DNA of 63,190 nucleotides from Bacteroidota bacterium (GTDB lineage Bacteria > Bacteroidota > Bacteroidia > B-17B0 > Aurantibacillaceae): NCBI GenBank assembly GCA_013816615.1, contig JACDED010000001.1:59256-122445 (forward strand), written 5' to 3'. The notes beneath the pieces are model-generated. The model was not told the origin of the DNA and searched no databases. It saw nothing but the letters and a program-made list of their open reading frames with translations. Each line of letters opens with the position of its first letter. Position 1 is the stretch's first letter. Both the position numbers and the translations under genes were made by a program. Below are positions 1-63,190 of the stretch, one piece after another.

Positions 1-1574
1 ATACCTATGTTTTTCCTTTTGTATTTAAGGTTAATAATAAAGAACGAGAATCGTTAACCGTATTTCCTTTATTTTCTTACGGCCATAAAAAAGATTCAAG
101 CAGAAAATATATAGGTATTACACCTTTGTTTTACCGCATACAAAGCAAGCGTTATTTAACGCATATGTTTTTACCGTTATATTGGAATGTAAAACGCTAT
201 GACTATAATGATACAGTAAGGCATGAAGTTATATTTCCACTCGTTTGGTTGTATCATCGCTCTGACAAAGACGTAAAAGTTGCGTTTCCATTTATGTTTA
301 GTTACCGTGATAAATATCGCGAATCGCTTACAGTTTTTCCATTATTTTCGCATGGCAAACATTATGATTCAAGTCGCAGTCATTTAGTAATTACACCTTT
401 TTATTGGAATTTTCAAAATAAAACGTCTCTTAAACATGTTGTTTTTCCTTTGTATTGGCACAAGGATATTTATAAAACAGGTGATACAATAAGATCGCGG
501 TTTTTGTTTCCTGTTTTTTGGTATATTAAAAGTAAAGATGAGCTAGATTTTGTTGCCTTACCCGGCATTATCAGAACAAAAGATAAATACAATAACTCTT
601 TTTCTATCTTACCAATTTTCTCATGGGCCAAAAATCCTGATTCAAGTAAGCATTTAGTTGTTTTTCCTTTTTTACATTTTAAGAATAAGAGAAATATTAA
701 AACAACTTTGTTTCCTGTTTATTGGTCGAGAAAATATTTTTTAGAGGATGATACTATAAAGAAAACAGTTTTATTCCCTTTGTATTGGTCGTTTCACAGC
801 AAGTATAAAAAAACAGATGTTTTCTTTCCGCTTGTGTGGAGATTTAAAAATATAAATTATAGTTCCTTTACTTTCTTTCCATTATTTTCTACGGGTCATG
901 ATAATAATGGTAAAAAACATTTAATGATCACGCCCTTATTTGGAAAATTTGATTCTGATAAAAGTTCCAACGCATTTTTATTTCCTATATTTAATTATAG
1001 AAGAAGCGGTGAAGAAAAACATTACTCTGCCTTCTTATTTTTATTTATGCGCACTACCCGTGCGGACTATTCTAAAACCGCTATACTCTGGCCAATTTGT
1101 GAGCACTTAAAAGATAAAGGCAAACGTAAATTCAGAATAGCGCCAATTATTTGGTTCTCAAAAACAGACAGTAGCAAAATGCTTTCGGTACAACCACTAT
1201 TTTATTCGAACAGAACAAAAGAAAAAAAAATATTTATCTTGAGTGCGTTCCTATACAAACGGGAAAATATTTTTGACAGATCTGTCTCTAATAGTTTTTT
1301 ATTTAGGTTGTATTATCATAAAAATTATGCGAATGGTGATTTTGAGCGGCGCTTTTTACATTTACTTATTGCCAATATTAAAGTAGAAGGCCATCGTGAA
1401 AAAAGCTTTTTACCTTTTTTTCATACAATAAAAGAGGCAAATGGTGATAGATCTGTTTCGTATTTCTTCGGTTTATACAATCGTTTTAAAGAATATAAGC
1501 CTGAGATAAAAGATTTTTATGAAGAAGAACGCCTGCTATGTTCATTCGCCTGCGTTCTAACTACAAGCAACTGA
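1..1574 (+). CDS. Repeat protein with FPLYW-type units, 5' end outside window
   Basis: The reading frame is open from base 3, so the gene begins before the window and the TTG at 126 is not its start. The protein is made of short beta-strand-like units of 16-21 residues, each opening with a motif like FPLYW, FPLFS or TPFYW. Units group into a five-unit super-repeat of about 90 residues (A: 21 residues with a D-T-I/V motif; B: 17; C: 17; D: 18-19 with DSS..HLVI; E: 16-17), seen about three and a half times before it decays. Rich in aromatic and basic residues; no membrane helix or catalytic motif. I do not recognise the function. The last residues after EEERLL look out of frame: frame -1 is open from 1523 and encodes a plausible basic tail (from ATG 1538 to stop 1622-1624), so the 3' end may carry a frameshift. 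Confidence 0.75.
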   Translation, partial: TYVFPFVFKVNNKERESLTVFPLFSYGHKKDSSRKYIGITPLFYRIQSKRYLTHMFLPLYWNVKRYDYNDTVRHEVIFPLVWLYHRSDKDVKVAFPFMFSYRDKYRESLTVFPLFSHGKHYDSSRSHLVITPFYWNFQNKTSLKHVVFPLYWHKDIYKTGDTIRSRFLFPVFWYIKSKDELDFVALPGIIRTKDKYNNSFSILPIFSWAKNPDSSKHLVVFPFLHFKNKRNIKTTLFPVYWSRKYFLEDDTIKKTVLFPLYWSFHSKYKKTDVFFPLVWRFKNINYSSFTFFPLFSTGHDNNGKKHLMITPLFGKFDSDKSSNAFLFPIFNYRRSGEEKHYSAFLFLFMRTTRADYSKTAILWPICEHLKDKGKRKFRIAPIIWFSKTDSSKMLSVQPLFYSNRTKEKKIFILSAFLYKRENIFDRSVSNSFLFRLYYHKNYANGDFERRFLHLLIANIKVEGHREKSFLPFFHTIKEANGDRSVSYFFGLYNRFKEYKPEIKDFYEEERLLCSFACVLTTSN

Positions 1575-1704
1575 AGAGCGAAGGAAAAGACGGCTTTGTG
1601 AGAAAGCGTCATAAAAAGCACTAAAACAGATTAACAATTGCCTATTTATAACTATTATTTTTCCTTTCCTTTTTAACTATCCTATAATTTAACTTCAAGG
1701 TTAA

Positions 1705-2403
1705 ATGAGCGGACAATTATTTATAGTACCAACACCCATTGGCAATTTAGAAGACATTACTTTACGTGCAATTAATACATTAAGATCTGTTGATGTTATT
1801 TTAGCGGAGGATACCCGCACTTCTTCTTTCTTATTAAAACACTTGCAAATTGAAAAACCTTTAAAATCGTATCATCAGCATAACGAACATAAAATATTAG
1901 ATGAGTTAATTTCTTCATTAAATTCCGGAAAAAACATTGCCCTGATCTCAGATGCAGGCACACCCGGTATTTCAGACCCTGGCTTTTTATTGATCCGCGA
2001 AGCCATTGCCAATAATGTTAATATAATTAGTTTACCGGGTGCAACTGCTTTTGTTCCCGCACTTGTAAATAGCGGCTTGCCTTGTAATGAATTTAGTTTT
2101 TACGGATTTCTTCCTCAAAAAAAAGGAAGACAAACACGTTTAAAATTATTAGCGCAGGAAGAAAAAACATTTATTGTTTATGAATCGCCTTTTCGTTTAT
2201 TAAAATTATTAGAAGAGCTTAAAACACATTTGGGTGAAGATAGAAAAGCAAGCGTATCGCGTGAGATCACAAAAATGTTTGAAGAAACAAAAAGAGGAAC
2301 AATAACAGAACTGATTACTTTTTATTCTTCTAAACCAATTAAAGGAGAAATTGTTGTTGTTGTACAAGGAAATAAAAACTTAGATACAGAAACTGATGAG
2401 TAA
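1705..2403 (+). CDS. rsmI: 16S rRNA (cytidine-1402 2'-O)-methyltransferase RsmI
   Basis: Methylates the 2'-O of C1402 in the decoding centre of 16S rRNA, using S-adenosylmethionine. The 232 residues match the tetrapyrrole-methylase-like fold: N-terminal PTPIGNLEDIT, then LAEDTRTS, and the glycine-rich SAM motif SDAGTPGISDPG near residue 90, followed by LPGATAFVPALVNSG. The length is slightly short for the family (enteric versions are about 285) but usual for Bacteroidetes. The ATG at 1705 gives the correct N-terminus. The stop overlaps the start of the next gene by 8 bp, so the two are probably co-transcribed. Confidence 0.95.
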   Translation: MSGQLFIVPTPIGNLEDITLRAINTLRSVDVILAEDTRTSSFLLKHLQIEKPLKSYHQHNEHKILDELISSLNSGKNIALISDAGTPGISDPGFLLIREAIANNVNIISLPGATAFVPALVNSGLPCNEFSFYGFLPQKKGRQTRLKLLAQEEKTFIVYESPFRLLKLLEELKTHLGEDRKASVSREITKMFEETKRGTITELITFYSSKPIKGEIVVVVQGNKNLDTETDE

Positions 2404-3439
2404 ACTTCATGATATTGGTGCGCCTCCCGGCACTTTATTTTATAATGGCGAAGAAAAGGACGCTAAAATAAAGATAACATTAATTGAATTTAATGAGACC
2501 GAATATTTTGAAGATTCATTTTATGAGCTCGATACTTGTCTTAATCATGTTAAAGATAACATGGTAAAATGGATCAATGTAGAAGGTGTGCATGATATAG
2601 AACTGATCGAAAAAATTGGCAAGTGTTACAATATACATCCCTTAACCTTAGAAGATATTGTGCATATTGATCAACGGCCGAAGTTTGAAGATTATGATCA
2701 TTACATTTTATCTATCTTAAAAATGATCATGTATGATAAAGGTGTACATGCAGAACAATTATCGTTGATACTAATGGATAACCTTGTTATTTCTTTTCAA
2801 GAGCCCGAAGGTGGTGATGCATTTGATATTATAAGAACACGCTTAAGACAGGCGAAGGGGCGTGTAAGAAAATTAGGGGCAGATTATTTGTTTTACGCGC
2901 TTATGGATGCGGTAGTGGATTGTTATTTTGATGCTATCGAAAAAATTGGAGATAGGGTAGAAAAGATAGAGGAAGAAATTATTCAGGAACCAAAACGCGA
3001 ATCACTTATTGAATTGTATCGTTTAAAACGCGAAGTGATTTATTTGCGTAAACAGGTTTGGCCTTTACGTGATACGCTAAGTAATTTATTAAGATCGGAA
3101 TCAAAATTTTTAAGCGATAGCACCCATTTGTTCTTTCGAGATTTACAGGATCATAGCACACGCATTATAGATACCGTAGAAACCTACAGAGACCTATTGA
3201 GCGGCATTATGGACATTTATTTAAGTACTAATGCCAATAAGATGAATGAGGTGATGAAAGTGCTCACAATTATTTCAAGCATTTTTATTCCTGTAACATT
3301 TATTGCCGGTGTGTATGGAATGAATTTTGAATTTATGCCCGAGTTAAAATCACCTTATGGATATGCAGTTGTTTGGGCAGTGATGATAACGATTATCGTT
3401 GTTCAGATAATTTATTTTAGAAAAAAGAAATGGATGTAG
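2396..3439 (+). CDS. corA: CorA-type magnesium/cobalt transporter
   Basis: A 347-residue inner-membrane channel for divalent cations (Mg2+, possibly Co2+). The long soluble N-terminal domain leads into a helical stalk with RLKREVIYLRKQVWPLRD, and two C-terminal membrane helices follow. The family signature YGMN (in GVYGMNFEFMPEL, about residue 309) sits at the end of the first helix, and the protein ends in the basic stretch RKKKWM expected on the cytoplasmic side. It starts inside the last codons of rsmI (8 bp overlap), pointing to translational coupling. No Mg-sensing leader is visible. Confidence 0.95.
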   Translation: MSKLHDIGAPPGTLFYNGEEKDAKIKITLIEFNETEYFEDSFYELDTCLNHVKDNMVKWINVEGVHDIELIEKIGKCYNIHPLTLEDIVHIDQRPKFEDYDHYILSILKMIMYDKGVHAEQLSLILMDNLVISFQEPEGGDAFDIIRTRLRQAKGRVRKLGADYLFYALMDAVVDCYFDAIEKIGDRVEKIEEEIIQEPKRESLIELYRLKREVIYLRKQVWPLRDTLSNLLRSESKFLSDSTHLFFRDLQDHSTRIIDTVETYRDLLSGIMDIYLSTNANKMNEVMKVLTIISSIFIPVTFIAGVYGMNFEFMPELKSPYGYAVVWAVMITIIVVQIIYFRKKKWM

Positions 3440-3467
3440 AATCTCTTTAAAAAATTCTACATTTCCA

Positions 3468-3620
3468 TTAAGCTAATTCGACAGCGTTTGGATATTTTGA
3501 TTTCCAGTTCTTTAAACTTTCTTTTGTTCTAACTGTAATAACTGTTCTCGCATCAATACGTAGTTTAACTAGGTATGTGCTTCCTTTCACCTCTGCAGCT
3601 TTTTTGATTTTTGCTTTCAT
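3468..3620 (-). CDS. Small basic protein, 50 residues, unknown
   Basis: A short ORF on the minus strand from ATG 3618-3620 to TAA 3468-3470. It begins MKAKIKKAAEVKGSTYLVKL and ends KSKYPNAVELA; it is strongly basic and has a plausible beta-alpha pattern. It lies tail to tail with corA and downstream of the rplT terminator. No homologue comes to mind. Codon use looks like that of the neighbours and the ORF covers most of an otherwise empty gap, which is the main argument that it is real. Confidence 0.45.
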   Translation of the reverse strand: MKAKIKKAAEVKGSTYLVKLRIDARTVITVRTKESLKNWKSKYPNAVELA

Positions 3621-3735
3621 TTTGTTGTGTTTTTTGTGATCGAAGTTCCCATTAAATATAACACAAATAACAATATTATGTTCGGTTATTAAAGTTAATT
3701 TAAGCTAATAGTGTAAACAATTCGACCTATAAAAG

Positions 3736-3766
3736 AAAACGCCCCTTGTTGGGGCGTTTTTTGCTC
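3736..3766 (-). terminator. Bidirectional intrinsic terminator after rplT
   Basis: A perfect 10-bp stem, AAAACGCCCC with its complement GGGGCGTTTT, around the 5-nt loop TTGTT (3736-3760). T-rich tracts follow on both strands (TTTTTT on plus, TTTTCTTTT on minus). It sits 25 bp past the rplT stop. Confidence 0.85.
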
Positions 3767-3784
3767 ATATATATTATTCTAAGC

Positions 3785-4129
3785 TTATTTTACCTGATTT
3801 ACTACCGCTTTAAAAGCTTCAGGATGGTTCATTGCAAGATCTGCTAATACTTTACGGTTTAATTGTAAACCTTTTGCATTTAACTTACCCATGAACTCAG
3901 AGTAGCTCATTCCGTGCTCTCTAACACCTGCATTAATACGTTGTATCCACAAACCACGCATAGTGCGTTTTTTGTTTTTACGATCGCGGTAAGCATACGT
4001 TAAACCTTTTTCAAGAGTGTTTTTGGCAATTGTCCAAACGTTTGCTCTTGCACCCCAATAACCTTTGGTTAAATTAAGGATTTTTTTTCTGCGTGCCCTG
4101 CTGGCTACGTGATTGACGCTTCTTGGCAT
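3785..4129 (-). CDS. rplT: 50S ribosomal protein L20
   Basis: Binds 23S rRNA early in large-subunit assembly. The 114 residues show the family's order: [19 protein letters not shown] at the N-terminus, the [10 protein letters not shown] segment, an arginine-rich long helix ([18 protein letters not shown]) and the C-terminal globular part with MSYSEFM and [12 protein letters not shown]. It follows rpmI after a 114-bp gap and ends at a strong terminator. In some bacteria L20 represses this operon through its leader; I cannot identify such a structure here. Confidence 0.97.
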
Positions 4130-4243
4130 TTTTTTTAATTTTTACTTTGGATTTTAGTGCTCATTTAAGAGACTTTTTACTAAAATCCGGGTTAAACACT
4201 TTGTTTAATTAACCGATCTCGATAATCTTTAAAGAACTTTCGC

Positions 4244-4438
4244 TTAGATACTTAACATGAACTTCACGTTGTTTGTATCTGCTGCACTAACTAGGCCACT
4301 TTTAGTTAAACCGCGTTTACGGTCTTTCTCTTTTTTAGTTAAAATGTGACGTTTGAAAGCATGCTTTCTTTTAATTTTACCGCTTCCAGTAATGCTAAAA
4401 CGCTTTTTAGCGCTGGAATTAGTTTTCATTTTTGGCAT
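4244..4438 (-). CDS. rpmI: 50S ribosomal protein L35
   Basis: A 64-residue basic ribosomal protein beginning [20 protein letters not shown], then the typical [15 protein letters not shown] -7 box lies 22 nt upstream of the ATG, so transcription of rpmI-rplT appears to begin here. infC, which usually precedes rpmI and rplT, is absent: upstream lies an unrelated Fn3-type gene. This means initiation factor 3 must be encoded elsewhere in this genome. Confidence 0.96.
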
Positions 4439-4460
4439 CTTTATCTTTTTTTAAGGATGG

Positions 4461-4468
4461 CAAAGATA
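4461..4468 (-). promoter_or_regulatory. -7 promoter box for rpmI-rplT
   Basis: On the minus strand this reads TATCTTTG, an exact match to the Bacteroidetes -7 consensus TAnnTTTG, 22 nt before the rpmI ATG. Confidence 0.6.
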
Positions 4469-4608
4469 GGAGTTTATTCTGTTCCGGCAAAAATTATATA
4501 CCCTTATTTTAACAAAATATTTTGTTTTTTAGGCTTTGAGAGCATAATTCAACCAAATATAGGAATTTAACACTATTCCGAACCATTAACAGGCCAGAAT
4601 TTAAGGAG

Positions 4609-6120
4609 CTAATTTACCTGCAAAACATTACTTCCGCTACTTTCCACACCGTTATTATTTACTGCTTTTAATTGATATAAATTTAATTCGTTTGCTGTAT
4701 ACGATTCCGTTTCAACAGTGTCTTTGTTTTTTTCGATCGTTGCAATATTTAAAAATTTCTTTCCATCCCATTTATAAAGCTTGTATGCTTTTATATCCAT
4801 ATTATCCTGTATTAACCATTTAATATGTACATGATTATTAATTACCGCTGCTTTTAAATATTTTGGTCCAAATGATTGTTGAAATGCATTACTGTATGTG
4901 TAAGATAAACTTGGTACACTTTCCATTTCAGGGTTAACTGCTTTTACATAATATTCATCGCCGTTATTAGGCTTTGGTATCTGAACGTAATTTTGATCCG
5001 CTAAAACTATCCCGTTTTTCAAGGGCAAAAATTTATCACTATTGCTTGCTTTTATATAAACACTATAGGCAGCTATCTCATGATTTCTCAAACTATCAAT
5101 TTGCCATGCTAAATTATAAATACTATCAGGTGTTTGTATTAATTGTAAGTTTTGTGGTGGCGAAAGGCTTTTTATTTTCTTTGAATACGAAACAGTTAGC
5201 GTATCAGATGGTTTGCTTTTATCAAACGAATTACTTTCAGAAAGTACATAATATTGATAAGTTGTTTGATCTGTTAATGTGCTTGATGTATCCTGCCATT
5301 GATAACCCTTTAGTTCAGTAGCGGCAATTTTTGTTGACGCTAAAGAAAAACTATCTTGTTGTATTGTGCGTTTCATTATATAAAATCCTTTTGTATTTGC
5401 ATCCATATTTTGCCATGACAGTGTGATTTTATCTTTTACCAGCGAATATTTTAACTCTGCTATCTGTAAAGGAATAATAGGATAGTTTGCAACCAGGTTA
5501 CTTACCACTGAATAATAAATTTTATTATTACCTACATTCACCATTTGTAATCTGTAAAAATAAGGTTCGTTGGCATCACTCACTTCATCCAAAAAATTTG
5601 TTTGATCCGAATTAAGTGTTGCAATCGTTATAAAATTTTCTGTTTGTGTTCTGCTACGCTGCAATTGAATTGTTCTCAATGTAAAATTATTCTCTATTTG
5701 CCAGTTAATAGTTATTTTATTGCTACCTTTTATATTTTCAACATTAACAGTAGCAGCAACAGGTACCAAATCCGGCGCAAAAGCGTAAGCCCAAACTTCA
5801 TCATTCTGCAAAACTGTAGTATTGTAACTTGTCTCGATACGGTATTGATAAATACCCGGATTTCTTCTTGTGGTAGTGTCAAGGTATTTCCATATACTAC
5901 CAACCGCTAATTTTCGTTTCACCATAACTTTTTCTCCTGTTTTAGAAGTTTTATGGAGTACCAGATTAACACTATCCAGATTTTTAAATACTGGTATTTT
6001 GTATTCTATCATTATATCACCGCCGTCGTAATTTGCACTAAGGTTTAATGATTCTGGTTTTTTCTGAGCAAAGCAGTTTGTGATCAAAATGCAAAAGCAA
6101 ATATTTAATATGTTTTTCAT
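4609..6120 (-). CDS. Secreted protein with fibronectin type III-like repeats
   Basis: 503 residues. The N-terminus MKNILNICFCILITNCFAQ is a signal peptide ending at a typical AQ site. The rest is a series of about five beta-sandwich modules of roughly 90 residues, with Fn3-like motifs such as ITINWQIENNFTLRTIQLQRS, ITLSWQNMDANTKGFYIMKR and VHIKWLIQDNMDIKAYKLYKW, each followed by Y.Y.L or Y.LKAVN edge strands. No T9SS sorting domain, lipobox or catalytic motif is visible, so it is probably periplasmic or a surface partner of the neighbouring giant protein. It starts 7 bp after the stop of that gene and is the last gene of the operon. Confidence 0.8.
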   Translation of the reverse strand: MKNILNICFCILITNCFAQKKPESLNLSANYDGGDIMIEYKIPVFKNLDSVNLVLHKTSKTGEKVMVKRKLAVGSIWKYLDTTTRRNPGIYQYRIETSYNTTVLQNDEVWAYAFAPDLVPVAATVNVENIKGSNKITINWQIENNFTLRTIQLQRSRTQTENFITIATLNSDQTNFLDEVSDANEPYFYRLQMVNVGNNKIYYSVVSNLVANYPIIPLQIAELKYSLVKDKITLSWQNMDANTKGFYIMKRTIQQDSFSLASTKIAATELKGYQWQDTSSTLTDQTTYQYYVLSESNSFDKSKPSDTLTVSYSKKIKSLSPPQNLQLIQTPDSIYNLAWQIDSLRNHEIAAYSVYIKASNSDKFLPLKNGIVLADQNYVQIPKPNNGDEYYVKAVNPEMESVPSLSYTYSNAFQQSFGPKYLKAAVINNHVHIKWLIQDNMDIKAYKLYKWDGKKFLNIATIEKNKDTVETESYTANELNLYQLKAVNNNGVESSGSNVLQVN

Positions 6121-6127
6121 GCGCTGT

Positions 6128-9100
6128 TTAATTTAATGAGGGTGTAAATTTAAATCCACTAGCTTGTTTTTCCATTTTTAATTGAATGCCTAATCCTTTA
6201 GAACCTACACAATAAATAAGATCAGCACGAATACCGAATAATAAAAATCCAGTAAGATCATTTGCATACTTCAATTCTACTTCTCCTTCCGCGCTTCCAG
6301 CCAGGCCAATTTTACATCCAAAATCGTATAAGCATGATGCATTTGCATTTGCTTTTCCGCCAATAAGTATTGAAGTTCCATCAGCTACATTTAATGAGGT
6401 ACGCAGATCGATGCCCGCAGAAAAATCAAATGTTGGTATAAAAGATGACATACCGGGAATATCGTCTAAACTCGGGCCGGGTAATTGTGGCAGATCGGCT
6501 TTGCTTAATGATTTCATGACGTTTACATAAAACCCTTTAAGACCTTGTTCTAATCCTGGTAACTGATTATACAAAGTAACATTCAAAAGATCCTGTTTCA
6601 TATAATCGGGTAAAGTACCGCTATAAAACCCCAAAGCTATACCACTTTTAAAACCATCTAAAATTGGCAACGGTGTAATAGCCGCATTAGAAATAGCCCC
6701 GGATAATATAAACCCTTTACTATCAATTTGCATGTTTATTTTACCATCTATTATCAGCACTGGGCCTAATGCTATATTTGCAGACACCAACTTAACTGAG
6801 CCTTGTAATATTTTTTTATCAAAATCAAAAGTTATTTCAAGATCTCCAAAAGGTGTTTCTATTCCGTCTATTTTTATTTTTTTATCTGATAATGGATCTC
6901 CTGAAATAGCACCGTTGACAATAAAATCTATTTCATCTGCTTTATCCATTAAAATTTCGTTTGCGCCTGTTTTAAATCCTTTAGGTTTAGCAGTAAAACC
7001 TACAAGCGACCAGGTATTACTTGTTACAGCATTTCCTCCGCTTAATATCTGCATACTCCTATTGCCATCTTTACCCATTTTTATTTCTTCATTTTTAAAA
7101 ATATCCATTTTGGTTTGAGAAGGTGTTTTAGTAATCATCCCCTGCACAACTATTCCGTCGGAAGGTAAATTCTTATACATTATAACATCACCGGTTGTTG
7201 TAAACCTATTTTCTAAAAGTGTAAAGCTGGTGCCGTTAAACTTAACTTTTCCCGGCATCTCAATATCGGTTTGAAGTTTCTCAACAGTACATTTAATGTT
7301 GTTTCCAATTTTAGAATACTTAAACCTACCCGTTACATTACTATTTGCACCGGGTATTTCGAGGTCAGTATTCCCTATTAATGTAAAGTAATCTTTACCT
7401 ACTTCTATACCACTAATAGTTTGAGAAATTATATTAAAAAATTTATGTTTTGTAGGACTAATAAGCACACTTTTATGTTCGCCATCACTATAGTCACTTA
7501 ACATTTCTATATTAATTTTATCTCTGTCACCTATTCCCGGAATGTCATTTATATAGGCAACATTTTTATTTGTAGCATTTCCAATATTTATACGGTAATG
7601 CGGTAACTGATCAAATGAGCAGGCGGCATCATACATTAAATTAAATTTAGATCCTGAATACATATTAAGAGGCGTTATATTACTTAATGATAATTTTTCT
7701 TTGCCGCTTAAAGTGTTGGTTCCAAGATCAATTGTATTTGGCATTAACAACATTTCGTTTAATTGCACAGTAGGTAAACCACTTTGCAAGCTGCCTTGTA
7801 AAATTTTAAAGCCACCTTTATTGAGATCGTATTGCAAGCCTGTTCCGGTTATTTTCCATTTTTCTAAAGGAATAATAATTTCGCCGGAATACTCATTCCA
7901 GGTAATTGAATTTTGACTAACGTTAACCGTTCCTGCCGGTAAAGTGCTGATACCAACTAATGGGATCTTCAATTTTATTTCGGAACTGATCGAGAATTTT
8001 TCAGCATTAACGTACGATCCTTTTTTCATGCTTGCGTTAAAATTATGGATCTTAAAATCGCTAACACCATACAAAGCAGCTAAAACATATTTTTCTTTTG
8101 ATACCACAGCTTGCTCCGCACCCAATACTTCAAATGGTTCATTTTTCATATATTCTAAAATATTACCACCTGTATTCATTTTAGCTTTTTCTTCCTGGAA
8201 TAAAAATCTACCATTGTATTGATAACTAACATTAAAAGATGCCAGCTCTGACGTTACAAAACCTTTTAAAACACCGTAACCACTAGTGTTTTTAGTCATT
8301 TTTAATAATGGAAACTGATAAAACTCATCGCTACCCATTACTTCGCAAGAGAATTTATTAAAAGCCACAACTTTTAATGCATTGGTCTGAAGTAAAATAT
8401 TATCATTTTTAGTCTCAAAATAATATTCAGGCTTGTCGAATTTGCTCACCTTTTTTGTTAAAGTTGGTTTTTTTAATGTCCATACATCAATATTTTTGAA
8501 TGGCAATTTCGCATTAAACGAAGAAGTCTTGAATGTATTATTGCCAGGTATTTTTACAAATGCACCACTTATTTTTAAAGACATATCCGCATTCATATCT
8601 ACAGTATTTATTTCCACCGGTAAGCCCCAGATTTCTGACTTCATATTTAATGAGGTTAAATTAAAATCGGCACTACCCGAACCGTTAAGTCCCTGCACGC
8701 TTTGTTTCTGGCGCAAATAACCGTTATCTCCACTTTTCACAGCACACACATCAACCGGCAATTGTAAATAGGCGTCTATAAATTGCATGTATGTACCTTT
8801 GTTTATAGCTCCTGATAATTTATACTTGCCATTTTTATCAGTATATGTTTCGTTTTGTATTTCGCCATCATCGTTTACACCACTTATTGAGTAAACACGC
8901 GCGTTGGCAATTGGCTGCTTTGTTTTTTCGTCATATACCGTTCCGGTTATAGTTTGGCCTTTTATTAATTTGATTGGAATTATAGTTGGAGTTTTTGCTG
9001 TTGGAATGATCTTATAATCATCATATGTTACATAACCTTCTGCTACAACACGTACATAAAATTCATTATCAGCACTGGCAATAGCTATTGGATTAGTTAG

Positions 9101-12100
9101 ACCGGTTGATGAACTGCTGGGGTAACAAATGCTTAAATTTAATCCAACTGATGTACAGCTTTGCTTAACAGGTTTATTAAATTCATCTACAATTTTAAAT
9201 TGCACACGGTGCAATTTTTCTTTTACAATTATTTTTCCGGAAAAACCACTGGCACCATTGTTATTTATAACGGTTAACTTTCCACTTAAAATAGTTGCAG
9301 TAATACTTTCCGCAAAATAATTATCCACACAAGGCACAACTTCTACCAATACAGCACTACCACTTGCGCAATTATTTATACCAAATCCCCCGTTACCCGC
9401 TGTTTTTATAAATGGTCCACCTTTTACTCTCACATTACTAACTACGGGTTCACCTTTTTCGTTTACTACCCAACCAATAATATTTCCGCCACCTTCTAAA
9501 ACCTGCTCTACCTGTGCAGGAAAACGTTCACCATATACTAATTGTTGCCTGCTTGCAATTTTCAAAGTTGTATATCCTTCCTTCGCTATATATATTGATC
9601 GTAGAGGCCCGGTAACTTTATATGTATTGCCTTGTTTTTCAGAGGTAATTGCCAGATCTTTTAGATGTAAATAACCATTCACATCAGTTGTATAGTTAAT
9701 TATTTTTGGTAGAAATGAATTGGCTGTTGCATATTCGTAAATACTTACTTTCGCAAAAGGAATACCCTGTGTCATATTACCATTTTGTTTGGTAATTGCG
9801 CGTAAATAAATTTCCGGATTTTTTGGTTCTAATTCCAGTTCCACTTTTGTAGTAGAAATTTTTAATACAGAATTTCTTTTTCTTAATTTATAGGCTGCAT
9901 CAAAAAATACGTTTTCAAGTTTGCCATAGTTTTCAAAAAGTAACTTTGTTTCGGTCTTATAAGCAAAATTTCCTTCTAATGTTTTTTCAAGAGCCTGTAT
10001 ATATTTTTGGTCTCTTAAAAAATTATAATATAGATCAGCGTGTAATAAATTTTTAATAATGCATTTCCCTTCCGCATTAGTTTTAGCAACATCTAGTACA
10101 ATAGCCTTTTGCCCTAAGATCTCAGCATTTAAATTTTTATACATTTCTATATTTGCTTCTTTAGGATAAGAAATTTTCTTAGAATAATTGTCTTTGATCA
10201 CACTTATTTGCACGGGATAATTTGGCACAACCATTCCTTTATTCATTGCCTGGTCCTGTATTTTTTTATCTGCTACAACTGTAATTTCCAGGTTATATGA
10301 AGACGGAAAAACAACTTCGGTGGGAATTGTTATCGTTTGACCTTTTTTAGGAAATACTATCATATCCGAATTGCAAAATTTTTCTTCAGGCTCAGCAATT
10401 GCAATTCTCAAAGCTCCATACTCTGCGCTATTTGCATATTCTTTTAGTAAACCAAATTTTAAATTGCTGATAAAAGAAATCGAAAAATTTCCGTTCTGAT
10501 CGGTGGTGCCACTTCCTACAACAACTCCTGCTGATCCCGGGCCCGATCCGTATTGTTGGTGTGGTGCATTTTCAACATCATAACTTTTTAGGTCTTGATA
10601 TTGCGTAGGATCTTTTTTATTAGACTCAATACGATCATATACTAATTTAATATTTGTGTTTGCCACTGGCTTTGCATCGCTGGTTATTTTAAACATATTA
10701 TTGCAGATAAAGTCAGGCAGGGGTGCATCATTAGGTACAATTTGATTAATGGTTCCTGTCTTAACTGTTTTTACCGACGATGGAAAACTGAAACTGGTAT
10801 TTTCCGGTTGCTCTCCTTCTGTTTTATACCTGTATACTAATTTACCGGTTACAGTACCCGTTATTGAATTTTGAGCGTTAGGATCTTGCTTTTTTGTTTC
10901 TATGTATTTAAAAACTACGATCTGGCTTTTGCCAAAATCACTAAATACAATTGGCTGACCATAGGTATCTCTTCCTTTAGCTGTAACCTGTAGCGCATAG
11001 CTTTTTCCATCTTCCAAATTTACACTCCCATTTTTATCTCCCGGCTTTGTATTTATAATTGTATTAATCGATTCACCAATAAGTGTATAACTTGTTCCAT
11101 TAATCTCTTTATTTAAAATAACATTTAAATTATTGTTCATGTCTTTCTCGGCTGTTGTTTCATTAAATAATTTTACCATTTTAAGCGTGTATGTAATTTT
11201 ATTTCCTGCAGAATTTATATTCTTCCAATTCACATTTATATAAGTTGGTTTAACTGTAGCTGAAGAGTTTAAACTTGCCGTAAAGGTTGTATGAGCCACA
11301 GGACTTGTTATTTGCGTTCCATCTAAAAATATTGGTGTGTTGCCAACGTACGTAAACGTGCAAACTTCACTCTCACCATTATTTTTAAACATGGTCTTAT
11401 TTGCAGGATCAAATACTTTTATACGGTAGGCATATTTTTGCCCTTTAATTAATTTAGGATCTATAGGGCCATATAAATAAGATGTTGATTTTATTATTTT
11501 CTCAAAAAAAGCAGGCGTTACCATTGTGTTAATAGCATCATTCGCATTTTGAGTTGGCAATACGGGCACAATCTTTAAGAGGTATTGAAAGTTTGGTGAA
11601 AAGCCCGGATTATAGGTCCAGTTGAATAAAATATTTTGCACATCAGTAGCAAGCACATCACTGCCACATAGTGGAGAAAGTGGTAATGGCGGATCGGCAT
11701 GTTGAATAATAATCGGAGCTGAACAACCTGCAGGTGCTGAAGTTGACAAAGGCAGATCAGTAACAAAATCAAATACCTGTATGCAAATTTGATAAGTGCC
11801 TTCAGGCAAACCATCACCAATCGTTAGCTGTTTTATATTAATTCCGTTAACCGTTATACTACTTTCCTCAAAATACGTTTGAAGCGCTGTACTGCTCAAC
11901 ATTTTAGGAATTGAACCTTGTATTTGCAAACCCTGGGCAGGTTTATAATTTGGTTTTGTATAAACAGAAATACCATTATCACCTACAACGCTTGCTTTAA
12001 AATAAATTTCTTTTACATCAGAGGGTAAGCCGTTTGGCATTAATGTAATAAGCGTTTTGTTTTGATAATTAACATAATCGGCAATGTATGGCGAGTATGG

Positions 12101-12193
12101 AGGCAATACATTTAAACTAACATTTACATTAGTGATCTGCGCAAGACTAATTTTTGAAATTAATATTACTATTAAGATAATTAATTTTTTCAT
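6128..12193 (-). CDS. Giant secreted protein with TANFOR-like and carboxypeptidase-regulatory-like domains
   Basis: 2021 residues with a signal peptide (MKKLIILIVILISKISLAQ). Residues about 165-285 (opening with PPLPLSP..CG, then ILFNWTY, YLLKIVPV, Y.YGP.DP.L..GQKYAYRI) look like the TANFOR domain known from Tannerella forsythia and other Bacteroidetes. The middle carries several Ig/CarboxypepD_reg-like modules, for example GNIIGWVVNEKGEPVVSNV near 910 and GQTITGTVYDEKTKQPIANA near 1080. The last 700 residues are beta-rich repeats ending in a glycine-rich region and FKFTPSLN. I see no T9SS sorting domain, so the export route past the periplasm is unclear. Flanked by an outer-membrane barrel upstream (12-bp gap) and an Fn3 protein downstream, it probably forms a surface complex with them. 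Function unknown. Confidence 0.85.
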   Translation of the reverse strand: MKKLIILIVILISKISLAQITNVNVSLNVLPPYSPYIADYVNYQNKTLITLMPNGLPSDVKEIYFKASVVGDNGISVYTKPNYKPAQGLQIQGSIPKMLSSTALQTYFEESSITVNGINIKQLTIGDGLPEGTYQICIQVFDFVTDLPLSTSAPAGCSAPIIIQHADPPLPLSPLCGSDVLATDVQNILFNWTYNPGFSPNFQYLLKIVPVLPTQNANDAINTMVTPAFFEKIIKSTSYLYGPIDPKLIKGQKYAYRIKVFDPANKTMFKNNGESEVCTFTYVGNTPIFLDGTQITSPVAHTTFTASLNSSATVKPTYINVNWKNINSAGNKITYTLKMVKLFNETTAEKDMNNNLNVILNKEINGTSYTLIGESINTIINTKPGDKNGSVNLEDGKSYALQVTAKGRDTYGQPIVFSDFGKSQIVVFKYIETKKQDPNAQNSITGTVTGKLVYRYKTEGEQPENTSFSFPSSVKTVKTGTINQIVPNDAPLPDFICNNMFKITSDAKPVANTNIKLVYDRIESNKKDPTQYQDLKSYDVENAPHQQYGSGPGSAGVVVGSGTTDQNGNFSISFISNLKFGLLKEYANSAEYGALRIAIAEPEEKFCNSDMIVFPKKGQTITIPTEVVFPSSYNLEITVVADKKIQDQAMNKGMVVPNYPVQISVIKDNYSKKISYPKEANIEMYKNLNAEILGQKAIVLDVAKTNAEGKCIIKNLLHADLYYNFLRDQKYIQALEKTLEGNFAYKTETKLLFENYGKLENVFFDAAYKLRKRNSVLKISTTKVELELEPKNPEIYLRAITKQNGNMTQGIPFAKVSIYEYATANSFLPKIINYTTDVNGYLHLKDLAITSEKQGNTYKVTGPLRSIYIAKEGYTTLKIASRQQLVYGERFPAQVEQVLEGGGNIIGWVVNEKGEPVVSNVRVKGGPFIKTAGNGGFGINNCASGSAVLVEVVPCVDNYFAESITATILSGKLTVINNNGASGFSGKIIVKEKLHRVQFKIVDEFNKPVKQSCTSVGLNLSICYPSSSSTGLTNPIAIASADNEFYVRVVAEGYVTYDDYKIIPTAKTPTIIPIKLIKGQTITGTVYDEKTKQPIANARVYSISGVNDDGEIQNETYTDKNGKYKLSGAINKGTYMQFIDAYLQLPVDVCAVKSGDNGYLRQKQSVQGLNGSGSADFNLTSLNMKSEIWGLPVEINTVDMNADMSLKISGAFVKIPGNNTFKTSSFNAKLPFKNIDVWTLKKPTLTKKVSKFDKPEYYFETKNDNILLQTNALKVVAFNKFSCEVMGSDEFYQFPLLKMTKNTSGYGVLKGFVTSELASFNVSYQYNGRFLFQEEKAKMNTGGNILEYMKNEPFEVLGAEQAVVSKEKYVLAALYGVSDFKIHNFNASMKKGSYVNAEKFSISSEIKLKIPLVGISTLPAGTVNVSQNSITWNEYSGEIIIPLEKWKITGTGLQYDLNKGGFKILQGSLQSGLPTVQLNEMLLMPNTIDLGTNTLSGKEKLSLSNITPLNMYSGSKFNLMYDAACSFDQLPHYRINIGNATNKNVAYINDIPGIGDRDKINIEMLSDYSDGEHKSVLISPTKHKFFNIISQTISGIEVGKDYFTLIGNTDLEIPGANSNVTGRFKYSKIGNNIKCTVEKLQTDIEMPGKVKFNGTSFTLLENRFTTTGDVIMYKNLPSDGIVVQGMITKTPSQTKMDIFKNEEIKMGKDGNRSMQILSGGNAVTSNTWSLVGFTAKPKGFKTGANEILMDKADEIDFIVNGAISGDPLSDKKIKIDGIETPFGDLEITFDFDKKILQGSVKLVSANIALGPVLIIDGKINMQIDSKGFILSGAISNAAITPLPILDGFKSGIALGFYSGTLPDYMKQDLLNVTLYNQLPGLEQGLKGFYVNVMKSLSKADLPQLPGPSLDDIPGMSSFIPTFDFSAGIDLRTSLNVADGTSILIGGKANANASCLYDFGCKIGLAGSAEGEVELKYANDLTGFLLFGIRADLIYCVGSKGLGIQLKMEKQASGFKFTPSLN

Positions 12194-12205
12194 ATGCTTA
12201 TTTTT

Positions 12206-13888
12206 TTAAAAAGTAAATCCATAATTCATTCTCACAAAATATTCCTGGAAACTGCCACCTGCCAAAATATTTTTTGATTCGTTAAACAATCCGTTTAACA
12301 TCATAGAAACTGTATGTTGTTTGGCCACTTTCCAACCAATCGTATATTGTAAATTACCAACGTAACCGTTTTGCTCATTATTAAATGTGGAAGCATTAAT
12401 ACTTGCATTAAAATCATTTGTTATTTTATCTTCTTTCCAGCTTTTAGAAACTCCTCCCATCACACCAACTAAACCAATTGTTCCAACAAGACTCTTGCTT
12501 GTACTATAATTTAAACCGGTTGTAAATGATATTCTTTTTTGAACACCACTTCGCGTAAAAATTAAATTAGCAAACATCATTTCTACTTGTGTAAGATCTT
12601 TCGTAAACCTGTTCCTGTCATCTAATGCTTGCCTGCCAAAAATACCAATGCAACTAATTACCCTTTTTTCGTTAGCAATAACATAACGCGGCACGATATT
12701 TATTGAATTATTAATTTGGTTGATCGTAGCGGTATCACTTAAATTTCTGGTGCCTGCACGTTGGCTTGTGCCAAAATTTGCATAACTTAAATCAAGACCA
12801 AATTTTGCGTTTGGATTAAACGATACATTAGCATTATAAATTTTACGCTGCGTTGTAGCAATTTTTTTATCCAGTAAATTGTCGTTTTGCACTCCACCAC
12901 TTGCGCCGATTCGCACACGGTTTTTAATTAAATTAAAACGTATGTTTCCTAACATCTGTTCAAAATCAGTTTGAAAATAATAAGCACCCATACTTTTATA
13001 ATCTGGTGTTACTTTGCGATACTTTGCACCAATGCCAAAGCCCGGTTCGTTATAATTTAATTGTGCCTCGTAAGCATAATTTACCTGCGTTGAAATATTA
13101 GCACCAATAAAAGCAGTCGCGTTTTGATTGCCTAGATCTAAACTTTCAAATCTTATATCTCTTGTATATGCACTAACCGCGGCTTCTGCCTGCCATACAA
13201 TTCTTCTCTTAAAAAAAGAGAATTTATTGGTAGCTCCTAAAACCTGGTTCTTAGCCGGTAACACCTGGGTTGTAATTGGTGTAAAAGGTAAACTTGTACT
13301 ATCGTCTTTACCTTGTAAAAAATGCAGATCGAAAAAATTATTCTCGGTACCATAACCAATTTTAGCAACCGTCAACATTCGTTTATAGGCCGGATAATTA
13401 ATATCGTTTAGGTTATTTGTAATTGTCTTGGTTGTATCATCTGCAACTGCTTTTTGAGAGCGGCCATATAAAAAAGCGAACCTGAATTTTTTTGGCTTAA
13501 GTTCAATTCCCGCACCTAGAAGCGTATAACCTGCCATTCCAAACTGAGAATAAGAAATATTTCTATAACCCAGATGCAGCGTTACCCATTTGTAGGTTGG
13601 ACTTAAACCAAATTGATTAAAAGGTTGACGGAAATCGCGTTGATAATTACTAAAAGTAAACGAAAACGGCAAAACAACACCATAAATATTTAATACCGGA
13701 GAGCCGCTTACAACATATGTAAATTGAGGTTGACGGGCTTTTGCACCCTGCATACTGTAAAAACCGGTTTGTAAATTTAAACCACCATTAAACGTTAAAG
13801 GTTTTACATTTTTTAAATTATCAAGATCCTGTGCACTTAGTGTATGCAAAATAAAAATAAGGCCTGATAAGATAATTTTCGTTCTCAC
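12206..13888 (-). CDS. Outer-membrane beta-barrel protein of the TANFOR-type operon
   Basis: 560 residues beginning with a signal peptide (IILSGLIFILHTLSAQ). The body alternates hydrophobic and polar residues in strands with aromatic girdles (for example FSFTFSNYQRDF, WVTLHLGYRNISY, FRFAFLYGRSQ), and the chain ends FVRMNYGFTF, with the terminal phenylalanine of a BAM-recognised barrel. The start codon is GTG at 13888; a TAA lies just upstream in frame, so no ATG start is available. A -7-like box and the 37-bp motif precede it, making it the first gene of the operon that includes the 2021-residue protein. The family is not one I can name; a porin or anchor for its secreted partner is inferred from context. 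Confidence 0.8.
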   Translation of the reverse strand: MRTKIILSGLIFILHTLSAQDLDNLKNVKPLTFNGGLNLQTGFYSMQGAKARQPQFTYVVSGSPVLNIYGVVLPFSFTFSNYQRDFRQPFNQFGLSPTYKWVTLHLGYRNISYSQFGMAGYTLLGAGIELKPKKFRFAFLYGRSQKAVADDTTKTITNNLNDINYPAYKRMLTVAKIGYGTENNFFDLHFLQGKDDSTSLPFTPITTQVLPAKNQVLGATNKFSFFKRRIVWQAEAAVSAYTRDIRFESLDLGNQNATAFIGANISTQVNYAYEAQLNYNEPGFGIGAKYRKVTPDYKSMGAYYFQTDFEQMLGNIRFNLIKNRVRIGASGGVQNDNLLDKKIATTQRKIYNANVSFNPNAKFGLDLSYANFGTSQRAGTRNLSDTATINQINNSINIVPRYVIANEKRVISCIGIFGRQALDDRNRFTKDLTQVEMMFANLIFTRSGVQKRISFTTGLNYSTSKSLVGTIGLVGVMGGVSKSWKEDKITNDFNASINASTFNNEQNGYVGNLQYTIGWKVAKQHTVSMMLNGLFNESKNILAGGSFQEYFVRMNYGFTF

Positions 13889-13918
13889 TATTATAAATTT
13901 TCAATAATAATCCAACAT

Positions 13919-13989
13919 CAAAGGTGGTACAATTACCGCTTAATAAATTTTGTAATAGATAAACAACCATTTAAATAGATGAACGAAAA
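13919..13989 (-). promoter_or_regulatory. Promoter with 37-bp regulatory motif, before the barrel operon
   Basis: The motif at 13953-13989 contains two direct half-sites (TCTATT on the minus strand) 20 bp apart, within the longer unit GTT-Y-ATCTATT. A CACCTTTG -7-like box lies at 13919-13926, exactly 26 bp from the motif and 30 nt from the GTG start. 29 of 37 positions match the copy at 14517. There is no evident -33 box in the 26-bp gap, as expected for an activator-dependent promoter. Confidence 0.65.
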
Positions 13990-14049
13990 CAACCTCATAA
14001 ACAATTGAAAAATAGATATTTAATACTTTCTCCTCTTGTTTTTTAACGA

Positions 14050-14463
14050 CTAAAATTCTTGTTGTAACACATCAACAAAATTTTCAGGTAATTTTTTATT
14101 GAATGCGTTTGCCCTAGCTAGTTCGAAATTATAATCGTTCATATAAATTTCAATATTATTAATCGTGTTGTGCTCAAAAATAGTTCCTGAGTCTTCATTA
14201 AATACCCAAAAATCAAACGCTATTTCGTCTGAATCCGTATCTAAAATATGATATAAGCAAGCTTCAGCCCAGCCGCCGTCTTCTTCGCGAAATAAATTTA
14301 CGATATCAGACACATCCATGTTTTCAGCATCACTCTCAATTAAATAAAGGGGCACACAGGCAATTAATTGCTGTTTTTGAACAGCCGTTAAATTTTTAAA
14401 ATTATCATCTTCTATTTTGTAGTCTGCCAAAAAATCAAATTTTATATTCTGGATATTTTTCAT
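14050..14463 (-). CDS. Acidic protein of unknown function, paralogue of the 14577 gene
   Basis: 137 residues, acidic and cytoplasmic (no signal peptide or membrane segment). The C-terminal half aligns with the product of the gene at 14577-14969: HILDTDSDEIAFDFWVFNEDSGTIF against DIVDTSAPEKVIYECWVYLADTANVF, both followed by a T-N motif, an aromatic F-D/E segment and a terminal LQ-E-(A)-F. So the two genes come from a duplication. It has its own promoter with the 37-bp motif rather than being read from the operon upstream. No known family recognised; acidic proteins beside SUKH proteins are often immunity or sequestering proteins, but that is only inference. Confidence 0.7.
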   Translation of the reverse strand: MKNIQNIKFDFLADYKIEDDNFKNLTAVQKQQLIACVPLYLIESDAENMDVSDIVNLFREEDGGWAEACLYHILDTDSDEIAFDFWVFNEDSGTIFEHNTINNIEIYMNDYNFELARANAFNKKLPENFVDVLQQEF

Positions 14464-14482
14464 ATTTTTTTAATTGATCGAT

Positions 14483-14553
14483 CAAATGTAAATTAACACG
14501 CAAAAAAAAGCTATAAAAATAGAGCAGTAACTGTTTAAATAGATGAATGAAAA
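14483..14553 (-). promoter_or_regulatory. Promoter with 37-bp regulatory motif, before the 14463 gene
   Basis: The motif at 14517-14553 has TCTATT half-sites 20 bp apart. An exact -7 box TACATTTG lies at 14483-14490, again 26 bp from the motif, and 19 nt before the ATG at 14463. This is the clearest of the three copies. Confidence 0.7.
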
Positions 14554-14576
14554 TTTTGCTAATGCTATTAGAAAAT

Positions 14577-14969
14577 TTATTCTTTATCATCGAATGCTTC
14601 CTGCAAAGCCGCACAAAGCTCTTCATTACTACCATCACTCGTATGATCGTCAAACGACCATTGACACATAGCCGCAAGTGTATCGTTAGTTGTACCTGCA
14701 AAAAACACATTGGCAGTATCTGCCAGGTACACCCAACACTCATAAATTACCTTCTCAGGAGCACTAGTATCAACGATGTCCCAAAGTTCTACTGCACCAT
14801 CGTTTATATCACCATCCCCACTTTGTTCTAAAAAATGCTCTGCAGTTGTATATTCTTCACCAAAACCAAGAGTTGCAGATATTGCCATTTGATCAAGGTG
14901 TGTTTTTGAGAGTTTTTTATAATTTCCTGCATTAACCTCTCTGTGGTTTTTAAATTGTAATTTTTTCAT
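14577..14969 (-). CDS. Acidic protein of unknown function, paralogue of the 14050 gene
   Basis: 130 residues, acidic, cytoplasmic. Beginning MKKLQFKNHREVNAGNYKKL and ending LCAALQEAFDDKE, it contains the conserved core VELWDIVDTSAPEKVIYECW shared with the downstream gene. It lies 14 bp after the AlkB-like gene and ends the SUKH operon. The two paralogues have drifted to low identity, so the duplication is old. Function unknown. Confidence 0.7.
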   Translation of the reverse strand: MKKLQFKNHREVNAGNYKKLSKTHLDQMAISATLGFGEEYTTAEHFLEQSGDGDINDGAVELWDIVDTSAPEKVIYECWVYLADTANVFFAGTTNDTLAAMCQWSFDDHTSDGSNEELCAALQEAFDDKE

Positions 14970-14983
14970 AATTTATATTTTAT

Positions 14984-15691
14984 TTAATTGTGTGTTAAAA
15001 ATTTTCTAAATGTTAAACTAATGCGGGGTGCTGTTATACTTACATCCTGCGGAATTCTATGCCGGAAAAGTTTTTGCATATCTCCACCCATGGTAATAAT
15101 ACAACCTTGATTCATTTTGATTTTTAGCTTATTGTAAACAGCATCATTTTCTTCGTTTTTTAGTCTTTTACTTGTAAATAATATGTCGCGTGTAGTGTTT
15201 TCATCTCTATACAACGATAAAAGTGCAATGCCCGTATGTGGTTTTATACCAATTTCGCAATCGCTGTGTGCCGCAATATAATCCTTGCCACTTGCATACC
15301 AATTTACGATCACCTGATTATATTTATCTTCTTCTTTGGAATTTATATAATCTAAAAAAAATTGAAACGAAGTTGGCAGAGATAAATCGCTATAACCTTC
15401 TTTTCCGGAATACATATAACTCTTTTTGCCGTGCAAGTCTAAATCAAAAACAGGTGTATTCAAATAACTGCGATGCCATCTAAATGATGCATTATCTTTG
15501 CCATACATTACTACTCTGCCTCGTTCAGTTGGATGCAGTTGAAATAAATCCTGGTAATTTTCTTCTGCATAATTTATGAGCTCCTCAGATAGCCAGTCAA
15601 TCTCAATCCATACTGATTTGCTTTTTGTTAAATATATTTTTTTTAAATCTGAGTCCCTTGATGGATTTAAAAAAATTAAATCTTCTTCCAT
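14984..15691 (-). CDS. AlkB-like 2-oxoglutarate/Fe(II)-dependent oxygenase
   Basis: 235 residues. The AlkB fold is supported by NQVIVNWYASGKDYIAAHSD, where H-x-D supplies two iron ligands (about residue 141), a distal histidine in KLFRHRIPQ, and the 2-oxoglutarate-binding arginines in RISLTFRKF near the C-terminus. An upstream substrate-lid segment includes GRVVMYGKDNASFRWH and a tyrosine-rich loop. Family members reverse alkylation of DNA or RNA bases; here the position inside a cluster with SUKH and acidic proteins, rather than with ada or alkA, leaves the substrate open. Spacing of 14-16 bp to both neighbours indicates one operon. Confidence 0.85.
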   Translation of the reverse strand: MEEDLIFLNPSRDSDLKKIYLTKSKSVWIEIDWLSEELINYAEENYQDLFQLHPTERGRVVMYGKDNASFRWHRSYLNTPVFDLDLHGKKSYMYSGKEGYSDLSLPTSFQFFLDYINSKEEDKYNQVIVNWYASGKDYIAAHSDCEIGIKPHTGIALLSLYRDENTTRDILFTSKRLKNEENDAVYNKLKIKMNQGCIITMGGDMQKLFRHRIPQDVSITAPRISLTFRKFLTHN

Positions 15692-15707
15692 AATTTAATA
15701 ACCCTTT

Positions 15708-16184
15708 TTATATTTTTATTGGCATATTATAATTTATCAAACAGCTGCTGCTCAAATTATGAAAATCATAATACACATCTGCTTTTCCCCAATCGTATTT
15801 TTTATAATCGTTATGCATTTGATGTGCAAACCATAACTTTATAAAATCTCCTTTTTTAATTTCATCCTTCTCATTAAAATTATCCCAGCCAGAACTGTTG
15901 CTATTGGGCAATTTTTGATCCAAATTGTAAGGTAATTCCTGAACTAAAACACTTAGTTTACTGATGCGGTTATTTACGAAATAAAACGTAAGGATAAAAT
16001 ATAGATCCGCAATCTTTAAATCCCGTACAGTATAATTGCTGTGACCATTTTCAAAATCACGAACTTGTAATGCACTTTCTCCAAAATAAGCAACAAGGTC
16101 TTCTATTGTAGTTTTAGCCGAAACAATAAAATCCTTACTTATACTAAATTCCCCGGTTTTTGGATCTAGAAGCTGCACCATCAT
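15708..16184 (-). CDS. Small protein of unknown function in SUKH operon
   Basis: 158 residues, no signal peptide. It starts MMVQLLDPKTGEFSISKDFI and contains an aromatic segment (LKIADLYFILTFYFVNNRISKLS) and a C-terminal part rich in Asp, Tyr and Trp (KYDWGKADVYYDFHN). The ATG overlaps the stop of the SUKH gene by 4 bp, which implies translational coupling, so the product probably works with that protein. I do not recognise a family. The size and fold pattern would suit an immunity-type protein, but nothing in the sequence proves this. Confidence 0.7.
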   Translation of the reverse strand: MMVQLLDPKTGEFSISKDFIVSAKTTIEDLVAYFGESALQVRDFENGHSNYTVRDLKIADLYFILTFYFVNNRISKLSVLVQELPYNLDQKLPNSNSSGWDNFNEKDEIKKGDFIKLWFAHQMHNDYKKYDWGKADVYYDFHNLSSSCLINYNMPIKI

Positions 16185-18073
16185 TTTATGTCATAAGATA
16201 ACAATGGCGTTTCTGAAACGCCTATAACCCCACTGGTTAGTGTTAGAACAGCGCCCACGCCTTTTGCGTAATAGGTTTGAACAAATGCGTTAATAGACAC
16301 TAAGTTTCCATTGATCAACATATTACTGTCTGATTCTACCATTGCCACATCTTTATACTCCTTGCCTGCAATAACTTTGCTTGGCGCTATTTCTTTTACA
16401 GTAAATTTATAAACACAGTCAATACCGTTGGCTTTAAAAATCACGTCCCATTGATCTCCTAAAACCAAATTGTCTTTTAATACAACTTGCATATTTCCCT
16501 TTTCATAACTATCGCTAAAATATTCACCATTTACTTTTTTCATATTTCCTTTTACAGGATTTAATGAGTTGGATACGATAAACACTCCATTGTCGCAGCT
16601 TTCTATAGTATTTATCATTTGTTGGCCTGCAAAATCGTAAGTCCACGTATTGCCAATTGCTAAAGGATGATAGGCGTTTTCGTTACTAAATCCTTCGCTT
16701 GGCGCTTCCTGTTCTGTACTTTCAGATTCATCGTTATTTTCCGAGAACCAGGTGGATTGTTTGTATTCTAACCATTCTAAAAAATTAACAGTAGATGCCT
16801 GCAGGTTGTTCCATTTTAATTCCGGGTATAGTTCAAAATAGTTATCGTCTTCATCATCACCATAGCTTCCTGATTGAACTAAATTTCCATTTTCATCAGT
16901 TAATTCGTAAGTAAGTTTATTAGCATTCATTTTTTGAAGGTACCAAACTTCGCCGGCGCCATTTCCGTTAACGGGCATAATGTAATAACCACCACAACCA
17001 TACTCTGCTAAAAATAAATAACCACCGGCGTTTTTATTTATTTTAATAGGTTGCGACGCAGCAGAAGGATTACTTGCTTTTTGAAGCAAGTAATTATTTA
17101 CCTGTTCATCTGTAACAGGAAAAGGTTTTGCAAAATGATCAGGGTTTTTCTCAAGATAATTAATAAAGGTACCATCATCCCTGCTTCCGCTATTTAAAGA
17201 CATCACTGCGTCTTCAAAACTATTCATACCGTAAAAAGGGCCCACGCCGCCATTACTTACTATTTTTAAATATTGACGGTATTCTTCTGGCAATTTAAAT
17301 TGATATTTATTTTCCAGGTATGCAATTTCATTATCGGTAAGTGTTTTATTTAATTTGTAATGGTGCATAAAAGCGCCAAAAACAGTTTTATCTTTATCCC
17401 AGGCTTCAAAATTATACCACATTATTTTTACCGCAGTAAGTTTTTTATCAAGTTCGGCATTTGTATTAAACCAATTTTTTTGCATATCTTCTAGCCAATC
17501 AATAAAAGAAAACGTTTTTATCTGATTTTCTACAAAACACATTTCAGGTAATAAATTAAAATACATTTCTGTAGCACCACCTCTTTGTTCTCGCTCTGCT
17601 TTTGTAAGCATAAATACTTCATTTTTACAAGCACCGTTTAAAGCTAATATGTAATAACTATCTTCTGATATTTTGCTTAAAAACAAATAGCCGCCTGCAT
17701 TGGCGTCCATAGGTATTGGAGCTATATCTTTCGTGGCATTTTTTATTTTATTTGTCAGGTATTCAACAATTTTTTCTTCTGTAACAACAAAATCTAATTT
17801 GCAATGATTTAAATTTTGTGCTTTACCAAACGGCTGCAGACTCTCATTTAAAGAATACATCTGACCACTTATACAAGGGCCGCCGTTAGATACATTTAAA
17901 AGATAATTTTTATACTCTTCATGCAATTCAATGCCATGCTGTTGTTCAAATGCTTCTATGCTTTTAGCATCGATTACATTCTGTAAATTATTCTTCTCAG
18001 AAAATTTTTGGTCTTTGTTTTTAATGTTTAACCAGTTTGTTTTAATGGTTTCAATACGTTCGTTCAGTGTCAT
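16181..18073 (-). CDS. Double SMI1/KNR4 (SUKH) domain protein with C-terminal beta domain
   Basis: 630 residues, cytoplasmic. Two SUKH domains come in tandem: residues about 35-205 (HGIELHEEYKNYLLNVSNGG) and about 235-460 (KYQFKLPEEYRQYLKIVSNGG). Both halves repeat NAGGYLFL, YYI...NG, and a closing FL/FIDWLE..Q..WF, so the second arose by internal duplication. A third region, about 475-630, is beta-rich with LAIGNTWTYDF and QTYYAKGVGAVLTLTSG, resembling domains found in Bacteroidetes secreted proteins, but there is no signal peptide. SUKH proteins commonly neutralise polymorphic toxins or act as adaptors. It is the first gene of a tight four-gene operon and carries the 37-bp promoter motif upstream. 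Confidence 0.85.
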   Translation of the reverse strand: MTLNERIETIKTNWLNIKNKDQKFSEKNNLQNVIDAKSIEAFEQQHGIELHEEYKNYLLNVSNGGPCISGQMYSLNESLQPFGKAQNLNHCKLDFVVTEEKIVEYLTNKIKNATKDIAPIPMDANAGGYLFLSKISEDSYYILALNGACKNEVFMLTKAEREQRGGATEMYFNLLPEMCFVENQIKTFSFIDWLEDMQKNWFNTNAELDKKLTAVKIMWYNFEAWDKDKTVFGAFMHHYKLNKTLTDNEIAYLENKYQFKLPEEYRQYLKIVSNGGVGPFYGMNSFEDAVMSLNSGSRDDGTFINYLEKNPDHFAKPFPVTDEQVNNYLLQKASNPSAASQPIKINKNAGGYLFLAEYGCGGYYIMPVNGNGAGEVWYLQKMNANKLTYELTDENGNLVQSGSYGDDEDDNYFELYPELKWNNLQASTVNFLEWLEYKQSTWFSENNDESESTEQEAPSEGFSNENAYHPLAIGNTWTYDFAGQQMINTIESCDNGVFIVSNSLNPVKGNMKKVNGEYFSDSYEKGNMQVVLKDNLVLGDQWDVIFKANGIDCVYKFTVKEIAPSKVIAGKEYKDVAMVESDSNMLINGNLVSINAFVQTYYAKGVGAVLTLTSGVIGVSETPLLSYDIK

Positions 18074-18134
18074 AAAGTGAGTTCTTTAAAAGTTAATTAA
18101 ATGTGAGATCTCTCCCAACTATAATTTGCAAGTT

Positions 18135-18205
18135 CAAATATGAAATTTACCCTGATAAAAACACATTCAAATAGAGCAACAACTGTTTTAATAGACAAAC
18201 TACCT
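18135..18205 (-). promoter_or_regulatory. Promoter with 37-bp regulatory motif, before the SUKH operon
   Basis: The motif at 18169-18205 matches the 14517 copy at 27 of 37 positions and keeps the two TCTATT half-sites 20 bp apart. The -7-like box CATATTTG is at 18135-18142, once more 26 bp away. The leader to the SUKH ATG is about 60 nt. The motif lies only 11 bp from the mntR operator on the other side of this divergent region. Confidence 0.65.
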
Positions 18206-18216
18206 TTATTAACAGG

Positions 18217-18236
18217 TTTTTAGGTCAGCCTAAAAA
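18217..18236 (+). promoter_or_regulatory. DtxR/MntR-type operator
   Basis: A perfect 8-bp inverted repeat, TTTTTAGG-TCAG-CCTAAAAA. The core TTAGGTCAGCCTAA differs at one base from the classical DtxR/IdeR half-site TTAGGTTAGCCTAA. It overlaps the probable -33 region of the mntR promoter (-7 box TACTTTTG at 18264-18271), so occupancy should block transcription. It is very likely the autoregulatory site for the mntR-mntH pair. Confidence 0.8.
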
Positions 18237-18263
18237 TTTGTTTAGTGTCATAAAATTTATTAT

Positions 18264-18271
18264 TACTTTTG
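18264..18271 (+). promoter_or_regulatory. -7 promoter box for mntR-mntH
   Basis: TACTTTTG fits TAnnTTTG. It sits 17 nt before the ATG at 18289, and a TTTG at 18237-18240 in the operator edge can serve as the -33 element. Confidence 0.6.
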
Positions 18272-18288
18272 TACCCAAAACTATTATA

Positions 18289-18957
18289 ATGCTTATTTCA
18301 CTTACAGAAGAAAATTATCTTAAAGCCATTTATAGTTTAAGTCATTTAGAGGCAGATGCTGATGTAAGCACCAATCAAATTTCTGATCATCTCAGCATAA
18401 AAGCGGCAACGGTTACAGATATGTTGAAACGTTTGGCAGAAAAAAAACTGATCCATTATATTCCTTACCAGGGCGTGAAGCTAAGCGAAAAAGGCAAAAG
18501 CACTGCCATTAAAGTAGTACGAAAACATAGATTATGGGAAGTTTTTTTGGTGGATAAATTACAATTCAAATGGGACGAGGTTCATGAAATAGCTGAACAA
18601 TTGGAACATATCAATAGTGATGAACTTATTCAGCGTTTGGATAAATTTCTTGGTAAGCCTAAATTCGATCCGCATGGTGACCCAATTCCGGATGCTAACG
18701 GTCAGCTTAATATTGTAAAAGCAATTCCTTTAAACCAACATAAAACAAAAGGTAGCTTTACATTTGTTGGTGTAGCCGAGCATTCAAAAACATTTCTTCA
18801 ACATCTAACATCTATAGGCTTAAAAATAGGTGATGCTGTGAAAATTGAAGAGATAAATGAGTTTGATAATTCATTTAAAGTAAAAATAAATAAAACAAAT
18901 AGTCAGTTCTTTAGTAATAAAGTAGCGTCTAATATTTTAGTGGAGGAGAAAAAATGA
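18289..18957 (+). CDS. mntR: DtxR/MntR-family metal-dependent transcriptional regulator
   Basis: 222 residues from the ATG at 18289; the upstream TTG at 18238 is rejected because it lies before the -7 box. The N-terminal winged helix-turn-helix (SLTEENYLKAIYSL through ATVTDMLKRLAEKKLIHY) is followed by the metal-binding and dimerisation domain (KHRLWEVFLVD..., then H-E-I-A-E-Q-L-E-H) with the metal-ligand pattern E/H, and a C-terminal SH3-like FeoA domain (LTSIGLKIGDAVKIEEI). Such regulators repress metal uptake when Mn2+ or Fe2+ is plentiful. The stop overlaps mntH by 4 bp and a matching operator lies upstream, so autoregulation is likely. Confidence 0.93.
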   Translation: MLISLTEENYLKAIYSLSHLEADADVSTNQISDHLSIKAATVTDMLKRLAEKKLIHYIPYQGVKLSEKGKSTAIKVVRKHRLWEVFLVDKLQFKWDEVHEIAEQLEHINSDELIQRLDKFLGKPKFDPHGDPIPDANGQLNIVKAIPLNQHKTKGSFTFVGVAEHSKTFLQHLTSIGLKIGDAVKIEEINEFDNSFKVKINKTNSQFFSNKVASNILVEEKK

Positions 18958-20816
18958 GCAAGTCGTTAGAAGAGGTAAACTCTAGTGTAAATACAAATAC
19001 CGGTGGTACAGTAAAAAGATTACTGGCATTTATTGGCCCTGCATATATGATCAGTGTTGGTTATATGGATCCGGGCAACTGGGCAACCGATATTGCCGGT
19101 GGAAGTAAATTCGGCTACAACTTATTATGGGTTTTGGTAATGAGCAACATCATCGCCCTCTTATTACAAAGCCATTGCGTAAGACTGGGAATAGTTAGTG
19201 GTAAAGATCTTGCACAGGCATCTCGCGAAACTTATCCGCGTTTTATTAATTTATTTTTATATGGCCTTGCCGAAATTGCTATTGCTGCCTGCGATCTTGC
19301 CGAAGTTATTGGTATGGCTATTGGTATCCATTTATTATTTCCTAATATCAGCATTTTAACGGGCGTTTGCATTACTGTATTAGACAGCTTTATTTTATTA
19401 TTTCTTTTAAATCGTGGCATTCGTAAACTGGAAGCATTTATTATTTGTCTTGTTTTATTAATAGGTGTTTCTTTTTTTATTCAACTTTTCATTGCGAAAC
19501 CCGTACTAAGTGAAATTGCAGGTGGCTTAGTGCCGTTCATTCAAAATGATGAAGCGCTTTATATTGCTATCGGAATTATTGGTGCTACCGTTATGCCACA
19601 TAATTTATATTTACACAGCTCACTCGTACAAACCCGGAAATTTAACCGTACACCAACTGATATAAAAAAAGCCATTCGTTTTAATACCATCGATAGTGCC
19701 ATCGCATTAAATCTTGCTTTATTTGTAAACGCTGCCATTTTAATTTTAGCTGCTACTACTTTTTTTAAACAGGGAAGACATGATGTGGCAGAGATACAAG
19801 ACGCACATCAATTATTAGCGCCCATGTTAGGCAGTACTCTGGCCCCTATCTTATTTGCCGTTGCTTTAATTGCCGCCGGCCAAAGCTCTACTATTACGGG
19901 CACATTAGCCGGACAAGTTGTAATGGAAGGTTATTTGAACTTACGTTTACAACCATGGATAAGAAGATTATTAACGCGTTTAATTGCAATCGTTCCTGCA
20001 TTTTTAACCATTTATTTTATGGGTGATGGTGCCACAGGAAAGCTATTGATCTTTAGCCAGGTTGTTTTAAGTTTACAATTAGGTTTTGCTGTAATTCCTC
20101 TTATTCACTTTGTGAGTGATAAAAAGAAAATGGGTGAATTTACGATCCCTAAATGGCAAAAAATATTATCCTGGGTATCAGCATTAGTTATTATTGGTTT
20201 AAATGTAAAACTGGTTTTTAACGAGATCACTGATCTTTTATTTACAAGCGAGCATGCTGTTTTAATAAGTTTTACTATTGTACCTGTTTGCATCTTTTCC
20301 TTCTTAATGTTGATCTATATCACCGTTGTGCCATTCATTACAAAAGAAAAAATAAACAAACGCAAAGGATTTCATGATGAGTTACAGCCTTTAGAATTAG
20401 ATTTTAAAACCAATGTTAGGCGAATTGCTGTAACTGTTGATTTCAGTCCCAGCGATAACAAAGCCATTAATAAAGCTTTGCAAATCGGTGATAAAGATTC
20501 TACACTTATCTTAATTCATATTTTAGAAAGTACCAACGCTATGGTTTACGGTGAAGAATCGTTTGACTTTGAGCGTGAAGAAGATTATCAGAAATTAAAA
20601 AAATACCAAACTGAATTACAGGGCAAAAATATTACAACAGAAATTCAATTAGGTTTTGGGATCCCAAAATTATCTATTCCAAAAATTATACAGGAAAAAA
20701 ATTGTGATATTTTAATTATGGGAACGCATGGACACCGAACTATAAAAGACATTTTATTGGGAAGTACGATTGAAAGTGTAAGGCACGAAATTAAAATTCC
20801 GTTGATGTTGGTGTAA
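18954..20816 (+). CDS. mntH: Nramp-type Mn2+/Fe2+ transporter fused to a UspA domain
   Basis: 620 residues. The first 460 or so are an Nramp proton-coupled importer with about eleven membrane helices, the metal-site motif YMDPGNWATDIAGGS on helix 1 and VMPHNLYLHSSLVQTR on helix 6. A cytoplasmic universal-stress-protein domain follows (about 475-620): RRIAVTVDFSPSDNKAINKA at its start and the nucleotide-binding signature MGTHGHRTIKDILLGSTIESV at the end. The fusion is seen in Bacteroidetes and suggests nucleotide-linked control of uptake. It overlaps mntR by 4 bp, so it is controlled by the operator upstream of that gene. Confidence 0.95.
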   Translation: MSKSLEEVNSSVNTNTGGTVKRLLAFIGPAYMISVGYMDPGNWATDIAGGSKFGYNLLWVLVMSNIIALLLQSHCVRLGIVSGKDLAQASRETYPRFINLFLYGLAEIAIAACDLAEVIGMAIGIHLLFPNISILTGVCITVLDSFILLFLLNRGIRKLEAFIICLVLLIGVSFFIQLFIAKPVLSEIAGGLVPFIQNDEALYIAIGIIGATVMPHNLYLHSSLVQTRKFNRTPTDIKKAIRFNTIDSAIALNLALFVNAAILILAATTFFKQGRHDVAEIQDAHQLLAPMLGSTLAPILFAVALIAAGQSSTITGTLAGQVVMEGYLNLRLQPWIRRLLTRLIAIVPAFLTIYFMGDGATGKLLIFSQVVLSLQLGFAVIPLIHFVSDKKKMGEFTIPKWQKILSWVSALVIIGLNVKLVFNEITDLLFTSEHAVLISFTIVPVCIFSFLMLIYITVVPFITKEKINKRKGFHDELQPLELDFKTNVRRIAVTVDFSPSDNKAINKALQIGDKDSTLILIHILESTNAMVYGEESFDFEREEDYQKLKKYQTELQGKNITTEIQLGFGIPKLSIPKIIQEKNCDILIMGTHGHRTIKDILLGSTIESVRHEIKIPLMLV

Positions 20817-20822
20817 TATCTT

Positions 20823-20880
20823 ATGTCATGCTGACGAAGGAAGCATCTGTGTTGAGATCCCTAATTCTTCGGGATGACAT
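20823..20880. repeat. REP-like palindromic repeat
   Basis: 58 bp bounded by ATGTCAT and its complement ATGACAT. Inside are two short foldbacks (TGCT...AGCA and ATCCC...GGGAT). It resembles the dispersed TGTCATGCTGA...GGGATGACA elements common in many Bacteroidetes genomes. It lies between mntH and the convergent glycosyltransferase gene, touching the latter's stop codon, and may also act as a transcription end signal. Confidence 0.65.
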
Positions 20881-22010
20881 TACAAACTAATCACATCTAC
20901 CAATTTCTTACAATTCTCGGCATTATTAAAATGTAGGACCTGTTTTTCTCTTTCAAGGGTTTGATCTGAAGAAAATTCATTTTCAAAAACAGAATTTATA
21001 TTTTGAATAAATTCATTTGCATTATTTGAAATTATAAATCCGGAATTTTCATTTAAGCCGGTACCCTCTATCATACTAGAATTACAAATGATAAACCTGC
21101 CTTTAAACAACACATTTAATAATTTTAATTTTAAGCCTGTTGGCTGATGTGTATACAAAACATGGATTTGCGCTTCGTTAATTAAACGATCCATCTCTTC
21201 CTCTGCCGGACTATTTTTTAATTCGATATTAGAATATCTTTCTATTTCATCCACTAAAAAAGCCGGTGGATTTAAACCCGCTATAATAACAGGGAATTTA
21301 GTTTTACAAAATACATTCCTAATTAACCAAATAGCTGCTTCGTAATTTTCGGAAATACTTAAATTACCATGAAAAAAAATAAAATCTCCTTTTCCGGTTT
21401 TACTCGTTACTTTTTCGTTTACATGAAAGCTTGGTAAATAGAATGTTTCGGGTACAGGATAATTCTTCTTAAAATAATCAGCATCTTTTTGATTCACTGC
21501 TAAAATAACATCAGCAAAATTTACAATGTTTTCAAAACGTTTTAATTTCCCGGCTTCAATTTGTAAATAGATCTTTTTGAAAATATTACGTTCTGATCTT
21601 GAAAGCTCTAAATAATAATCGTGTTCAATATTACTGTGCCTGTAGATCTTTTTACGGTTCTCAAAACGCTTATCGTTTAATAAATAACAGGTATGCAATA
21701 CTTCAAATAAAATAGGAAAATCGTTTGACAATAAATTCTTTTCCAATTCTTTTGATTGACGGGATTTTACTGTATATGGCAACGAAGAAAAATTTGCAAG
21801 TAAACCGGTTTCGCGCTTGTAATAATATACTTTTTCACATAAAGCTTCTAACTCTTTAGATTCAGGCCTGCCATACGTAAAACAATGTAAATGAATTTTT
21901 ACACCTTCTTTTTTTAACCAAACCAGTTTATAGTATACATCAATTACTCCGCCATAGTTAGCAGGAAAAGGAACATCGAAAGAAATTATATTAATGGCGT
22001 TACTCAACAA
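20880..22010 (-). CDS. Glycosyltransferase, family 4-like
   Basis: 376 residues of GT-B fold. N-terminal half: INIISFDVPFPANYGGVID, the substrate domain entry, and IYRHSNIEHDYYLEL. The C-terminal half has the nucleotide-sugar domain: FFHGNLSISENYEAAIWL, IIAGLNPP and the motif HVLYTHQPTGLKLKLLNVLFKGR with the G-x-K of GT4 enzymes. No membrane segment; sugar and acceptor unknown. The start is a TTG (22008-22010); no in-frame ATG exists before the conserved N-terminus. It follows the BtuG-like gene by 17 bp and may be read through from the B12 operon, or from a weak box inside the gap. Confidence 0.85.
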   Translation of the reverse strand: MLSNAINIISFDVPFPANYGGVIDVYYKLVWLKKEGVKIHLHCFTYGRPESKELEALCEKVYYYKRETGLLANFSSLPYTVKSRQSKELEKNLLSNDFPILFEVLHTCYLLNDKRFENRKKIYRHSNIEHDYYLELSRSERNIFKKIYLQIEAGKLKRFENIVNFADVILAVNQKDADYFKKNYPVPETFYLPSFHVNEKVTSKTGKGDFIFFHGNLSISENYEAAIWLIRNVFCKTKFPVIIAGLNPPAFLVDEIERYSNIELKNSPAEEEMDRLINEAQIHVLYTHQPTGLKLKLLNVLFKGRFIICNSSMIEGTGLNENSGFIISNNANEFIQNINSVFENEFSSDQTLEREKQVLHFNNAENCKKLVDVISL

Positions 22011-22027
22011 GCCAAAGATGCCACTTT

Positions 22028-23059
22028 TTATTCAAAATAAAAACCGTTTGAGTTTAAACCGGCTTTAAAATTCTTTTTGGCACTACCATTGGAATTGTAG
22101 ATATAGATATTTGAGCGCGAATTAAAGTCCAGTGCATCGGCAGCATAAATGGTATGATCGTTTGGATTGATACCTAAACCGTAAAAATTTTTGGTTCCTT
22201 TTGAAATAAATTCAGAGGCCGGAAGGTTAGCGTCTGTAATTGCCATCCTGTAAATACCTCCTTTTAAAAAATACAAAGTATCTTTTGTTTTATTTAATTT
22301 TAAAGTACCCGGAGATTCAGTACTGCCAAAAGTAAAAGAAGTTTCAACCTGGTTAGTAACTGCATTTATTCTTGTTAATTTTCCGGAAATAGAATTTTGG
22401 TTATCTCCTGTACTAAGTATCCAAACTTTATCATTTTTATCAATTACAATACTTCCGGCATTTAGGCCAGCATTTATACTATCTATTTTTGTATCGTTAA
22501 TTGTATTAATAATGTAAACATAATCTTTACGCACATTTGTAACAAATACTTTATTATAAATAAGAACCATCTCTTCCGTCCAACCCGGACAAGGAATAGA
22601 ACCTGTTTTTGTATTTGTATTAAGATCAATTATATTGATGGCATTTGCATAAAGGTCGCTTACATATGCTTTTTGATTTGTTACCGGCAATATGTAACGC
22701 GGTGAACTTAATGAAGTGATCTGTCCTATTTTTTTAAAGTCCTGATCACAAACAATAATTTTATGCGAATTATTAACTACAATATAAAAACGGTTATTAA
22801 AATAATTCATGCTTTGCGCAACATCACCAAGCGCAGCATTACTATTTTGGTTAGCGTAAAATTTTTCAATAACAGCATCGTTCCCGGTATCAAATAAAGA
22901 AACCTCGGCATTACCATTTGGAAAAACACCCTCATTAATAACGTAAACCTTTTTAGCATTGGTTAATTGAACCTGTGGTTGAATAGTATTCTGTGGTTTA
23001 TCTTTAACGCAAGAAGATAAAACAAAAGAAAAAATAAATATTGGAAGAAGCTTTTTCAT
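22028..23059 (-). CDS. BtuG-like surface lipoprotein, YncE/DUF5074 beta-propeller
   Basis: 343 residues. A lipoprotein signal ends at FVLSSC (Cys-17), so the protein is lipid-anchored. The rest forms a YncE-like propeller of repeated blades such as KVYVINEGVFPNGNAEVSLFD, QKAYVSDLYANAINIIDLNT and KVFVTNVRKDYVYIINT. In Bacteroides, BtuG proteins of this type bind cobalamin with very high affinity on top of BtuB. The position downstream of a cobalamin riboswitch and a BtuB-like receptor supports the same role. A hairpin with a T-tract sits immediately before the ATG, so expression may be lower than that of the upstream genes. Confidence 0.8.
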   Translation of the reverse strand: MKKLLPIFIFSFVLSSCVKDKPQNTIQPQVQLTNAKKVYVINEGVFPNGNAEVSLFDTGNDAVIEKFYANQNSNAALGDVAQSMNYFNNRFYIVVNNSHKIIVCDQDFKKIGQITSLSSPRYILPVTNQKAYVSDLYANAINIIDLNTNTKTGSIPCPGWTEEMVLIYNKVFVTNVRKDYVYIINTINDTKIDSINAGLNAGSIVIDKNDKVWILSTGDNQNSISGKLTRINAVTNQVETSFTFGSTESPGTLKLNKTKDTLYFLKGGIYRMAITDANLPASEFISKGTKNFYGLGINPNDHTIYAADALDFNSRSNIYIYNSNGSAKKNFKAGLNSNGFYFE

Positions 23060-23060
23060 T

Positions 23061-23096
23061 TTAAAAAAGAAGGCGCATCACACAAAATGCGCCTTC
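23061..23096 (-). terminator. Intergenic stem-loop terminator or attenuator before the BtuG-like gene
   Basis: A perfect 10-bp stem, GAAGGCGCAT with ATGCGCCTTC (23069-23096), followed on the minus strand by TTTTTT. It lies between the DUF4465 and BtuG-like genes, ending just before the ATG at 23059. Confidence 0.75.
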
Positions 23097-23104
23097 AAAC
23101 TAAA

Positions 23105-24076
23105 TTAATTTTTAATGATCTTTTTTACTGATTTATTATCACCTGAACTAATTTCTAAAAAATAAATTCCGCTTTGTAATGAGTTCAGATCAAGATTTGC
23201 CTGAAGCCCGTTTACTTCCTGGGAATAAACTACTTTACCTGTAACATCTAAAACGTTTGCTTTCGTGCTTTCGTTATTTAAAGCTAGCACAATATTCATA
23301 TCCGAGTTAAATGGATTTGGATACACATTAAATTTTAAATTATTTTTATTTTCTGCTAAACCAACGCTTGATTGTACAATTGTAAAATCATCTATTGCAA
23401 AAAACAAGGGTGTGTTTGGGCCAAAAGAACCATTATCACTTGTGTACATAAAAAATTTAAGACTATCCACATTTCCTAAAGTAGAAGTATTTACCCATTG
23501 CCATGTATTTACTAAATAATCCAACGCATTATTTGCAAAACGAAAATCGGCTAAATAGAAGGGAACGCTGTCAGGTAATAAAACTCCACCTTTGTAACCT
23601 TTTACTGTTACTTTAAAAAAATCAGGATCATTACCTGTTGCACCACCGAATTTTTTACCGAATTGATCACCATGCTTCATTGATCGGTAAGCATAAGTTG
23701 TATTAGTAATATAAAAACCATTTACAGTATTTGATGGCGCGCTTAAATTAATAACACCTTTATCCTGCGCAACTGCATAAATATTTGAATTGTTGTATCC
23801 TTTTAATGGCATAACACCGTACAAGCCGGGCGTTGCAGTAACTACTGACGAAGAATCGTATTTGTTTGTATACGAAAATCCACCACTCCAATAATTAAAA
23901 TTTGCATCCCACTTGTATTGAAAAGATGCGCCTGCCTGAGAAAAAGGAACACTTGTTGTACTTGAGTAAGCAGAGTTTGTTGCCAATGGAAGGCTTTCAA
24001 AATTGGCAACCATTGTTTGTGCCTTTGTTGTAAAAAGGCCTAAAACCAAAGCCAGTGTAGTAATTGTTTTTTTCAT
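23105..24076 (-). CDS. Secreted DUF4465-type protein with T9SS sorting domain
   Basis: 323 residues. Signal peptide (MKKTITTLALVLGLFTTKAQ), then a jelly-roll-like DUF4465 domain: FESLPLATNSAYSSTTSVPF, WDANFNYWSGGFSYTNKYDS, FYITNTTYAYRSMKHGDQFG, DFFKVTVKGYKGG, and DSLKFFMYTSDNGSFGPNTP. The last 75 residues form a type A T9SS signal: KFNVYPNPFNSDMNIVLAL ... NLQSGIYFLEISS..KSVKKIIKN. DUF4465 proteins occur in Bacteroidetes B12 loci and include cobalamin-binding surface proteins. Here export is by T9SS rather than lipidation. It follows the receptor gene by 29 bp under the same riboswitch. Confidence 0.82.
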   Translation of the reverse strand: MKKTITTLALVLGLFTTKAQTMVANFESLPLATNSAYSSTTSVPFSQAGASFQYKWDANFNYWSGGFSYTNKYDSSSVVTATPGLYGVMPLKGYNNSNIYAVAQDKGVINLSAPSNTVNGFYITNTTYAYRSMKHGDQFGKKFGGATGNDPDFFKVTVKGYKGGVLLPDSVPFYLADFRFANNALDYLVNTWQWVNTSTLGNVDSLKFFMYTSDNGSFGPNTPLFFAIDDFTIVQSSVGLAENKNNLKFNVYPNPFNSDMNIVLALNNESTKANVLDVTGKVVYSQEVNGLQANLDLNSLQSGIYFLEISSGDNKSVKKIIKN

Positions 24077-24105
24077 GTTTTGTTTTTTATTTATTTTTAT
24101 TTATT

Positions 24106-26037
24106 TTAATTTTTTGATTGTAAAGTAATTCCAAATTCATAATTTCTTAAAGGCATTGGTCTTCCGGAAAGTACCATATAATTATTATCAAATAAATTAT
24201 TGCAGGCACCAAATAAAATAATGTCAATTATTTTGAGAGAAATAGAATAATTTAAACGTACTGAAGATACCTGGTAAGGGTTTAGCCATTGTGTATTATC
24301 ACTTGTTGTAAAACGATAACCGATATATTGGTTAAAAAAAGTAATTGCTGCTTTATCGTAACCAAATAAAATATTTGCATTAACAGTATAACGTGGTGTA
24401 TAAATCAATTGCTTGTTAATTGTATTATTATTTTCCTGTTTGTCTGCTTCTATGGTTGAAAGAACATAACCTGTAATAACATTTACTTTATAAAAAAATT
24501 TGTTTCTTGTGTAACTGATCTTCCACGCTGTTTCAGCTCCCCTGCTCCACACACGTTGCACATTAATGGGTGATGGATTTCCGTTTGCGCCAGGCACCCA
24601 TAAGATCCAGTTATCTATTTTACGACTATATGCTGAACCTGAAATTAAAACCGAGACCTTATTAAATTGCGTTTTGTAATTTACAGAACCTTCAAACGTG
24701 TAGCCTTGCTCAGGTTTTAAATGTATGTTTCCACCTGGTAACCAATATAATTCATTTAAGGTTGGCTGCCTGTAAACTTTTGCTGCACTTGCCATTAAAA
24801 AAACATTTCGTGTAAGGTTATATTCTGTAGAAATGTTTCCGGTTATGGGTAAAGCACCAACGCTAAAATATTCTGCCCTGGCAGAAACATATGTGAGCCA
24901 TTTGTTTTGAAAAAAAGAAAATTTGTTTCCAATTAAAAATGAAAAGCGGCTTAATGTTCTGGTGCCCGCATAATTATCGGTGAAAGCTGTACTTGAAGTA
25001 TAGTTTACCCCAAAATTTAACTGATGATGTTTACGCCAGGTAAAATAATTTTCATTTTCAGCAATTATGGTTTGTGTTTTACTTTTTGAAAAAAGAGATG
25101 TTAAACTATCTTTATAATTTATTCTGTCTTCAAAAAATCCTGCTTTTATTCCCGATCTGAATTTTGAAGTCGTATAGTTCCAGTTTGCGGTTATTCTTGT
25201 TACATTATCATACTGGTATGTTTTACTTTCCGCAGAAGGATCAAAGCCCGGCAATCTTCTTTTATTTGAATTGATCCAAGCATTGATCGATAAAATTTGT
25301 TTTGAATTGATCAGAAATTTTAATTCCTGCATTAAGCCCAAAAAATTATAACCTGCATTTTTTTGTTGTTTGATCGGTTGATCTTTATCGCTTGTATCTT
25401 TATAACTAAAATTATTTTGAGATCTTGAATTATAGATCTTTGAAGAAGAAATAAATCGTTTGCCGCTATACAAAATAGATGTGGATACATTTTTTAAACC
25501 AAAACTTCCGGCTCCAAATCCTGCCGAGGTTTTTAGGCCCTGGTTAAACAAAGTTTTATTTTTAAGATGTATGCTTCCGCCAACAGCGCCACTGCCCCAT
25601 AAAGAAGAAGAGCCACCATATTCAATACCAATATCTTCAAACAAAAAAGATGGCATTAAAGAAAGATCTGATTGACCTAACATAGCATTTTGAATATTGA
25701 AGCCGTTCCATAATATGGCAGTTTGCGAAGCGTTACCTCCCCTAAAAGCTGTTGTAGCAAGTTGACCCGGACCATAATTTTTTATAAAGATGGGTGTATT
25801 TAAATTTAACACATCACCAACCGAATTTGATTTGAATTGTTCTTTAATTGTAGAATCAACCTGCTCGGTTTTTTTGCCTATTTGCGAAAGCTCTGTTTTA
25901 TAGGTAACAACTTCTACTGTTATTAACGAAACAGTATCCTGCTGTGAGAGACATTTTACGCTTGCAAATAAACAAAGCAATATGAACTTAATATAATTAA
26001 GTTCACAAGCAAAATGCCTATGTGTTTTTAAGATCAA
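24106..26037 (-). CDS. btuB: TonB-dependent outer-membrane cobalamin receptor, BtuB-like
   Basis: 643 residues. Signal peptide (YIKFILLCLFASVKCLSQ), then a plug domain with SVGDVLNLNTPIFIKNYGPG, TAFRGGNASQTAILWNGFNI and SSLWGSGAVGGSIHLKN, and a 22-strand barrel with the usual NELYWLPGGNIHLKPEQGYT region, ending with LRNYEFGITLQSKN. The start is TTG at 26037; the upstream frame has no ATG. A cobalamin riboswitch directly upstream identifies the substrate as a corrinoid. The expected ABC importer (btuCDF) is not in this window. Confidence 0.9.
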   Translation of the reverse strand: MILKTHRHFACELNYIKFILLCLFASVKCLSQQDTVSLITVEVVTYKTELSQIGKKTEQVDSTIKEQFKSNSVGDVLNLNTPIFIKNYGPGQLATTAFRGGNASQTAILWNGFNIQNAMLGQSDLSLMPSFLFEDIGIEYGGSSSLWGSGAVGGSIHLKNKTLFNQGLKTSAGFGAGSFGLKNVSTSILYSGKRFISSSKIYNSRSQNNFSYKDTSDKDQPIKQQKNAGYNFLGLMQELKFLINSKQILSINAWINSNKRRLPGFDPSAESKTYQYDNVTRITANWNYTTSKFRSGIKAGFFEDRINYKDSLTSLFSKSKTQTIIAENENYFTWRKHHQLNFGVNYTSSTAFTDNYAGTRTLSRFSFLIGNKFSFFQNKWLTYVSARAEYFSVGALPITGNISTEYNLTRNVFLMASAAKVYRQPTLNELYWLPGGNIHLKPEQGYTFEGSVNYKTQFNKVSVLISGSAYSRKIDNWILWVPGANGNPSPINVQRVWSRGAETAWKISYTRNKFFYKVNVITGYVLSTIEADKQENNNTINKQLIYTPRYTVNANILFGYDKAAITFFNQYIGYRFTTSDNTQWLNPYQVSSVRLNYSISLKIIDIILFGACNNLFDNNYMVLSGRPMPLRNYEFGITLQSKN

Positions 26038-26093
26038 TTTTTTTGATACTTTTTGTGCGTCTTTGGCCTCACATCCCGAAAGCCTTCAACATT

Positions 26094-26280
26094 ATTGCAC
26101 TGGCAGGTCTTCTGACTTATCCTTACCTAAAACGCCTTCCCGTTAAAAACAGTGGCTAAAGAATGTTTTAAGTTCTAAAAGGACTCACAGCAGCGGGTAC
26201 TATTAGCGATTTGCACGCTATTCCCTATTAATCTTTTGCTTGCCCGCATGATGTTTTGTTCCACCAGGTGAGTTTAAAAA
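26094..26280 (-). promoter_or_regulatory. Cobalamin riboswitch
   Basis: The minus strand shows the B12 box AAGTCAGAAGACCTGCC (26102-26118), the conserved core TAGGGAATAGCGTGCAAATCG (26209-26229), the GCTGTGAGTCC segment and the upstream CACCTGGTGG stem (about 26261-26270). These are the hallmarks of the AdoCbl class. It should shut off the downstream receptor operon when B12 is abundant. The distance to the TTG start, about 57 nt, is compatible with blocking ribosome access or terminating transcription. Confidence 0.93.
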
Positions 26281-26355
26281 AGAACCAATTGCAGGGCAAA
26301 GATAAACATTTGTATTTTAATTAAAGAATTTATTTTTTCTTTGCAGTCTGATAAA

Positions 26356-27039
26356 ATGGAACAAACTCAAAAAATAGAATTAATAAATTACTTAACCGGC
26401 TTTATTTCTGATAGCCGTAAAAAACGTTTTGATGAAGTGATCTCTCAACGAACAGATCATTTACGAATTGTTTTAGAAGATGTTTACCAGGGACATAATG
26501 CAAGTGCAATTTTAAGAAGCTGCGATTGTTTTGGGGTTCAAAATATTCATTACATAGAAGGAAGGAACAGTATTAAAATTAGTGCCGATGTAGATATGGG
26601 CAGTAGTAAGTGGTTGAATGTTCACAAACATAAAGGCACGGAAAATAATACACTTGATGCTATAAAGGAATTAAAAAGTAAAGGCTATCGTATTGTTGCA
26701 ACAACGCCACACAAAAATGATTGTACTATTGATAAATTACCTGTAGATAAAAAACTGGCATTGGTTTTTGGAACAGAGATTGAAGGAATTTCGCAAACGG
26801 TTTTTGATCACGCAGATGAATTTGTAAAAATACCAATGTATGGTTTTACCGAAAGTTTTAATGTGAGTGTTTGCGCTGCTTTATGTCTTTACGAATTATC
26901 AACCCGAATAAGAGAAACTGTGCCTGATCATTTATTAACCGAAGATGAAAAAATTGATATTTATTTTGACTGGCTGGTAAATAGTATTGATGCGAGTGTT
27001 GGTCTCATAGAAAATTTTTATAATGATAAAACGAAATGA
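26356..27039 (+). CDS. trmH: tRNA (guanosine-2'-O)-methyltransferase TrmH
   Basis: 227 residues from ATG 26356 (the TTG at 26341 adds only five residues and is less likely). A SPOUT methyltransferase with all three motifs: GHNASAILRSCDCFGVQ (catalytic Arg), LALVFGTEIEGIS, and the trefoil-knot IPMYGFTESFNVSVCAALCLYE. Family members methylate G18 in the tRNA D-loop. It runs tail to tail with hemW, with one base between the stops. Confidence 0.9.
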   Translation: MEQTQKIELINYLTGFISDSRKKRFDEVISQRTDHLRIVLEDVYQGHNASAILRSCDCFGVQNIHYIEGRNSIKISADVDMGSSKWLNVHKHKGTENNTLDAIKELKSKGYRIVATTPHKNDCTIDKLPVDKKLALVFGTEIEGISQTVFDHADEFVKIPMYGFTESFNVSVCAALCLYELSTRIRETVPDHLLTEDEKIDIYFDWLVNSIDASVGLIENFYNDKTK

Positions 27040-27040
27040 T

Positions 27041-28162
27041 CTAATCTATAAAAAAATCGGCGGCAATGCCATCCGCATATAAACGCGCTTGTGTGGTTAA
27101 AATATAACTGCGATTGTTTTCTTCAAGATCATTTTTCTTTTCAGTTACCATTTTTAAAAAATGTTTTTCGATCTCTTCACCAAAAAGAGATCTGATCTCA
27201 TTTACATCACAACCCCAAATTGTTCTAAAACGTGTAAGAACGTATTCATTAAACCTGTCTTTAACAGAAAGCTCTTCTTTTTCGAAATAAGAAGTGCTAT
27301 TTTCCAATGCCTGAATGTACAAATTATTATTTCTCACATTCCATTGTCGCGATGTGCCATCAAATGAATGCGCAGAAGGCCCAACACCCAAATAATGTTT
27401 TTGCAACCAATAATTACTATTGTGTTTTGCGAAAAAACCAGGCTTTCCAAAATTTGAAATTTCGTAATGAATGAAATTATTTTGCTGTAGCATATCCGAC
27501 ATCATTAAAAATTGTTTGCTACTAAGATCATCGTTTATGGAAGGCTCTTTCCCTTTAGCATTTTGAATTCCTAAAACAGTTTTATTTTCAATTGTAAGAT
27601 TGTAAGAAGAAATATGTTGTGTATTTAAACTAACGGTTTGCAACAATGTGCTTTCCCAGGTTTTAAGATCCTGAAATTTGCTGCCATAAATAAGATCGAT
27701 GGTTATATTATCAAACCCTTCATCCTGGGCCATAAGTACAGAAGTGACAGATTGCGAAGCGTTATGAGCCCTGTTCATCCATTTTAACTCTTCATCATTA
27801 AAACTTTGCAGTCCAATGCTTAACCTATTGATTCCCAATTGTTTCCAAATTTTAAGATTTTCTTTGGAAATATCGTCAGGATTTGTTTCCATGGTAATTT
27901 CCGCAGCTTTATCGCAAGTAAAGTGCTTATTTATAGCTTCAAAAATGGCTTCAAATTCTTGTTTATTTAATAAACTAGGCGTTCCTCCCCCAAAATAAAT
28001 ACTTCCCAACTTATTGTTGTTCAAATAATTATACCTATTTTCAATTTCCTTAATAATGGCTTTAACCAGTGCGTCTTTTGTGTTTAAATTTGTGCTAAAA
28101 TGGAAGTCGCAATAGCTGCAAGCCTGCTTACAGAAAGGAATATGAAGATAAATACCAACCAT
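27041..28162 (-). CDS. hemW: Radical SAM protein HemW
   Basis: 373 residues from ATG 28162, giving the family-standard N-terminus MVGIYLHIPFCKQACSYCDFHF; an upstream ATG at 28228 would add 22 unusual residues. The CxxxCxxC motif (CKQACSYC) binds the 4Fe-4S cluster; GGGTPS and the ETNPDD segment form the SAM site, and the C-terminal part contains LGVGPSAHSF and the HemN-type domain. HemW is thought to be a heme chaperone rather than an oxygen-independent coproporphyrinogen oxidase. Convergent with trmH. Confidence 0.92.
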   Translation of the reverse strand: MVGIYLHIPFCKQACSYCDFHFSTNLNTKDALVKAIIKEIENRYNYLNNNKLGSIYFGGGTPSLLNKQEFEAIFEAINKHFTCDKAAEITMETNPDDISKENLKIWKQLGINRLSIGLQSFNDEELKWMNRAHNASQSVTSVLMAQDEGFDNITIDLIYGSKFQDLKTWESTLLQTVSLNTQHISSYNLTIENKTVLGIQNAKGKEPSINDDLSSKQFLMMSDMLQQNNFIHYEISNFGKPGFFAKHNSNYWLQKHYLGVGPSAHSFDGTSRQWNVRNNNLYIQALENSTSYFEKEELSVKDRFNEYVLTRFRTIWGCDVNEIRSLFGEEIEKHFLKMVTEKKNDLEENNRSYILTTQARLYADGIAADFFID

Positions 28163-28332
28163 TATCCCTGTTTTTTCGTTACTATGATTAAACACTTTTT
28201 TTGAAAGATAAAGGCTTAAATTTATCATATTAGAACGCAGGATTTGCCAATTTTCTTCAAAAATTTTTAAAATTTTTTAACGATTTGTATAAAATTTATT
28301 ATATTAGCAGCCTATTAACTCATAATTAAAGT

Positions 28333-30399
28333 ATGAAAAACATCACTAAGTTTACTTTAACCGCAGCAGCTCTTGTTATTTTTGTTGCAAACGGATTCTC
28401 GCAAAAATTGCTAAAAAAGGCCGATGCTGCATTTGAAGCTCGCCAATATTATAACGCTATAAATATGTACAAACAGGCATATGCAAGCGCTCCTAAAGAT
28501 AAAAAAGCTGTGGTAATGTTCAAGTCAGGATATGCATCACAGGAGATCAACGATTATAAAGGCGCTGAGACCTTTTATCAAAAAGCGATCGCGGCTAATT
28601 ATGATGATCCAACAGTTTATTTACTATTAGCTGAAGTTTTAAAAAGCCAAATGAAATATCCTGAGGCTATTGTTGAATATAACAATTACAAAGCTAAAGG
28701 CGGTAATGCTAAAAAAGCAGACTTAGGTGTAAAATCATGCGAATTAGCTCAACAATGGAAAGACGCTCCTCAACGTTATAAAATGGAGAATATGTCTTTG
28801 ATCAATTCAAAAGAAGCTGATTACTCTCCAAGCTTTAGCGATAAAAAATATCAAACTTTAGTGATCACTTCTCGTAGAGAAGGTGGTATAAGTGGTGGAA
28901 CTGAAATTAATACAGGTGGTAACCACTCTGATCTTTACGAAACAAAATTAGATAAGAACGGTAAATGGTCAACTCCGGTTTTATTACCTCCTTCAATTTC
29001 TTCTGCTGTTAACGAAGGTCAAGGTTGGGTAAGCAAAAAAGGTGATATGATCTTCTTTACGCGTTGCCCTGAAGAAAAGAACAAGCAAGTAAAATGCGGT
29101 TTATATATGGCTAAAAAACAAGGTAGTACCTGGGGTGTAGCTACACGTTTACCATTTAATAACGATTCTGTACAATTTGGTCACCCAACATTATCTGCTG
29201 ATGGCAAATTTTTATATTTTGCTTCGAGAATGCCTGGTGGATATGGTGGAATTGATATCTGGAGATGTACTTATGATGCAAAAGCAAACGTTTGGGGACA
29301 ACCAACAAATGCTGGCCCTGCAGTAAATACAGAAGGTGATGAAATGTATCCAACTGTTTCTGATGATGGTAAAAAATTATATTTCTCTTCTAACTATCAT
29401 CCGGGTATGGGTGGTTTAGATATATTTGTTGCAGAAGCTGGTGCTGATGGCAAATTCTCTAAAGCAGTAGAAAACTTAAAATCTCCTATTAACTCTTCAT
29501 TTGATGATTTCGGTATTATTTACGAAGGTAAAAAACAACGTGGTTATCTAACTTCAAACCGTGAAGGCGGAAAAGGAAGTGATGATATCTGGAGCTTTAA
29601 CTTACCTCCATTAACTTTCAATGTTAAAGGTATGGACATTAGCAAAGGTGGATCGAAAAATGGTTTAGGTAAAGGTGAGCCGGTAGAAGGTGTTAAAATG
29701 AAAATAGTTGGTAGCGATGGAAGCATTAGCGAAGTTGTTTCTCCTAAAGATGGTAACTTCTCTTTCAAATTAAAAGAAAGAACAACTTATACTATTTCAA
29801 CTGAACCGGGAAAAACTGCAAAATCTTCTAGCTTTAATAAAGATGGTTATCTTGCTTCTAAAGATCAACGTGTAATTACAACTGTTGGTTTAGATAAATC
29901 AAAAGATTTTATTGCTGATTTTGAATTAACTCCGGTAGAAAGAGAAATTCGTATGCCTGCAGTTTTATATGCATTAGGTAGTGCTGAATTACTTCCTCAA
30001 TCTAAAGATTCATTAAACTTCTTATATCAAACGTTAATTGACAACCCAAATATTACTTGTCAGTTAAATGCACATACGGATAGCCGTGGTGATGCTAAGA
30101 AAAACTTAGAATTATCTCAACGTCGTGCTCAATCTTGTGTTGATTATTTGGTTAACGAGAAGAAAATTCCTGTTGCACGTTTAAGTGCTAAAGGTTACGG
30201 TAAAACAATGTTGTTAATTACTGATGATGTTATCGCAAAAGCAAAAACAAAACAAGAAAAAGAAGCATTACATGCATTAAACCGTAGAACTAACTTCAGT
30301 ATCTTAAGTTTTGATTACGTTGATCCAAACGCTCCAAAAACTCCTGTTAAAGGCAACACCATTAAAAAAGGTGGAGATGATGAAGAAGAGGAAGACTAA
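28333..30399 (+). CDS. PorE-like OmpA-family protein of the T9SS
   Basis: 688 residues. Signal peptide (ending NGFSQ), TPR region (about 25-135), a PD40-type beta-propeller (about 155-430; blades with SADGKFLYFASRMPGGYGGIDIW and SDDGKKLYFSSNYHPGMGGLDIF), a carboxypeptidase-regulatory-like domain (about 435-535), and a C-terminal OmpA peptidoglycan-binding domain (about 545-655: LNAHTDSRGDAKKNLELSQRRA). A short acidic tail follows. This is the architecture of PorE, the peptidoglycan anchor of the Porphyromonas T9SS, though a lipobox is not seen here. It is followed by a strong terminator, so it is expressed alone. Confidence 0.88.
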   Translation: MKNITKFTLTAAALVIFVANGFSQKLLKKADAAFEARQYYNAINMYKQAYASAPKDKKAVVMFKSGYASQEINDYKGAETFYQKAIAANYDDPTVYLLLAEVLKSQMKYPEAIVEYNNYKAKGGNAKKADLGVKSCELAQQWKDAPQRYKMENMSLINSKEADYSPSFSDKKYQTLVITSRREGGISGGTEINTGGNHSDLYETKLDKNGKWSTPVLLPPSISSAVNEGQGWVSKKGDMIFFTRCPEEKNKQVKCGLYMAKKQGSTWGVATRLPFNNDSVQFGHPTLSADGKFLYFASRMPGGYGGIDIWRCTYDAKANVWGQPTNAGPAVNTEGDEMYPTVSDDGKKLYFSSNYHPGMGGLDIFVAEAGADGKFSKAVENLKSPINSSFDDFGIIYEGKKQRGYLTSNREGGKGSDDIWSFNLPPLTFNVKGMDISKGGSKNGLGKGEPVEGVKMKIVGSDGSISEVVSPKDGNFSFKLKERTTYTISTEPGKTAKSSSFNKDGYLASKDQRVITTVGLDKSKDFIADFELTPVEREIRMPAVLYALGSAELLPQSKDSLNFLYQTLIDNPNITCQLNAHTDSRGDAKKNLELSQRRAQSCVDYLVNEKKIPVARLSAKGYGKTMLLITDDVIAKAKTKQEKEALHALNRRTNFSILSFDYVDPNAPKTPVKGNTIKKGGDDEEEED

Positions 30400-30418
30400 T
30401 ATTCTTTAAAAGAAATTA

Positions 30419-30451
30419 AAAAAGGCTGCAACTATTGTAGCCTTTTTTTTT
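30419..30451 (+). terminator. Intrinsic terminator after PorE-like gene
   Basis: Stem AAAAAGGCTGCAA against TTGTAGCCTTTTT with one G-U pair, loop CTA, then a run of nine T. Located 19 bp after the stop codon. Confidence 0.88.
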
Positions 30452-30484
30452 GTCGTTTACTTACCTTTAGTAACAAGATAACGA

Positions 30485-33400
30485 TTGAATAATTTTGTAG
30501 TATATAGATCAAGTGCCGGCAGCGGAAAAACTTTTACACTCGTAAAAGAATATTTACGCCTATCTCTTTCTGATCCAAAAAAAATAAATAGTAATTACAA
30601 ACGTATACTTGCTGTTACATTTACCAATAAAGCTGCTGCGGAAATGAAGCAGCGTATTCTGGATGCATTAGATCAGATCGCCAACAAAGCAGAAATACCC
30701 TTTATAGGGTATTTATTATGCGATGAGCTTAAAATTACACCTGAGGAATTAAAAAAAAGAGCCAGGATCGTTTTAAGCCAGATCTTGCATCACTATTCAG
30801 ATTTTTCGATTGGCACCATTGATAGCTTCACTCATAAAATTGTAAAGACCTTTGCACACGATCTAAAACTTCCGGTAAATTTTAATTTAGAAATGGATGT
30901 AGAAGGCTTTTACGATAAAGTTATTTCAACTCTTTTTAATTTAATTGGCGAAGATGAATATGTAAGTAAGCTTTTAAAAGAATTTGTTTTAAATAAAGCA
31001 GAAGAAAATGCAAGCTGGGATCCTGAGCGCGCTATTAAAGAGTTCGCCCGCTTACTGCAAAAAGAGAACTCTGATAATTACCTGCAACAATTAAAGAATT
31101 TTAGCACGGACGAATTAGAAGAAGTGCGAAAACAATTATTTGCTTACATAACACATTATAATTCTTTTTTAAAAACTGAGGGGCAAAAAGCAATTGACCT
31201 CATTTCAAAGAACGGTTTAAGCGATGCTGATTTTAATTACAAAAGTTCGGGACCGCAGAATTTTTTTAAAAAATGTGTTGATCAGTCTGTGGATATTGAA
31301 AACACTGTGAAAGGCCGAACCATTGATGCTATTGAAAAAAACCAATGGGCCAATAAAGAAACGGTAAATAAAAATAAAGTAGAACAAATTACGCCGCAAT
31401 TAAACGCTATTGCAAAAGAGCTAATAGAATTTATAAAAGAGAATCATTCCTATTACAGTCTTTGTAAATTATTAAGTACGCAAATTTATCCTTTACTTCT
31501 TCTTAAAAAAATAGAAGAAATCAGTAACGACAAAAAACAAGAAGAGCGCTTGGTATTTATTAGTGAATTCAACAAAAATATTTTTGACTTGATAAATAAT
31601 GAGCCTACGCCATTTATTTACGAAAGACTTGGTGAAAAATATCAACACTATTTATTGGATGAGTTTCAGGATACAAGTACCCTTCAGTGGCATAATATTT
31701 TACCATTGGTAGATAATTCTCTATCTAACGGTTGGTTCAATTTAATTGTGGGCGATGGCAAGCAAAGTATTTACCGTTGGCGAAATGCAAACGTAAACCA
31801 GTTTATCGCACTACCCCAAATTGAAAATATAACAAATAATTTTTTACTTGATGAACGTGGTGATAATTTACAACGAAATTTTAAAGAAGATGTTTTAAAT
31901 ACAAATTACAGAAGCCTTTCAACAGTTATAAATTTTAATAATGCATTATTCGATAAATTAAGCAATGATCTTTTAAACGATGGACATAAAAGAATTTATA
32001 AAGGCCAGTCTCAGAAGATTAAACACGCTGGAACGGGTCTGGTAACAATAAACACAGGCAAAGTAGCGCCAGATGAACTGGAAGATCTCAATTTTCGATT
32101 AATAAAAGAACAAGTTCAAAATGCAATAGCATCTAAATTTGAGTACAGGGATATCTGTATCATTGTCCGTAAAAACACACACGGTAATAGCATTGCTGAT
32201 TTTTTAATGGAAAATAAAATTCCAATTGTTTCATCTGATTCATTATTGCTAAAAAATAATTTAGAGATCAACACGGTTATATCCTATCTCAATTATCTTT
32301 CAAATAGTGATGATAAGGTAAGCGCAACAGCAGTTATTAATTACCTGCAACAAACCGGGAAGATCACTAATAAACAATTTGCAAGCAGCACGCAAAAGCT
32401 AGCAAAACACACTTCTTTATTTGAAGTGCTAAATGAATTTGGTATTTCTCTTCCCCACAAAGATCTTTCTTTAAATAATCTTTTTGATCATTGTCTTATT
32501 ATCATCAATGCACTTGAGTTAAACATTAAAGGTTATCCTTATCTGCGTTTCTTTTTAGATGAAGTAAATGAATACCTGATCACAAAAAATTCGAATATTG
32601 CATCCTTCTCCGAATGGTGGAAAAGCCGGAGCCAAAAAGCATCGCTTATAATTCCGGCTAATACAAATGCGGTAAAAATAATGACCATTCATGCCAGCAA
32701 AGGATTGGAATTTCCGGTCGTGATCGTTCCGTTTTGTAATAGCAATTATTATAGAGCAAATGATAATTGGGTAACCATTTCAAATGATAAGGTAAAATTA
32801 CCTGTTGCCGCTATTACTTTTACTTCCAAAGTAAAAAATGCCGGCTTTGAAAAAGAATATGTTGCCGAAGAACAGGAACAGATCCTTGAAAATTTAAACC
32901 TGCTATATGTTGCATTTACAAGGGCCTCCGAGCGCCTGCATGTTATTTCAGCTTATTCAAATAATAGCAAAACGTTGATCAGTAACTGGCTTGAAAATTA
33001 CTTAACAGCTAATTTTAAAGAAAAAGAACCGAACTTTTATGTAATTGGAGAATCTAATAATAAACAGCTTCAACATAATAAAGAAAATTCAGGTTACTTT
33101 AATTTAGAACCATTAAAATTTGACGCATCGGCCAATGTAGTACAAATTAAAGCGGCGCATTTAATTAATTCAGAAGAAACGAAAGGTGCAAAAGAAATGG
33201 GGATCATTATTCACTGGATCCTTTCAAAAATAAAAACAGAAGATCAGTTAGAAGAAGCTATTAATAATGCGCTTTTGGAAGGTATGATAAACTCTACTCA
33301 AATAACTTCACTTAACGAGAAATTAAAAAAATTAGTGACTCATCCTGAATTAATAAATTATTATTCTGAAAACAAGAACTATAAAATAGAAACAGAAATT

Positions 33401-33613
33401 GCCACTTTTAGCGGCGAAATTTTAAGACCTGATCGTATAATTTTAGAGAAAAACACCGCTACCATCATTGATTACAAAACCGGTAAGGAAAACAATAAAA
33501 AATACTTTAAACAATTAACAAAATACCAGGAAGCCTTGATAAATATGGGCTACAGCTCTGTTAAAAGTTTGCTGGTTTATATAGACGACATGATAATTGT
33601 TGAACTAAAATAG
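30485..33613 (+). CDS. AddA-like UvrD-type helicase with C-terminal PD-(D/E)XK nuclease
   Basis: 1042 residues. Superfamily 1 motifs in order: Walker A SSAGSGKTFT (9-18), AVTFTNKAAAEMKQR (Ia), YLLDEFQDTSTLQW (II), GDGKQSIYRWRNAN (III), NYRSLSTVI (IV), TIHASKGLEFPVVIVP (V), and LLYVAFTRASERLHVI (VI). The C-terminal nuclease shows EMGIIIHWIL and RPDRI...ATIIDYKTG, with the D...DYK motif. It should process double-strand breaks for RecA loading. Its AddB partner is not adjacent. The start is TTG at 30485; a TAA at 30479 blocks any start further upstream. Confidence 0.9.
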   Translation: MNNFVVYRSSAGSGKTFTLVKEYLRLSLSDPKKINSNYKRILAVTFTNKAAAEMKQRILDALDQIANKAEIPFIGYLLCDELKITPEELKKRARIVLSQILHHYSDFSIGTIDSFTHKIVKTFAHDLKLPVNFNLEMDVEGFYDKVISTLFNLIGEDEYVSKLLKEFVLNKAEENASWDPERAIKEFARLLQKENSDNYLQQLKNFSTDELEEVRKQLFAYITHYNSFLKTEGQKAIDLISKNGLSDADFNYKSSGPQNFFKKCVDQSVDIENTVKGRTIDAIEKNQWANKETVNKNKVEQITPQLNAIAKELIEFIKENHSYYSLCKLLSTQIYPLLLLKKIEEISNDKKQEERLVFISEFNKNIFDLINNEPTPFIYERLGEKYQHYLLDEFQDTSTLQWHNILPLVDNSLSNGWFNLIVGDGKQSIYRWRNANVNQFIALPQIENITNNFLLDERGDNLQRNFKEDVLNTNYRSLSTVINFNNALFDKLSNDLLNDGHKRIYKGQSQKIKHAGTGLVTINTGKVAPDELEDLNFRLIKEQVQNAIASKFEYRDICIIVRKNTHGNSIADFLMENKIPIVSSDSLLLKNNLEINTVISYLNYLSNSDDKVSATAVINYLQQTGKITNKQFASSTQKLAKHTSLFEVLNEFGISLPHKDLSLNNLFDHCLIIINALELNIKGYPYLRFFLDEVNEYLITKNSNIASFSEWWKSRSQKASLIIPANTNAVKIMTIHASKGLEFPVVIVPFCNSNYYRANDNWVTISNDKVKLPVAAITFTSKVKNAGFEKEYVAEEQEQILENLNLLYVAFTRASERLHVISAYSNNSKTLISNWLENYLTANFKEKEPNFYVIGESNNKQLQHNKENSGYFNLEPLKFDASANVVQIKAAHLINSEETKGAKEMGIIIHWILSKIKTEDQLEEAINNALLEGMINSTQITSLNEKLKKLVTHPELINYYSENKNYKIETEIATFSGEILRPDRIILEKNTATIIDYKTGKENNKKYFKQLTKYQEALINMGYSSVKSLLVYIDDMIIVELK

Positions 33614-33649
33614 TTATATTCGTATCTAAAATTCACTTATTTATTAAAA

Positions 33650-35656
33650 ATGAAAAAAGCCATTTTATCCCTTTTAATTCTTAATTCTTTAACTTTTTTG
33701 GCGCAAAAAGCCGGCATTAATTTTTCATATATTGATTCAAGTGCCAACCCTCGCAATGATTTTTATACTTTTTGTAATGGCAAATGGCAAAAAACGTTTG
33801 TGCTTCCTGCAAGTGATGCGCGTTATGGCAGTTTTAATGAAATAAATAATAATAACCTTGCACACATAAAAGTTATTTTAAATAAAGCGGCAGCAAACAA
33901 ATCTGCTGCGCCAAATACAAATGCTCAAAAATTAAGGGATTTTTATAATAACGCCATGGATTCTGCTAATGCTGATAAACTTGGTTTTGATCCGATCAAA
34001 GAACAGTTAACAAAAATAGATAAGATAAAAGATCTTAATGAATTAATGGTTTTAAAATCAAGTTTCGATTATGATGGTGTAACCTTTTTATTTGGTAGTG
34101 CTGTTTCCATTGACCCTAAGAACAGCAAAAAAAATATTTTTAATCTATCGCAAGCCGGTCTTGGTCTTGGAGAGAAAGATTTTTATTACAATCCGCAATT
34201 TGAAAAAATAAGAGTAGAATACTTAAAATATCTTTCTGAATTATTTGCTTTAATTGGAACAGAAAAAAACACAAGCATGAAAAATGCTGAAATAGTTTTT
34301 GAATTTGAAAAGCATCTTGCCGATAAAGCCTTAACGCGTTTAGAAATGCGCGATCCCGAAAAATTGTATAATATTTATTCGCCAGCCGCACTAAAAGAAT
34401 TAACTCCTGCAATTAACTGGAATGTTTATTTCACTCAAAAAAAAATAAAACAACCCGATACTGTTTTAGTAGCAACGGTTGAATATTTTAAAAATTTAAA
34501 TTCTTTTTTAGCTTCTTCATCTATTGAAACATTAAAATTGTATTGCAAAGCGCAATTATTAATGGAGGCTGCTCCTTTTCTTTCGCGCAAATTTGAAGAA
34601 GTAAATTTTGCATTTAAAGGTAAGATACTAAGTGGGGCAAGCGAAATGAAACCACGCTGGCAACGTGTACAAAGTACAATGGATAGAGTAATGGGTGATA
34701 TTGTTTCGGAGGAATTTGTGAAAGAACATTTTACGCCAAAAGCAAAAGCAAAAGTAAATTCGTTAATTGATAATTTAGTTTTAGCTTACCGTGAACGTAT
34801 TGCTTCAAGAACCTGGATGGATACTGAAACAAAAAAGCAAGCAAATAGAAAATTAGATCTTTTGATCAGAAAAGTTGGATATCCTGAAAAATGGAAAGAT
34901 TATTCTTTACTTACAATTACTACTGATAATTACTGGGCTAATTATAACCGCGGTATAAAATTTGCACTTGTTGATAATCTTGGCGATCTTAAAAAACCTG
35001 CCGATAGAAGTAAATGGCAAATGACTCCGGTTACAGTAAATGCTTATTACGATCCAACAACAAACGAAATAACTTTTCCTGCAGCTATTTTACAGCCGCC
35101 ATTTTTTGACGCAGAAGCTGAAGATGCCGCTAATTACGGAACAATGGGTGCGATCATTGGCCATGAACTAACACATGGTTTTGATGATCAGGGTGCGCAG
35201 TTTGATGCAGATGGAAATATGAAAATGTGGTGGACAAAACAAGATTACGATAATTTCAAATCAAAAACCTCGCGCATTGTAAATCAATTTAATAAATATG
35301 TTGCTATTGATAGTACGAAAGTAAATGGTAGCATGACACAAGGTGAAAATATTGCTGACCTTGGTGGATTAACTATGGCTTATTATGCATATCAAAAATC
35401 TTTAAAAGGAAAGCCTTCATTAAAAATGGGAGGCTACACCGGGGAGCAACGTTTTTTTATTGCCTGGGCGCAAGGCTGGAAAGGCGTTTGCAGGGATGCT
35501 GAATTAAAAAGATTATTAACGGTTGATTATCATTCACCTGCTTATTTCAGATCGTTTGCCCCACTTAGTAATTTACCTGAGTTTTATAAAGCATTTGGCG
35601 TAAAAGAAGGCGATAAAATGTTTACACCTGAAACTAATCGCGTAGAGATTTGGTAA
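33650..35656 (+). CDS. M13 (neprilysin-like) zinc metallopeptidase
   Basis: 668 residues with signal peptide (MKKAILSLLILNSLTFLAQ), so the enzyme acts in the periplasm or outside. Zinc motif HExxH in IIGHELTHGFDDQGAQFD (about residue 503) and downstream glutamate in GENIADLGGLTMAYYAY (about 566). Family signatures also include NAYYDPTTNEITFPAAILQPPFF and the C-terminal PEFYKAFGVKEGD and RVEIW. It hydrolyses oligopeptides. The stop overlaps the TTG start of dacB by 7 bp. Confidence 0.93.
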   Translation: MKKAILSLLILNSLTFLAQKAGINFSYIDSSANPRNDFYTFCNGKWQKTFVLPASDARYGSFNEINNNNLAHIKVILNKAAANKSAAPNTNAQKLRDFYNNAMDSANADKLGFDPIKEQLTKIDKIKDLNELMVLKSSFDYDGVTFLFGSAVSIDPKNSKKNIFNLSQAGLGLGEKDFYYNPQFEKIRVEYLKYLSELFALIGTEKNTSMKNAEIVFEFEKHLADKALTRLEMRDPEKLYNIYSPAALKELTPAINWNVYFTQKKIKQPDTVLVATVEYFKNLNSFLASSSIETLKLYCKAQLLMEAAPFLSRKFEEVNFAFKGKILSGASEMKPRWQRVQSTMDRVMGDIVSEEFVKEHFTPKAKAKVNSLIDNLVLAYRERIASRTWMDTETKKQANRKLDLLIRKVGYPEKWKDYSLLTITTDNYWANYNRGIKFALVDNLGDLKKPADRSKWQMTPVTVNAYYDPTTNEITFPAAILQPPFFDAEAEDAANYGTMGAIIGHELTHGFDDQGAQFDADGNMKMWWTKQDYDNFKSKTSRIVNQFNKYVAIDSTKVNGSMTQGENIADLGGLTMAYYAYQKSLKGKPSLKMGGYTGEQRFFIAWAQGWKGVCRDAELKRLLTVDYHSPAYFRSFAPLSNLPEFYKAFGVKEGDKMFTPETNRVEIW

Positions 35657-37080
35657 AACATTGTAATACATTTTTTCTATTTTGTTTGCTGCCATTATTT
35701 TTCGATGCACAAATAAGTACTGTTGTTGAAAGCTGGAAAGCGGACAAAGACCTTAAAAGCGCTACACTTAGTTTTTGCGTTATCGATACAAAAACAGGTG
35801 AAATTGTTGCCGAGCTTAATTCTCATCAATATGTAATTCCTGCAAGTACACAAAAAGTAATTACTACAGGTGCAGCTCTTGGCACACTTGGTGCAGGTTA
35901 CAGGTACTCCACAAAAATATATCACACAGGCACTTTTAGTAAAGAAACAGGTGTAATAAACGGCGACATCATCATATACGGTACCGGTGATCCTACATTG
36001 CAATCAGAAAATTTTACCAAAGATACAAACCAGGTAACTGATAAATGGGCACAAGTATTAAAAGAAAAAGGTGTAAAAGAAATTAAAGGAAAAATAATTG
36101 GTGATGCCAGTTTCTTTGACAGAAGCATTCCGGGTAATTGGATCTGGGCAGATATAAATAATTATTTTGGTGTAGCACCTTGTGGTTTATCTTATAACGA
36201 TAATAAATTTAAAATTATTTACACAAGTAAAGAGGCCGGCAGTAAAGCCACCGTAGAAAAAACAATTCCGGCTTATTGTAATAGTACTATTTGCATTAAT
36301 TCAAATGTTATTGCAAAAGGTACCGAAGATGATGCTTTTGTATATGGCGATCCATTTAGTTATACAAAAGAAGTTGCCGGTAAAATTCCACCAAACAAAA
36401 GTAATTTTGAAGTAGAAGCTGCTCTCCCCGATCCTGCTTTATTGTGCGCCGAAAAATTCTCTAACTCACTTAAAAAAGCAGGTATTAAATACAATTCAAA
36501 ATTAATTGAATCAAATTATAAAAAGTCCGATAGCACAATAACAAAACAATTATTGCATTCGCATTGGTCGCCCTCGTTAGACAGAATAATTTTCTATACT
36601 AATTTAAAAAGTAACAATCATTATTGCGAAACCATTTTAAGAAGTGTTGGCCGCGGAAGTATGTATTTAGGAATTGATGCTGTAAAAAATTATTGGCAAA
36701 AAAAAGGATTAGATGTAAGTGAATTGTTTATGGTAGATGGCAGCGGATTAAGCCGCGCCAATACAGTTACTACAAATTTTCAGGCAAGTTTATTAAATAA
36801 GATCTATAACGATAGTTCGCTCTATAAAATATTTAACGCTTCGTTACCTGTTGCAGGAAAAAGTGGCAGCATGAGCAATATTGGTAAAGGAAAATTAATC
36901 GAAAATAATATGCGCGCTAAAACCGGGTATATTAATCGCGCCAGGGGTTACTGCGGCTATGTAAAGTCAAAGTCGGGTAAAGACCTTGCCTTTTCCGTTC
37001 TGTTTAATAATTATAATTGTTCGGCAAAAGACGCTAAAGTAAAGATCGAAAAATTTTTAGTTGAGCTCGGAGAACTTTAA
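35650..37080 (+). CDS. dacB: D-alanyl-D-alanine carboxypeptidase/endopeptidase (PBP4, DacB)
   Basis: 476 residues. Hydrophobic N-terminus (FFLFCLLPLFFDAQ) suggests secretion to the periplasm. Serine-acylase motifs: S-T-Q-K at 66-69 (in VIPASTQKVITTG), SGLSRAN near 370 and K-T-G in RAKTGYINRARG near 426. A large insert lies between motifs 1 and 2, as in PBP4. It trims or cuts peptidoglycan crosslinks. The start is TTG 35650, inside the previous gene; no ATG lies before the signal peptide. pyrC follows after 9 bp. Confidence 0.9.
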   Translation: MVKHCNTFFLFCLLPLFFDAQISTVVESWKADKDLKSATLSFCVIDTKTGEIVAELNSHQYVIPASTQKVITTGAALGTLGAGYRYSTKIYHTGTFSKETGVINGDIIIYGTGDPTLQSENFTKDTNQVTDKWAQVLKEKGVKEIKGKIIGDASFFDRSIPGNWIWADINNYFGVAPCGLSYNDNKFKIIYTSKEAGSKATVEKTIPAYCNSTICINSNVIAKGTEDDAFVYGDPFSYTKEVAGKIPPNKSNFEVEAALPDPALLCAEKFSNSLKKAGIKYNSKLIESNYKKSDSTITKQLLHSHWSPSLDRIIFYTNLKSNNHYCETILRSVGRGSMYLGIDAVKNYWQKKGLDVSELFMVDGSGLSRANTVTTNFQASLLNKIYNDSSLYKIFNASLPVAGKSGSMSNIGKGKLIENNMRAKTGYINRARGYCGYVKSKSGKDLAFSVLFNNYNCSAKDAKVKIEKFLVELGEL

Positions 37081-37089
37081 ATTTGTATT

Positions 37090-38424
37090 ATGAAGTACCT
37101 TATAAAAAACCCCACTTTAGTTAACGAAGGAGAAATTGGAAATTATGATGTTTTAATTGAGAACGGAATAATTTCCAGGATAGATCGTGAAATAGAAACG
37201 CAGGAAAATGTTATAGAAATAAATGCTGAAGGTTTATACTTATTACCCGGAGCTATTGATGATCAGGTACATTTTCGTGAGCCAGGTTTAACTCACAAAG
37301 GCGAAATTTATACCGAAGCAAAAGCAGCTGTTGCCGGTGGTGTTACTTCTTATATGGAAATGCCAAACACCAACCCGCAAAGCGTTACCATTACCGAATT
37401 AGAAAAAAAATATACACGTGCTTCACAATGTTCTCTGGCCAATTATTCTTTTTTTATGGGCGGAACAAATCACAATCTGGAAGAAACTTTAAAGGTTGAT
37501 TATTCAAAAGTATGTGGTTTAAAATTATTTATGGGTTCATCTACCGGCGATATGTTGGTTGATCACCAGGAAGTTTTAGAAGGATTTTTCTCGAAAACAA
37601 AAGCACTAATTGCAACGCATTGTGAATTTGATCCATTAGTAAAAGAAAACCAGGCAAGGATCATTGAAGAATATGGCGAAGATCTGGAGACTTACTTCCA
37701 CCCTATTATCCGAAATGAAGAAGCTTGTTACAGATCTTCTTCAATGGCGGTTGCACTGGCAAAAAAACACAATACGCGTTTACACATATTACATATTTCT
37801 ACAGCAAAAGAATTAGCATTGTTTACCAATAAAATTCCTTTAAAAGAAAAACGAATAACCGCCGAAGCCTGTATTCATCATTTATGGTTTAGCGATGAAG
37901 ATTATAAGACAAAAGGAAATTATATTAAATGGAATCCTGCGGTAAAAACCGGTTACGACCGTGATAAAATTTTTGAAGCGGTTTTAAACGGAACTATAGA
38001 TGTTGTAGCAACCGATCATGCGCCACATACCATCGAAGAAAAAGAATTACCTTATTTAAAAGCTCCAAGTGGTGGACCATTAGTTCAACACAGTATTTTA
38101 GCCATGCTTGATTTTTATCATGCAAAAAAAATTACACTTGATAAGATAGTTGAAAAAATGAGCCATAACGTTGCAGATCTTTTTAGAATTGAAAAAAGAG
38201 GGTATATACGTGAAGGCTATTTTGCAGATCTTGTTTTGGTTAATTTAAACAAGCCGCAAACCGTTACCAAACAAAACATTTTATACAAATGTGGCTGGAG
38301 CCCATTTGAAGGCCATACTTTTAAAAGTAGCATTGAAAAAACCTTTGTTAATGGGCATTTGGTTTACGATAATGGAAAGTTTGACGAGAGTAAATATGGC
38401 AGCCGCTTACTATTTAATATTTAA
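37090..38424 (+). CDS. pyrC: Dihydroorotase
   Basis: 444 residues of the class I amidohydrolase type. Metal ligands: the H-x-R motif in AIDDQVHFREPGLTHKGEI (His about 62), ATHCEFD, LHILHIST and the catalytic aspartate in VVATDHAPHTIEEK. Third enzyme of pyrimidine synthesis, closing carbamoyl aspartate to dihydroorotate. It lies 2 bp before suhB, so dacB, pyrC and suhB appear co-transcribed. No other pyr gene is in the window. Confidence 0.94.
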   Translation: MKYLIKNPTLVNEGEIGNYDVLIENGIISRIDREIETQENVIEINAEGLYLLPGAIDDQVHFREPGLTHKGEIYTEAKAAVAGGVTSYMEMPNTNPQSVTITELEKKYTRASQCSLANYSFFMGGTNHNLEETLKVDYSKVCGLKLFMGSSTGDMLVDHQEVLEGFFSKTKALIATHCEFDPLVKENQARIIEEYGEDLETYFHPIIRNEEACYRSSSMAVALAKKHNTRLHILHISTAKELALFTNKIPLKEKRITAEACIHHLWFSDEDYKTKGNYIKWNPAVKTGYDRDKIFEAVLNGTIDVVATDHAPHTIEEKELPYLKAPSGGPLVQHSILAMLDFYHAKKITLDKIVEKMSHNVADLFRIEKRGYIREGYFADLVLVNLNKPQTVTKQNILYKCGWSPFEGHTFKSSIEKTFVNGHLVYDNGKFDESKYGSRLLFNI

Positions 38425-38426
38425 AA

Positions 38427-39233
38427 ATGGAATTAGTCCAGCTTAATTCCATTCTTCCAAAGGTTATTGCAACCGCTAAAAAAGCCGGGGCTTTTATAAG
38501 AAAAGAAAGAGAAAGTTTTTCGTCAGATAGAGTAGAGATCAAAGGATTAAACGATCTTGTGAGCTATGTTGATAAAACCTCAGAAGAAATAATTGTAAAA
38601 GAGCTTCATGAAATCTTTTCTCAGGCGGGATTTATTGTTGAAGAAAACACACTTTCCGGGAAAAAGGAATACAACTGGATCGTCGATCCCTTAGATGGAA
38701 CAACCAATTTTGTCCATGGCGTTACCTGTTATGCGGTAAGTATTGCTTTAGAGTTTAAAGGTGAAATTATTTTGGGTGTTGTTTATGAAGTTAGTCGTGA
38801 TGAATGTTTTTATGCTGCTAAAAACGGTGGGGCGTTCTTAAACGAAAAACCAATTAAAGTTTCAACAAACAAAACTTTAAATGATTGCCTTATTGCAACA
38901 GGTTTTCCTATTTATAACTTTGAAAGAATACAGCCTTATCTTAAAACACTTGAATATTTAATGCGAAACACCCATGGCATAAGACGAATTGGTGCTGCGG
39001 CAGCCGATCTGTGTTATTTGGCTTGCGGAAGAGTTGATGCCTTTTTTGAATACAATCTAAATGCTTGGGATGTGGCTGCCGGAGCCCTCATAGTAAGGGA
39101 AAGTGGTGGTAAAGTAACTGATTTTAACATAGGCAATAATTGGCTGTTCGGAAAAGAGCTTATTGCATCAAACATTAGTGTTTTTGAGTCCTTTTCGAGG
39201 GAAATTCGCCAAAATTTCAATGAAACAAAGTGA
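38427..39233 (+). CDS. suhB: Inositol-1-monophosphatase family protein
   Basis: 268 residues. Metal-binding motif WIVDPLDGTTNFVHG (about 88-102), EEN in FIVEENTLSG supplying a further ligand, and the C-terminal WDVAAGALIVRESGGKVTDF. Members hydrolyse inositol or other sugar phosphates, and some are ribosome-biogenesis factors. The substrate cannot be read from the sequence. Preceded by pyrC with a 2-bp gap. Confidence 0.9.
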   Translation: MELVQLNSILPKVIATAKKAGAFIRKERESFSSDRVEIKGLNDLVSYVDKTSEEIIVKELHEIFSQAGFIVEENTLSGKKEYNWIVDPLDGTTNFVHGVTCYAVSIALEFKGEIILGVVYEVSRDECFYAAKNGGAFLNEKPIKVSTNKTLNDCLIATGFPIYNFERIQPYLKTLEYLMRNTHGIRRIGAAAADLCYLACGRVDAFFEYNLNAWDVAAGALIVRESGGKVTDFNIGNNWLFGKELIASNISVFESFSREIRQNFNETK

Positions 39234-39341
39234 TATTAAGGCCTTTTTGTAAATAACTAGTCAAAATACTTTTTGTCTAATTCAATTTTTTTTTTATATT
39301 TATTCCCTATAAACAACATCAGACCTTCTAAATTATACTCT

Positions 39342-41342
39342 ATGAAACGTATCATTATACTATTATTAGTGTTATGCGTTAACGCGCTTTATTCTCAAAC
39401 CACTAATACAGCAAGGTGGAGAAAAACAGAAAAAGATTCAATGGCAAATGCTTTTCTATTATACGAAGAAAAGAATTACAAAATGGCTCTTCCCTATTTT
39501 GAGAACATCCATAACGGTCATCCTAAAGAAGAGTTTGTAAAATACGTATATGGTAAAACTGCTTTATACAGAAGTGATAAATATGCAGAAGCTTTGCAAA
39601 TGTTACAGGAAGTTTACAGCAAAAATCCAAAAGTAGATGCTATTGAATACGATCTTGCGCGTGCTTTACATCTCAATTACAAATTTGATGAAGCTCTTGT
39701 AATGGTTGACAAATATCTTGAAAACAAACATACAAAACCAGAAGATAAACCACAGGCGGAGTTTTTAAAAAAACACATTCAAAATGCTAAATACTATTCA
39801 GGCATTCCAACACAGGCAAAAATCACCACTATTGGAACACCTGTAAACAGTAAAGATGAGGAGTATGTGCCAACTATTTCGGCAGATGAATCAATGGTGA
39901 TTTTTACTTATACAGGGCCAAAAAGTAAAGGTGGTAAAATAAACGAAGCCTTAATGACGCCTGATTCCGTTCACGGAATTTATTTGGAAGATGTTTTTAT
40001 GTCTGTTAAAGCAAACGATCAGTTTCAAACACCAGTATCGTTAGATAATATTAATTCTAAAAATAACGACGCTGCAATTTCATTAAGTCAGGATGGGCAA
40101 CGTTTATTTATTTATAAAGATGATGCTGAAGGGCACGGAGATATTTACGAAAGTTATTTAGTTGGTGAAACATTTACTTTTCCAACAAAATTAAAAGGCC
40201 AGGTAAATACAATTTCGCAGGAAGGACATTGTTCTTTATCTCCTGATGGAAAAACACTTTATTTTACAAGTGATCGCCCGGGAGGTTTTGGTGGAAGAGA
40301 TATTTACCGTGCAAAATTATTATCCGATTCAACCTGGGGTAACATTGTAAATTTAGGAGACTCGATCAATACAAAGTATGACGAAGATTCGCCGTTTATA
40401 CACCCTGACGGTTCATCATTGTTTTTTAGCTCTAACGGGCCGAAAAGTGCCGGCGGTTATGATGTATTCAGAGCTTATATGGAACCAACCGATTCATCAT
40501 TTAAACGCGTTGAAAATTTAAGTTTTCCTATTAATACACCAGATGATGATAAATATTTTGTACTTGCTGCTAATGGTAACAGAGGTTATTATAGCAGTGG
40601 CAAAGCAGGTGGTGAAGGTTTAAATGATATTTATCTGGTAGAAACAAGTTTTAACTCAAACGCACCGGTATTATTATTTGTAAAAGGTAAAGTTACTTTT
40701 GATGGCGCGCCTGTTGAATCATCAATTAAAGTTGAAGTTACTTCTAAAAATAACGCTGTTTATAGTACCGTTAAAACTATTCCTGCTACCGGAAATTATA
40801 TGGTATCACTGCCTTCGGGACAATCATATAAAATTACTTACAACTATAAGGATGAGAAGCCCAGAACATTTGTGTTTGACGCATCTACGATTACTGCCTA
40901 CACTGAAAAAATTGTAGATATTAAATTTGAAACTCCAAAAGATACAACCCCCCTTGTAGTTGCTGATCCGGGTAAAAAATTAACGAATGAATATGATAAA
41001 GAAGCAATTACTTTAATGCAGAAAAAAATAAGTAAGTACTCAACAACGTATGGTAAAATTTCTGCTGAAGGATTAGAATTTAAAGTTCAGGTTGCTGCTT
41101 ATAAAACACCGAAGAACTTTAAATACCCACACTTAAAAAAATTAGGCAAGATCGAAAAATTAATGTTACCGGATGGATTAACACGTATAACCATTAACGG
41201 TAAATTTAAAACCTTAGAAGCAGCATGGGAACACAATAAAAAAGTAATTAAGGCAGGACAGGAAGATGCTTTTGTTACCGCTTTATACAAAGGCGAGCGT
41301 GTTCAATTACAGGACCTTGAAAAGATGGGAATTTTTAAATAA
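39342..41342 (+). CDS. PorE-like envelope protein with SPOR-like C-terminus
   Basis: 666 residues from ATG 39342; the longer frame to 39273 adds an unlikely N-terminus. Signal peptide (MKRIIILLLVLCVNALYSQ), TPR region (about 25-165), PD40 propeller (about 180-440) with SPDGKTLYFTSDRPGGFGGRDIY and HPDGSSLFFSSNGPKSAGGYDVF, then a carboxypeptidase-regulatory-like module. The C-terminal segment (about 590-666) replaces the OmpA domain with a SPOR-like fold: EFKVQVAAYKTPKNFKYPHL and TRITINGKFKTLEAAWEHNKK. Paralogue of the 28333 gene with a different peptidoglycan-binding end. Monocistronic with a terminator. Confidence 0.83.
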   Translation: MKRIIILLLVLCVNALYSQTTNTARWRKTEKDSMANAFLLYEEKNYKMALPYFENIHNGHPKEEFVKYVYGKTALYRSDKYAEALQMLQEVYSKNPKVDAIEYDLARALHLNYKFDEALVMVDKYLENKHTKPEDKPQAEFLKKHIQNAKYYSGIPTQAKITTIGTPVNSKDEEYVPTISADESMVIFTYTGPKSKGGKINEALMTPDSVHGIYLEDVFMSVKANDQFQTPVSLDNINSKNNDAAISLSQDGQRLFIYKDDAEGHGDIYESYLVGETFTFPTKLKGQVNTISQEGHCSLSPDGKTLYFTSDRPGGFGGRDIYRAKLLSDSTWGNIVNLGDSINTKYDEDSPFIHPDGSSLFFSSNGPKSAGGYDVFRAYMEPTDSSFKRVENLSFPINTPDDDKYFVLAANGNRGYYSSGKAGGEGLNDIYLVETSFNSNAPVLLFVKGKVTFDGAPVESSIKVEVTSKNNAVYSTVKTIPATGNYMVSLPSGQSYKITYNYKDEKPRTFVFDASTITAYTEKIVDIKFETPKDTTPLVVADPGKKLTNEYDKEAITLMQKKISKYSTTYGKISAEGLEFKVQVAAYKTPKNFKYPHLKKLGKIEKLMLPDGLTRITINGKFKTLEAAWEHNKKVIKAGQEDAFVTALYKGERVQLQDLEKMGIFK

Positions 41343-41363
41343 GAATTCTTTTATAAAAATAAA

Positions 41364-41395
41364 AAAACCTGCTTATACTAAGCGGGTTTTTTTAT
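41364..41395. terminator. Bidirectional terminator between convergent genes
   Basis: Stem AAAACCTGCTTA with TAAGCGGGTTTT, loop TAC, one G-U pair; T7 on the plus side and A7 on the other. It separates the SPOR-like gene from the gene at 41396. Confidence 0.85.
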
Positions 41396-42085
41396 TTAAT
41401 AAACAACTATACAACTTATCCTTTGTTCTTTTTCGGTATCTAAATATAGAAATAAGCAAGGCTCTATGTTTATTGAATACAAACCATCGATACCGGTAGC
41501 TATTGACGTTGGACCGAATAAAATAGTAAATAATTTAATTTCTTTAGAAAGGTAATTAGCGCCCGCAGGAATAATTTTTTTATGGGCTGAAATTAATTCT
41601 GCATTTATTTTTAATTCACCGGTAAATGCGTTTAAAGGCAAAAATGGCAGTGCTTTTGTATTCGTAAATAATCTTTTATTTTTTAAATGAATACTGAATT
41701 TTTCAGGCTGCTCTGATCCAGACATACCATTATCTGTATAAAACATCACGCCTAATTTATCATAGATATAATAATAATTTTTTACAATAATAGGTGTAGA
41801 CGTTGGCGGCATATTATCTGTACCAAATTCCTCGTAATAAGAATTATATGTATTTGTTTTTATGCGATCCGGCTTTCCAAGTATCTTTTCTATCTCGCTT
41901 AATTTATATGAACTTAAAAAAGACTCATTCAATTGAATACTTGTATCGGAAGTATTTATATTAATATCCAATTTTGTTATAGTTATTGTATTTGTTTCCT
42001 GTGCAGAAAAACATAGAAAATTAAAACAGGCAAGGAAAATAAAATAAGTTTTTTGGCTAAAATTAATAACAGAAATTTTTCTCAT
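41396..42085 (-). CDS. Secreted protein of unknown function
   Basis: 229 residues. The signal peptide spans MRKISVINFSQKTYFIFLACFNFLCFSAQ. The mature part includes LSEIEKILGKPDRIKTNTYN and YYIYDKLGVMFYTDNG, a pattern found in a family of Bacteroidetes proteins with a KPxRI...YDxLGI motif (DUF7738-like, from memory). A C-terminal half rich in beta strands ends in EKEQRISCIVVY. No catalytic residues recognised. It runs convergent with the SPOR-like gene and lies 68 bp after the SBBP gene on the same strand, so partial co-transcription is possible. Confidence 0.65.
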   Translation of the reverse strand: MRKISVINFSQKTYFIFLACFNFLCFSAQETNTITITKLDININTSDTSIQLNESFLSSYKLSEIEKILGKPDRIKTNTYNSYYEEFGTDNMPPTSTPIIVKNYYYIYDKLGVMFYTDNGMSGSEQPEKFSIHLKNKRLFTNTKALPFLPLNAFTGELKINAELISAHKKIIPAGANYLSKEIKLFTILFGPTSIATGIDGLYSINIEPCLFLYLDTEKEQRISCIVVY

Positions 42086-42153
42086 ACTTAAAGGTATACT
42101 AATTTCCTGTTAATTTAAATCTCCTTGCCTTGCAAGCCCAATCAATTAATCTT

Positions 42154-44103
42154 TTATTCTTTGATCAGTTTATAATTAAAGCTACCGGAATCCGAATTGA
42201 TCTTTAGTAAATAAAAGCCGGCTACATATTCTGATAAAGAAAACAGGTAATTATTTTCGGTGGTATATATCTTTTGCATTAAACTACCATTTACATTATA
42301 GATCAGAATTTCCTTTTTGCCCGAAAAAAGCATATCTACTGTAAGTAGATCTTTTACAGGATTTGGATAAACTTTAATATTAGTTTCTTTATTTTTAAAT
42401 TCATTTAATCCGGTACATAACTGCACAGAAATAATTACAGGAACTAATGAAGATGTGGCAGAACAGTTTTGCGCCTGCATATAATATGTGTAAGTACCGC
42501 TTGCTAGTGTTGGTATTACATAAGATGGGCCTGTAGCAACCGGAGTTATAACAGATGATACTAAAGCAAACCAGGTTATAATTCCGGTACTTGACGCTGT
42601 TAATGTAGCACTATTGTTAACACAAAAAGTTTGACTCGAAGCAGGGGTTGTATTTATAATTGAAGGTGTAAGGCAATTATTTAATTTATGAATAAAAACA
42701 TCATAATCGCCATTTGAACTTAAAGTAGACGTGGCTGCACTAAAATCACAATCAATAACCGATTTAAAACCTCCTACTGTAAAAACATTTCCGTAAGCAT
42801 CCGTTGCAATGTCGTTCGAGCTCTCAGCAAAAGTACTACCCATGCCTCCAGCCCAAATAAAATTTCCGGCAGTATCTAATTTTGAAATAAAAATATCGTA
42901 AAAACCTACAATACTTAAATTAAATGTTGCCGGTCCCGGATCAAAATCTGTTAAGCTTGAAAAATTACCTGTTGTATAAATTCCGTTAAAACCATCATAA
43001 GCTATAGAGTATGCAGTCTCTGCGCCATTTCCTGTAAACGTTTTTGCCCAGATAAAATTTCCTGATGTATTTAACTTTACTATAAAAATATCTAAACCTC
43101 CACCTGTTGAACTCATAATAAAAGTTCCCGGGCCCGGATCAAAGTCCACATTCGCACTCATATAATGTCCTGTAACATACAAGCCGCCGGCATTATCAAC
43201 AGCGATTGAAAAAGCTTCATCGGCACTGGAACCCCCAATGTTTTTTGCCCATACAAAGTTTCCTGATTGATCAAGTTTACAGATAAAAATATCGCCGGAT
43301 CCAACCGGTGTTAAATTGTAAATACCAATACCCGGATCAAAATCACAGGTGCCAAAAAACCGTCCGGTTACAAACACCGCGCCGTTATTATCAACTGCTA
43401 AATAACCAAAATCCTGCACACCTGAACCACCAAGACTTTTGGCCCATACAAAATTACCTGAAGCATCTAATTTTGAAACAAAAATATCGCCGCCGCCGTT
43501 TGAACCTAATGTGTATGTTGCAATACCGGGATCAAAATCAACAGTATCGCTATAATATCCACTTGTGTAAATATTGCCTGAATTATCCGTTTTTATTTCT
43601 AGGCCACGATCATATCCTATGCCTTTAAAACTTTTAGCCCAAACAAAATTTCCGTTGGCATCCAGTTTTAAAATAAAAATATCTGATTGGCCAACCGGAC
43701 TTAAAGTAAAAGTTCCAACGCCCGGATCAAAATCAAGTGTATCTGTAAATTCACCCGTTAAATATAGATCTCCTAAAGTATTTGTTGTTATAGAAAGGGT
43801 CATGTATTGTAATGAATCCCCTATAGTTCTTACCCATAAAAAATTTCCAAAAGCATCAAATTTTGTAATAAATTCTTTTCCGCTTAGTGAGCCGGCGGTA
43901 TATGTTGATGGCCCCGGATCAAAATCAATTATACCTTTACAAACTCCCGCAGCAAAAACATTTCCCCTATTATCAGTAGCTACTGTTCTTGCGCCATCGA
44001 GCGCCGATCCACCAATATTTTTAGCCCATTGAAAACTTGGAACCTGCGCATTTGTAATAAGAAATAAAATGAAAAAATTTAGAGTAAGTGTAATTCTATT
44101 CAT
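42154..44103 (-). CDS. Secreted SBBP-repeat propeller with T9SS sorting domain
   Basis: 649 residues. Signal peptide (MNRITLTLNFFILFLITNAQ), then seven repeats of about 65 residues, each of the form A.DN.GNVY.TG.F....DFDPG.G...L...G..DIF..KLD..GNFVWAK. Seven copies fit a seven-bladed beta-propeller (SBBP family). An Ig-like module with TFCVNNSATLTASSTG.ITWF follows, and the last 75 residues (NIKVYPNPVKDLLTVDMLF...AGFYLLKINS...YKLIKE) are a type A T9SS signal. Surface or secreted protein; ligand unknown. Confidence 0.85.
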   Translation of the reverse strand: MNRITLTLNFFILFLITNAQVPSFQWAKNIGGSALDGARTVATDNRGNVFAAGVCKGIIDFDPGPSTYTAGSLSGKEFITKFDAFGNFLWVRTIGDSLQYMTLSITTNTLGDLYLTGEFTDTLDFDPGVGTFTLSPVGQSDIFILKLDANGNFVWAKSFKGIGYDRGLEIKTDNSGNIYTSGYYSDTVDFDPGIATYTLGSNGGGDIFVSKLDASGNFVWAKSLGGSGVQDFGYLAVDNNGAVFVTGRFFGTCDFDPGIGIYNLTPVGSGDIFICKLDQSGNFVWAKNIGGSSADEAFSIAVDNAGGLYVTGHYMSANVDFDPGPGTFIMSSTGGGLDIFIVKLNTSGNFIWAKTFTGNGAETAYSIAYDGFNGIYTTGNFSSLTDFDPGPATFNLSIVGFYDIFISKLDTAGNFIWAGGMGSTFAESSNDIATDAYGNVFTVGGFKSVIDCDFSAATSTLSSNGDYDVFIHKLNNCLTPSIINTTPASSQTFCVNNSATLTASSTGIITWFALVSSVITPVATGPSYVIPTLASGTYTYYMQAQNCSATSSLVPVIISVQLCTGLNEFKNKETNIKVYPNPVKDLLTVDMLFSGKKEILIYNVNGSLMQKIYTTENNYLFSLSEYVAGFYLLKINSDSGSFNYKLIKE

Positions 44104-44232
44104 ATAAAGTATTTATGAATTTAAAGATAAACTAAATTTTATACCAAATTCCAAACGAGTTTATATCTGGTAGGATTTTACAAACCGTTGGTGTATTTTT
44201 TTGAAAATTGTTAGAGAATTGAAAATTAAGAA

Positions 44233-45060
44233 TTATATTTTCTCCAACAACAGCATTGCCCATTCGTTCTCACTTTTAAACGAAATAAATTTAATATTGT
44301 TAGATGCAGCCTCGACTTTTAATTCATCCATATCGGTAGTAAAAAAGCCACTTAAAAATAATTTGCCACCTTGCTTTAATTTTTTTGAATAGGCCGGCAA
44401 TTGCGTTTTTAATATATTTTTATTGATGTTGGCAATTATAATATCAAAAGGTTTTTCGTTTTCTAACAGATCGATATTACCTTTTTTTACACTAATATTT
44501 TTGCAGTTATTTGTTTCGCAATTTTCAATACTGTTCTCTACACTCCACTCATCAATATCAATTGCAAGAATATCTTTAGATCCTAAAAATTCAGCCAAAA
44601 TAGCAAGTATTCCTGTTCCACAGCCCATATCCAAAACTCTTTTCTCTTTAAAATCAACATCAAACATGGTTTTACAAACCAGGCGCGTTGTTTGATGATG
44701 ACCTGTACCAAAGCTCATTTTTGGCATGATCACAATTTCGTGTTTTACATTTTTGTTGGCTTGGTGAAAAGGTGCACGGATATATAAAAGATCATCAACA
44801 GAAACGGGTTCGAAATTTTTTTCCCATTCGGCATTCCAATTTGTTAAGGGAATTTTTTGAATATCGTACGTAAATGTAAAATCTTCAAAACTTAAATTTC
44901 CAAGATCAACATTTATTGAACTTTCCTCTTTAATATATGCCGTAAAACCGGTTTCGTTAAAATCAAAACTCTCAAAACCAAATTCAGATATTAATGCCAT
45001 TAATATTTCTGAGCCCGGCTCGGGTGGTATAACATAAAACTGGTAACTTAAATAACTCAT
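44233..45060 (-). CDS. prmA: Ribosomal protein L11 methyltransferase
   Basis: 275 residues from ATG 45060; the longer frame to 45075 would run into tpiA and is rejected. SAM motif RVLDMGCGTGILAILAEFLG, then ILAIDIDEWSVENSIENCETN and the Asn-Ile-Asn motif FDIIIANINKNILKTQLP. Upstream, the substrate domain includes PKMSFGTGHHQTT. Trimethylates amino groups on ribosomal protein L11. tpiA stops 1 bp upstream, so the two are coupled. Confidence 0.93.
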   Translation of the reverse strand: MSYLSYQFYVIPPEPGSEILMALISEFGFESFDFNETGFTAYIKEESSINVDLGNLSFEDFTFTYDIQKIPLTNWNAEWEKNFEPVSVDDLLYIRAPFHQANKNVKHEIVIMPKMSFGTGHHQTTRLVCKTMFDVDFKEKRVLDMGCGTGILAILAEFLGSKDILAIDIDEWSVENSIENCETNNCKNISVKKGNIDLLENEKPFDIIIANINKNILKTQLPAYSKKLKQGGKLFLSGFFTTDMDELKVEAASNNIKFISFKSENEWAMLLLEKI

Positions 45061-45061
45061 T

Positions 45062-45820
45062 TTAAAACGAAGCAATTATTTTGCAAAAATCATCTGCTTT
45101 TAAGCTGGCGCCGCCAATTAAACCGCCGTCCACATCCGCACATGAAAACAATTCTGCAGCGTTTTGTGCATTGCAGCTTCCACCATACAGAATAGAAATG
45201 TTTTCCGCAGCTTTAGTTGAAAAGATCTGCCCGATCACTTTTCTTATATATGCGTGCATTTCCTGCGCTTGTTGAGGCGTAGCAGTTTCGCCGGTACCAA
45301 TAGCCCAAACAGGTTCGTAGGCTAAATAAATTTTATCAAGGTCTTTTTCAGAAAAATTCTTCAATACATTTTCAAGCTGTTGCTTTACTATATCAAAATG
45401 TTTTTCAGATTTTCTTTCTTCCAAAACTTCTCCAAAACAAAAAATAACATGTAAATTATTTTTAAACGCGTGTTGAATTTTTGAAACCAACTGTTCGTTC
45501 GTCTCTTTAAAATAAGTTCTTCTTTCACTATGGCCAACCAAAACAAATTTACAGGCAATAGAGTTTAACATTTCTGCAGAAATTTCGCCTGTAAATGCAC
45601 CTTTAGCATGCTCGCTACAGTTTTGTGCGCCAACAAAAAAAGAGGTTTCGCTTTTTAAAACTTCTGCTGCTGTATTTAAAAAAGTAAAGGGCGGAAAAAT
45701 AATTTTTTCTATAGATGAAAATTGTTTTGTTGTGGTTTTTAAAATATTGATCAGGTCTATAGCCTCGTTAAGGTTGGTATTCATTTTCCAATTACCGGCC
45801 ACTATTTTTTTTCTGCTCAT
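45062..45820 (-). CDS. tpiA: Triosephosphate isomerase
   Basis: 252 residues. Active-site motifs: VAGNWKMN (Asn and Lys), FVLVGHSERR (His), YLAYEPVWAIGTGETATPQQA (Glu and the flexible loop) and ILYGGSCNAQNAAELFSCADVDGGLIGGASL. Interconverts dihydroxyacetone phosphate and glyceraldehyde 3-phosphate in glycolysis. It follows the permease gene by 10 bp and leads directly into prmA. Confidence 0.97.
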   Translation of the reverse strand: MSRKKIVAGNWKMNTNLNEAIDLINILKTTTKQFSSIEKIIFPPFTFLNTAAEVLKSETSFFVGAQNCSEHAKGAFTGEISAEMLNSIACKFVLVGHSERRTYFKETNEQLVSKIQHAFKNNLHVIFCFGEVLEERKSEKHFDIVKQQLENVLKNFSEKDLDKIYLAYEPVWAIGTGETATPQQAQEMHAYIRKVIGQIFSTKAAENISILYGGSCNAQNAAELFSCADVDGGLIGGASLKADDFCKIIASF

Positions 45821-45830
45821 GCGTGAAAAT

Positions 45831-46910
45831 TTATTTTACCCTAACGCGAGGATCTAAAACACCGTAAACGATATCTACGACTATATTAATTGCAACGAAA
45901 ATAGTTGCGAATATTAATGTTGCGCCCATTACAACCGGAAGGTCATTTTTACTTAACGCTTCTACAACCTCATAACCAATGCCTTTCCAGCTAAAGATCT
46001 TTTCTACAAAAACAGCGCCCGCCATTAAGCCTGCAAACCAGCCCGAAATAGCCGTAACAACAGGGTTTAAAGCATTTTTAAGGGCGTGTTTCATAATTAT
46101 CCTGCGGTAGCTCAAGCCTTTGGCCCTGGCGGTTCTTATGTAATCTTGCGACAACACATCCAGTAAAGAACTTCTTGTTAATTGAATGATAATACTTAAA
46201 GGGCGCATGCCGAGTGTGATCGCAGGTAAAATAAGATTTTTTAATTTTAATGTTTCACCATTCCAGACATCAATATCGTAAAGACTTCCGGATGGATCGA
46301 GGCCGGTATATTTTGAGAGCACATAACCAAAAAGCCATGCAACTATTAATCCCACTAAAAACGAAGGGGCACTCATACCAACTACTGTAGCCAAGACAAA
46401 CACTATCCTGTCAAAAAATGAGTTTTTGCGTGTAGCGGTTAAAATCCCAAATAAAATGCCGATTATTGAGGCTATAATAATAGCGGCAAAGGCCAGCACA
46501 GCCGTTTCCGGCAACGTATCTTTAATGATCTCGGTAACATCCCTTTTTGTAATGTAACTTCGCCTTAAATATGGCCATTTAAAAACAACTGCTTTATCCG
46601 CTCCTATTGTAAATAAAGGGGTCCAGGAGTATTTTTCAGGATTTAAGAACCATAAGCTATTATTATTTTTGTAATTATGTACTGAAACCGGCGAAAGATC
46701 GTTTAAATAATGGCTATACTGAACAATAATTGGTCTGTTTGTACCAAGATCGCGATGAATTGCCTCCACCGCTTCTTTGTTTGCCCTTTGCCCAAGCATA
46801 ATGGTAGCAGGGTCGCCGGGCAATATATTAAATAAAAAGAAGATGGTGGTAATTACCCCAAATAGCACCAAAATGCCATAAAAAAATTTTGATAGAATGA
46901 ATTTTACCAC
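45831..46910 (-). CDS. Oligopeptide-type ABC transporter permease (OppB/DppB)
   Basis: 359 residues with about six membrane helices. First helix FFYGILVLFGVITTIFFLFN and the family segment NILPGDPATIMLGQRANKEAV, followed by the binding-protein-dependent transport motif EAA-like DYIRTARAKGLSYRRIIMKHALKNALNP, and ends VYGVLDPRVRVK. A periplasmic insert of about 100 residues (about 85-130) is longer than in enteric DppB. Start is GTG at 46910. The other parts of a transporter are missing here, so it works with components encoded elsewhere. It is first in the tpiA-prmA string. Confidence 0.87.
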   Translation of the reverse strand: MVKFILSKFFYGILVLFGVITTIFFLFNILPGDPATIMLGQRANKEAVEAIHRDLGTNRPIIVQYSHYLNDLSPVSVHNYKNNNSLWFLNPEKYSWTPLFTIGADKAVVFKWPYLRRSYITKRDVTEIIKDTLPETAVLAFAAIIIASIIGILFGILTATRKNSFFDRIVFVLATVVGMSAPSFLVGLIVAWLFGYVLSKYTGLDPSGSLYDIDVWNGETLKLKNLILPAITLGMRPLSIIIQLTRSSLLDVLSQDYIRTARAKGLSYRRIIMKHALKNALNPVVTAISGWFAGLMAGAVFVEKIFSWKGIGYEVVEALSKNDLPVVMGATLIFATIFVAINIVVDIVYGVLDPRVRVK

Positions 46911-46980
46911 GGTTTAAAAAAGTACAAGCGCTAAGATAATTATTTATATTTATGAATAGAAACTGTTTTTAGATAAAGCT

Positions 46981-46988
46981 TATTTTTG
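46981..46988 (+). promoter_or_regulatory. -7 promoter box for the patatin gene
   Basis: TATTTTTG, an exact TAnnTTTG match, 24 nt before the TTG start at 47013. Confidence 0.5.
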
Positions 46989-47012
46989 TACCGATAAGAT
47001 TGGACATATTTT

Positions 47013-49310
47013 TTGAAAAAATACCTAAATATTGTAGCTCTTTTGCTTTTATTACTTCCTAATGGCCCTTTAAACGCTCAAAAAATCGGTTTGGTTTTAA
47101 GTGGTGGCGGGGCTAGTGGACTCTCTCATATTGGTGTTTTAAAGGCCTTAGAGGAAAATAATATTCCGATCGATTACATTGCGGGCACATCCATCGGGAG
47201 CCTTATTGGCGCATATTATGCGATCGGTTATACCCCTAAACAAATAGAAGAGCTTGTAAAAACCACATTTTTTCAAAGTATTACACGAGGCGATCTTCCT
47301 GCAAAATATGAATACATGGTAAAAAAACGCGATGATTATGCATCGTGGGTTACTTTTAAATTAAATTTTACAGATCATTATCTTAAAAATCTTCCAACCA
47401 ATGTAATTAATTCTATACCTATCGATTATTATTTGATGGAAACATTTGCAGGTGTATCTAACCAGGTAAATAATAATTTTGATAGTTTGTTTGTGCCTTT
47501 CAGGTGTGTTGCATCAGATGTGGCAAATAAAAAATCTATTTCATTTAAAGATGGAGATCTTGCGAGCTGTGTTCGCGCAAGTATGAGTTATCCTTTTTAT
47601 TTAAGACCAATTTCAATTGATGGAAAATTATTATTTGATGGTGGCTTGTATAATAATTTTCCAACAGATGTAATGTACAATGAGTTTAATCCGGATTTCA
47701 TTATTGGTTCTAATGTTGCAGAAAAGAACGGAGCGCCCGATGACGATAATCTTTACTCGCAGCTTCGTAACTTATTAATGAATCAAACTAATTTTAATCC
47801 TGTTTGCGAAAATGGTATTTTAATTGAGCCCTGGAGCGATGTAAGCATTTTTAATTTTGATAATGCTCAAAGGCTTATTGATAGCGGCTACTATTCTACC
47901 CTGCGTGCAATACCACTAATTAAAAAACAGATAAGCGCCGGAGCAGTAACACAAACACTTGAAGAAAGGCGTCAAAAATTTAAAACCTATCAGAACCTTA
48001 AAAATATAACCTACAATAATTTAGAGGTACACGGTTATAATGACAGGCAGAAAAATTTTATTTCAAATAGTCTCTTTTATAAAAATAAGCCTTTTACGAT
48101 CGATCAATTAAAAAAGCGTTATTTCAGATTAGCGGGCGATGATAAAATTAAAAACATTTTTCCTATTTCAACGATTGATACTGTTACAAAGAAATATACT
48201 TTAAAGCTTTATGGCAAAAAAGAAAAACCATTCTATCTTGATGCCGGTGCTATTCTTTCAAACAGGCCAATTAGTGAAGCTTTCATCGGCATTCAATACA
48301 ATTACCTTGGTAAAATAGGAACAAGCTTTTACGCCAATGGTTACTTAGGAAAATTATATTCCGGTACACATGCACATCTGCGCTTTGATTTTCCGGGCAA
48401 AGATCCTTTTTACCTGGAACCTTCATTTACTTACTCACGCTGGGATTATTACAGTAGTAGCGTTTTATTTTATGATTTTTTAAAACCCGCCTATCTTATA
48501 CAGGAAGATAAGTATGGTGAGATGAAAATTGGAATACCGGTTGGAAATATTTCGCAGGCAAATTTTGCAGCTGGTTATACCGAGTGGACAAATCAGTATT
48601 ACCAAAATGATGTTTTTACACGACTTGACACAACAGATAAAACATATTTTGATTATGCTTATTTACAAGCTAATTACACCATTAACACTTTGAACAGAAA
48701 AATGTATGCTACCGAAGGTTTATATTTAAACGCACGCATAAGATATTTAGAAGGAAGAGAAAGTCATATTCCCGGCAATACCAGTATAGATACTTTAACT
48801 TTTAGAAATGTAACACAATCGCCATGGTTGCAATTAAAATTAACAGTAGATAATTATATTAAAACATCTAAAAGTTTTAAAATAGGTGTGTTTGGCGAAG
48901 GCGTATACTCTACCCAAAGCTTTTTTAGTAATTACCAGGCAACTATTCTTTCTGCCCCGGCATTTAACCCAACACCCGAAAGCCAAACTTTTTTCATTGA
49001 TGCGTATAGGGCGCATAATTACCTGGCAACAGGTTTAAAATTTATTGTAACCCCAATTAAAAATGTAGATATAAGAACGGAAGCTTATTTATTTCAACCA
49101 ATCAATTCTATTTTAAAAACCAGCACCGGCGGATCAGAATATAGCAGTCCTTTTTTATATCGACATTTTATTGGCCTTGCAGCAGCGGTGTATAATAGTC
49201 CTATTGGCCCAATTAGTGTAGGTTTAAATTATTACGATCAGAATGATAATTCATTCTCTTTTTTCTTTCATATCGGTTACATTATTTTTAACCGTAAATC
49301 AATAGATTAG
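47013..49310 (+). CDS. Patatin-like phospholipase with POTRA and outer-membrane barrel
   Basis: 765 residues. Signal peptide (YLNIVALLLLLLPNGPLNAQ), patatin domain (about 24-310) with oxyanion loop SGGGASGLSHIG, nucleophile in GTSIGS (Ser-59) and the Asp of DGGLYNNFP (Asp-208), then a POTRA-like domain (about 330-385) and a 16-strand BamA-like barrel ending YIIFNRKSID. The layout is that of PlpD-type (type Vd) autotransporters, which carry lipase on the surface or in the periplasm. Start is TTG; the upstream frame closes at 46995. Ends 4 bp into the convergent gene. Confidence 0.88.
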   Translation: MKKYLNIVALLLLLLPNGPLNAQKIGLVLSGGGASGLSHIGVLKALEENNIPIDYIAGTSIGSLIGAYYAIGYTPKQIEELVKTTFFQSITRGDLPAKYEYMVKKRDDYASWVTFKLNFTDHYLKNLPTNVINSIPIDYYLMETFAGVSNQVNNNFDSLFVPFRCVASDVANKKSISFKDGDLASCVRASMSYPFYLRPISIDGKLLFDGGLYNNFPTDVMYNEFNPDFIIGSNVAEKNGAPDDDNLYSQLRNLLMNQTNFNPVCENGILIEPWSDVSIFNFDNAQRLIDSGYYSTLRAIPLIKKQISAGAVTQTLEERRQKFKTYQNLKNITYNNLEVHGYNDRQKNFISNSLFYKNKPFTIDQLKKRYFRLAGDDKIKNIFPISTIDTVTKKYTLKLYGKKEKPFYLDAGAILSNRPISEAFIGIQYNYLGKIGTSFYANGYLGKLYSGTHAHLRFDFPGKDPFYLEPSFTYSRWDYYSSSVLFYDFLKPAYLIQEDKYGEMKIGIPVGNISQANFAAGYTEWTNQYYQNDVFTRLDTTDKTYFDYAYLQANYTINTLNRKMYATEGLYLNARIRYLEGRESHIPGNTSIDTLTFRNVTQSPWLQLKLTVDNYIKTSKSFKIGVFGEGVYSTQSFFSNYQATILSAPAFNPTPESQTFFIDAYRAHNYLATGLKFIVTPIKNVDIRTEAYLFQPINSILKTSTGGSEYSSPFLYRHFIGLAAAVYNSPIGPISVGLNYYDQNDNSFSFFFHIGYIIFNRKSID

Positions 49311-50719
49311 TTTTTATTTTTATACAGATCGAATTGTAAAGTTGGTAACTCTACTTTTTGATAATTCGTAACTGTACTATCCGGGGTATTCTTGTCAATG
49401 ATCCTGAACTCATTATCGGCATGCTGCGGATCGATACTGATATTATGATACCTGATCAAATAACATTGCAAAGGCCAATCGTTCCAACGATGATCAGAAA
49501 TACTTACTTCAGAAAATTCAGGAATTATTTTTCCAAACTCTTTTACATCGTTTAGGATATTTGCATCGCGACTTGCTTTGCCCATATTAGAACAAGCAAA
49601 AATAATAACACCGCATAAAAGTAAAACAGAAGAAAAAGTAATTACTTTTTTTGCCTTTGAATTAACAATCATTAAAGCCCAGTGCGATAAAGGTTTTGAA
49701 ACGATCAAGGCAAAACCTATTGCAAAAAAAGGTAATGAAGGAATAAAATAAAATCCTTTCTGAACCATTGTTAGCATTAGTGGCAAAACACCGGCCAGGC
49801 CCAATAAAATAAAAAAGATGGCCCATAGCTTTTTTTCTCTTCTTAAAATAAATTTTTTTCTGAATGTAAAAATTAATAATACAAGCGCAGTAATACCCGG
49901 CAATAATTCTATTAAAATTCTTCCCAGAATATAAAAGTGTGATTCAACCGTTGAGTTTTCACCGATCCTGTGAATTACGCGTTTAATAAGGTAATTGGAT
50001 AAACTTTCTTTTGCAGAAGGAAAACATATCAGGACCAGATAAATTAAAACCGGAATTCCAAATAAGATAAGCGAGTGAAAAATTACATTCCTGAACTTTA
50101 TTTTTTTTAATGTTAACCAATATAAAAAAGGCATTACCGCCGGAAAAAATCCCGGAATACCTTTTGAAAAAGTAGCAAGAAAAATAAAAATTGCAGAGAT
50201 GATCGTAAATAAAATTTTATTCTCTTTAAGCGAACGTAAATAAAAGAAAACCGAAAGTAATACGAAAATACCCATTGTATTTTCGTGCATGTTGTTACTG
50301 AACGACCAAAAACAAACCGGTATGATGATCCAAAAAAACAACGGTAACCAGCCTATCTTTTTTTCTTCTGCATCTTTATTTATGTATTTCCAAATACAAA
50401 CCATTAAATAACAGGTAAGCGCCATAGTAAACAAAACATATATTCTTTCAGTATACATACCATTACCAAGGATCTTAAAGAATACAGATTGAATTGCAAA
50501 CACCAGTGGTGGATGTTCGTGAAAAGTAGTTAAGCCACCAAAACCATATTTACTAAATACAGGAAACCAAAAACTGCCAACACCATTTGCTAAATTTTTT
50601 GAAACGCAGGTATATAACATGCCATCCATAAACATACCGTCCTGTATCAATACCGGCAATGTTAATCCAAGAATAACAGAGATAGTAAATAAAAAAAATG
50701 GTAGTTGTTTGTTTTGCAT
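49307..50719 (-). CDS. PMT/ArnT-like membrane glycosyltransferase
   Basis: 470 residues with about ten membrane helices. The N-terminal loop has DGMLYTCVSKNLANG and FHEHPPLVFAIQSVFFK, in which acidic residues between helices 1 and 2 are the catalytic feature of GT-C enzymes (PMT_2 family). The periplasmic C-terminal tail carries DHRWNDWPLQCYLIRYHN. It probably moves a sugar from a polyprenyl carrier to a lipid or protein. Overlaps the patatin stop by 4 bp in convergent orientation. No other glycan gene lies next to it. Confidence 0.82.
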   Translation of the reverse strand: MQNKQLPFFLFTISVILGLTLPVLIQDGMFMDGMLYTCVSKNLANGVGSFWFPVFSKYGFGGLTTFHEHPPLVFAIQSVFFKILGNGMYTERIYVLFTMALTCYLMVCIWKYINKDAEEKKIGWLPLFFWIIIPVCFWSFSNNMHENTMGIFVLLSVFFYLRSLKENKILFTIISAIFIFLATFSKGIPGFFPAVMPFLYWLTLKKIKFRNVIFHSLILFGIPVLIYLVLICFPSAKESLSNYLIKRVIHRIGENSTVESHFYILGRILIELLPGITALVLLIFTFRKKFILRREKKLWAIFFILLGLAGVLPLMLTMVQKGFYFIPSLPFFAIGFALIVSKPLSHWALMIVNSKAKKVITFSSVLLLCGVIIFACSNMGKASRDANILNDVKEFGKIIPEFSEVSISDHRWNDWPLQCYLIRYHNISIDPQHADNEFRIIDKNTPDSTVTNYQKVELPTLQFDLYKNKN

Positions 50720-50725
50720 CTGTTT

Positions 50726-50754
50726 AAAAAAAAAGCCGCTATTTAGCGGCTTTT
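50726..50754 (-). terminator. Intrinsic terminator after the DUF2795-type gene
   Basis: Stem AAAAGCCGCT with AGCGGCTTTT around a very short loop (50731-50754), followed on the minus strand by a nine-base T-tract. Lies just past the 50761 stop. Confidence 0.82.
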
Positions 50755-50760
50755 AAATAT

Positions 50761-50982
50761 TTAAAATTCATCCTCATTAAAAAAGAAATCATCTTTTGTT
50801 GGATAGTCTGGCCAGATCTCTTCGATCGTTTCATAACTTTCGCCTTCGTCTTCCATTTCCTGTAAATTTTCAATCACCTCCATTGGTGAACCGCTGCGCA
50901 TAGCAAAATCGATCAACTCATCCTTTGTTGCAGGCCAAGGAGCATCTTCTAACCAACTTGCTAATTCTAATGTCCAATACAT
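50761..50982 (-). CDS. Small acidic DUF2795-type protein
   Basis: 73 residues, very acidic: MYWTLELASWLEDAPWPATK, then DELIDFAMRSGSPMEVIENLQEM and a C-terminal IWPDYPTKDDFFFNEDEF. The pattern W-P-A-T-K-x-E-L-I-D-(F/Y)-A-x-R-x-G-(A/S)-P is that of DUF2795 proteins common in Bacteroidetes, small and of unknown function. It has its own terminator and is isolated from neighbours, so it is probably monocistronic. Confidence 0.8.
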   Translation of the reverse strand: MYWTLELASWLEDAPWPATKDELIDFAMRSGSPMEVIENLQEMEDEGESYETIEEIWPDYPTKDDFFFNEDEF

Positions 50983-51176
50983 ACTTTTATTCTTTTAATT
51001 TTTAGCCTTTTATTTTCATGCAAAGAAAATAATTTTTTGCTAAGAAGAAAGGATTATTTTTAAAAAAATATAGTTTTTGGGTTTATCGATATCTTGTTGA
51101 TTTACAATTAATTATACTAAAACAGAAGCGCCTGACTTAAAATTAATGGTTTGATTTCGGTTTTTTTGGCTAAAAA

Positions 51177-54100
51177 CTATTCTTTTAAGAGCTTTTTATA
51201 AAATGCTTTTCCATCAATTTCAACCTTTAAGAAGTAATTTCCCCCTTTAAGATCAAGATCCTTAACGGTAAACTTTTGCTCTATTCCACCGCTTCCTTCT
51301 TTTAATTCTATCGCTTTTAATTGTTTTCCTAAAATATCAATTAAAGCAATTTTAATTTTTGAATCCTTCGCGTTATACAATTTAAAATTTATCTGATCAG
51401 AAAATGGATTTGGAAAAACTACTAAACCGATCAGGTCAGCATTTTCTTTTATACCAATATTAATAGTGCTTGTATCTACTTTTTGTCCGTTGCTGCTAAT
51501 AATATTACTAAATAAACCCGCACCATTCTCGGCTTTTATATTAAAATAATATACAACACCTTGCGCAAGCGTTAATGTATTTGCAGTAACAGAAGTTGCA
51601 GCCCAATTAGTTGTCCACGTTTGTGTATTTGTTGCACCGGGTGTTGTACCAATACTATACCAATACCTGTAAATAGCAGAATTTGTATCAACTGAAGTGC
51701 CCCAATTGGCGCGTAAAGAATCAGTAGTATTTATGGTTACAATATCTGCCCCCGGTCCATCGTTTACAAAAGCAATATTTGTTGGCGGTGTCCAATCTAC
51801 ATTTACATCATGAAAATAAATAGAAGATAAATTACCCGCGCTATCCTGGCAAATAGATTTTATTTTACCGGCATTTTGTGTTGGCGAGGGGTTTAAATAA
51901 CGCATTTCATTTGCAAAACCACTACCAACGTTAACATTTACGGATCCTGCTCTTGAACGATAAACTTTTATTTCATCAATACTAAATTTGCAATTACCAC
52001 TTCTAAAAGAAACATAACTTCCGTTTTGATAAGGCGCTGTATCCGTCCATGTTGCAACAAGTCCATTATTCCAGTAAACAGAGATCTTTCCGGTAATTCT
52101 ATCAAAAACAACTTTAATATCATACCATTGCCCTGCGGAAAATGTATGCGTTAAAGATACTTTTGGTGTACCAATAACGTCGTTCACGGTTTTATATATT
52201 TCAACTTTTTGATCATCTAATCTAAACCAAACAAAATAAGAGTTATTCCTGTTTGGTAAATTTGGATTATCGCAGGCAAAGTGCAAGCCCGCGCGGCGTG
52301 TGGTTCCTGAGCCTTCAAACTTTGCCAAGAAATGATACATGTAACGGTTGCTTAACGATTGCGTTAAGGCCGCATAAATATTTGTGTTTCCTGCAGCTGT
52401 ACTTACTTCATCAGTTTGCACCAATGCATTTCCCGAAATACCCCAAATACCAACAGTAGGTGTCCATTCAGGATGAATAGCATTATCAAAATTATCAGCT
52501 AAAAATCCTTTTGTATAATTAGCGCGCCATTCGGTTCCATTAAAATCAATTACCTGGTAATATCCTTTTTCCACACCACTTCCCCCAACATTATCTACAT
52601 CAGTTATTGTTGAAGTAAATGCGGTAACCTCCCAGGCGTTAGTAGTATTTACGTTTGTTGTTGGTGCTATCACATCCGGTTGCGTTGGTGTAACAGTTCC
52701 ATTCATAATAAAATTTGCGCTCCATCCTGCGGCAGTAGTAGCGCAATCGCTTCTAAACTCAACCAATACGCTGTCGTTAACCGATGTAACCGGACCGGGA
52801 TTTATCGTACCACTGTATTGACCAATTAAAGGAGAATTAATAGAGCCGCCATTGTAAATAAATAAATTATCATAGCCGCTTTCTAAATTAAAAGAAGTAA
52901 AGCTTAATGTAATATTTGTTGTTGCCGGCTTTGTAAATAGCCAGAATTTTCTTTCATCATTTGAATAGTTAGCGCTTGCTCCACCCGAATCATAAAATGA
53001 ACCTGTAGTTGTAGAATATGTAGCAGTAATGGAATATGTATTGTTGATCAATTTATAATACTTAGCCCAATTCCATAAAGGTCCCGGATCGGTATGCGTT
53101 TGGTTAGGATTCATTTGGTGTCCTTTTACTTTTACGCAACTGCCTTGTAAACACTGTGAGCTTGTACCGCTGCAGCCCGGACCATAATATGTTCGCAATG
53201 TGTTTATGCTGTTGCTTGTGCAAATATCTTTGCTCAATGCCGCTGATGAATTATACATAGCTGTTGTAAACCAGGATGCCGTACTAATATAGCCTTCGTG
53301 TTCAATACCAACCGTGTATGGATTTTCCGAACCAACATGCCAGGCCTTGGCACTTTCTAAAACCATTTGTGTTACCTGTCCGTCAGAACTTCTTACAACA
53401 TAATGCGCAGAAGCGCTTGCTGAACAATTTTGAAACCAGGAGATACAGCCGGCATAAGTTCCTTGTACAAAATGTATTGTTACTGCTGATATTTGCGTAC
53501 CGTTGCGGCTGCTGTAATTACAACTCCCGGCAGGTGTATAAAGAGCAGAAGGATAATCGGGTGACATAACATTTGCAGTAGAAGTTATTTTATAGGCTTC
53601 GCCCGTATTACTTAAAATAGATGTTTTACTAATAGCAACATTTTTTGAATTGAGCACATTATAATTATCTCCGAAAATTTTTGGCAGGTCTATTTTATGA
53701 TCCGGAAAATCATATAAGTCCTGAAACTCAGAATTAGCAAGGAACCAATAGATCTGGTATAAATGTACATTTAATGCGAAATTATTTTGAAGATCATTGC
53801 TTACAGGCAATTCACTTAAGTCAATTAAAATACTTTTATATTTACTAAGATCAGGAGAAAAAACATGTTGTTGTGTTTGTAAAATATTGAACGCTTTTGC
53901 ATAAGCCAGGACAGAAGTTTCAGGAGAAGAAATAATCGCTTCCTCAGGAAAGCCCGATAACTGTGAAACACGTGATAAATTATTACGGAAATAATTTTTT
54001 CCATCCTGCACCAAACCCATTACACCAAAAGTTTGCGGATAACCAATACAACTTGGTTCGCCTGAATTATTCAAATGCTGAAAACGCGTTTGTGTAAATG

Positions 54101-54248
54101 AAACCGCTTCTAAAATACCTTTTGGTATAGAGGGATTTATTGAATATGCTTTTTTAAATACTTTTGAAAAAGGATTTTCGATCAAGAGATCATTTGCGTT
54201 TGAAAGAAAAAAAGTAAAAGAAAAAAGAAAAGTAAAGATCTGTTTCAT
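51177..54248 (-). CDS. Secreted N-acetylmuramoyl-L-alanine amidase with CUB domain and T9SS tail
   Basis: 1023 residues with signal peptide. About 245-400 is a zinc amidase_2/PGRP domain: AVTIHFVQGTYAGCISWFQN, ASAHYVVRSSDGQVTQMV, KAWHVGSENPYTVGIEHEGY and HTDPGPLWNW provide the His/His/Glu and Asp ligands. A CUB-like domain (about 415-525) follows: SFYDSGGASANYSNDERKFW ... FNLESGYDNLFIYNGG ... ATTAAGWSANF. Then a jelly-roll/LamG-like module and an Fn3 domain, and a type A T9SS signal (VVFPNPFSDQINFKLYN ... YFLKVEIDGKAFYKKLLKE). It probably lyses other bacteria's peptidoglycan outside the cell. Confidence 0.88.
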   Translation of the reverse strand: MKQIFTFLFSFTFFLSNANDLLIENPFSKVFKKAYSINPSIPKGILEAVSFTQTRFQHLNNSGEPSCIGYPQTFGVMGLVQDGKNYFRNNLSRVSQLSGFPEEAIISSPETSVLAYAKAFNILQTQQHVFSPDLSKYKSILIDLSELPVSNDLQNNFALNVHLYQIYWFLANSEFQDLYDFPDHKIDLPKIFGDNYNVLNSKNVAISKTSILSNTGEAYKITSTANVMSPDYPSALYTPAGSCNYSSRNGTQISAVTIHFVQGTYAGCISWFQNCSASASAHYVVRSSDGQVTQMVLESAKAWHVGSENPYTVGIEHEGYISTASWFTTAMYNSSAALSKDICTSNSINTLRTYYGPGCSGTSSQCLQGSCVKVKGHQMNPNQTHTDPGPLWNWAKYYKLINNTYSITATYSTTTGSFYDSGGASANYSNDERKFWLFTKPATTNITLSFTSFNLESGYDNLFIYNGGSINSPLIGQYSGTINPGPVTSVNDSVLVEFRSDCATTAAGWSANFIMNGTVTPTQPDVIAPTTNVNTTNAWEVTAFTSTITDVDNVGGSGVEKGYYQVIDFNGTEWRANYTKGFLADNFDNAIHPEWTPTVGIWGISGNALVQTDEVSTAAGNTNIYAALTQSLSNRYMYHFLAKFEGSGTTRRAGLHFACDNPNLPNRNNSYFVWFRLDDQKVEIYKTVNDVIGTPKVSLTHTFSAGQWYDIKVVFDRITGKISVYWNNGLVATWTDTAPYQNGSYVSFRSGNCKFSIDEIKVYRSRAGSVNVNVGSGFANEMRYLNPSPTQNAGKIKSICQDSAGNLSSIYFHDVNVDWTPPTNIAFVNDGPGADIVTINTTDSLRANWGTSVDTNSAIYRYWYSIGTTPGATNTQTWTTNWAATSVTANTLTLAQGVVYYFNIKAENGAGLFSNIISSNGQKVDTSTINIGIKENADLIGLVVFPNPFSDQINFKLYNAKDSKIKIALIDILGKQLKAIELKEGSGGIEQKFTVKDLDLKGGNYFLKVEIDGKAFYKKLLKE

Positions 54249-54465
54249 ATGTAGGTTTTATTGCTTTTTAATTATCATATGGTTTATCCAGTTTAGTTAT
54301 TTGCGTTTGCGTTTTGGCAAACATGGATAATTTATGTTTAAATTTAATGATTGAAGATAAAAAAATTAAACTGAACCGAGCCAGAAAATGCAAGCGAAAT
54401 TGCTTGATTTTACTTGTTAAACGGCTTGGATCACAGCATTAACAGGCACTAAATCGATTTTAGTT

Positions 54466-55467
54466 TTACTCCTTATCTTTTTTAAAGAAATTGTTAAGTA
54501 ATTTCTTTGCAGAAGAAAAAGGTTGAAAGTTTTGATCTTTGTCTGATCTTAATTTTTCAATTGTAGAATTTATTTTTGGGTCGGAATAAAATTTTTGTTT
54601 TAATTGCTCGTCGATCGTATTTAAAAAAAGATCGAATTGTTGATCTTTTCTTTTTTGCTGAAAGAAATTATTTGAGATAGTAAAATTCTTATACTCGTCT
54701 ATCATTTTAAAAATGGTATCAATACCTTTATTTTCAGTACTGGAGCATACCAGTGTTTTAGGGATCCAACCACTTTCTGAAGCCTGGAATAAATGCATGG
54801 CATGCGCGTACTCAGACCTTGCTGCTTTTGCTTTTTCTAAATTTGCGCCATCTGCTTTTGTTATTACCAACGCATCAGCCATTTCCATAATACCGCGTTT
54901 AATACCCTGGAGTTCATCCCCGGCACCTGCCAACATAAGCAATAAAAAGAAATCAGTAATTTTACTTACTGCAATTTCACTTTGCCCTACCCCAACGGTT
55001 TCTATAATTACAAAATCAAAACCTGCCGCTTCACATAATAAAATTGTTTCGTAAGTTGCACGGCCAACGCCTCCCAAATTGCCGCTACTTGGCGAAGGAC
55101 GAATAAAAACATTTTTTTTAGTTGATAATTCTTCCATCCGGGTCTTATCCCCCAAAATACTTCCTTTGGTCTTATCGCTTGATGGATCAATAGCAAGCAC
55201 GGCCAATTTATGTCCGTTCTTTAAAACTTCATTTCCAAAACTCTCAATGAATGTACTTTTACCCACACCGGGAACACCAGTAATACCAAGGCGAAAAGAC
55301 TTACCTGTTCGTTCGATGATCCCATCAATTATTTTTTCTGCAAGTAGATGATGCTTTTCGTTTTGAGATTCAATAATAGTAATGGCTTTGCTTAAAATAG
55401 CAATATCGCTTTTAATAATACCATCAATATAAAATTGTGGTGGTTGATTATGAAAAGAAGAGGTCAA
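54466..55467 (-). CDS. meaB: Methylmalonyl-CoA mutase-associated GTPase MeaB
   Basis: 333 residues. Walker A GITGVPGVGKSTFIES, switch motif LAIDPSSDKTKGSILGDKTRM, IIETVGVGQSE, and VITKADGANLEKAK (NKxD-like). A GTPase chaperone that protects adenosylcobalamin-dependent methylmalonyl-CoA mutase, which connects it with the B12 uptake genes at 22028-26280. The mutase is not in this window. The start is TTG (55465-55467); a TAA precedes it in frame. Confidence 0.93.
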   Translation of the reverse strand: MTSSFHNQPPQFYIDGIIKSDIAILSKAITIIESQNEKHHLLAEKIIDGIIERTGKSFRLGITGVPGVGKSTFIESFGNEVLKNGHKLAVLAIDPSSDKTKGSILGDKTRMEELSTKKNVFIRPSPSSGNLGGVGRATYETILLCEAAGFDFVIIETVGVGQSEIAVSKITDFFLLLMLAGAGDELQGIKRGIMEMADALVITKADGANLEKAKAARSEYAHAMHLFQASESGWIPKTLVCSSTENKGIDTIFKMIDEYKNFTISNNFFQQKRKDQQFDLFLNTIDEQLKQKFYSDPKINSTIEKLRSDKDQNFQPFSSAKKLLNNFFKKDKE

Positions 55468-55534
55468 TTTACATTAATTGTTTTTAATTTATTTTCTACA
55501 AAAACTCTAAGCCCTCATTTATACAAAGAAAATC

Positions 55535-55572
55535 TCTTAGTGTTTCTTAGTGTCCTTGTGTCTTAGTGGTTA
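55535..55572. repeat. CTTAGTG direct-repeat element
   Basis: Three copies of CTTAGTG spaced by about 10-21 bp, the familiar minus-strand CACTAAG repeat seen scattered through many Bacteroidetes genomes. It lies between amn and meaB. No coding potential. Confidence 0.5.
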
Positions 55573-55574
55573 AA

Positions 55575-56348
55575 TTATTCGAAACGTAAATGTTTAACAG
55601 AGATACCTTTGTTTTGTAATTCCTTTAAAGAATCTATACCAATTTGTAAATGATTGGTAACATAATCTGTCGTCACCTTTTTATCGCTCTCTTCTGTTTT
55701 TACACCTTCGGGGATCATTGGTTGATCACTTACCAAAAGTAATGCACCAACAGGAATTTCGTTATGAAAACCAACACTAAAAATTGTAGCAGTTTCCATA
55801 TCAATTGCCATTGCTCTTATTTCGCGCAAATACTCTTTAAATCGTTCATCATGTTCCCAAACCCTTCTGTTGGTTGTGTAAACAGTGCCGGTCCAATAAT
55901 CCAATCCTTTTAAACGAATGGTATACGAAATGGCTTTTTGTAAACTAAAAGAGGGCAGTGCCGGAACTTCCAAAGGCAAATAATCATTGGATGTTCCTTC
56001 TCCGCGAATAGCGGCAATAGGTAAAATAAGATCGCCAATGTTATTTTTCTTTTTAAGTCCACCGCACTTTCCTAAAAATAAAACTGCTTTAGGATGAATG
56101 GCCGTTAAAAGGTCCATTATTGTTGCGGCCATTGCGCTACCCATACTAAAATTAATTATGGTAATGCCATTGCTTGTTGCTGTTTGCATTGGTCTGTCGA
56201 AGCCTTCAACCTCAACATTATTCCACTCTGCAAACATCTTAACATAACCGCCAAAATTGGTCAGTAAAATATACTGTCCAAAATCTTCTAACTTTTTGCC
56301 GGTGTAACGCGGCAACCAGTTATTTACAATTTCTTCTTTACTTTTCAT
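55575..56348 (-). CDS. amn: AMP nucleosidase
   Basis: 257 residues, the short form typical of Bacteroidetes. Phosphorylase-fold motifs: INFSMGSAMAATIMDLL, AVLFLGKCGGLKKKNNIGDL, LPIAAIRGEGTSNDYLP and IDMETATIFSVGFHNEIPVGALLLVSDQP. Hydrolyses AMP to adenine and ribose 5-phosphate. Divergent from the HsdR-domain gene, with a 77-bp gap. Confidence 0.93.
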   Translation of the reverse strand: MKSKEEIVNNWLPRYTGKKLEDFGQYILLTNFGGYVKMFAEWNNVEVEGFDRPMQTATSNGITIINFSMGSAMAATIMDLLTAIHPKAVLFLGKCGGLKKKNNIGDLILPIAAIRGEGTSNDYLPLEVPALPSFSLQKAISYTIRLKGLDYWTGTVYTTNRRVWEHDERFKEYLREIRAMAIDMETATIFSVGFHNEIPVGALLLVSDQPMIPEGVKTEESDKKVTTDYVTNHLQIGIDSLKELQNKGISVKHLRFE

Positions 56349-56425
56349 CTTGCTTATATTTTGTAGAATAAATCTTCCTTAAAAATCAATTAATGTAAAT
56401 ATATTTAAAAAATATTTGACATACC

Positions 56426-56860
56426 TTGAACTTGCCATTAAAATACCCATTATTTAATACCAAACTCAAAAAACAAAAGGATCAAACCTTTATTTTTGAT
56501 GAGGTAAGAAAAAAATGGTTGCTTTTAACACCCGAAGAATGGGTACGACAACATTTGATCCACTTTTTAATTCATCAAAAAAAATGCCCGATTTCTTTTA
56601 TTTCTATTGAGAAAGAAATTATTTTAAACGATCTCAAAAAACGTTATGATATTGTTATTTATAACAAACAATTAAAACCTGTTTTAGTGATTGAATGTAA
56701 AGCACCTTATATTGAATTGGATGCAACAGTTGTAGAGCAAGCCTTACGATACAATCTTATTATAAAAGCAAATTATTTAATGATCAGTAACGGCGTAAGT
56801 GATGTTACTTTTAATAATTTAAATCAGCAGGTTAGTTTGCCTGATTACAACGACATGTAA
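56426..56860 (+). CDS. HsdR N-terminal-domain (PD-(D/E)XK) protein
   Basis: 144 residues. The pattern IFDEVRKKWLLLTPEEWVRQHLI, FISIEKEIILNDLKKRYDIVIYN and PVLVIECKAP is that of the type I restriction enzyme R-subunit N-terminal domain (HSDR_N_2), and D75, E90 and K92 form a PD-(D/E)XK nuclease site. There are no helicase domains, and no hsdM or hsdS next to it. In Bacteroidetes this standalone protein is widely conserved and unlikely to be a restriction enzyme; its function is unknown. Start is TTG at 56426. Confidence 0.85.
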   Translation: MNLPLKYPLFNTKLKKQKDQTFIFDEVRKKWLLLTPEEWVRQHLIHFLIHQKKCPISFISIEKEIILNDLKKRYDIVIYNKQLKPVLVIECKAPYIELDATVVEQALRYNLIIKANYLMISNGVSDVTFNNLNQQVSLPDYNDM

Positions 56861-56873
56861 TTCACGCATTTTA

Positions 56874-57132
56874 TTTGGGCGCCTTAACGGGCTGCTACAG
56901 GCTCGGCTAGCGCCTCGGTTGGGTGAGTGAAAAACTCACCCGAACTAAACCTTGCGCATCCCGGGCGCACTCCGCGTAAGCAAACAAAATGAAGATATAT
57001 TTCTGATTTTCTTGTCTATTCATGCAGCGCCAGCGGTATGAAAGGTTTAGTTCGTTTGCTTCTCACAAAAATATCCCCGGCAAAAAACCGTAGCGCTAGC
57101 GAAGCCTGTAATGGCGCGCCAGGGCGCCCAAA
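56874..57132. repeat. GC-rich nested inverted-repeat element (MITE- or REP-like)
   Basis: A 259-bp non-coding block, GC-rich against AT-rich surroundings. Its ends form an imperfect 47-bp inverted repeat: the left arm (56874-56920) begins TTTGGGCGCC and runs through TACAGGCT, GCTAGCGC and CGGTT; the right arm (57086-57132) has the same words inverted. Inside are a perfect hairpin GGGTGAG...CTCACCC (56921-56941), and CGAACTAAACCTT (56941-56953) paired with AAGGTTTAGTTCG about 90 bp away. No ORF of note. It lies between hsdR_N and the esterase gene, filling most of the 345-bp gap. Confidence 0.75.
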
Positions 57133-57205
57133 AATTATAATTTAATTTGAAGACTTTTTTTAATCAATCTTATCCTTCACTTTTATTTCACACTTAATAG
57201 TGTAA

Positions 57206-58336
57206 TTAGTCTTTAATAAACTTAACAACGCTTTGCTCATTACCGCTTTTTACATTCAGAAAATAAATTCCGGTATTAAGGCTGCTTACATCAACAGTAT
57301 TTGCAGTACTTTCAGAGATAATTGTTTTTCCAAAAAGATCGGTAACTTTTAAACTCATTTCAGCAACACCTTCTACATTTATTTTTTCGGTAGCAGGATT
57401 TGGATATACTTTAATATTATTTTTTAAAGAATTTTCGTTAAAGCCAAGTCCGGGTAAAAACTGAGCAAGGTTATATTGCCTAAAAAAACGCCAGATCTCA
57501 ACACTTGCATTAAAATCCTGGTTGGTGTTTGCAATTACAGGTAATGCGCCGGGCCATGAATGGCTGCCGCCGGTTACTTTAAATAATTCTACTGTAGCGC
57601 CTCCACTTACACCGCTTGTAAAAATTGTTTGTGTAGCAGTAGAATTATCTGTTGTACTTATATTGGGTACATTTATAGGAATTGTGAAGGTGCAATTATT
57701 GTGGTTCTTCCATTTTTTTATTACACTGTCAATTGGCGCAAAAGTGCCATCGCCATTATATGGAACAGTGTTATCATTTGTACCGTGAATCTCCATTACC
57801 GGAAACGGCCGTGTGGGTGCGCAGGTAGACCATACATTTAACATGCTGCCGGTAACAGATGCAATAGCTGCAATGCGATTTGGTAAATTACAAGCCAAAT
57901 AGTAACTCATAATTCCACCATTACTCATACCGCAACTGTAAACTCTATTAAGATCAATATTATAATTAAGGTTTAACGAATCAATAAGATCACTCATAAA
58001 CAACACATCATTCTCTGTTCCGCCAAAACCGGCATTCCAGTATTGTTGGCCAAATGGCGCTTTACCATCGGGACATACCATTAAAAATTTAGCCGTATCG
58101 GCAATTGGCATAAAGTTAGAGTAAGGCTGTTGCTGTGCAGAGTTAGATGTATAACCATGCAAGTTTAAGACCAGTGGTACCGCTTGTCCTGTATAACTAT
58201 TGGGCACATATAACCTGAATTTACGCATGATATTATTTGACTTAATACTATCAAGAATGGTTACTCCGTTTTGTGCATAATAAAAAAAGCCTGTTACTAA
58301 AAACAGGCTTGTTATTATAAGTTTGTTTAGTCTCAT
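57206..58336 (-). CDS. PHB-depolymerase/feruloyl-esterase-like protein with T9SS tail
   Basis: 376 residues. Signal peptide (LIITSLFLVTGFFYYAQ), alpha/beta-hydrolase of the LpqC/PhaZ type: LVLNLHGYTSNSAQQQ (oxyanion), CGMSNGGIMSYYLACN (nucleophile Ser), MEIHGTNDNTVPYNGDG (Asp) and GGSHSWPG (His). The C-terminal 70 residues (NIKVYPNPATEKINVEGVAE ... NTGIYFLNVKSGNEQSVVKFIKD) are a type A T9SS signal. It probably acts on an extracellular polyester or feruloylated polysaccharide; the substrate cannot be told. Confidence 0.87.
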   Translation of the reverse strand: MRLNKLIITSLFLVTGFFYYAQNGVTILDSIKSNNIMRKFRLYVPNSYTGQAVPLVLNLHGYTSNSAQQQPYSNFMPIADTAKFLMVCPDGKAPFGQQYWNAGFGGTENDVLFMSDLIDSLNLNYNIDLNRVYSCGMSNGGIMSYYLACNLPNRIAAIASVTGSMLNVWSTCAPTRPFPVMEIHGTNDNTVPYNGDGTFAPIDSVIKKWKNHNNCTFTIPINVPNISTTDNSTATQTIFTSGVSGGATVELFKVTGGSHSWPGALPVIANTNQDFNASVEIWRFFRQYNLAQFLPGLGFNENSLKNNIKVYPNPATEKINVEGVAEMSLKVTDLFGKTIISESTANTVDVSSLNTGIYFLNVKSGNEQSVVKFIKD

Positions 58337-58355
58337 AGGACTAAGATAAGAAGAA

Positions 58356-59477
58356 TTAATTATTTAGCATAACGGGCATTACCAACATTAAGATATCTTC
58401 TGCAGGATTAGCTTTATTATTTGGTAAAATAATTCCGGCGCGGTTTGGCGCACTCATTTCCAGAGTGATCTCATCACACTCTAAATTACTTACCATTTCA
58501 ACAAGAAAACGTGAGTTAAAACCAATCTCCATATCTTCACCAACATAAGTACAGGTTAATGTTTCGTGACCTTCGTTAGCAAAGTCCAGATCCTCCGCGC
58601 TAACGCGTAACTGACTGCCTGCAACCTTAACGCGAATTTGGTGTGTTGCTTTATTAGAGAAAACCGAAACGCGTTTTAATGCGCCTAAAAATGCGCTGCG
58701 ATCTACAGTTAATTTATTAGGATTCTGTTTTGGAATAACTGCTTCGTAGTTTGGATATTTACCATCAATTAAACGGCAAACTAAATTTACATTTCCAAAA
58801 CTGAATAAAGCGTTTGTTTTATTAAATTCTACTTTAACTGCATCATCAACACCAGATAATAAACTTTTTAAAACGTTTAATGGTTTTTTAGGCATGATGA
58901 AAGATGCAGAAGCGCCAGCTTTAGCATCGTTACGCGTGTAACGTACTAATTTATGCGCATCAGTAGCAACAAAAATTGAATTCGTTTCAGTGAACTGGCA
59001 AAACACACCGCTCATTACAGGACGAAGATCATCGTTACCTGTTGCAAAAATAGTTTTGTTTATTGCGTTTGCTAAAACATCACTTTTAATAATGATAGAT
59101 GATTGAGACTCTAAAGCCGGAAGCTTTGGATACTCTTCTCCGTTTTGACCTGAGATATTATAATCACCGGTCTCTGTTTTTAATTTTATAGAATGTTTTG
59201 TTTTATCTAAAATAAAAGAGATGGGTTGCTCCGGTAAATTTGCAAGTGCATCTAACAAAGTTTTTGCAGGAATAGCAATGCTGCCTGTTTCGTTAGATTC
59301 TACTTTTAAAGAAGTAGTAATTGTTGTTTCCATATCACTTGCAGAAAGCACCAATTCATCTTTATTGATCTCAAATAAAAAACAATCTAAAATCGGAATA
59401 GTATTATTTGAGTTTAAAACTCCGCCTATTGATTTTAAATGTTTTAATAAAGTAGATGCTGATACAACAAAATTCAT
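58356..59477 (-). CDS. dnaN: DNA polymerase III beta subunit (sliding clamp)
   Basis: 373 residues, the usual length. It opens MNFVVSASTLLKHLKSIGGV, has VATDAHKLVRYTR near the middle, and closes LPNNKANPAEDILMLVMPVM, matching the conserved C-terminal strand. Three domains of similar fold form the ring. A clear -7 box precedes the ATG, so it is expressed on its own, away from dnaA. Confidence 0.96.
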   Translation of the reverse strand: MNFVVSASTLLKHLKSIGGVLNSNNTIPILDCFLFEINKDELVLSASDMETTITTSLKVESNETGSIAIPAKTLLDALANLPEQPISFILDKTKHSIKLKTETGDYNISGQNGEEYPKLPALESQSSIIIKSDVLANAINKTIFATGNDDLRPVMSGVFCQFTETNSIFVATDAHKLVRYTRNDAKAGASASFIMPKKPLNVLKSLLSGVDDAVKVEFNKTNALFSFGNVNLVCRLIDGKYPNYEAVIPKQNPNKLTVDRSAFLGALKRVSVFSNKATHQIRVKVAGSQLRVSAEDLDFANEGHETLTCTYVGEDMEIGFNSRFLVEMVSNLECDEITLEMSAPNRAGIILPNNKANPAEDILMLVMPVMLNN

Positions 59478-59496
59478 AATAATTAGATTTAATCAA

Positions 59497-59504
59497 CAAA
59501 ATTA
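59497..59504 (-). promoter_or_regulatory. -7 promoter box for dnaN
   Basis: On the minus strand TAATTTTG, a match to TAnnTTTG, 19 nt before the dnaN ATG. Confidence 0.55.
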
Positions 59505-59549
59505 AAGTTAGCTACCTAATAAAAGGCTAAAACCAGCTTTAGTTTTAAA

Positions 59550-60593
59550 CTATTTTTTAACAGATGTTGCCGGTTTGAAATATGAGGGAGTGATCAGCAA
59601 TTTTCCAAATACGTAGTATTGGATGAGTGCCCACTCTTTATCATTTGCAAAACGCATGTATAGCCTATCCGGATCGGTTTGATAGGTAATACCATGTTCG
59701 GGAATTACCTCTCCCGTGGGTTGCTTGTTGTAGAACTTATATTCGCTGGTACTAAAGCCAGATGTAGTAGTAATACTGATCATACAAAACGGTTTAGATG
59801 CGGAAAGAGAATCGGTTAGTCTTTTATTTTTGCCAGTAATCAATACTTCGTAAGAAATGTTTTGAAAATATGCCAGGTATTGCTTCATTTTCATTTCATC
59901 AAAAGGAATTTCAACACCCTTAGCATTCTTTAATGAGAAAGAAGTAGTGCTATTAAGATCGATAGTGAATGAAGAATCACGCATATTAAAGTGCTGTATT
60001 TTAATTTGTTTTATTTGGGGTGGAATAAAGTTGATCACTAACCTATCGCGCCATTCATTTTCGACAGCAAGAAAGCGCGGTTTTAAAAAACCTTTAAAGC
60101 CGGGAATAAAACACAAGAAGGGATCTTTATAATTTTCGCCGGATTCGGGATCCGTTAAAAGCATATAAGATCCTTCGTGATCCTGACTTTCGTGACCAAC
60201 ATAATATTGTTTCACAAGCTTATCGCCGCTATAGATCTCCACTTTTAGAGCTGTAGAGGCCATATATTTTAATACACCCTCTTTTCCGGCTTTTGGCACC
60301 GGCATTTTAACTTCAATATGTTTTATTGCTTCTAACAGATTTAAAATAGCATCAGATCTGCAGGGGTATTTATTATTTACTATCCACCCTTTAGGAGTGC
60401 GGGTAACAGCGCAATTATTACCTTCCTTATCTGCAATAAATATTTTGGTAACAGCGGCAGTGTCTTTAAATTTAAAATCTCTCGCTTCTTCGTCAACGGT
60501 AGTTGAATTATGCTTTGATTTGTAAATAAAAACAGAAACCACTGCAAGAATTAATAAAACTGCAATGATAACAATTGAAGAAACTTTTTTCAT
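59550..60593 (-). CDS. DUF4340-domain membrane-anchored protein
   Basis: 347 residues. One N-terminal membrane anchor (VSSIVIIAVLLILAVVSVFIY), the rest periplasmic: DFKFKDTAAVTKIFIADKEG, RTPKGWIVNNKYPCRSDAIL, LKVEIYSGDKLVKQYYVGHE and a FLAVENEWRDRLVIN region. This is the DUF4340 pattern, a domain often beside gliding-motility gldG-type genes; here its neighbours are dnaN and a PorP/SprF gene. Function unknown. Confidence 0.8.
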   Translation of the reverse strand: MKKVSSIVIIAVLLILAVVSVFIYKSKHNSTTVDEEARDFKFKDTAAVTKIFIADKEGNNCAVTRTPKGWIVNNKYPCRSDAILNLLEAIKHIEVKMPVPKAGKEGVLKYMASTALKVEIYSGDKLVKQYYVGHESQDHEGSYMLLTDPESGENYKDPFLCFIPGFKGFLKPRFLAVENEWRDRLVINFIPPQIKQIKIQHFNMRDSSFTIDLNSTTSFSLKNAKGVEIPFDEMKMKQYLAYFQNISYEVLITGKNKRLTDSLSASKPFCMISITTTSGFSTSEYKFYNKQPTGEVIPEHGITYQTDPDRLYMRFANDKEWALIQYYVFGKLLITPSYFKPATSVKK

Positions 60594-60612
60594 TTTAAAT
60601 TAAGAGAAACGT

Positions 60613-61668
60613 TTATTTGAACTCGCTACGTGATTCAAATAAAGAGCTGGCTAAGTTATTGAAGCGGAAACCCACTTCAAAACCACCCGAATATTTGGTA
60701 GCATATCTGTATCCTGAAACATTTATATCATACGTTCCAAAGAAAGCCCAATCACCCGTTTCATAAATAAGGCCAGGGATGAAAGCATCATTTGAACGAT
60801 AGAATAAACCTAAGCCAATACCATTTTCGGTTTTCTGACCCGTTACTTTTGTTCCGGTGTTAACACGGAATTTTACATAAGAGCCGGCAACGATTTGCCA
60901 TGCTTTACCCTGATTATGATATAAAAAAGTTGGTGTAATTGTAAAGCGAGTATCCTCAAAATCAAAATGTGTTATAATGCTTGCAGTATAACGCCTTGGC
61001 ATTCTGTAAGAAGACCCGGGACCAAAATCCTGAATGGGCGTAAATAAATGAAACGCACCAAGAGACATTTTAATTGCCGTAACATCGTCGTGATCCTGAT
61101 CTGTTTTTACTTTACTATATTCATAAGCTGCTCCAACAGCAAAATCGGTAGTTGTAAACTGTCGGTATACAACCGTTTCACCAGTAGGAAGTGTATTATC
61201 AATAGTGTTACCGTCAAATTGAGAACTATATGTAAGTTTGCTATAATTGGCGTTGTTGGCAGAAACACCACCGGCAAGACCAACACTAAAAGCACTTCTT
61301 TTTCCTGTTTTAATAATACTGCTTACATTTAAAAGTGCGTTTGTTTTTTGCAGATCTGCAGAGCCGGCCTTATCATTAAAAATAGTTAAGCCTAATCCTA
61401 AAAATGCTTTACGCTTCCTGGTTTTAAATAAACCCCCGTCAACCGATATGGCAACAGTTTGAAAAGGTTTATTCATAGCTGCCCATTGACTGCGGTAATT
61501 TACGATAGCTCTGAAATAGCCATTGAAAAAACCTGTATTGCCCGGACTATTAAATAAGGGCGCTTCATTGATATTGGAAAAATGAATGTCCTGCGCGTTT
61601 ACTTTCGCAGTACAAACAATTATAAAGAAGCCTAAAATATATATTACTTTTTTCATAAAACTATTCAA
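60613..61668 (-). CDS. PorP/SprF-family T9SS outer-membrane protein
   Basis: 351 residues. Signal peptide, then the family opening QDIHFSNINEAPLFNSPGNTG, FNGYFRAIVNYRSQWAAMNKPF, and a barrel with AFLGLGLTIFNDKAGSADLQ and a C-terminal YSGGFEVGFRFNNLASSLF. PorP/SprF proteins sit in the outer membrane and hold T9SS cargo, usually with type B (CHU_C) tails. The gene directly upstream encodes such a CHU_C protein (9-bp gap), so they probably form a substrate-anchor pair. Confidence 0.9.
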   Translation of the reverse strand: MNSFMKKVIYILGFFIIVCTAKVNAQDIHFSNINEAPLFNSPGNTGFFNGYFRAIVNYRSQWAAMNKPFQTVAISVDGGLFKTRKRKAFLGLGLTIFNDKAGSADLQKTNALLNVSSIIKTGKRSAFSVGLAGGVSANNANYSKLTYSSQFDGNTIDNTLPTGETVVYRQFTTTDFAVGAAYEYSKVKTDQDHDDVTAIKMSLGAFHLFTPIQDFGPGSSYRMPRRYTASIITHFDFEDTRFTITPTFLYHNQGKAWQIVAGSYVKFRVNTGTKVTGQKTENGIGLGLFYRSNDAFIPGLIYETGDWAFFGTYDINVSGYRYATKYSGGFEVGFRFNNLASSLFESRSEFK

Positions 61669-61676
61669 CTAAAGTA

Positions 61677-63190
61677 TTACCTCACTAATGTTACGTTACC
61701 TTTTAAAATTTTAGATTCGTTATAAATATTTTTATAAGTTATTACAAAAGCATATACACCTGTAACGGCTGGCTGGCCTTTAAAATTTCCATCCCATCCT
61801 AATGTAGGATCTGTGCTTCTGAACACTTCCTGACCCCATCTGTTCCAAACGCGGAAATCAAAATCACTCGAAAATGCTGAACTTCCCAGCGGCATAAAAA
61901 TATCGTTATTATTATCGCCATTTGGTGAGAAACCTGTAGGCATTTCAATATCTTTTGTTTTATCGGTAAAAACAGCAACGATATGATCTCCCTGATTATA
62001 ACCAATAGCAACTGAATCTAAACTCAAAGGCCTGCCATTTAATGGGGTGTGATTATCAAATTCCCAATGATGAAAAACATAATCTGTACTTGTTGGAATT
62101 GCTTTTAAAGGCATTGTTGTAGAAAAATAATGTCCTGTCCATAAATAATTTTCAAGTAATAACGTATTCAATCTAACTTTTCCAGCACCTTGTGGTTTAA
62201 CATCAATGGTTAATTCGAATGGCCCTGTCATACCATAACAGCCAATCACATTAAATCCATTTCCAAGTGAACCACCTTTGAAAAACGCGCACCTTTTGTA
62301 AATATTTCTTCTAAGTTCTGAACTAAGTGTATCCCAAAGATCCGTAGCGGTTGTAAAATCACCAGCGAATGGAATCGCTGCAGGATCTTCATGATACTTC
62401 ATTTCTTTTAAGAAAAGATTTTTTACATAATCAAAGTGAGCTAAAATATTTTCACATTTTAAAGGGCCATTCAACAGATCCTGATAACGGTTCTTATATT
62501 CTAATTGGAAGGAAGCGTTACCCGTTACCGGTTGCATAAGCATTTTAAGTATGTTACCATGACCATTGCCTGCAAAACTGCTTACCAGATAAGTATTACT
62601 ATGCACTGTACATGGTGTTGTAAACGGGCTAGTATACATTAAAGTATTAGTTGCTATTGCTGTAAAATTAAAAATTGCAGGTGTATTCCATAAGTAATAA
62701 TGCCATTTATTACCGGGCTTATTTGGCTGGCCTCCTTTAGCGTATGCAACGTTATAATTCCAAAGATCGCTATTCATTGCATAGCTGTTAAGGATCATGT
62801 AATCCATAAAACTTTCTTTATCAAGCTTAGCCATTACCTGGTTATAATAACCTGTATTGCTCATTGGTAAATAGGGTGGCACACCAGGATTTGCAGTTGG
62901 ACCACATACTTTATTGTATACTTCGGTTCTCCAATTATTTGTAATTGGCGGGGTGACTGTACCATCATTATTATAATAAAAATTCATTTCGGCTGAGTCG
63001 CGTGATTGCTGATTATAATAAGCTTCGTATTCAACATCATAACACTCCCTAAGATCATACACGCCTTTGTACTTTCCGTTAATAAACGCAACTACAGGTT
63101 TAACGTGAAGAGGGTTAACGTGTAAATTATTTTTAGCTGCCAATGATTGATAAAATACATCGCGAATAGCTGTACCGAATGATATACCAC
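61677..63190 (-). CDS. CotH-like secreted protein with CHU_C T9SS domain, 5' end outside window
   Basis: The reading frame stays open to the window edge, so the TTG at 63143 is not the start; about 504 C-terminal residues are present. The N-terminal part resembles the CotH kinase family: SFGTAIRDVFYQSLAAKN, VVAFINGKYKGVYDLRECYD, and FMDYMILNSYAMNSDLWNYN. An Ig-like region precedes the last 90 residues, a CHU_C/type B sorting domain: MPTGFSPNGDNNNDIFMPLG, RVWNRWGQEVFRSTD, GWDGNFKGQPAVTGVYAFVI. Cargo for the adjacent PorP/SprF. Possible autophosphorylation or cell-wall role is inference. Confidence 0.85.
   Translation of the reverse strand, partial: GISFGTAIRDVFYQSLAAKNNLHVNPLHVKPVVAFINGKYKGVYDLRECYDVEYEAYYNQQSRDSAEMNFYYNNDGTVTPPITNNWRTEVYNKVCGPTANPGVPPYLPMSNTGYYNQVMAKLDKESFMDYMILNSYAMNSDLWNYNVAYAKGGQPNKPGNKWHYYLWNTPAIFNFTAIATNTLMYTSPFTTPCTVHSNTYLVSSFAGNGHGNILKMLMQPVTGNASFQLEYKNRYQDLLNGPLKCENILAHFDYVKNLFLKEMKYHEDPAAIPFAGDFTTATDLWDTLSSELRRNIYKRCAFFKGGSLGNGFNVIGCYGMTGPFELTIDVKPQGAGKVRLNTLLLENYLWTGHYFSTTMPLKAIPTSTDYVFHHWEFDNHTPLNGRPLSLDSVAIGYNQGDHIVAVFTDKTKDIEMPTGFSPNGDNNNDIFMPLGSSAFSSDFDFRVWNRWGQEVFRSTDPTLGWDGNFKGQPAVTGVYAFVITYKNIYNESKILKGNVTLVR

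Follow-up and report, generated by a model that had tools for sequence, protein, structure and literature searches.

Direct repeats upstream of three transcription units in a Bacteroidota genome as probable operators of a LytTR two-component system

The window, a 63,190-nucleotide stretch of DNA from a member of the Bacteroidota, contains three transcription units on its minus strand, each preceded by a copy of the same 37-bp motif (Table 1). The preliminary description of this DNA gave the coordinates and strand of the three copies correctly, and the motif is also the first family in a repeat search of the window. A recount reproduced the identities to the middle copy (29/37 for copy 1, 27/37 for copy 3); copies 1 and 3 are identical to each other at 25 of 37 positions. 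The TCTATT half-sites are separated by 20 bp in all three copies, as had been described. Aligned sites delimit an operator of two 14-bp direct repeats with a 20-bp period and a half-site of about GTYGTTNRTCTATT, and the two halves share the most frequent base at 12 of 14 positions. Covariation between the half-sites is weak and does not serve as main evidence here, with positions 10 and 12 alone rarely matched by shuffles (2/500 and 6/500, respectively).

Table 1. Features of the three transcription units, their upstream elements and the candidate regulatory genes.
Feature	Position	Strand	Remark
Operator copy 1, distal 14-bp half-site	13974..13987	-	half-site limits from aligned sites
Operator copy 1, promoter-proximal half-site, 20-bp period	13954..13967	-	sequence
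-7 box CACCTTTG, TANFOR operon promoter	13919..13926	-	27 nt past operator copy 1
Target 1, first gene, 560-aa protein	12206..13888	-	outer-membrane type by eye
Target 1, 2021-aa protein, TANFOR-like N-terminus	6128..12193	-	TIGR02542 34.1 bits, under cut-off 67
Target 1, 503-aa protein with fn3 domain	4609..6120	-	
Operator copy 2, distal half-site	14538..14551	-	sequence
Operator copy 2, promoter-proximal half-site	14518..14531	-	sequence
-7 box TACATTTG of the 14463 gene	14483..14490	-	
Target 2, acidic 137-aa protein	14050..14463	-	
Operator copy 3, distal half-site	18190..18203	-	sequence
Operator copy 3, promoter-proximal half-site	18170..18183	-	sequence
-7 box CATATTTG, SUKH operon promoter	18135..18142	-	
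Target 3, protein with two SUKH (SMI1/KNR4) stretches	16181..18073	-	
Target 3, 158-aa protein	15708..16184	-	homologues beside regulator in G007, G067
Target 3, AlkB-like 2OG-Fe(II) oxygenase	14984..15691	-	PF13532
Target 3, acidic 130-aa protein	14577..14969	-	
LytTR response regulator and TPR-histidine kinase	contig C87, L005 4100-6801		

The proteins of the second and third units offered few functional clues. No Pfam or NCBIfam model matched the 137-aa, 130-aa and 158-aa proteins, and a structural model of the 130-aa protein (pLDDT 74, pTM 0.70, three sequences) found no counterpart in the PDB at E<=0.001. PADLOC reported CARF_2OG for the 2OG part of the oxygenase (residues 121-232) and, in the SUKH protein, a weak match (E 0.0043). 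As these hints led nowhere, we do not claim an anti-phage or immunity role for the SUKH operon.

Between the final T of the second TCTATT and the -7 box lie 27 nt, for CACCTTTG, TACATTTG and CATATTTG alike. The fixed distance noticed earlier therefore holds; it was given there as 26 bp because the motif was drawn one base longer. Given the base composition of the three intergenic regions, the p for a TTTG at one specified position is about 0.01. An extracytoplasmic sigma factor was rejected as an explanation, because the -7 box has the usual xAnnTTTG form and is preceded by the site, which is a direct repeat.

The pattern AATAGANNAN{8,14}TTNAATAGANNAA has four exact matches in the 4.68-Mb genome, three in the window and one on contig C87, and its reversed control has none. 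A sequence model, built with these four copies included, scored them at E 1.6e-10 to 7.4e-7, with the next match in the genome at E 0.225. When up to three mismatches were allowed, the matches listed were at the level of the control apart from the exact ones, and in 40 genomes a pattern with a 13-nt instead of a 14-nt gap matched about as often as the reversed control, which makes it a control for the spacing. A scan of the whole genome had been suggested; these searches yielded one extra copy with identical spacing. This fourth copy was found without use of the -7 box and has TTTG at the identical offset. The recurrence of the motif is not due to chance. The three window copies are near one another, and copies 2 and 3 may derive from one operon promoter, as would be expected if promoter DNA had been repeated by chance or recently duplicated locally without any function. 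However, the fourth copy is on a different contig, the -7 spacing is fixed, and the design recurs beyond this genus and family, at loci whose flanks have diverged. Sequence comparison already contradicts this explanation, which we consider extremely improbable.

On one side of the fourth copy is a lipoprotein gene; on the other, in divergent orientation, is the gene of a LytTR response regulator, accompanied by that of its TPR-kinase. The regulator gene had been expected to lie outside the window and to be recognizable by the motif upstream of it; the LytTR regulator on C87, which adjoins the fourth copy, is the candidate that answers to this expectation. It matches the LytTR DNA-binding domain (PF04397) with 54.1 bits (cut-off 22.6) and the receiver domain (PF00072) with 60.8 bits (cut-off 30.2). 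Its residues D10, D11, D56, T81 and K101, which we take to be the functional residues of the receiver domain with the phospho-acceptor, are invariant in four orthologues. Response regulators of the LytTR family are common among Bacteroidota. The regulator falls short of the BtsR equivalog NF008677 (110.6 bits, cut-off 246). The best NCBIfam match of the partner kinase is the FimS model, which makes it similar to the FimS-type TPR histidine kinases of Porphyromonas; however, its 134.7 bits are so far below the 600 bits of the equivalog NF053520 that we do not file it as FimS. FimS controls fimbriae.

In a survey of 87 genomes of the order, in which at most 32 orthologue candidates per genome were scored, close orthologues of the regulator (E<=1e-52) were found in four: this genome (G000), G012 (80%), G007 (57%) and G067 (60%). 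The pattern with at most one mismatch occurs in three of the 87 genomes, with four sites in G000, two in G012 and one in G007, all of them exact, and all three carry a close orthologue; the reversed control matched once in the 87 genomes. G067, which belongs to another genus, has a diverged site at the equivalent place, with one of 12 TCTATT bases changed (model E 1.7e-4), and one site adjoins the regulator gene in all four orthologue-bearing genomes. The site beside the regulator gene lies between it and the divergent neighbour, so that adjacency alone could mean shared ancestry of the region. The sites might belong to another DNA-binding protein that was co-inherited with the LytTR system. 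We consider this quite improbable: among the 87 genomes near-exact copies, including those far from the regulator, are confined to regulator-bearing ones, and seven genomes without a close orthologue have no model match below E 0.03. Moreover, the divergent neighbour genes form 18 blast clusters, whereas the site and the regulator persist, and a passage in PMC6193735 presents direct repeats of such a period as typical for LytTR proteins.

A position weight matrix built from the four copies of this genome was tested on 80 regulator orthologue loci elsewhere. It scored at least 16 bits upstream of 61 of the 80 orthologues (shuffles 0/1600; random pieces of the same loci 4/1529) and at least 10 bits upstream of 68, although these counts are not independent because many of the loci are from closely related Flavobacterium. 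All 68 sites point away from the regulator. By eye, a 20- or 21-bp repeat is nevertheless visible at ten of the 12 loci that scored below 10 bits with this own-genome matrix, and at neither of the other two, L114 and L122. Distant orthologue loci appear, by eye, to have a similar new core in both halves with an unchanged period. In LytTR operators the direct repeats lie about 20-22 bp apart, near the promoter on its upstream side, and the 20-bp period and -7 distance seen here agree with this. The LytTR operator has the 9-bp consensus [TA][AC][CA]GTTN[AG][TG]. Compared by eye with this consensus, many half-sites contain a GTTNRT-like part, and the first three positions often mismatch, so that the fit is partial. 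The site beside the regulator gene at 68 of the 80 orthologues, together with the LytTR candidate itself, supports the earlier reading of the motif as a direct-repeat, activator-type layout whose regulator is encoded elsewhere.

The promoter geometry is retained as well. The -7 box follows after 27-28 nt in most orthologue-locus sites: of the 68, 53 have a TTTG that starts 32 nt past the site, six have it at 31 nt, and nine have none at 31-32 nt. TTTG is at 31-32 nt in all seven listed sites remote from the regulator (three in G000, one in G012 and one listed for each of three Flavobacterium genomes). In L194, a site remote from the regulator, and in G007 the TTTG is present and the A of xAnnTTTG is absent. 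The preliminary description had called the -33 region unconserved, which is true within the window but not of relatives whose box lies at 28 nt, which carry GTTTT at offsets 4-8 past the site. A protein bound at the site, which adjoins the -33 region, could also block polymerase there, and the same LytTR regulator might therefore repress. We think this rather unlikely: the -7 box is not covered by the site, the -33 region is weak in the window, and TTTG at 31 or 32 nt in 59 of 68 sites is what contact with polymerase would lead one to expect. In addition, according to a passage in PMC6193735, the LytTR repeats of S. mutans just upstream of -35 serve activation.

We interpret the three elements in the window as operators of one LytTR two-component system, composed of the regulator and the TPR-histidine kinase encoded on C87, and assign this reading a probability of about 0.85. 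In response to a signal, the phosphorylated regulator would bind as a dimer, head-to-tail, to the two 14-bp repeats and would abut RNA polymerase at the weak -33 region, and transcription would be switched on from the xAnnTTTG box 27 nt downstream. The regulator probably activates envelope genes, from four promoters in this genome.

The targets had been described as two unrelated gene clusters. Unrelated they are by sequence, but loci in other genomes link them in regulation: SUKH-type operon genes lie directly downstream of the regulator-adjacent site in G007 and G067, and a TANFOR-type operon does so in Flavobacterium amnicola. The 137-aa protein has a relative (46%) in G067 within the operon adjoining the regulator, and the 130-aa protein is found at E<=1e-10 in two of the 87 genomes, both regulator-bearing. 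The two acidic proteins did not match each other in a direct blastp comparison and are linked solely via the G067 protein (46% and 24%) and a 24% alignment. The 560-aa protein has an 86% identical relative in G012, a genome that also carries the site; the motif is missing at 12 further homologues of its gene, of which one is in G000 and one, L208, has almost no upstream sequence.

In many relatives the regulator adjoins its own copy of the site, and the facing gene often encodes a secreted or surface protein. Of the 15 regulator-bearing genomes searched, 9 have a single site (E<=1e-3), placed to drive the gene divergent from the regulator, whereas in this organism the site precedes four transcription units. 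The set illustrates clearly how a switch can be conserved while its target gene is replaced again and again. Tentatively, and with slightly more doubt than confidence, one might regard the regulator, kinase and operator as a swappable control cassette of Bacteroidota: the switch would persist in different genera and families, with one divergent surface-protein gene after another placed under it, and further operons would enter the regulon by carrying a copy of the operator, as in the window.

According to passages of the papers cited, LytTR proteins recognize direct repeats that lie immediately upstream of -35 (PMC6193735), the target of YpdB is a directly repeated 10-bp motif (PMC4847170), and AgrA occupies two direct repeats as a dimer (PMC4227749). 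AgrA, YpdB and BtsR/YehT likewise combine a receiver with a LytTR domain and a direct-repeat pair upstream of the promoter; the system described here differs from them in its repeat sequence, its 20-bp period, its Bacteroidota -7/-33 promoter and its TPR-containing kinase. The LRS systems (HdrRM/BrsRM) also have direct repeats upstream of the promoter, which a passage in PMC6193735 places 11-13 bp apart and a few bp upstream of -35. However, LRS consist of a LytTR protein and a membrane inhibitor, whereas here the regulator has a receiver domain and the gene next to it encodes a TPR-histidine kinase. Among the matches listed for open-access PMC articles, and judged from those listings, none apparently defines a LytTR operator in Bacteroidota, and none listed for the half-site core letters is a paper on a bacterial regulator. 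The regulator, the half-site, the period and the -7 distance can all be stated from the DNA, and Flavobacterium johnsoniae CI04 has one strong site, which makes the claim easy to test.

The 37-bp motif that the preliminary description had placed three times on the minus strand of the window occurs at the coordinates claimed for it, and its identities to the middle copy, recomputed as 29/37 and 27/37, are correct. The TCTATT half-sites 20 bp apart and the -33 region unconserved in the window promoters were both borne out, as was, by a count of distances, the constant spacing between motif and -7 box. In a scan of the whole genome (G000, the genome containing the window; 4.68 Mb in 246 contigs), the spaced pattern matched exactly four times, three times in the window and once on another contig, C87, and its reversed control gave no match. 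The fourth copy carries GAACTTTG, with the same 27-nt distance as the window copies. With a 45-position sequence model, built with these four copies included, they reach E values from 1.6e-10 to 7.4e-7; the next match in the genome lies at E 0.225. The repetition of the window motif is not chance, and the comparison of sequences supports the earlier interpretation of it, which is extended here.

The regulator gene had been predicted to lie outside the window, and a candidate LytTR gene is found on C87, adjoining the fourth copy. This copy sits between a lipoprotein gene, toward which it points, and the divergent response-regulator gene, which is directly followed by a TPR-histidine kinase gene. 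LytTR proteins are described as using pairs of direct repeats separated by 11-13 bp and located a few bp before the -35 element (PMC6193735); YpdB binds a direct repeat (PMC4847170), and AgrA is a dimer on two direct repeats (PMC4227749). The repeat period of the G000 site is 20 bp. By its sequence features the system belongs to the LytTR two-component regulons, a known kind, and its comparative definition is unusually complete. The kinase would sense a signal, and the regulator would bind the paired sites, presumably as a dimer on the direct repeats, and may activate transcription through polymerase contact at a weak -33 element. In F. johnsoniae, a LytTR response regulator was mutated in two coevolved isolates (PMC10197871).

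Coordinates of the proposed operator copies and associated features
Feature	Location	Strand	Details
Operator copy	window 13953-13989	-	upstream of TANFOR operon (13888 down)
Operator copy	window 14517-14553	-	upstream of acidic-protein gene
Operator copy	window 18169-18205	-	upstream of SUKH/AlkB operon (18073 down)
Operator copy	C87:4027		exact spaced-pattern match
Acidic-protein gene	window 14050..14463	-	
AlkB-like oxygenase	window 14984-15691		
SUKH operon promoter	window 18135-18295		
Nramp-family gene	window 18954-20816		Usp domain
Response regulator	C87		234 aa; PF00072 + PF04397 (LytTR)
TPR-histidine kinase	C87, directly after regulator gene		666 aa; TPR, HATPase_c; HisKA match under its cut-off
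IS1595-type transposase gene and small ORFs	L072 (G007) 11916-13025		PF12762
Tandem regulator-kinase pairs	L107 ~10001-18548		two pairs
Partial model match	L197 (G007:C34:1446-1465)		20 nt

The two halves of the operator share a consensus of approximately GTYGTTNRTCTATT, are separated by a 6-nt spacer (e.g., TAAAAT), and agree in the commonest base at 12 of 14 positions (45 distinct pairs). Among 46 distinct promoters whose site reaches at least 16 bits and whose -7 box lies at 28 nt, offsets 5-9 past the site are occupied by T in 76-96% and preceded by G in 78%; these offsets would be the expected position of the -33 element. TTTG begins 32 nt past the site in 53/68 loci and 31 nt past it in 6/68 (sites of at least 10 bits). 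The sigma-A consensus of F. psychrophilum has a TAnnTTTG -7 box (PMC9723704, the main text of which makes no mention of LytTR).

Conservation extends beyond the order. A matrix made from the four G000 copies only was applied to the 220 bp upstream of the regulator genes in 80 loci, the best 80 of at least 480 confirmed stretches from a regulator-alignment scan with one genome per species; these are mostly from Flavobacterium, and because the set is phylogenetically uneven the counts are not independent. Scores of at least 16 bits were found upstream of 61/80 genes, in 0/1600 letter-shuffled controls and in 4/1529 random pieces of the same loci, not all of which need be false, since some loci contain a second regulator. 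At 10 bits or more the numbers are 68/80, 56/1600 and 44/1529, and all 68 sites point away from the regulator. By eye, ten of the 12 loci below 10 bits show a similar repeat whose core is altered, and L114 and L122 show none; the period in L132, also below 10 bits, is 21 bp. In Ferruginibacter and relatives (L143, L147, L148, L150, L152 and L155), both half-sites appear by eye to have another core, e.g., GCGATT or CCAATT, with the period still 20 bp; in the regulators of these loci the last loop of the LytTR domain is one residue short.

Site and regulator also occur together within the genus and order. Regulator matches at E<=1e-40 are present in 4/40 genus genomes, G000, G012 (80%), G007 (57%) and G030 (33%); the last is probably a paralogue, and its locus contains no TCTATT pair. 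Across the order, with at most 32 candidates scored per genome, matches at E<=1e-52 are found in 4/87 genomes: G000, G012, G007 and, from another genus, G067. A 30-nt pattern with at most one mismatch occurs in 3/87, always exactly (four times in G000, twice in G012, once in G007); its control matched once across all 87. G067 is absent from these matches at this limit; its site has one of 12 TCTATT bases changed, occupies the equivalent intergenic place and keeps the 27-nt spacing. All 15 regulator-bearing genomes searched have a model match at E<=2.9e-4, and none of the seven genomes without a close orthologue has one below E 0.03. The model drew its sites from 8/15 of these genomes, and the seven outside model building (G067, G087, G088, G093, G094, G095 and G101) all matched. 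On this comparative evidence, the sites, their number, spacing, orientation, linkage and co-occurrence are established. Among the few weak matches below E 0.01 away from a regulator is a partial one in G007 (L197, E 0.0086).

The targets are more varied than the operator. For the 71 site-bearing loci (68 of the 80 plus L005, L070 and L075), a simple rule found a downstream ORF in 68. These form 18 blastp clusters (E<=1e-5, coverage at least 40%), the largest with 30 members, although cluster boundaries vary with the threshold; a simple pattern detects a lipobox-like N-terminus in 43/68. A quick tree built from the 68 regulators requires the target cluster to have changed at least 23 times, against 17 for a single origin of every cluster. 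At E<=1e-3, 9 of the 15 regulator-bearing genomes have one site, G012, G091, G092 and G098 have two, and the most are found in G088 (Flavobacterium amnicola; three) and G000 (four). Among the extra copies inspected, those in G091, G098 and G088 point toward lipoprotein-like genes; that of G092 adjoins a second regulator. Judging by its targets, the system may control the cell surface. In Flavobacterium lotistagni (L107), each of the tandem regulator-kinase pairs has its own site and an adjoining, similar secreted-protein-like gene. The F. amnicola locus (L085) begins with a second kinase of the same type, and this genome has a fourth site at E 0.0103. L127 holds two regulator homologues and two lipoprotein-family copies within one 20-kb stretch.

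The two target clusters of the window had been called unrelated, which holds for their sequences but not for their regulation, since both types are found divergent from the regulator in relatives. In G067 this position is taken by a lipoprotein, an acidic protein (46% to the 14050 product), an S74-chaperone protein (PF13884), a SUKH-type sequence (51%) split over two adjacent ORFs, and a member of a 158-aa family (31%), in that order. In G007 the lipoprotein is followed by SUKH, AlkB (55%), a member of the 158-aa family (26%) and an acidic protein (68% to 14577), in that order; the SUKH gene is broken by a transposase gene and small ORFs. A piece like the C-terminus of the SUKH protein (57%, 168 columns) comes after the lipoprotein in G012, whose TANFOR operon has a site and directly adjoins an Nramp-family gene 94% identical to that of the window. 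In the window these two are separated by the SUKH operon, gene 14050 and the gene for a DtxR-type repressor that has a FeoA domain. The simplest reading would be that the SUKH operon and its operator copies came to lie beside another member of the same regulon. A TANFOR-type operon also occupies the divergent position beside the regulator in F. amnicola, with 36% for its first gene and 41%, over 287 columns, for the N-terminus of its second. Twelve further loci with a homologue of the window's first TANFOR-operon gene, including one in G000, lack the motif, the best score anywhere in them being 10.2 bits; L208, among these, is nearly without upstream sequence. The SUKH operon promoter of the window is divergent from the DtxR-type repressor gene and the Nramp gene. 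The PADLOC CARF_2OG match of the AlkB-like oxygenase is limited to residues 121-232, its 2OG part.
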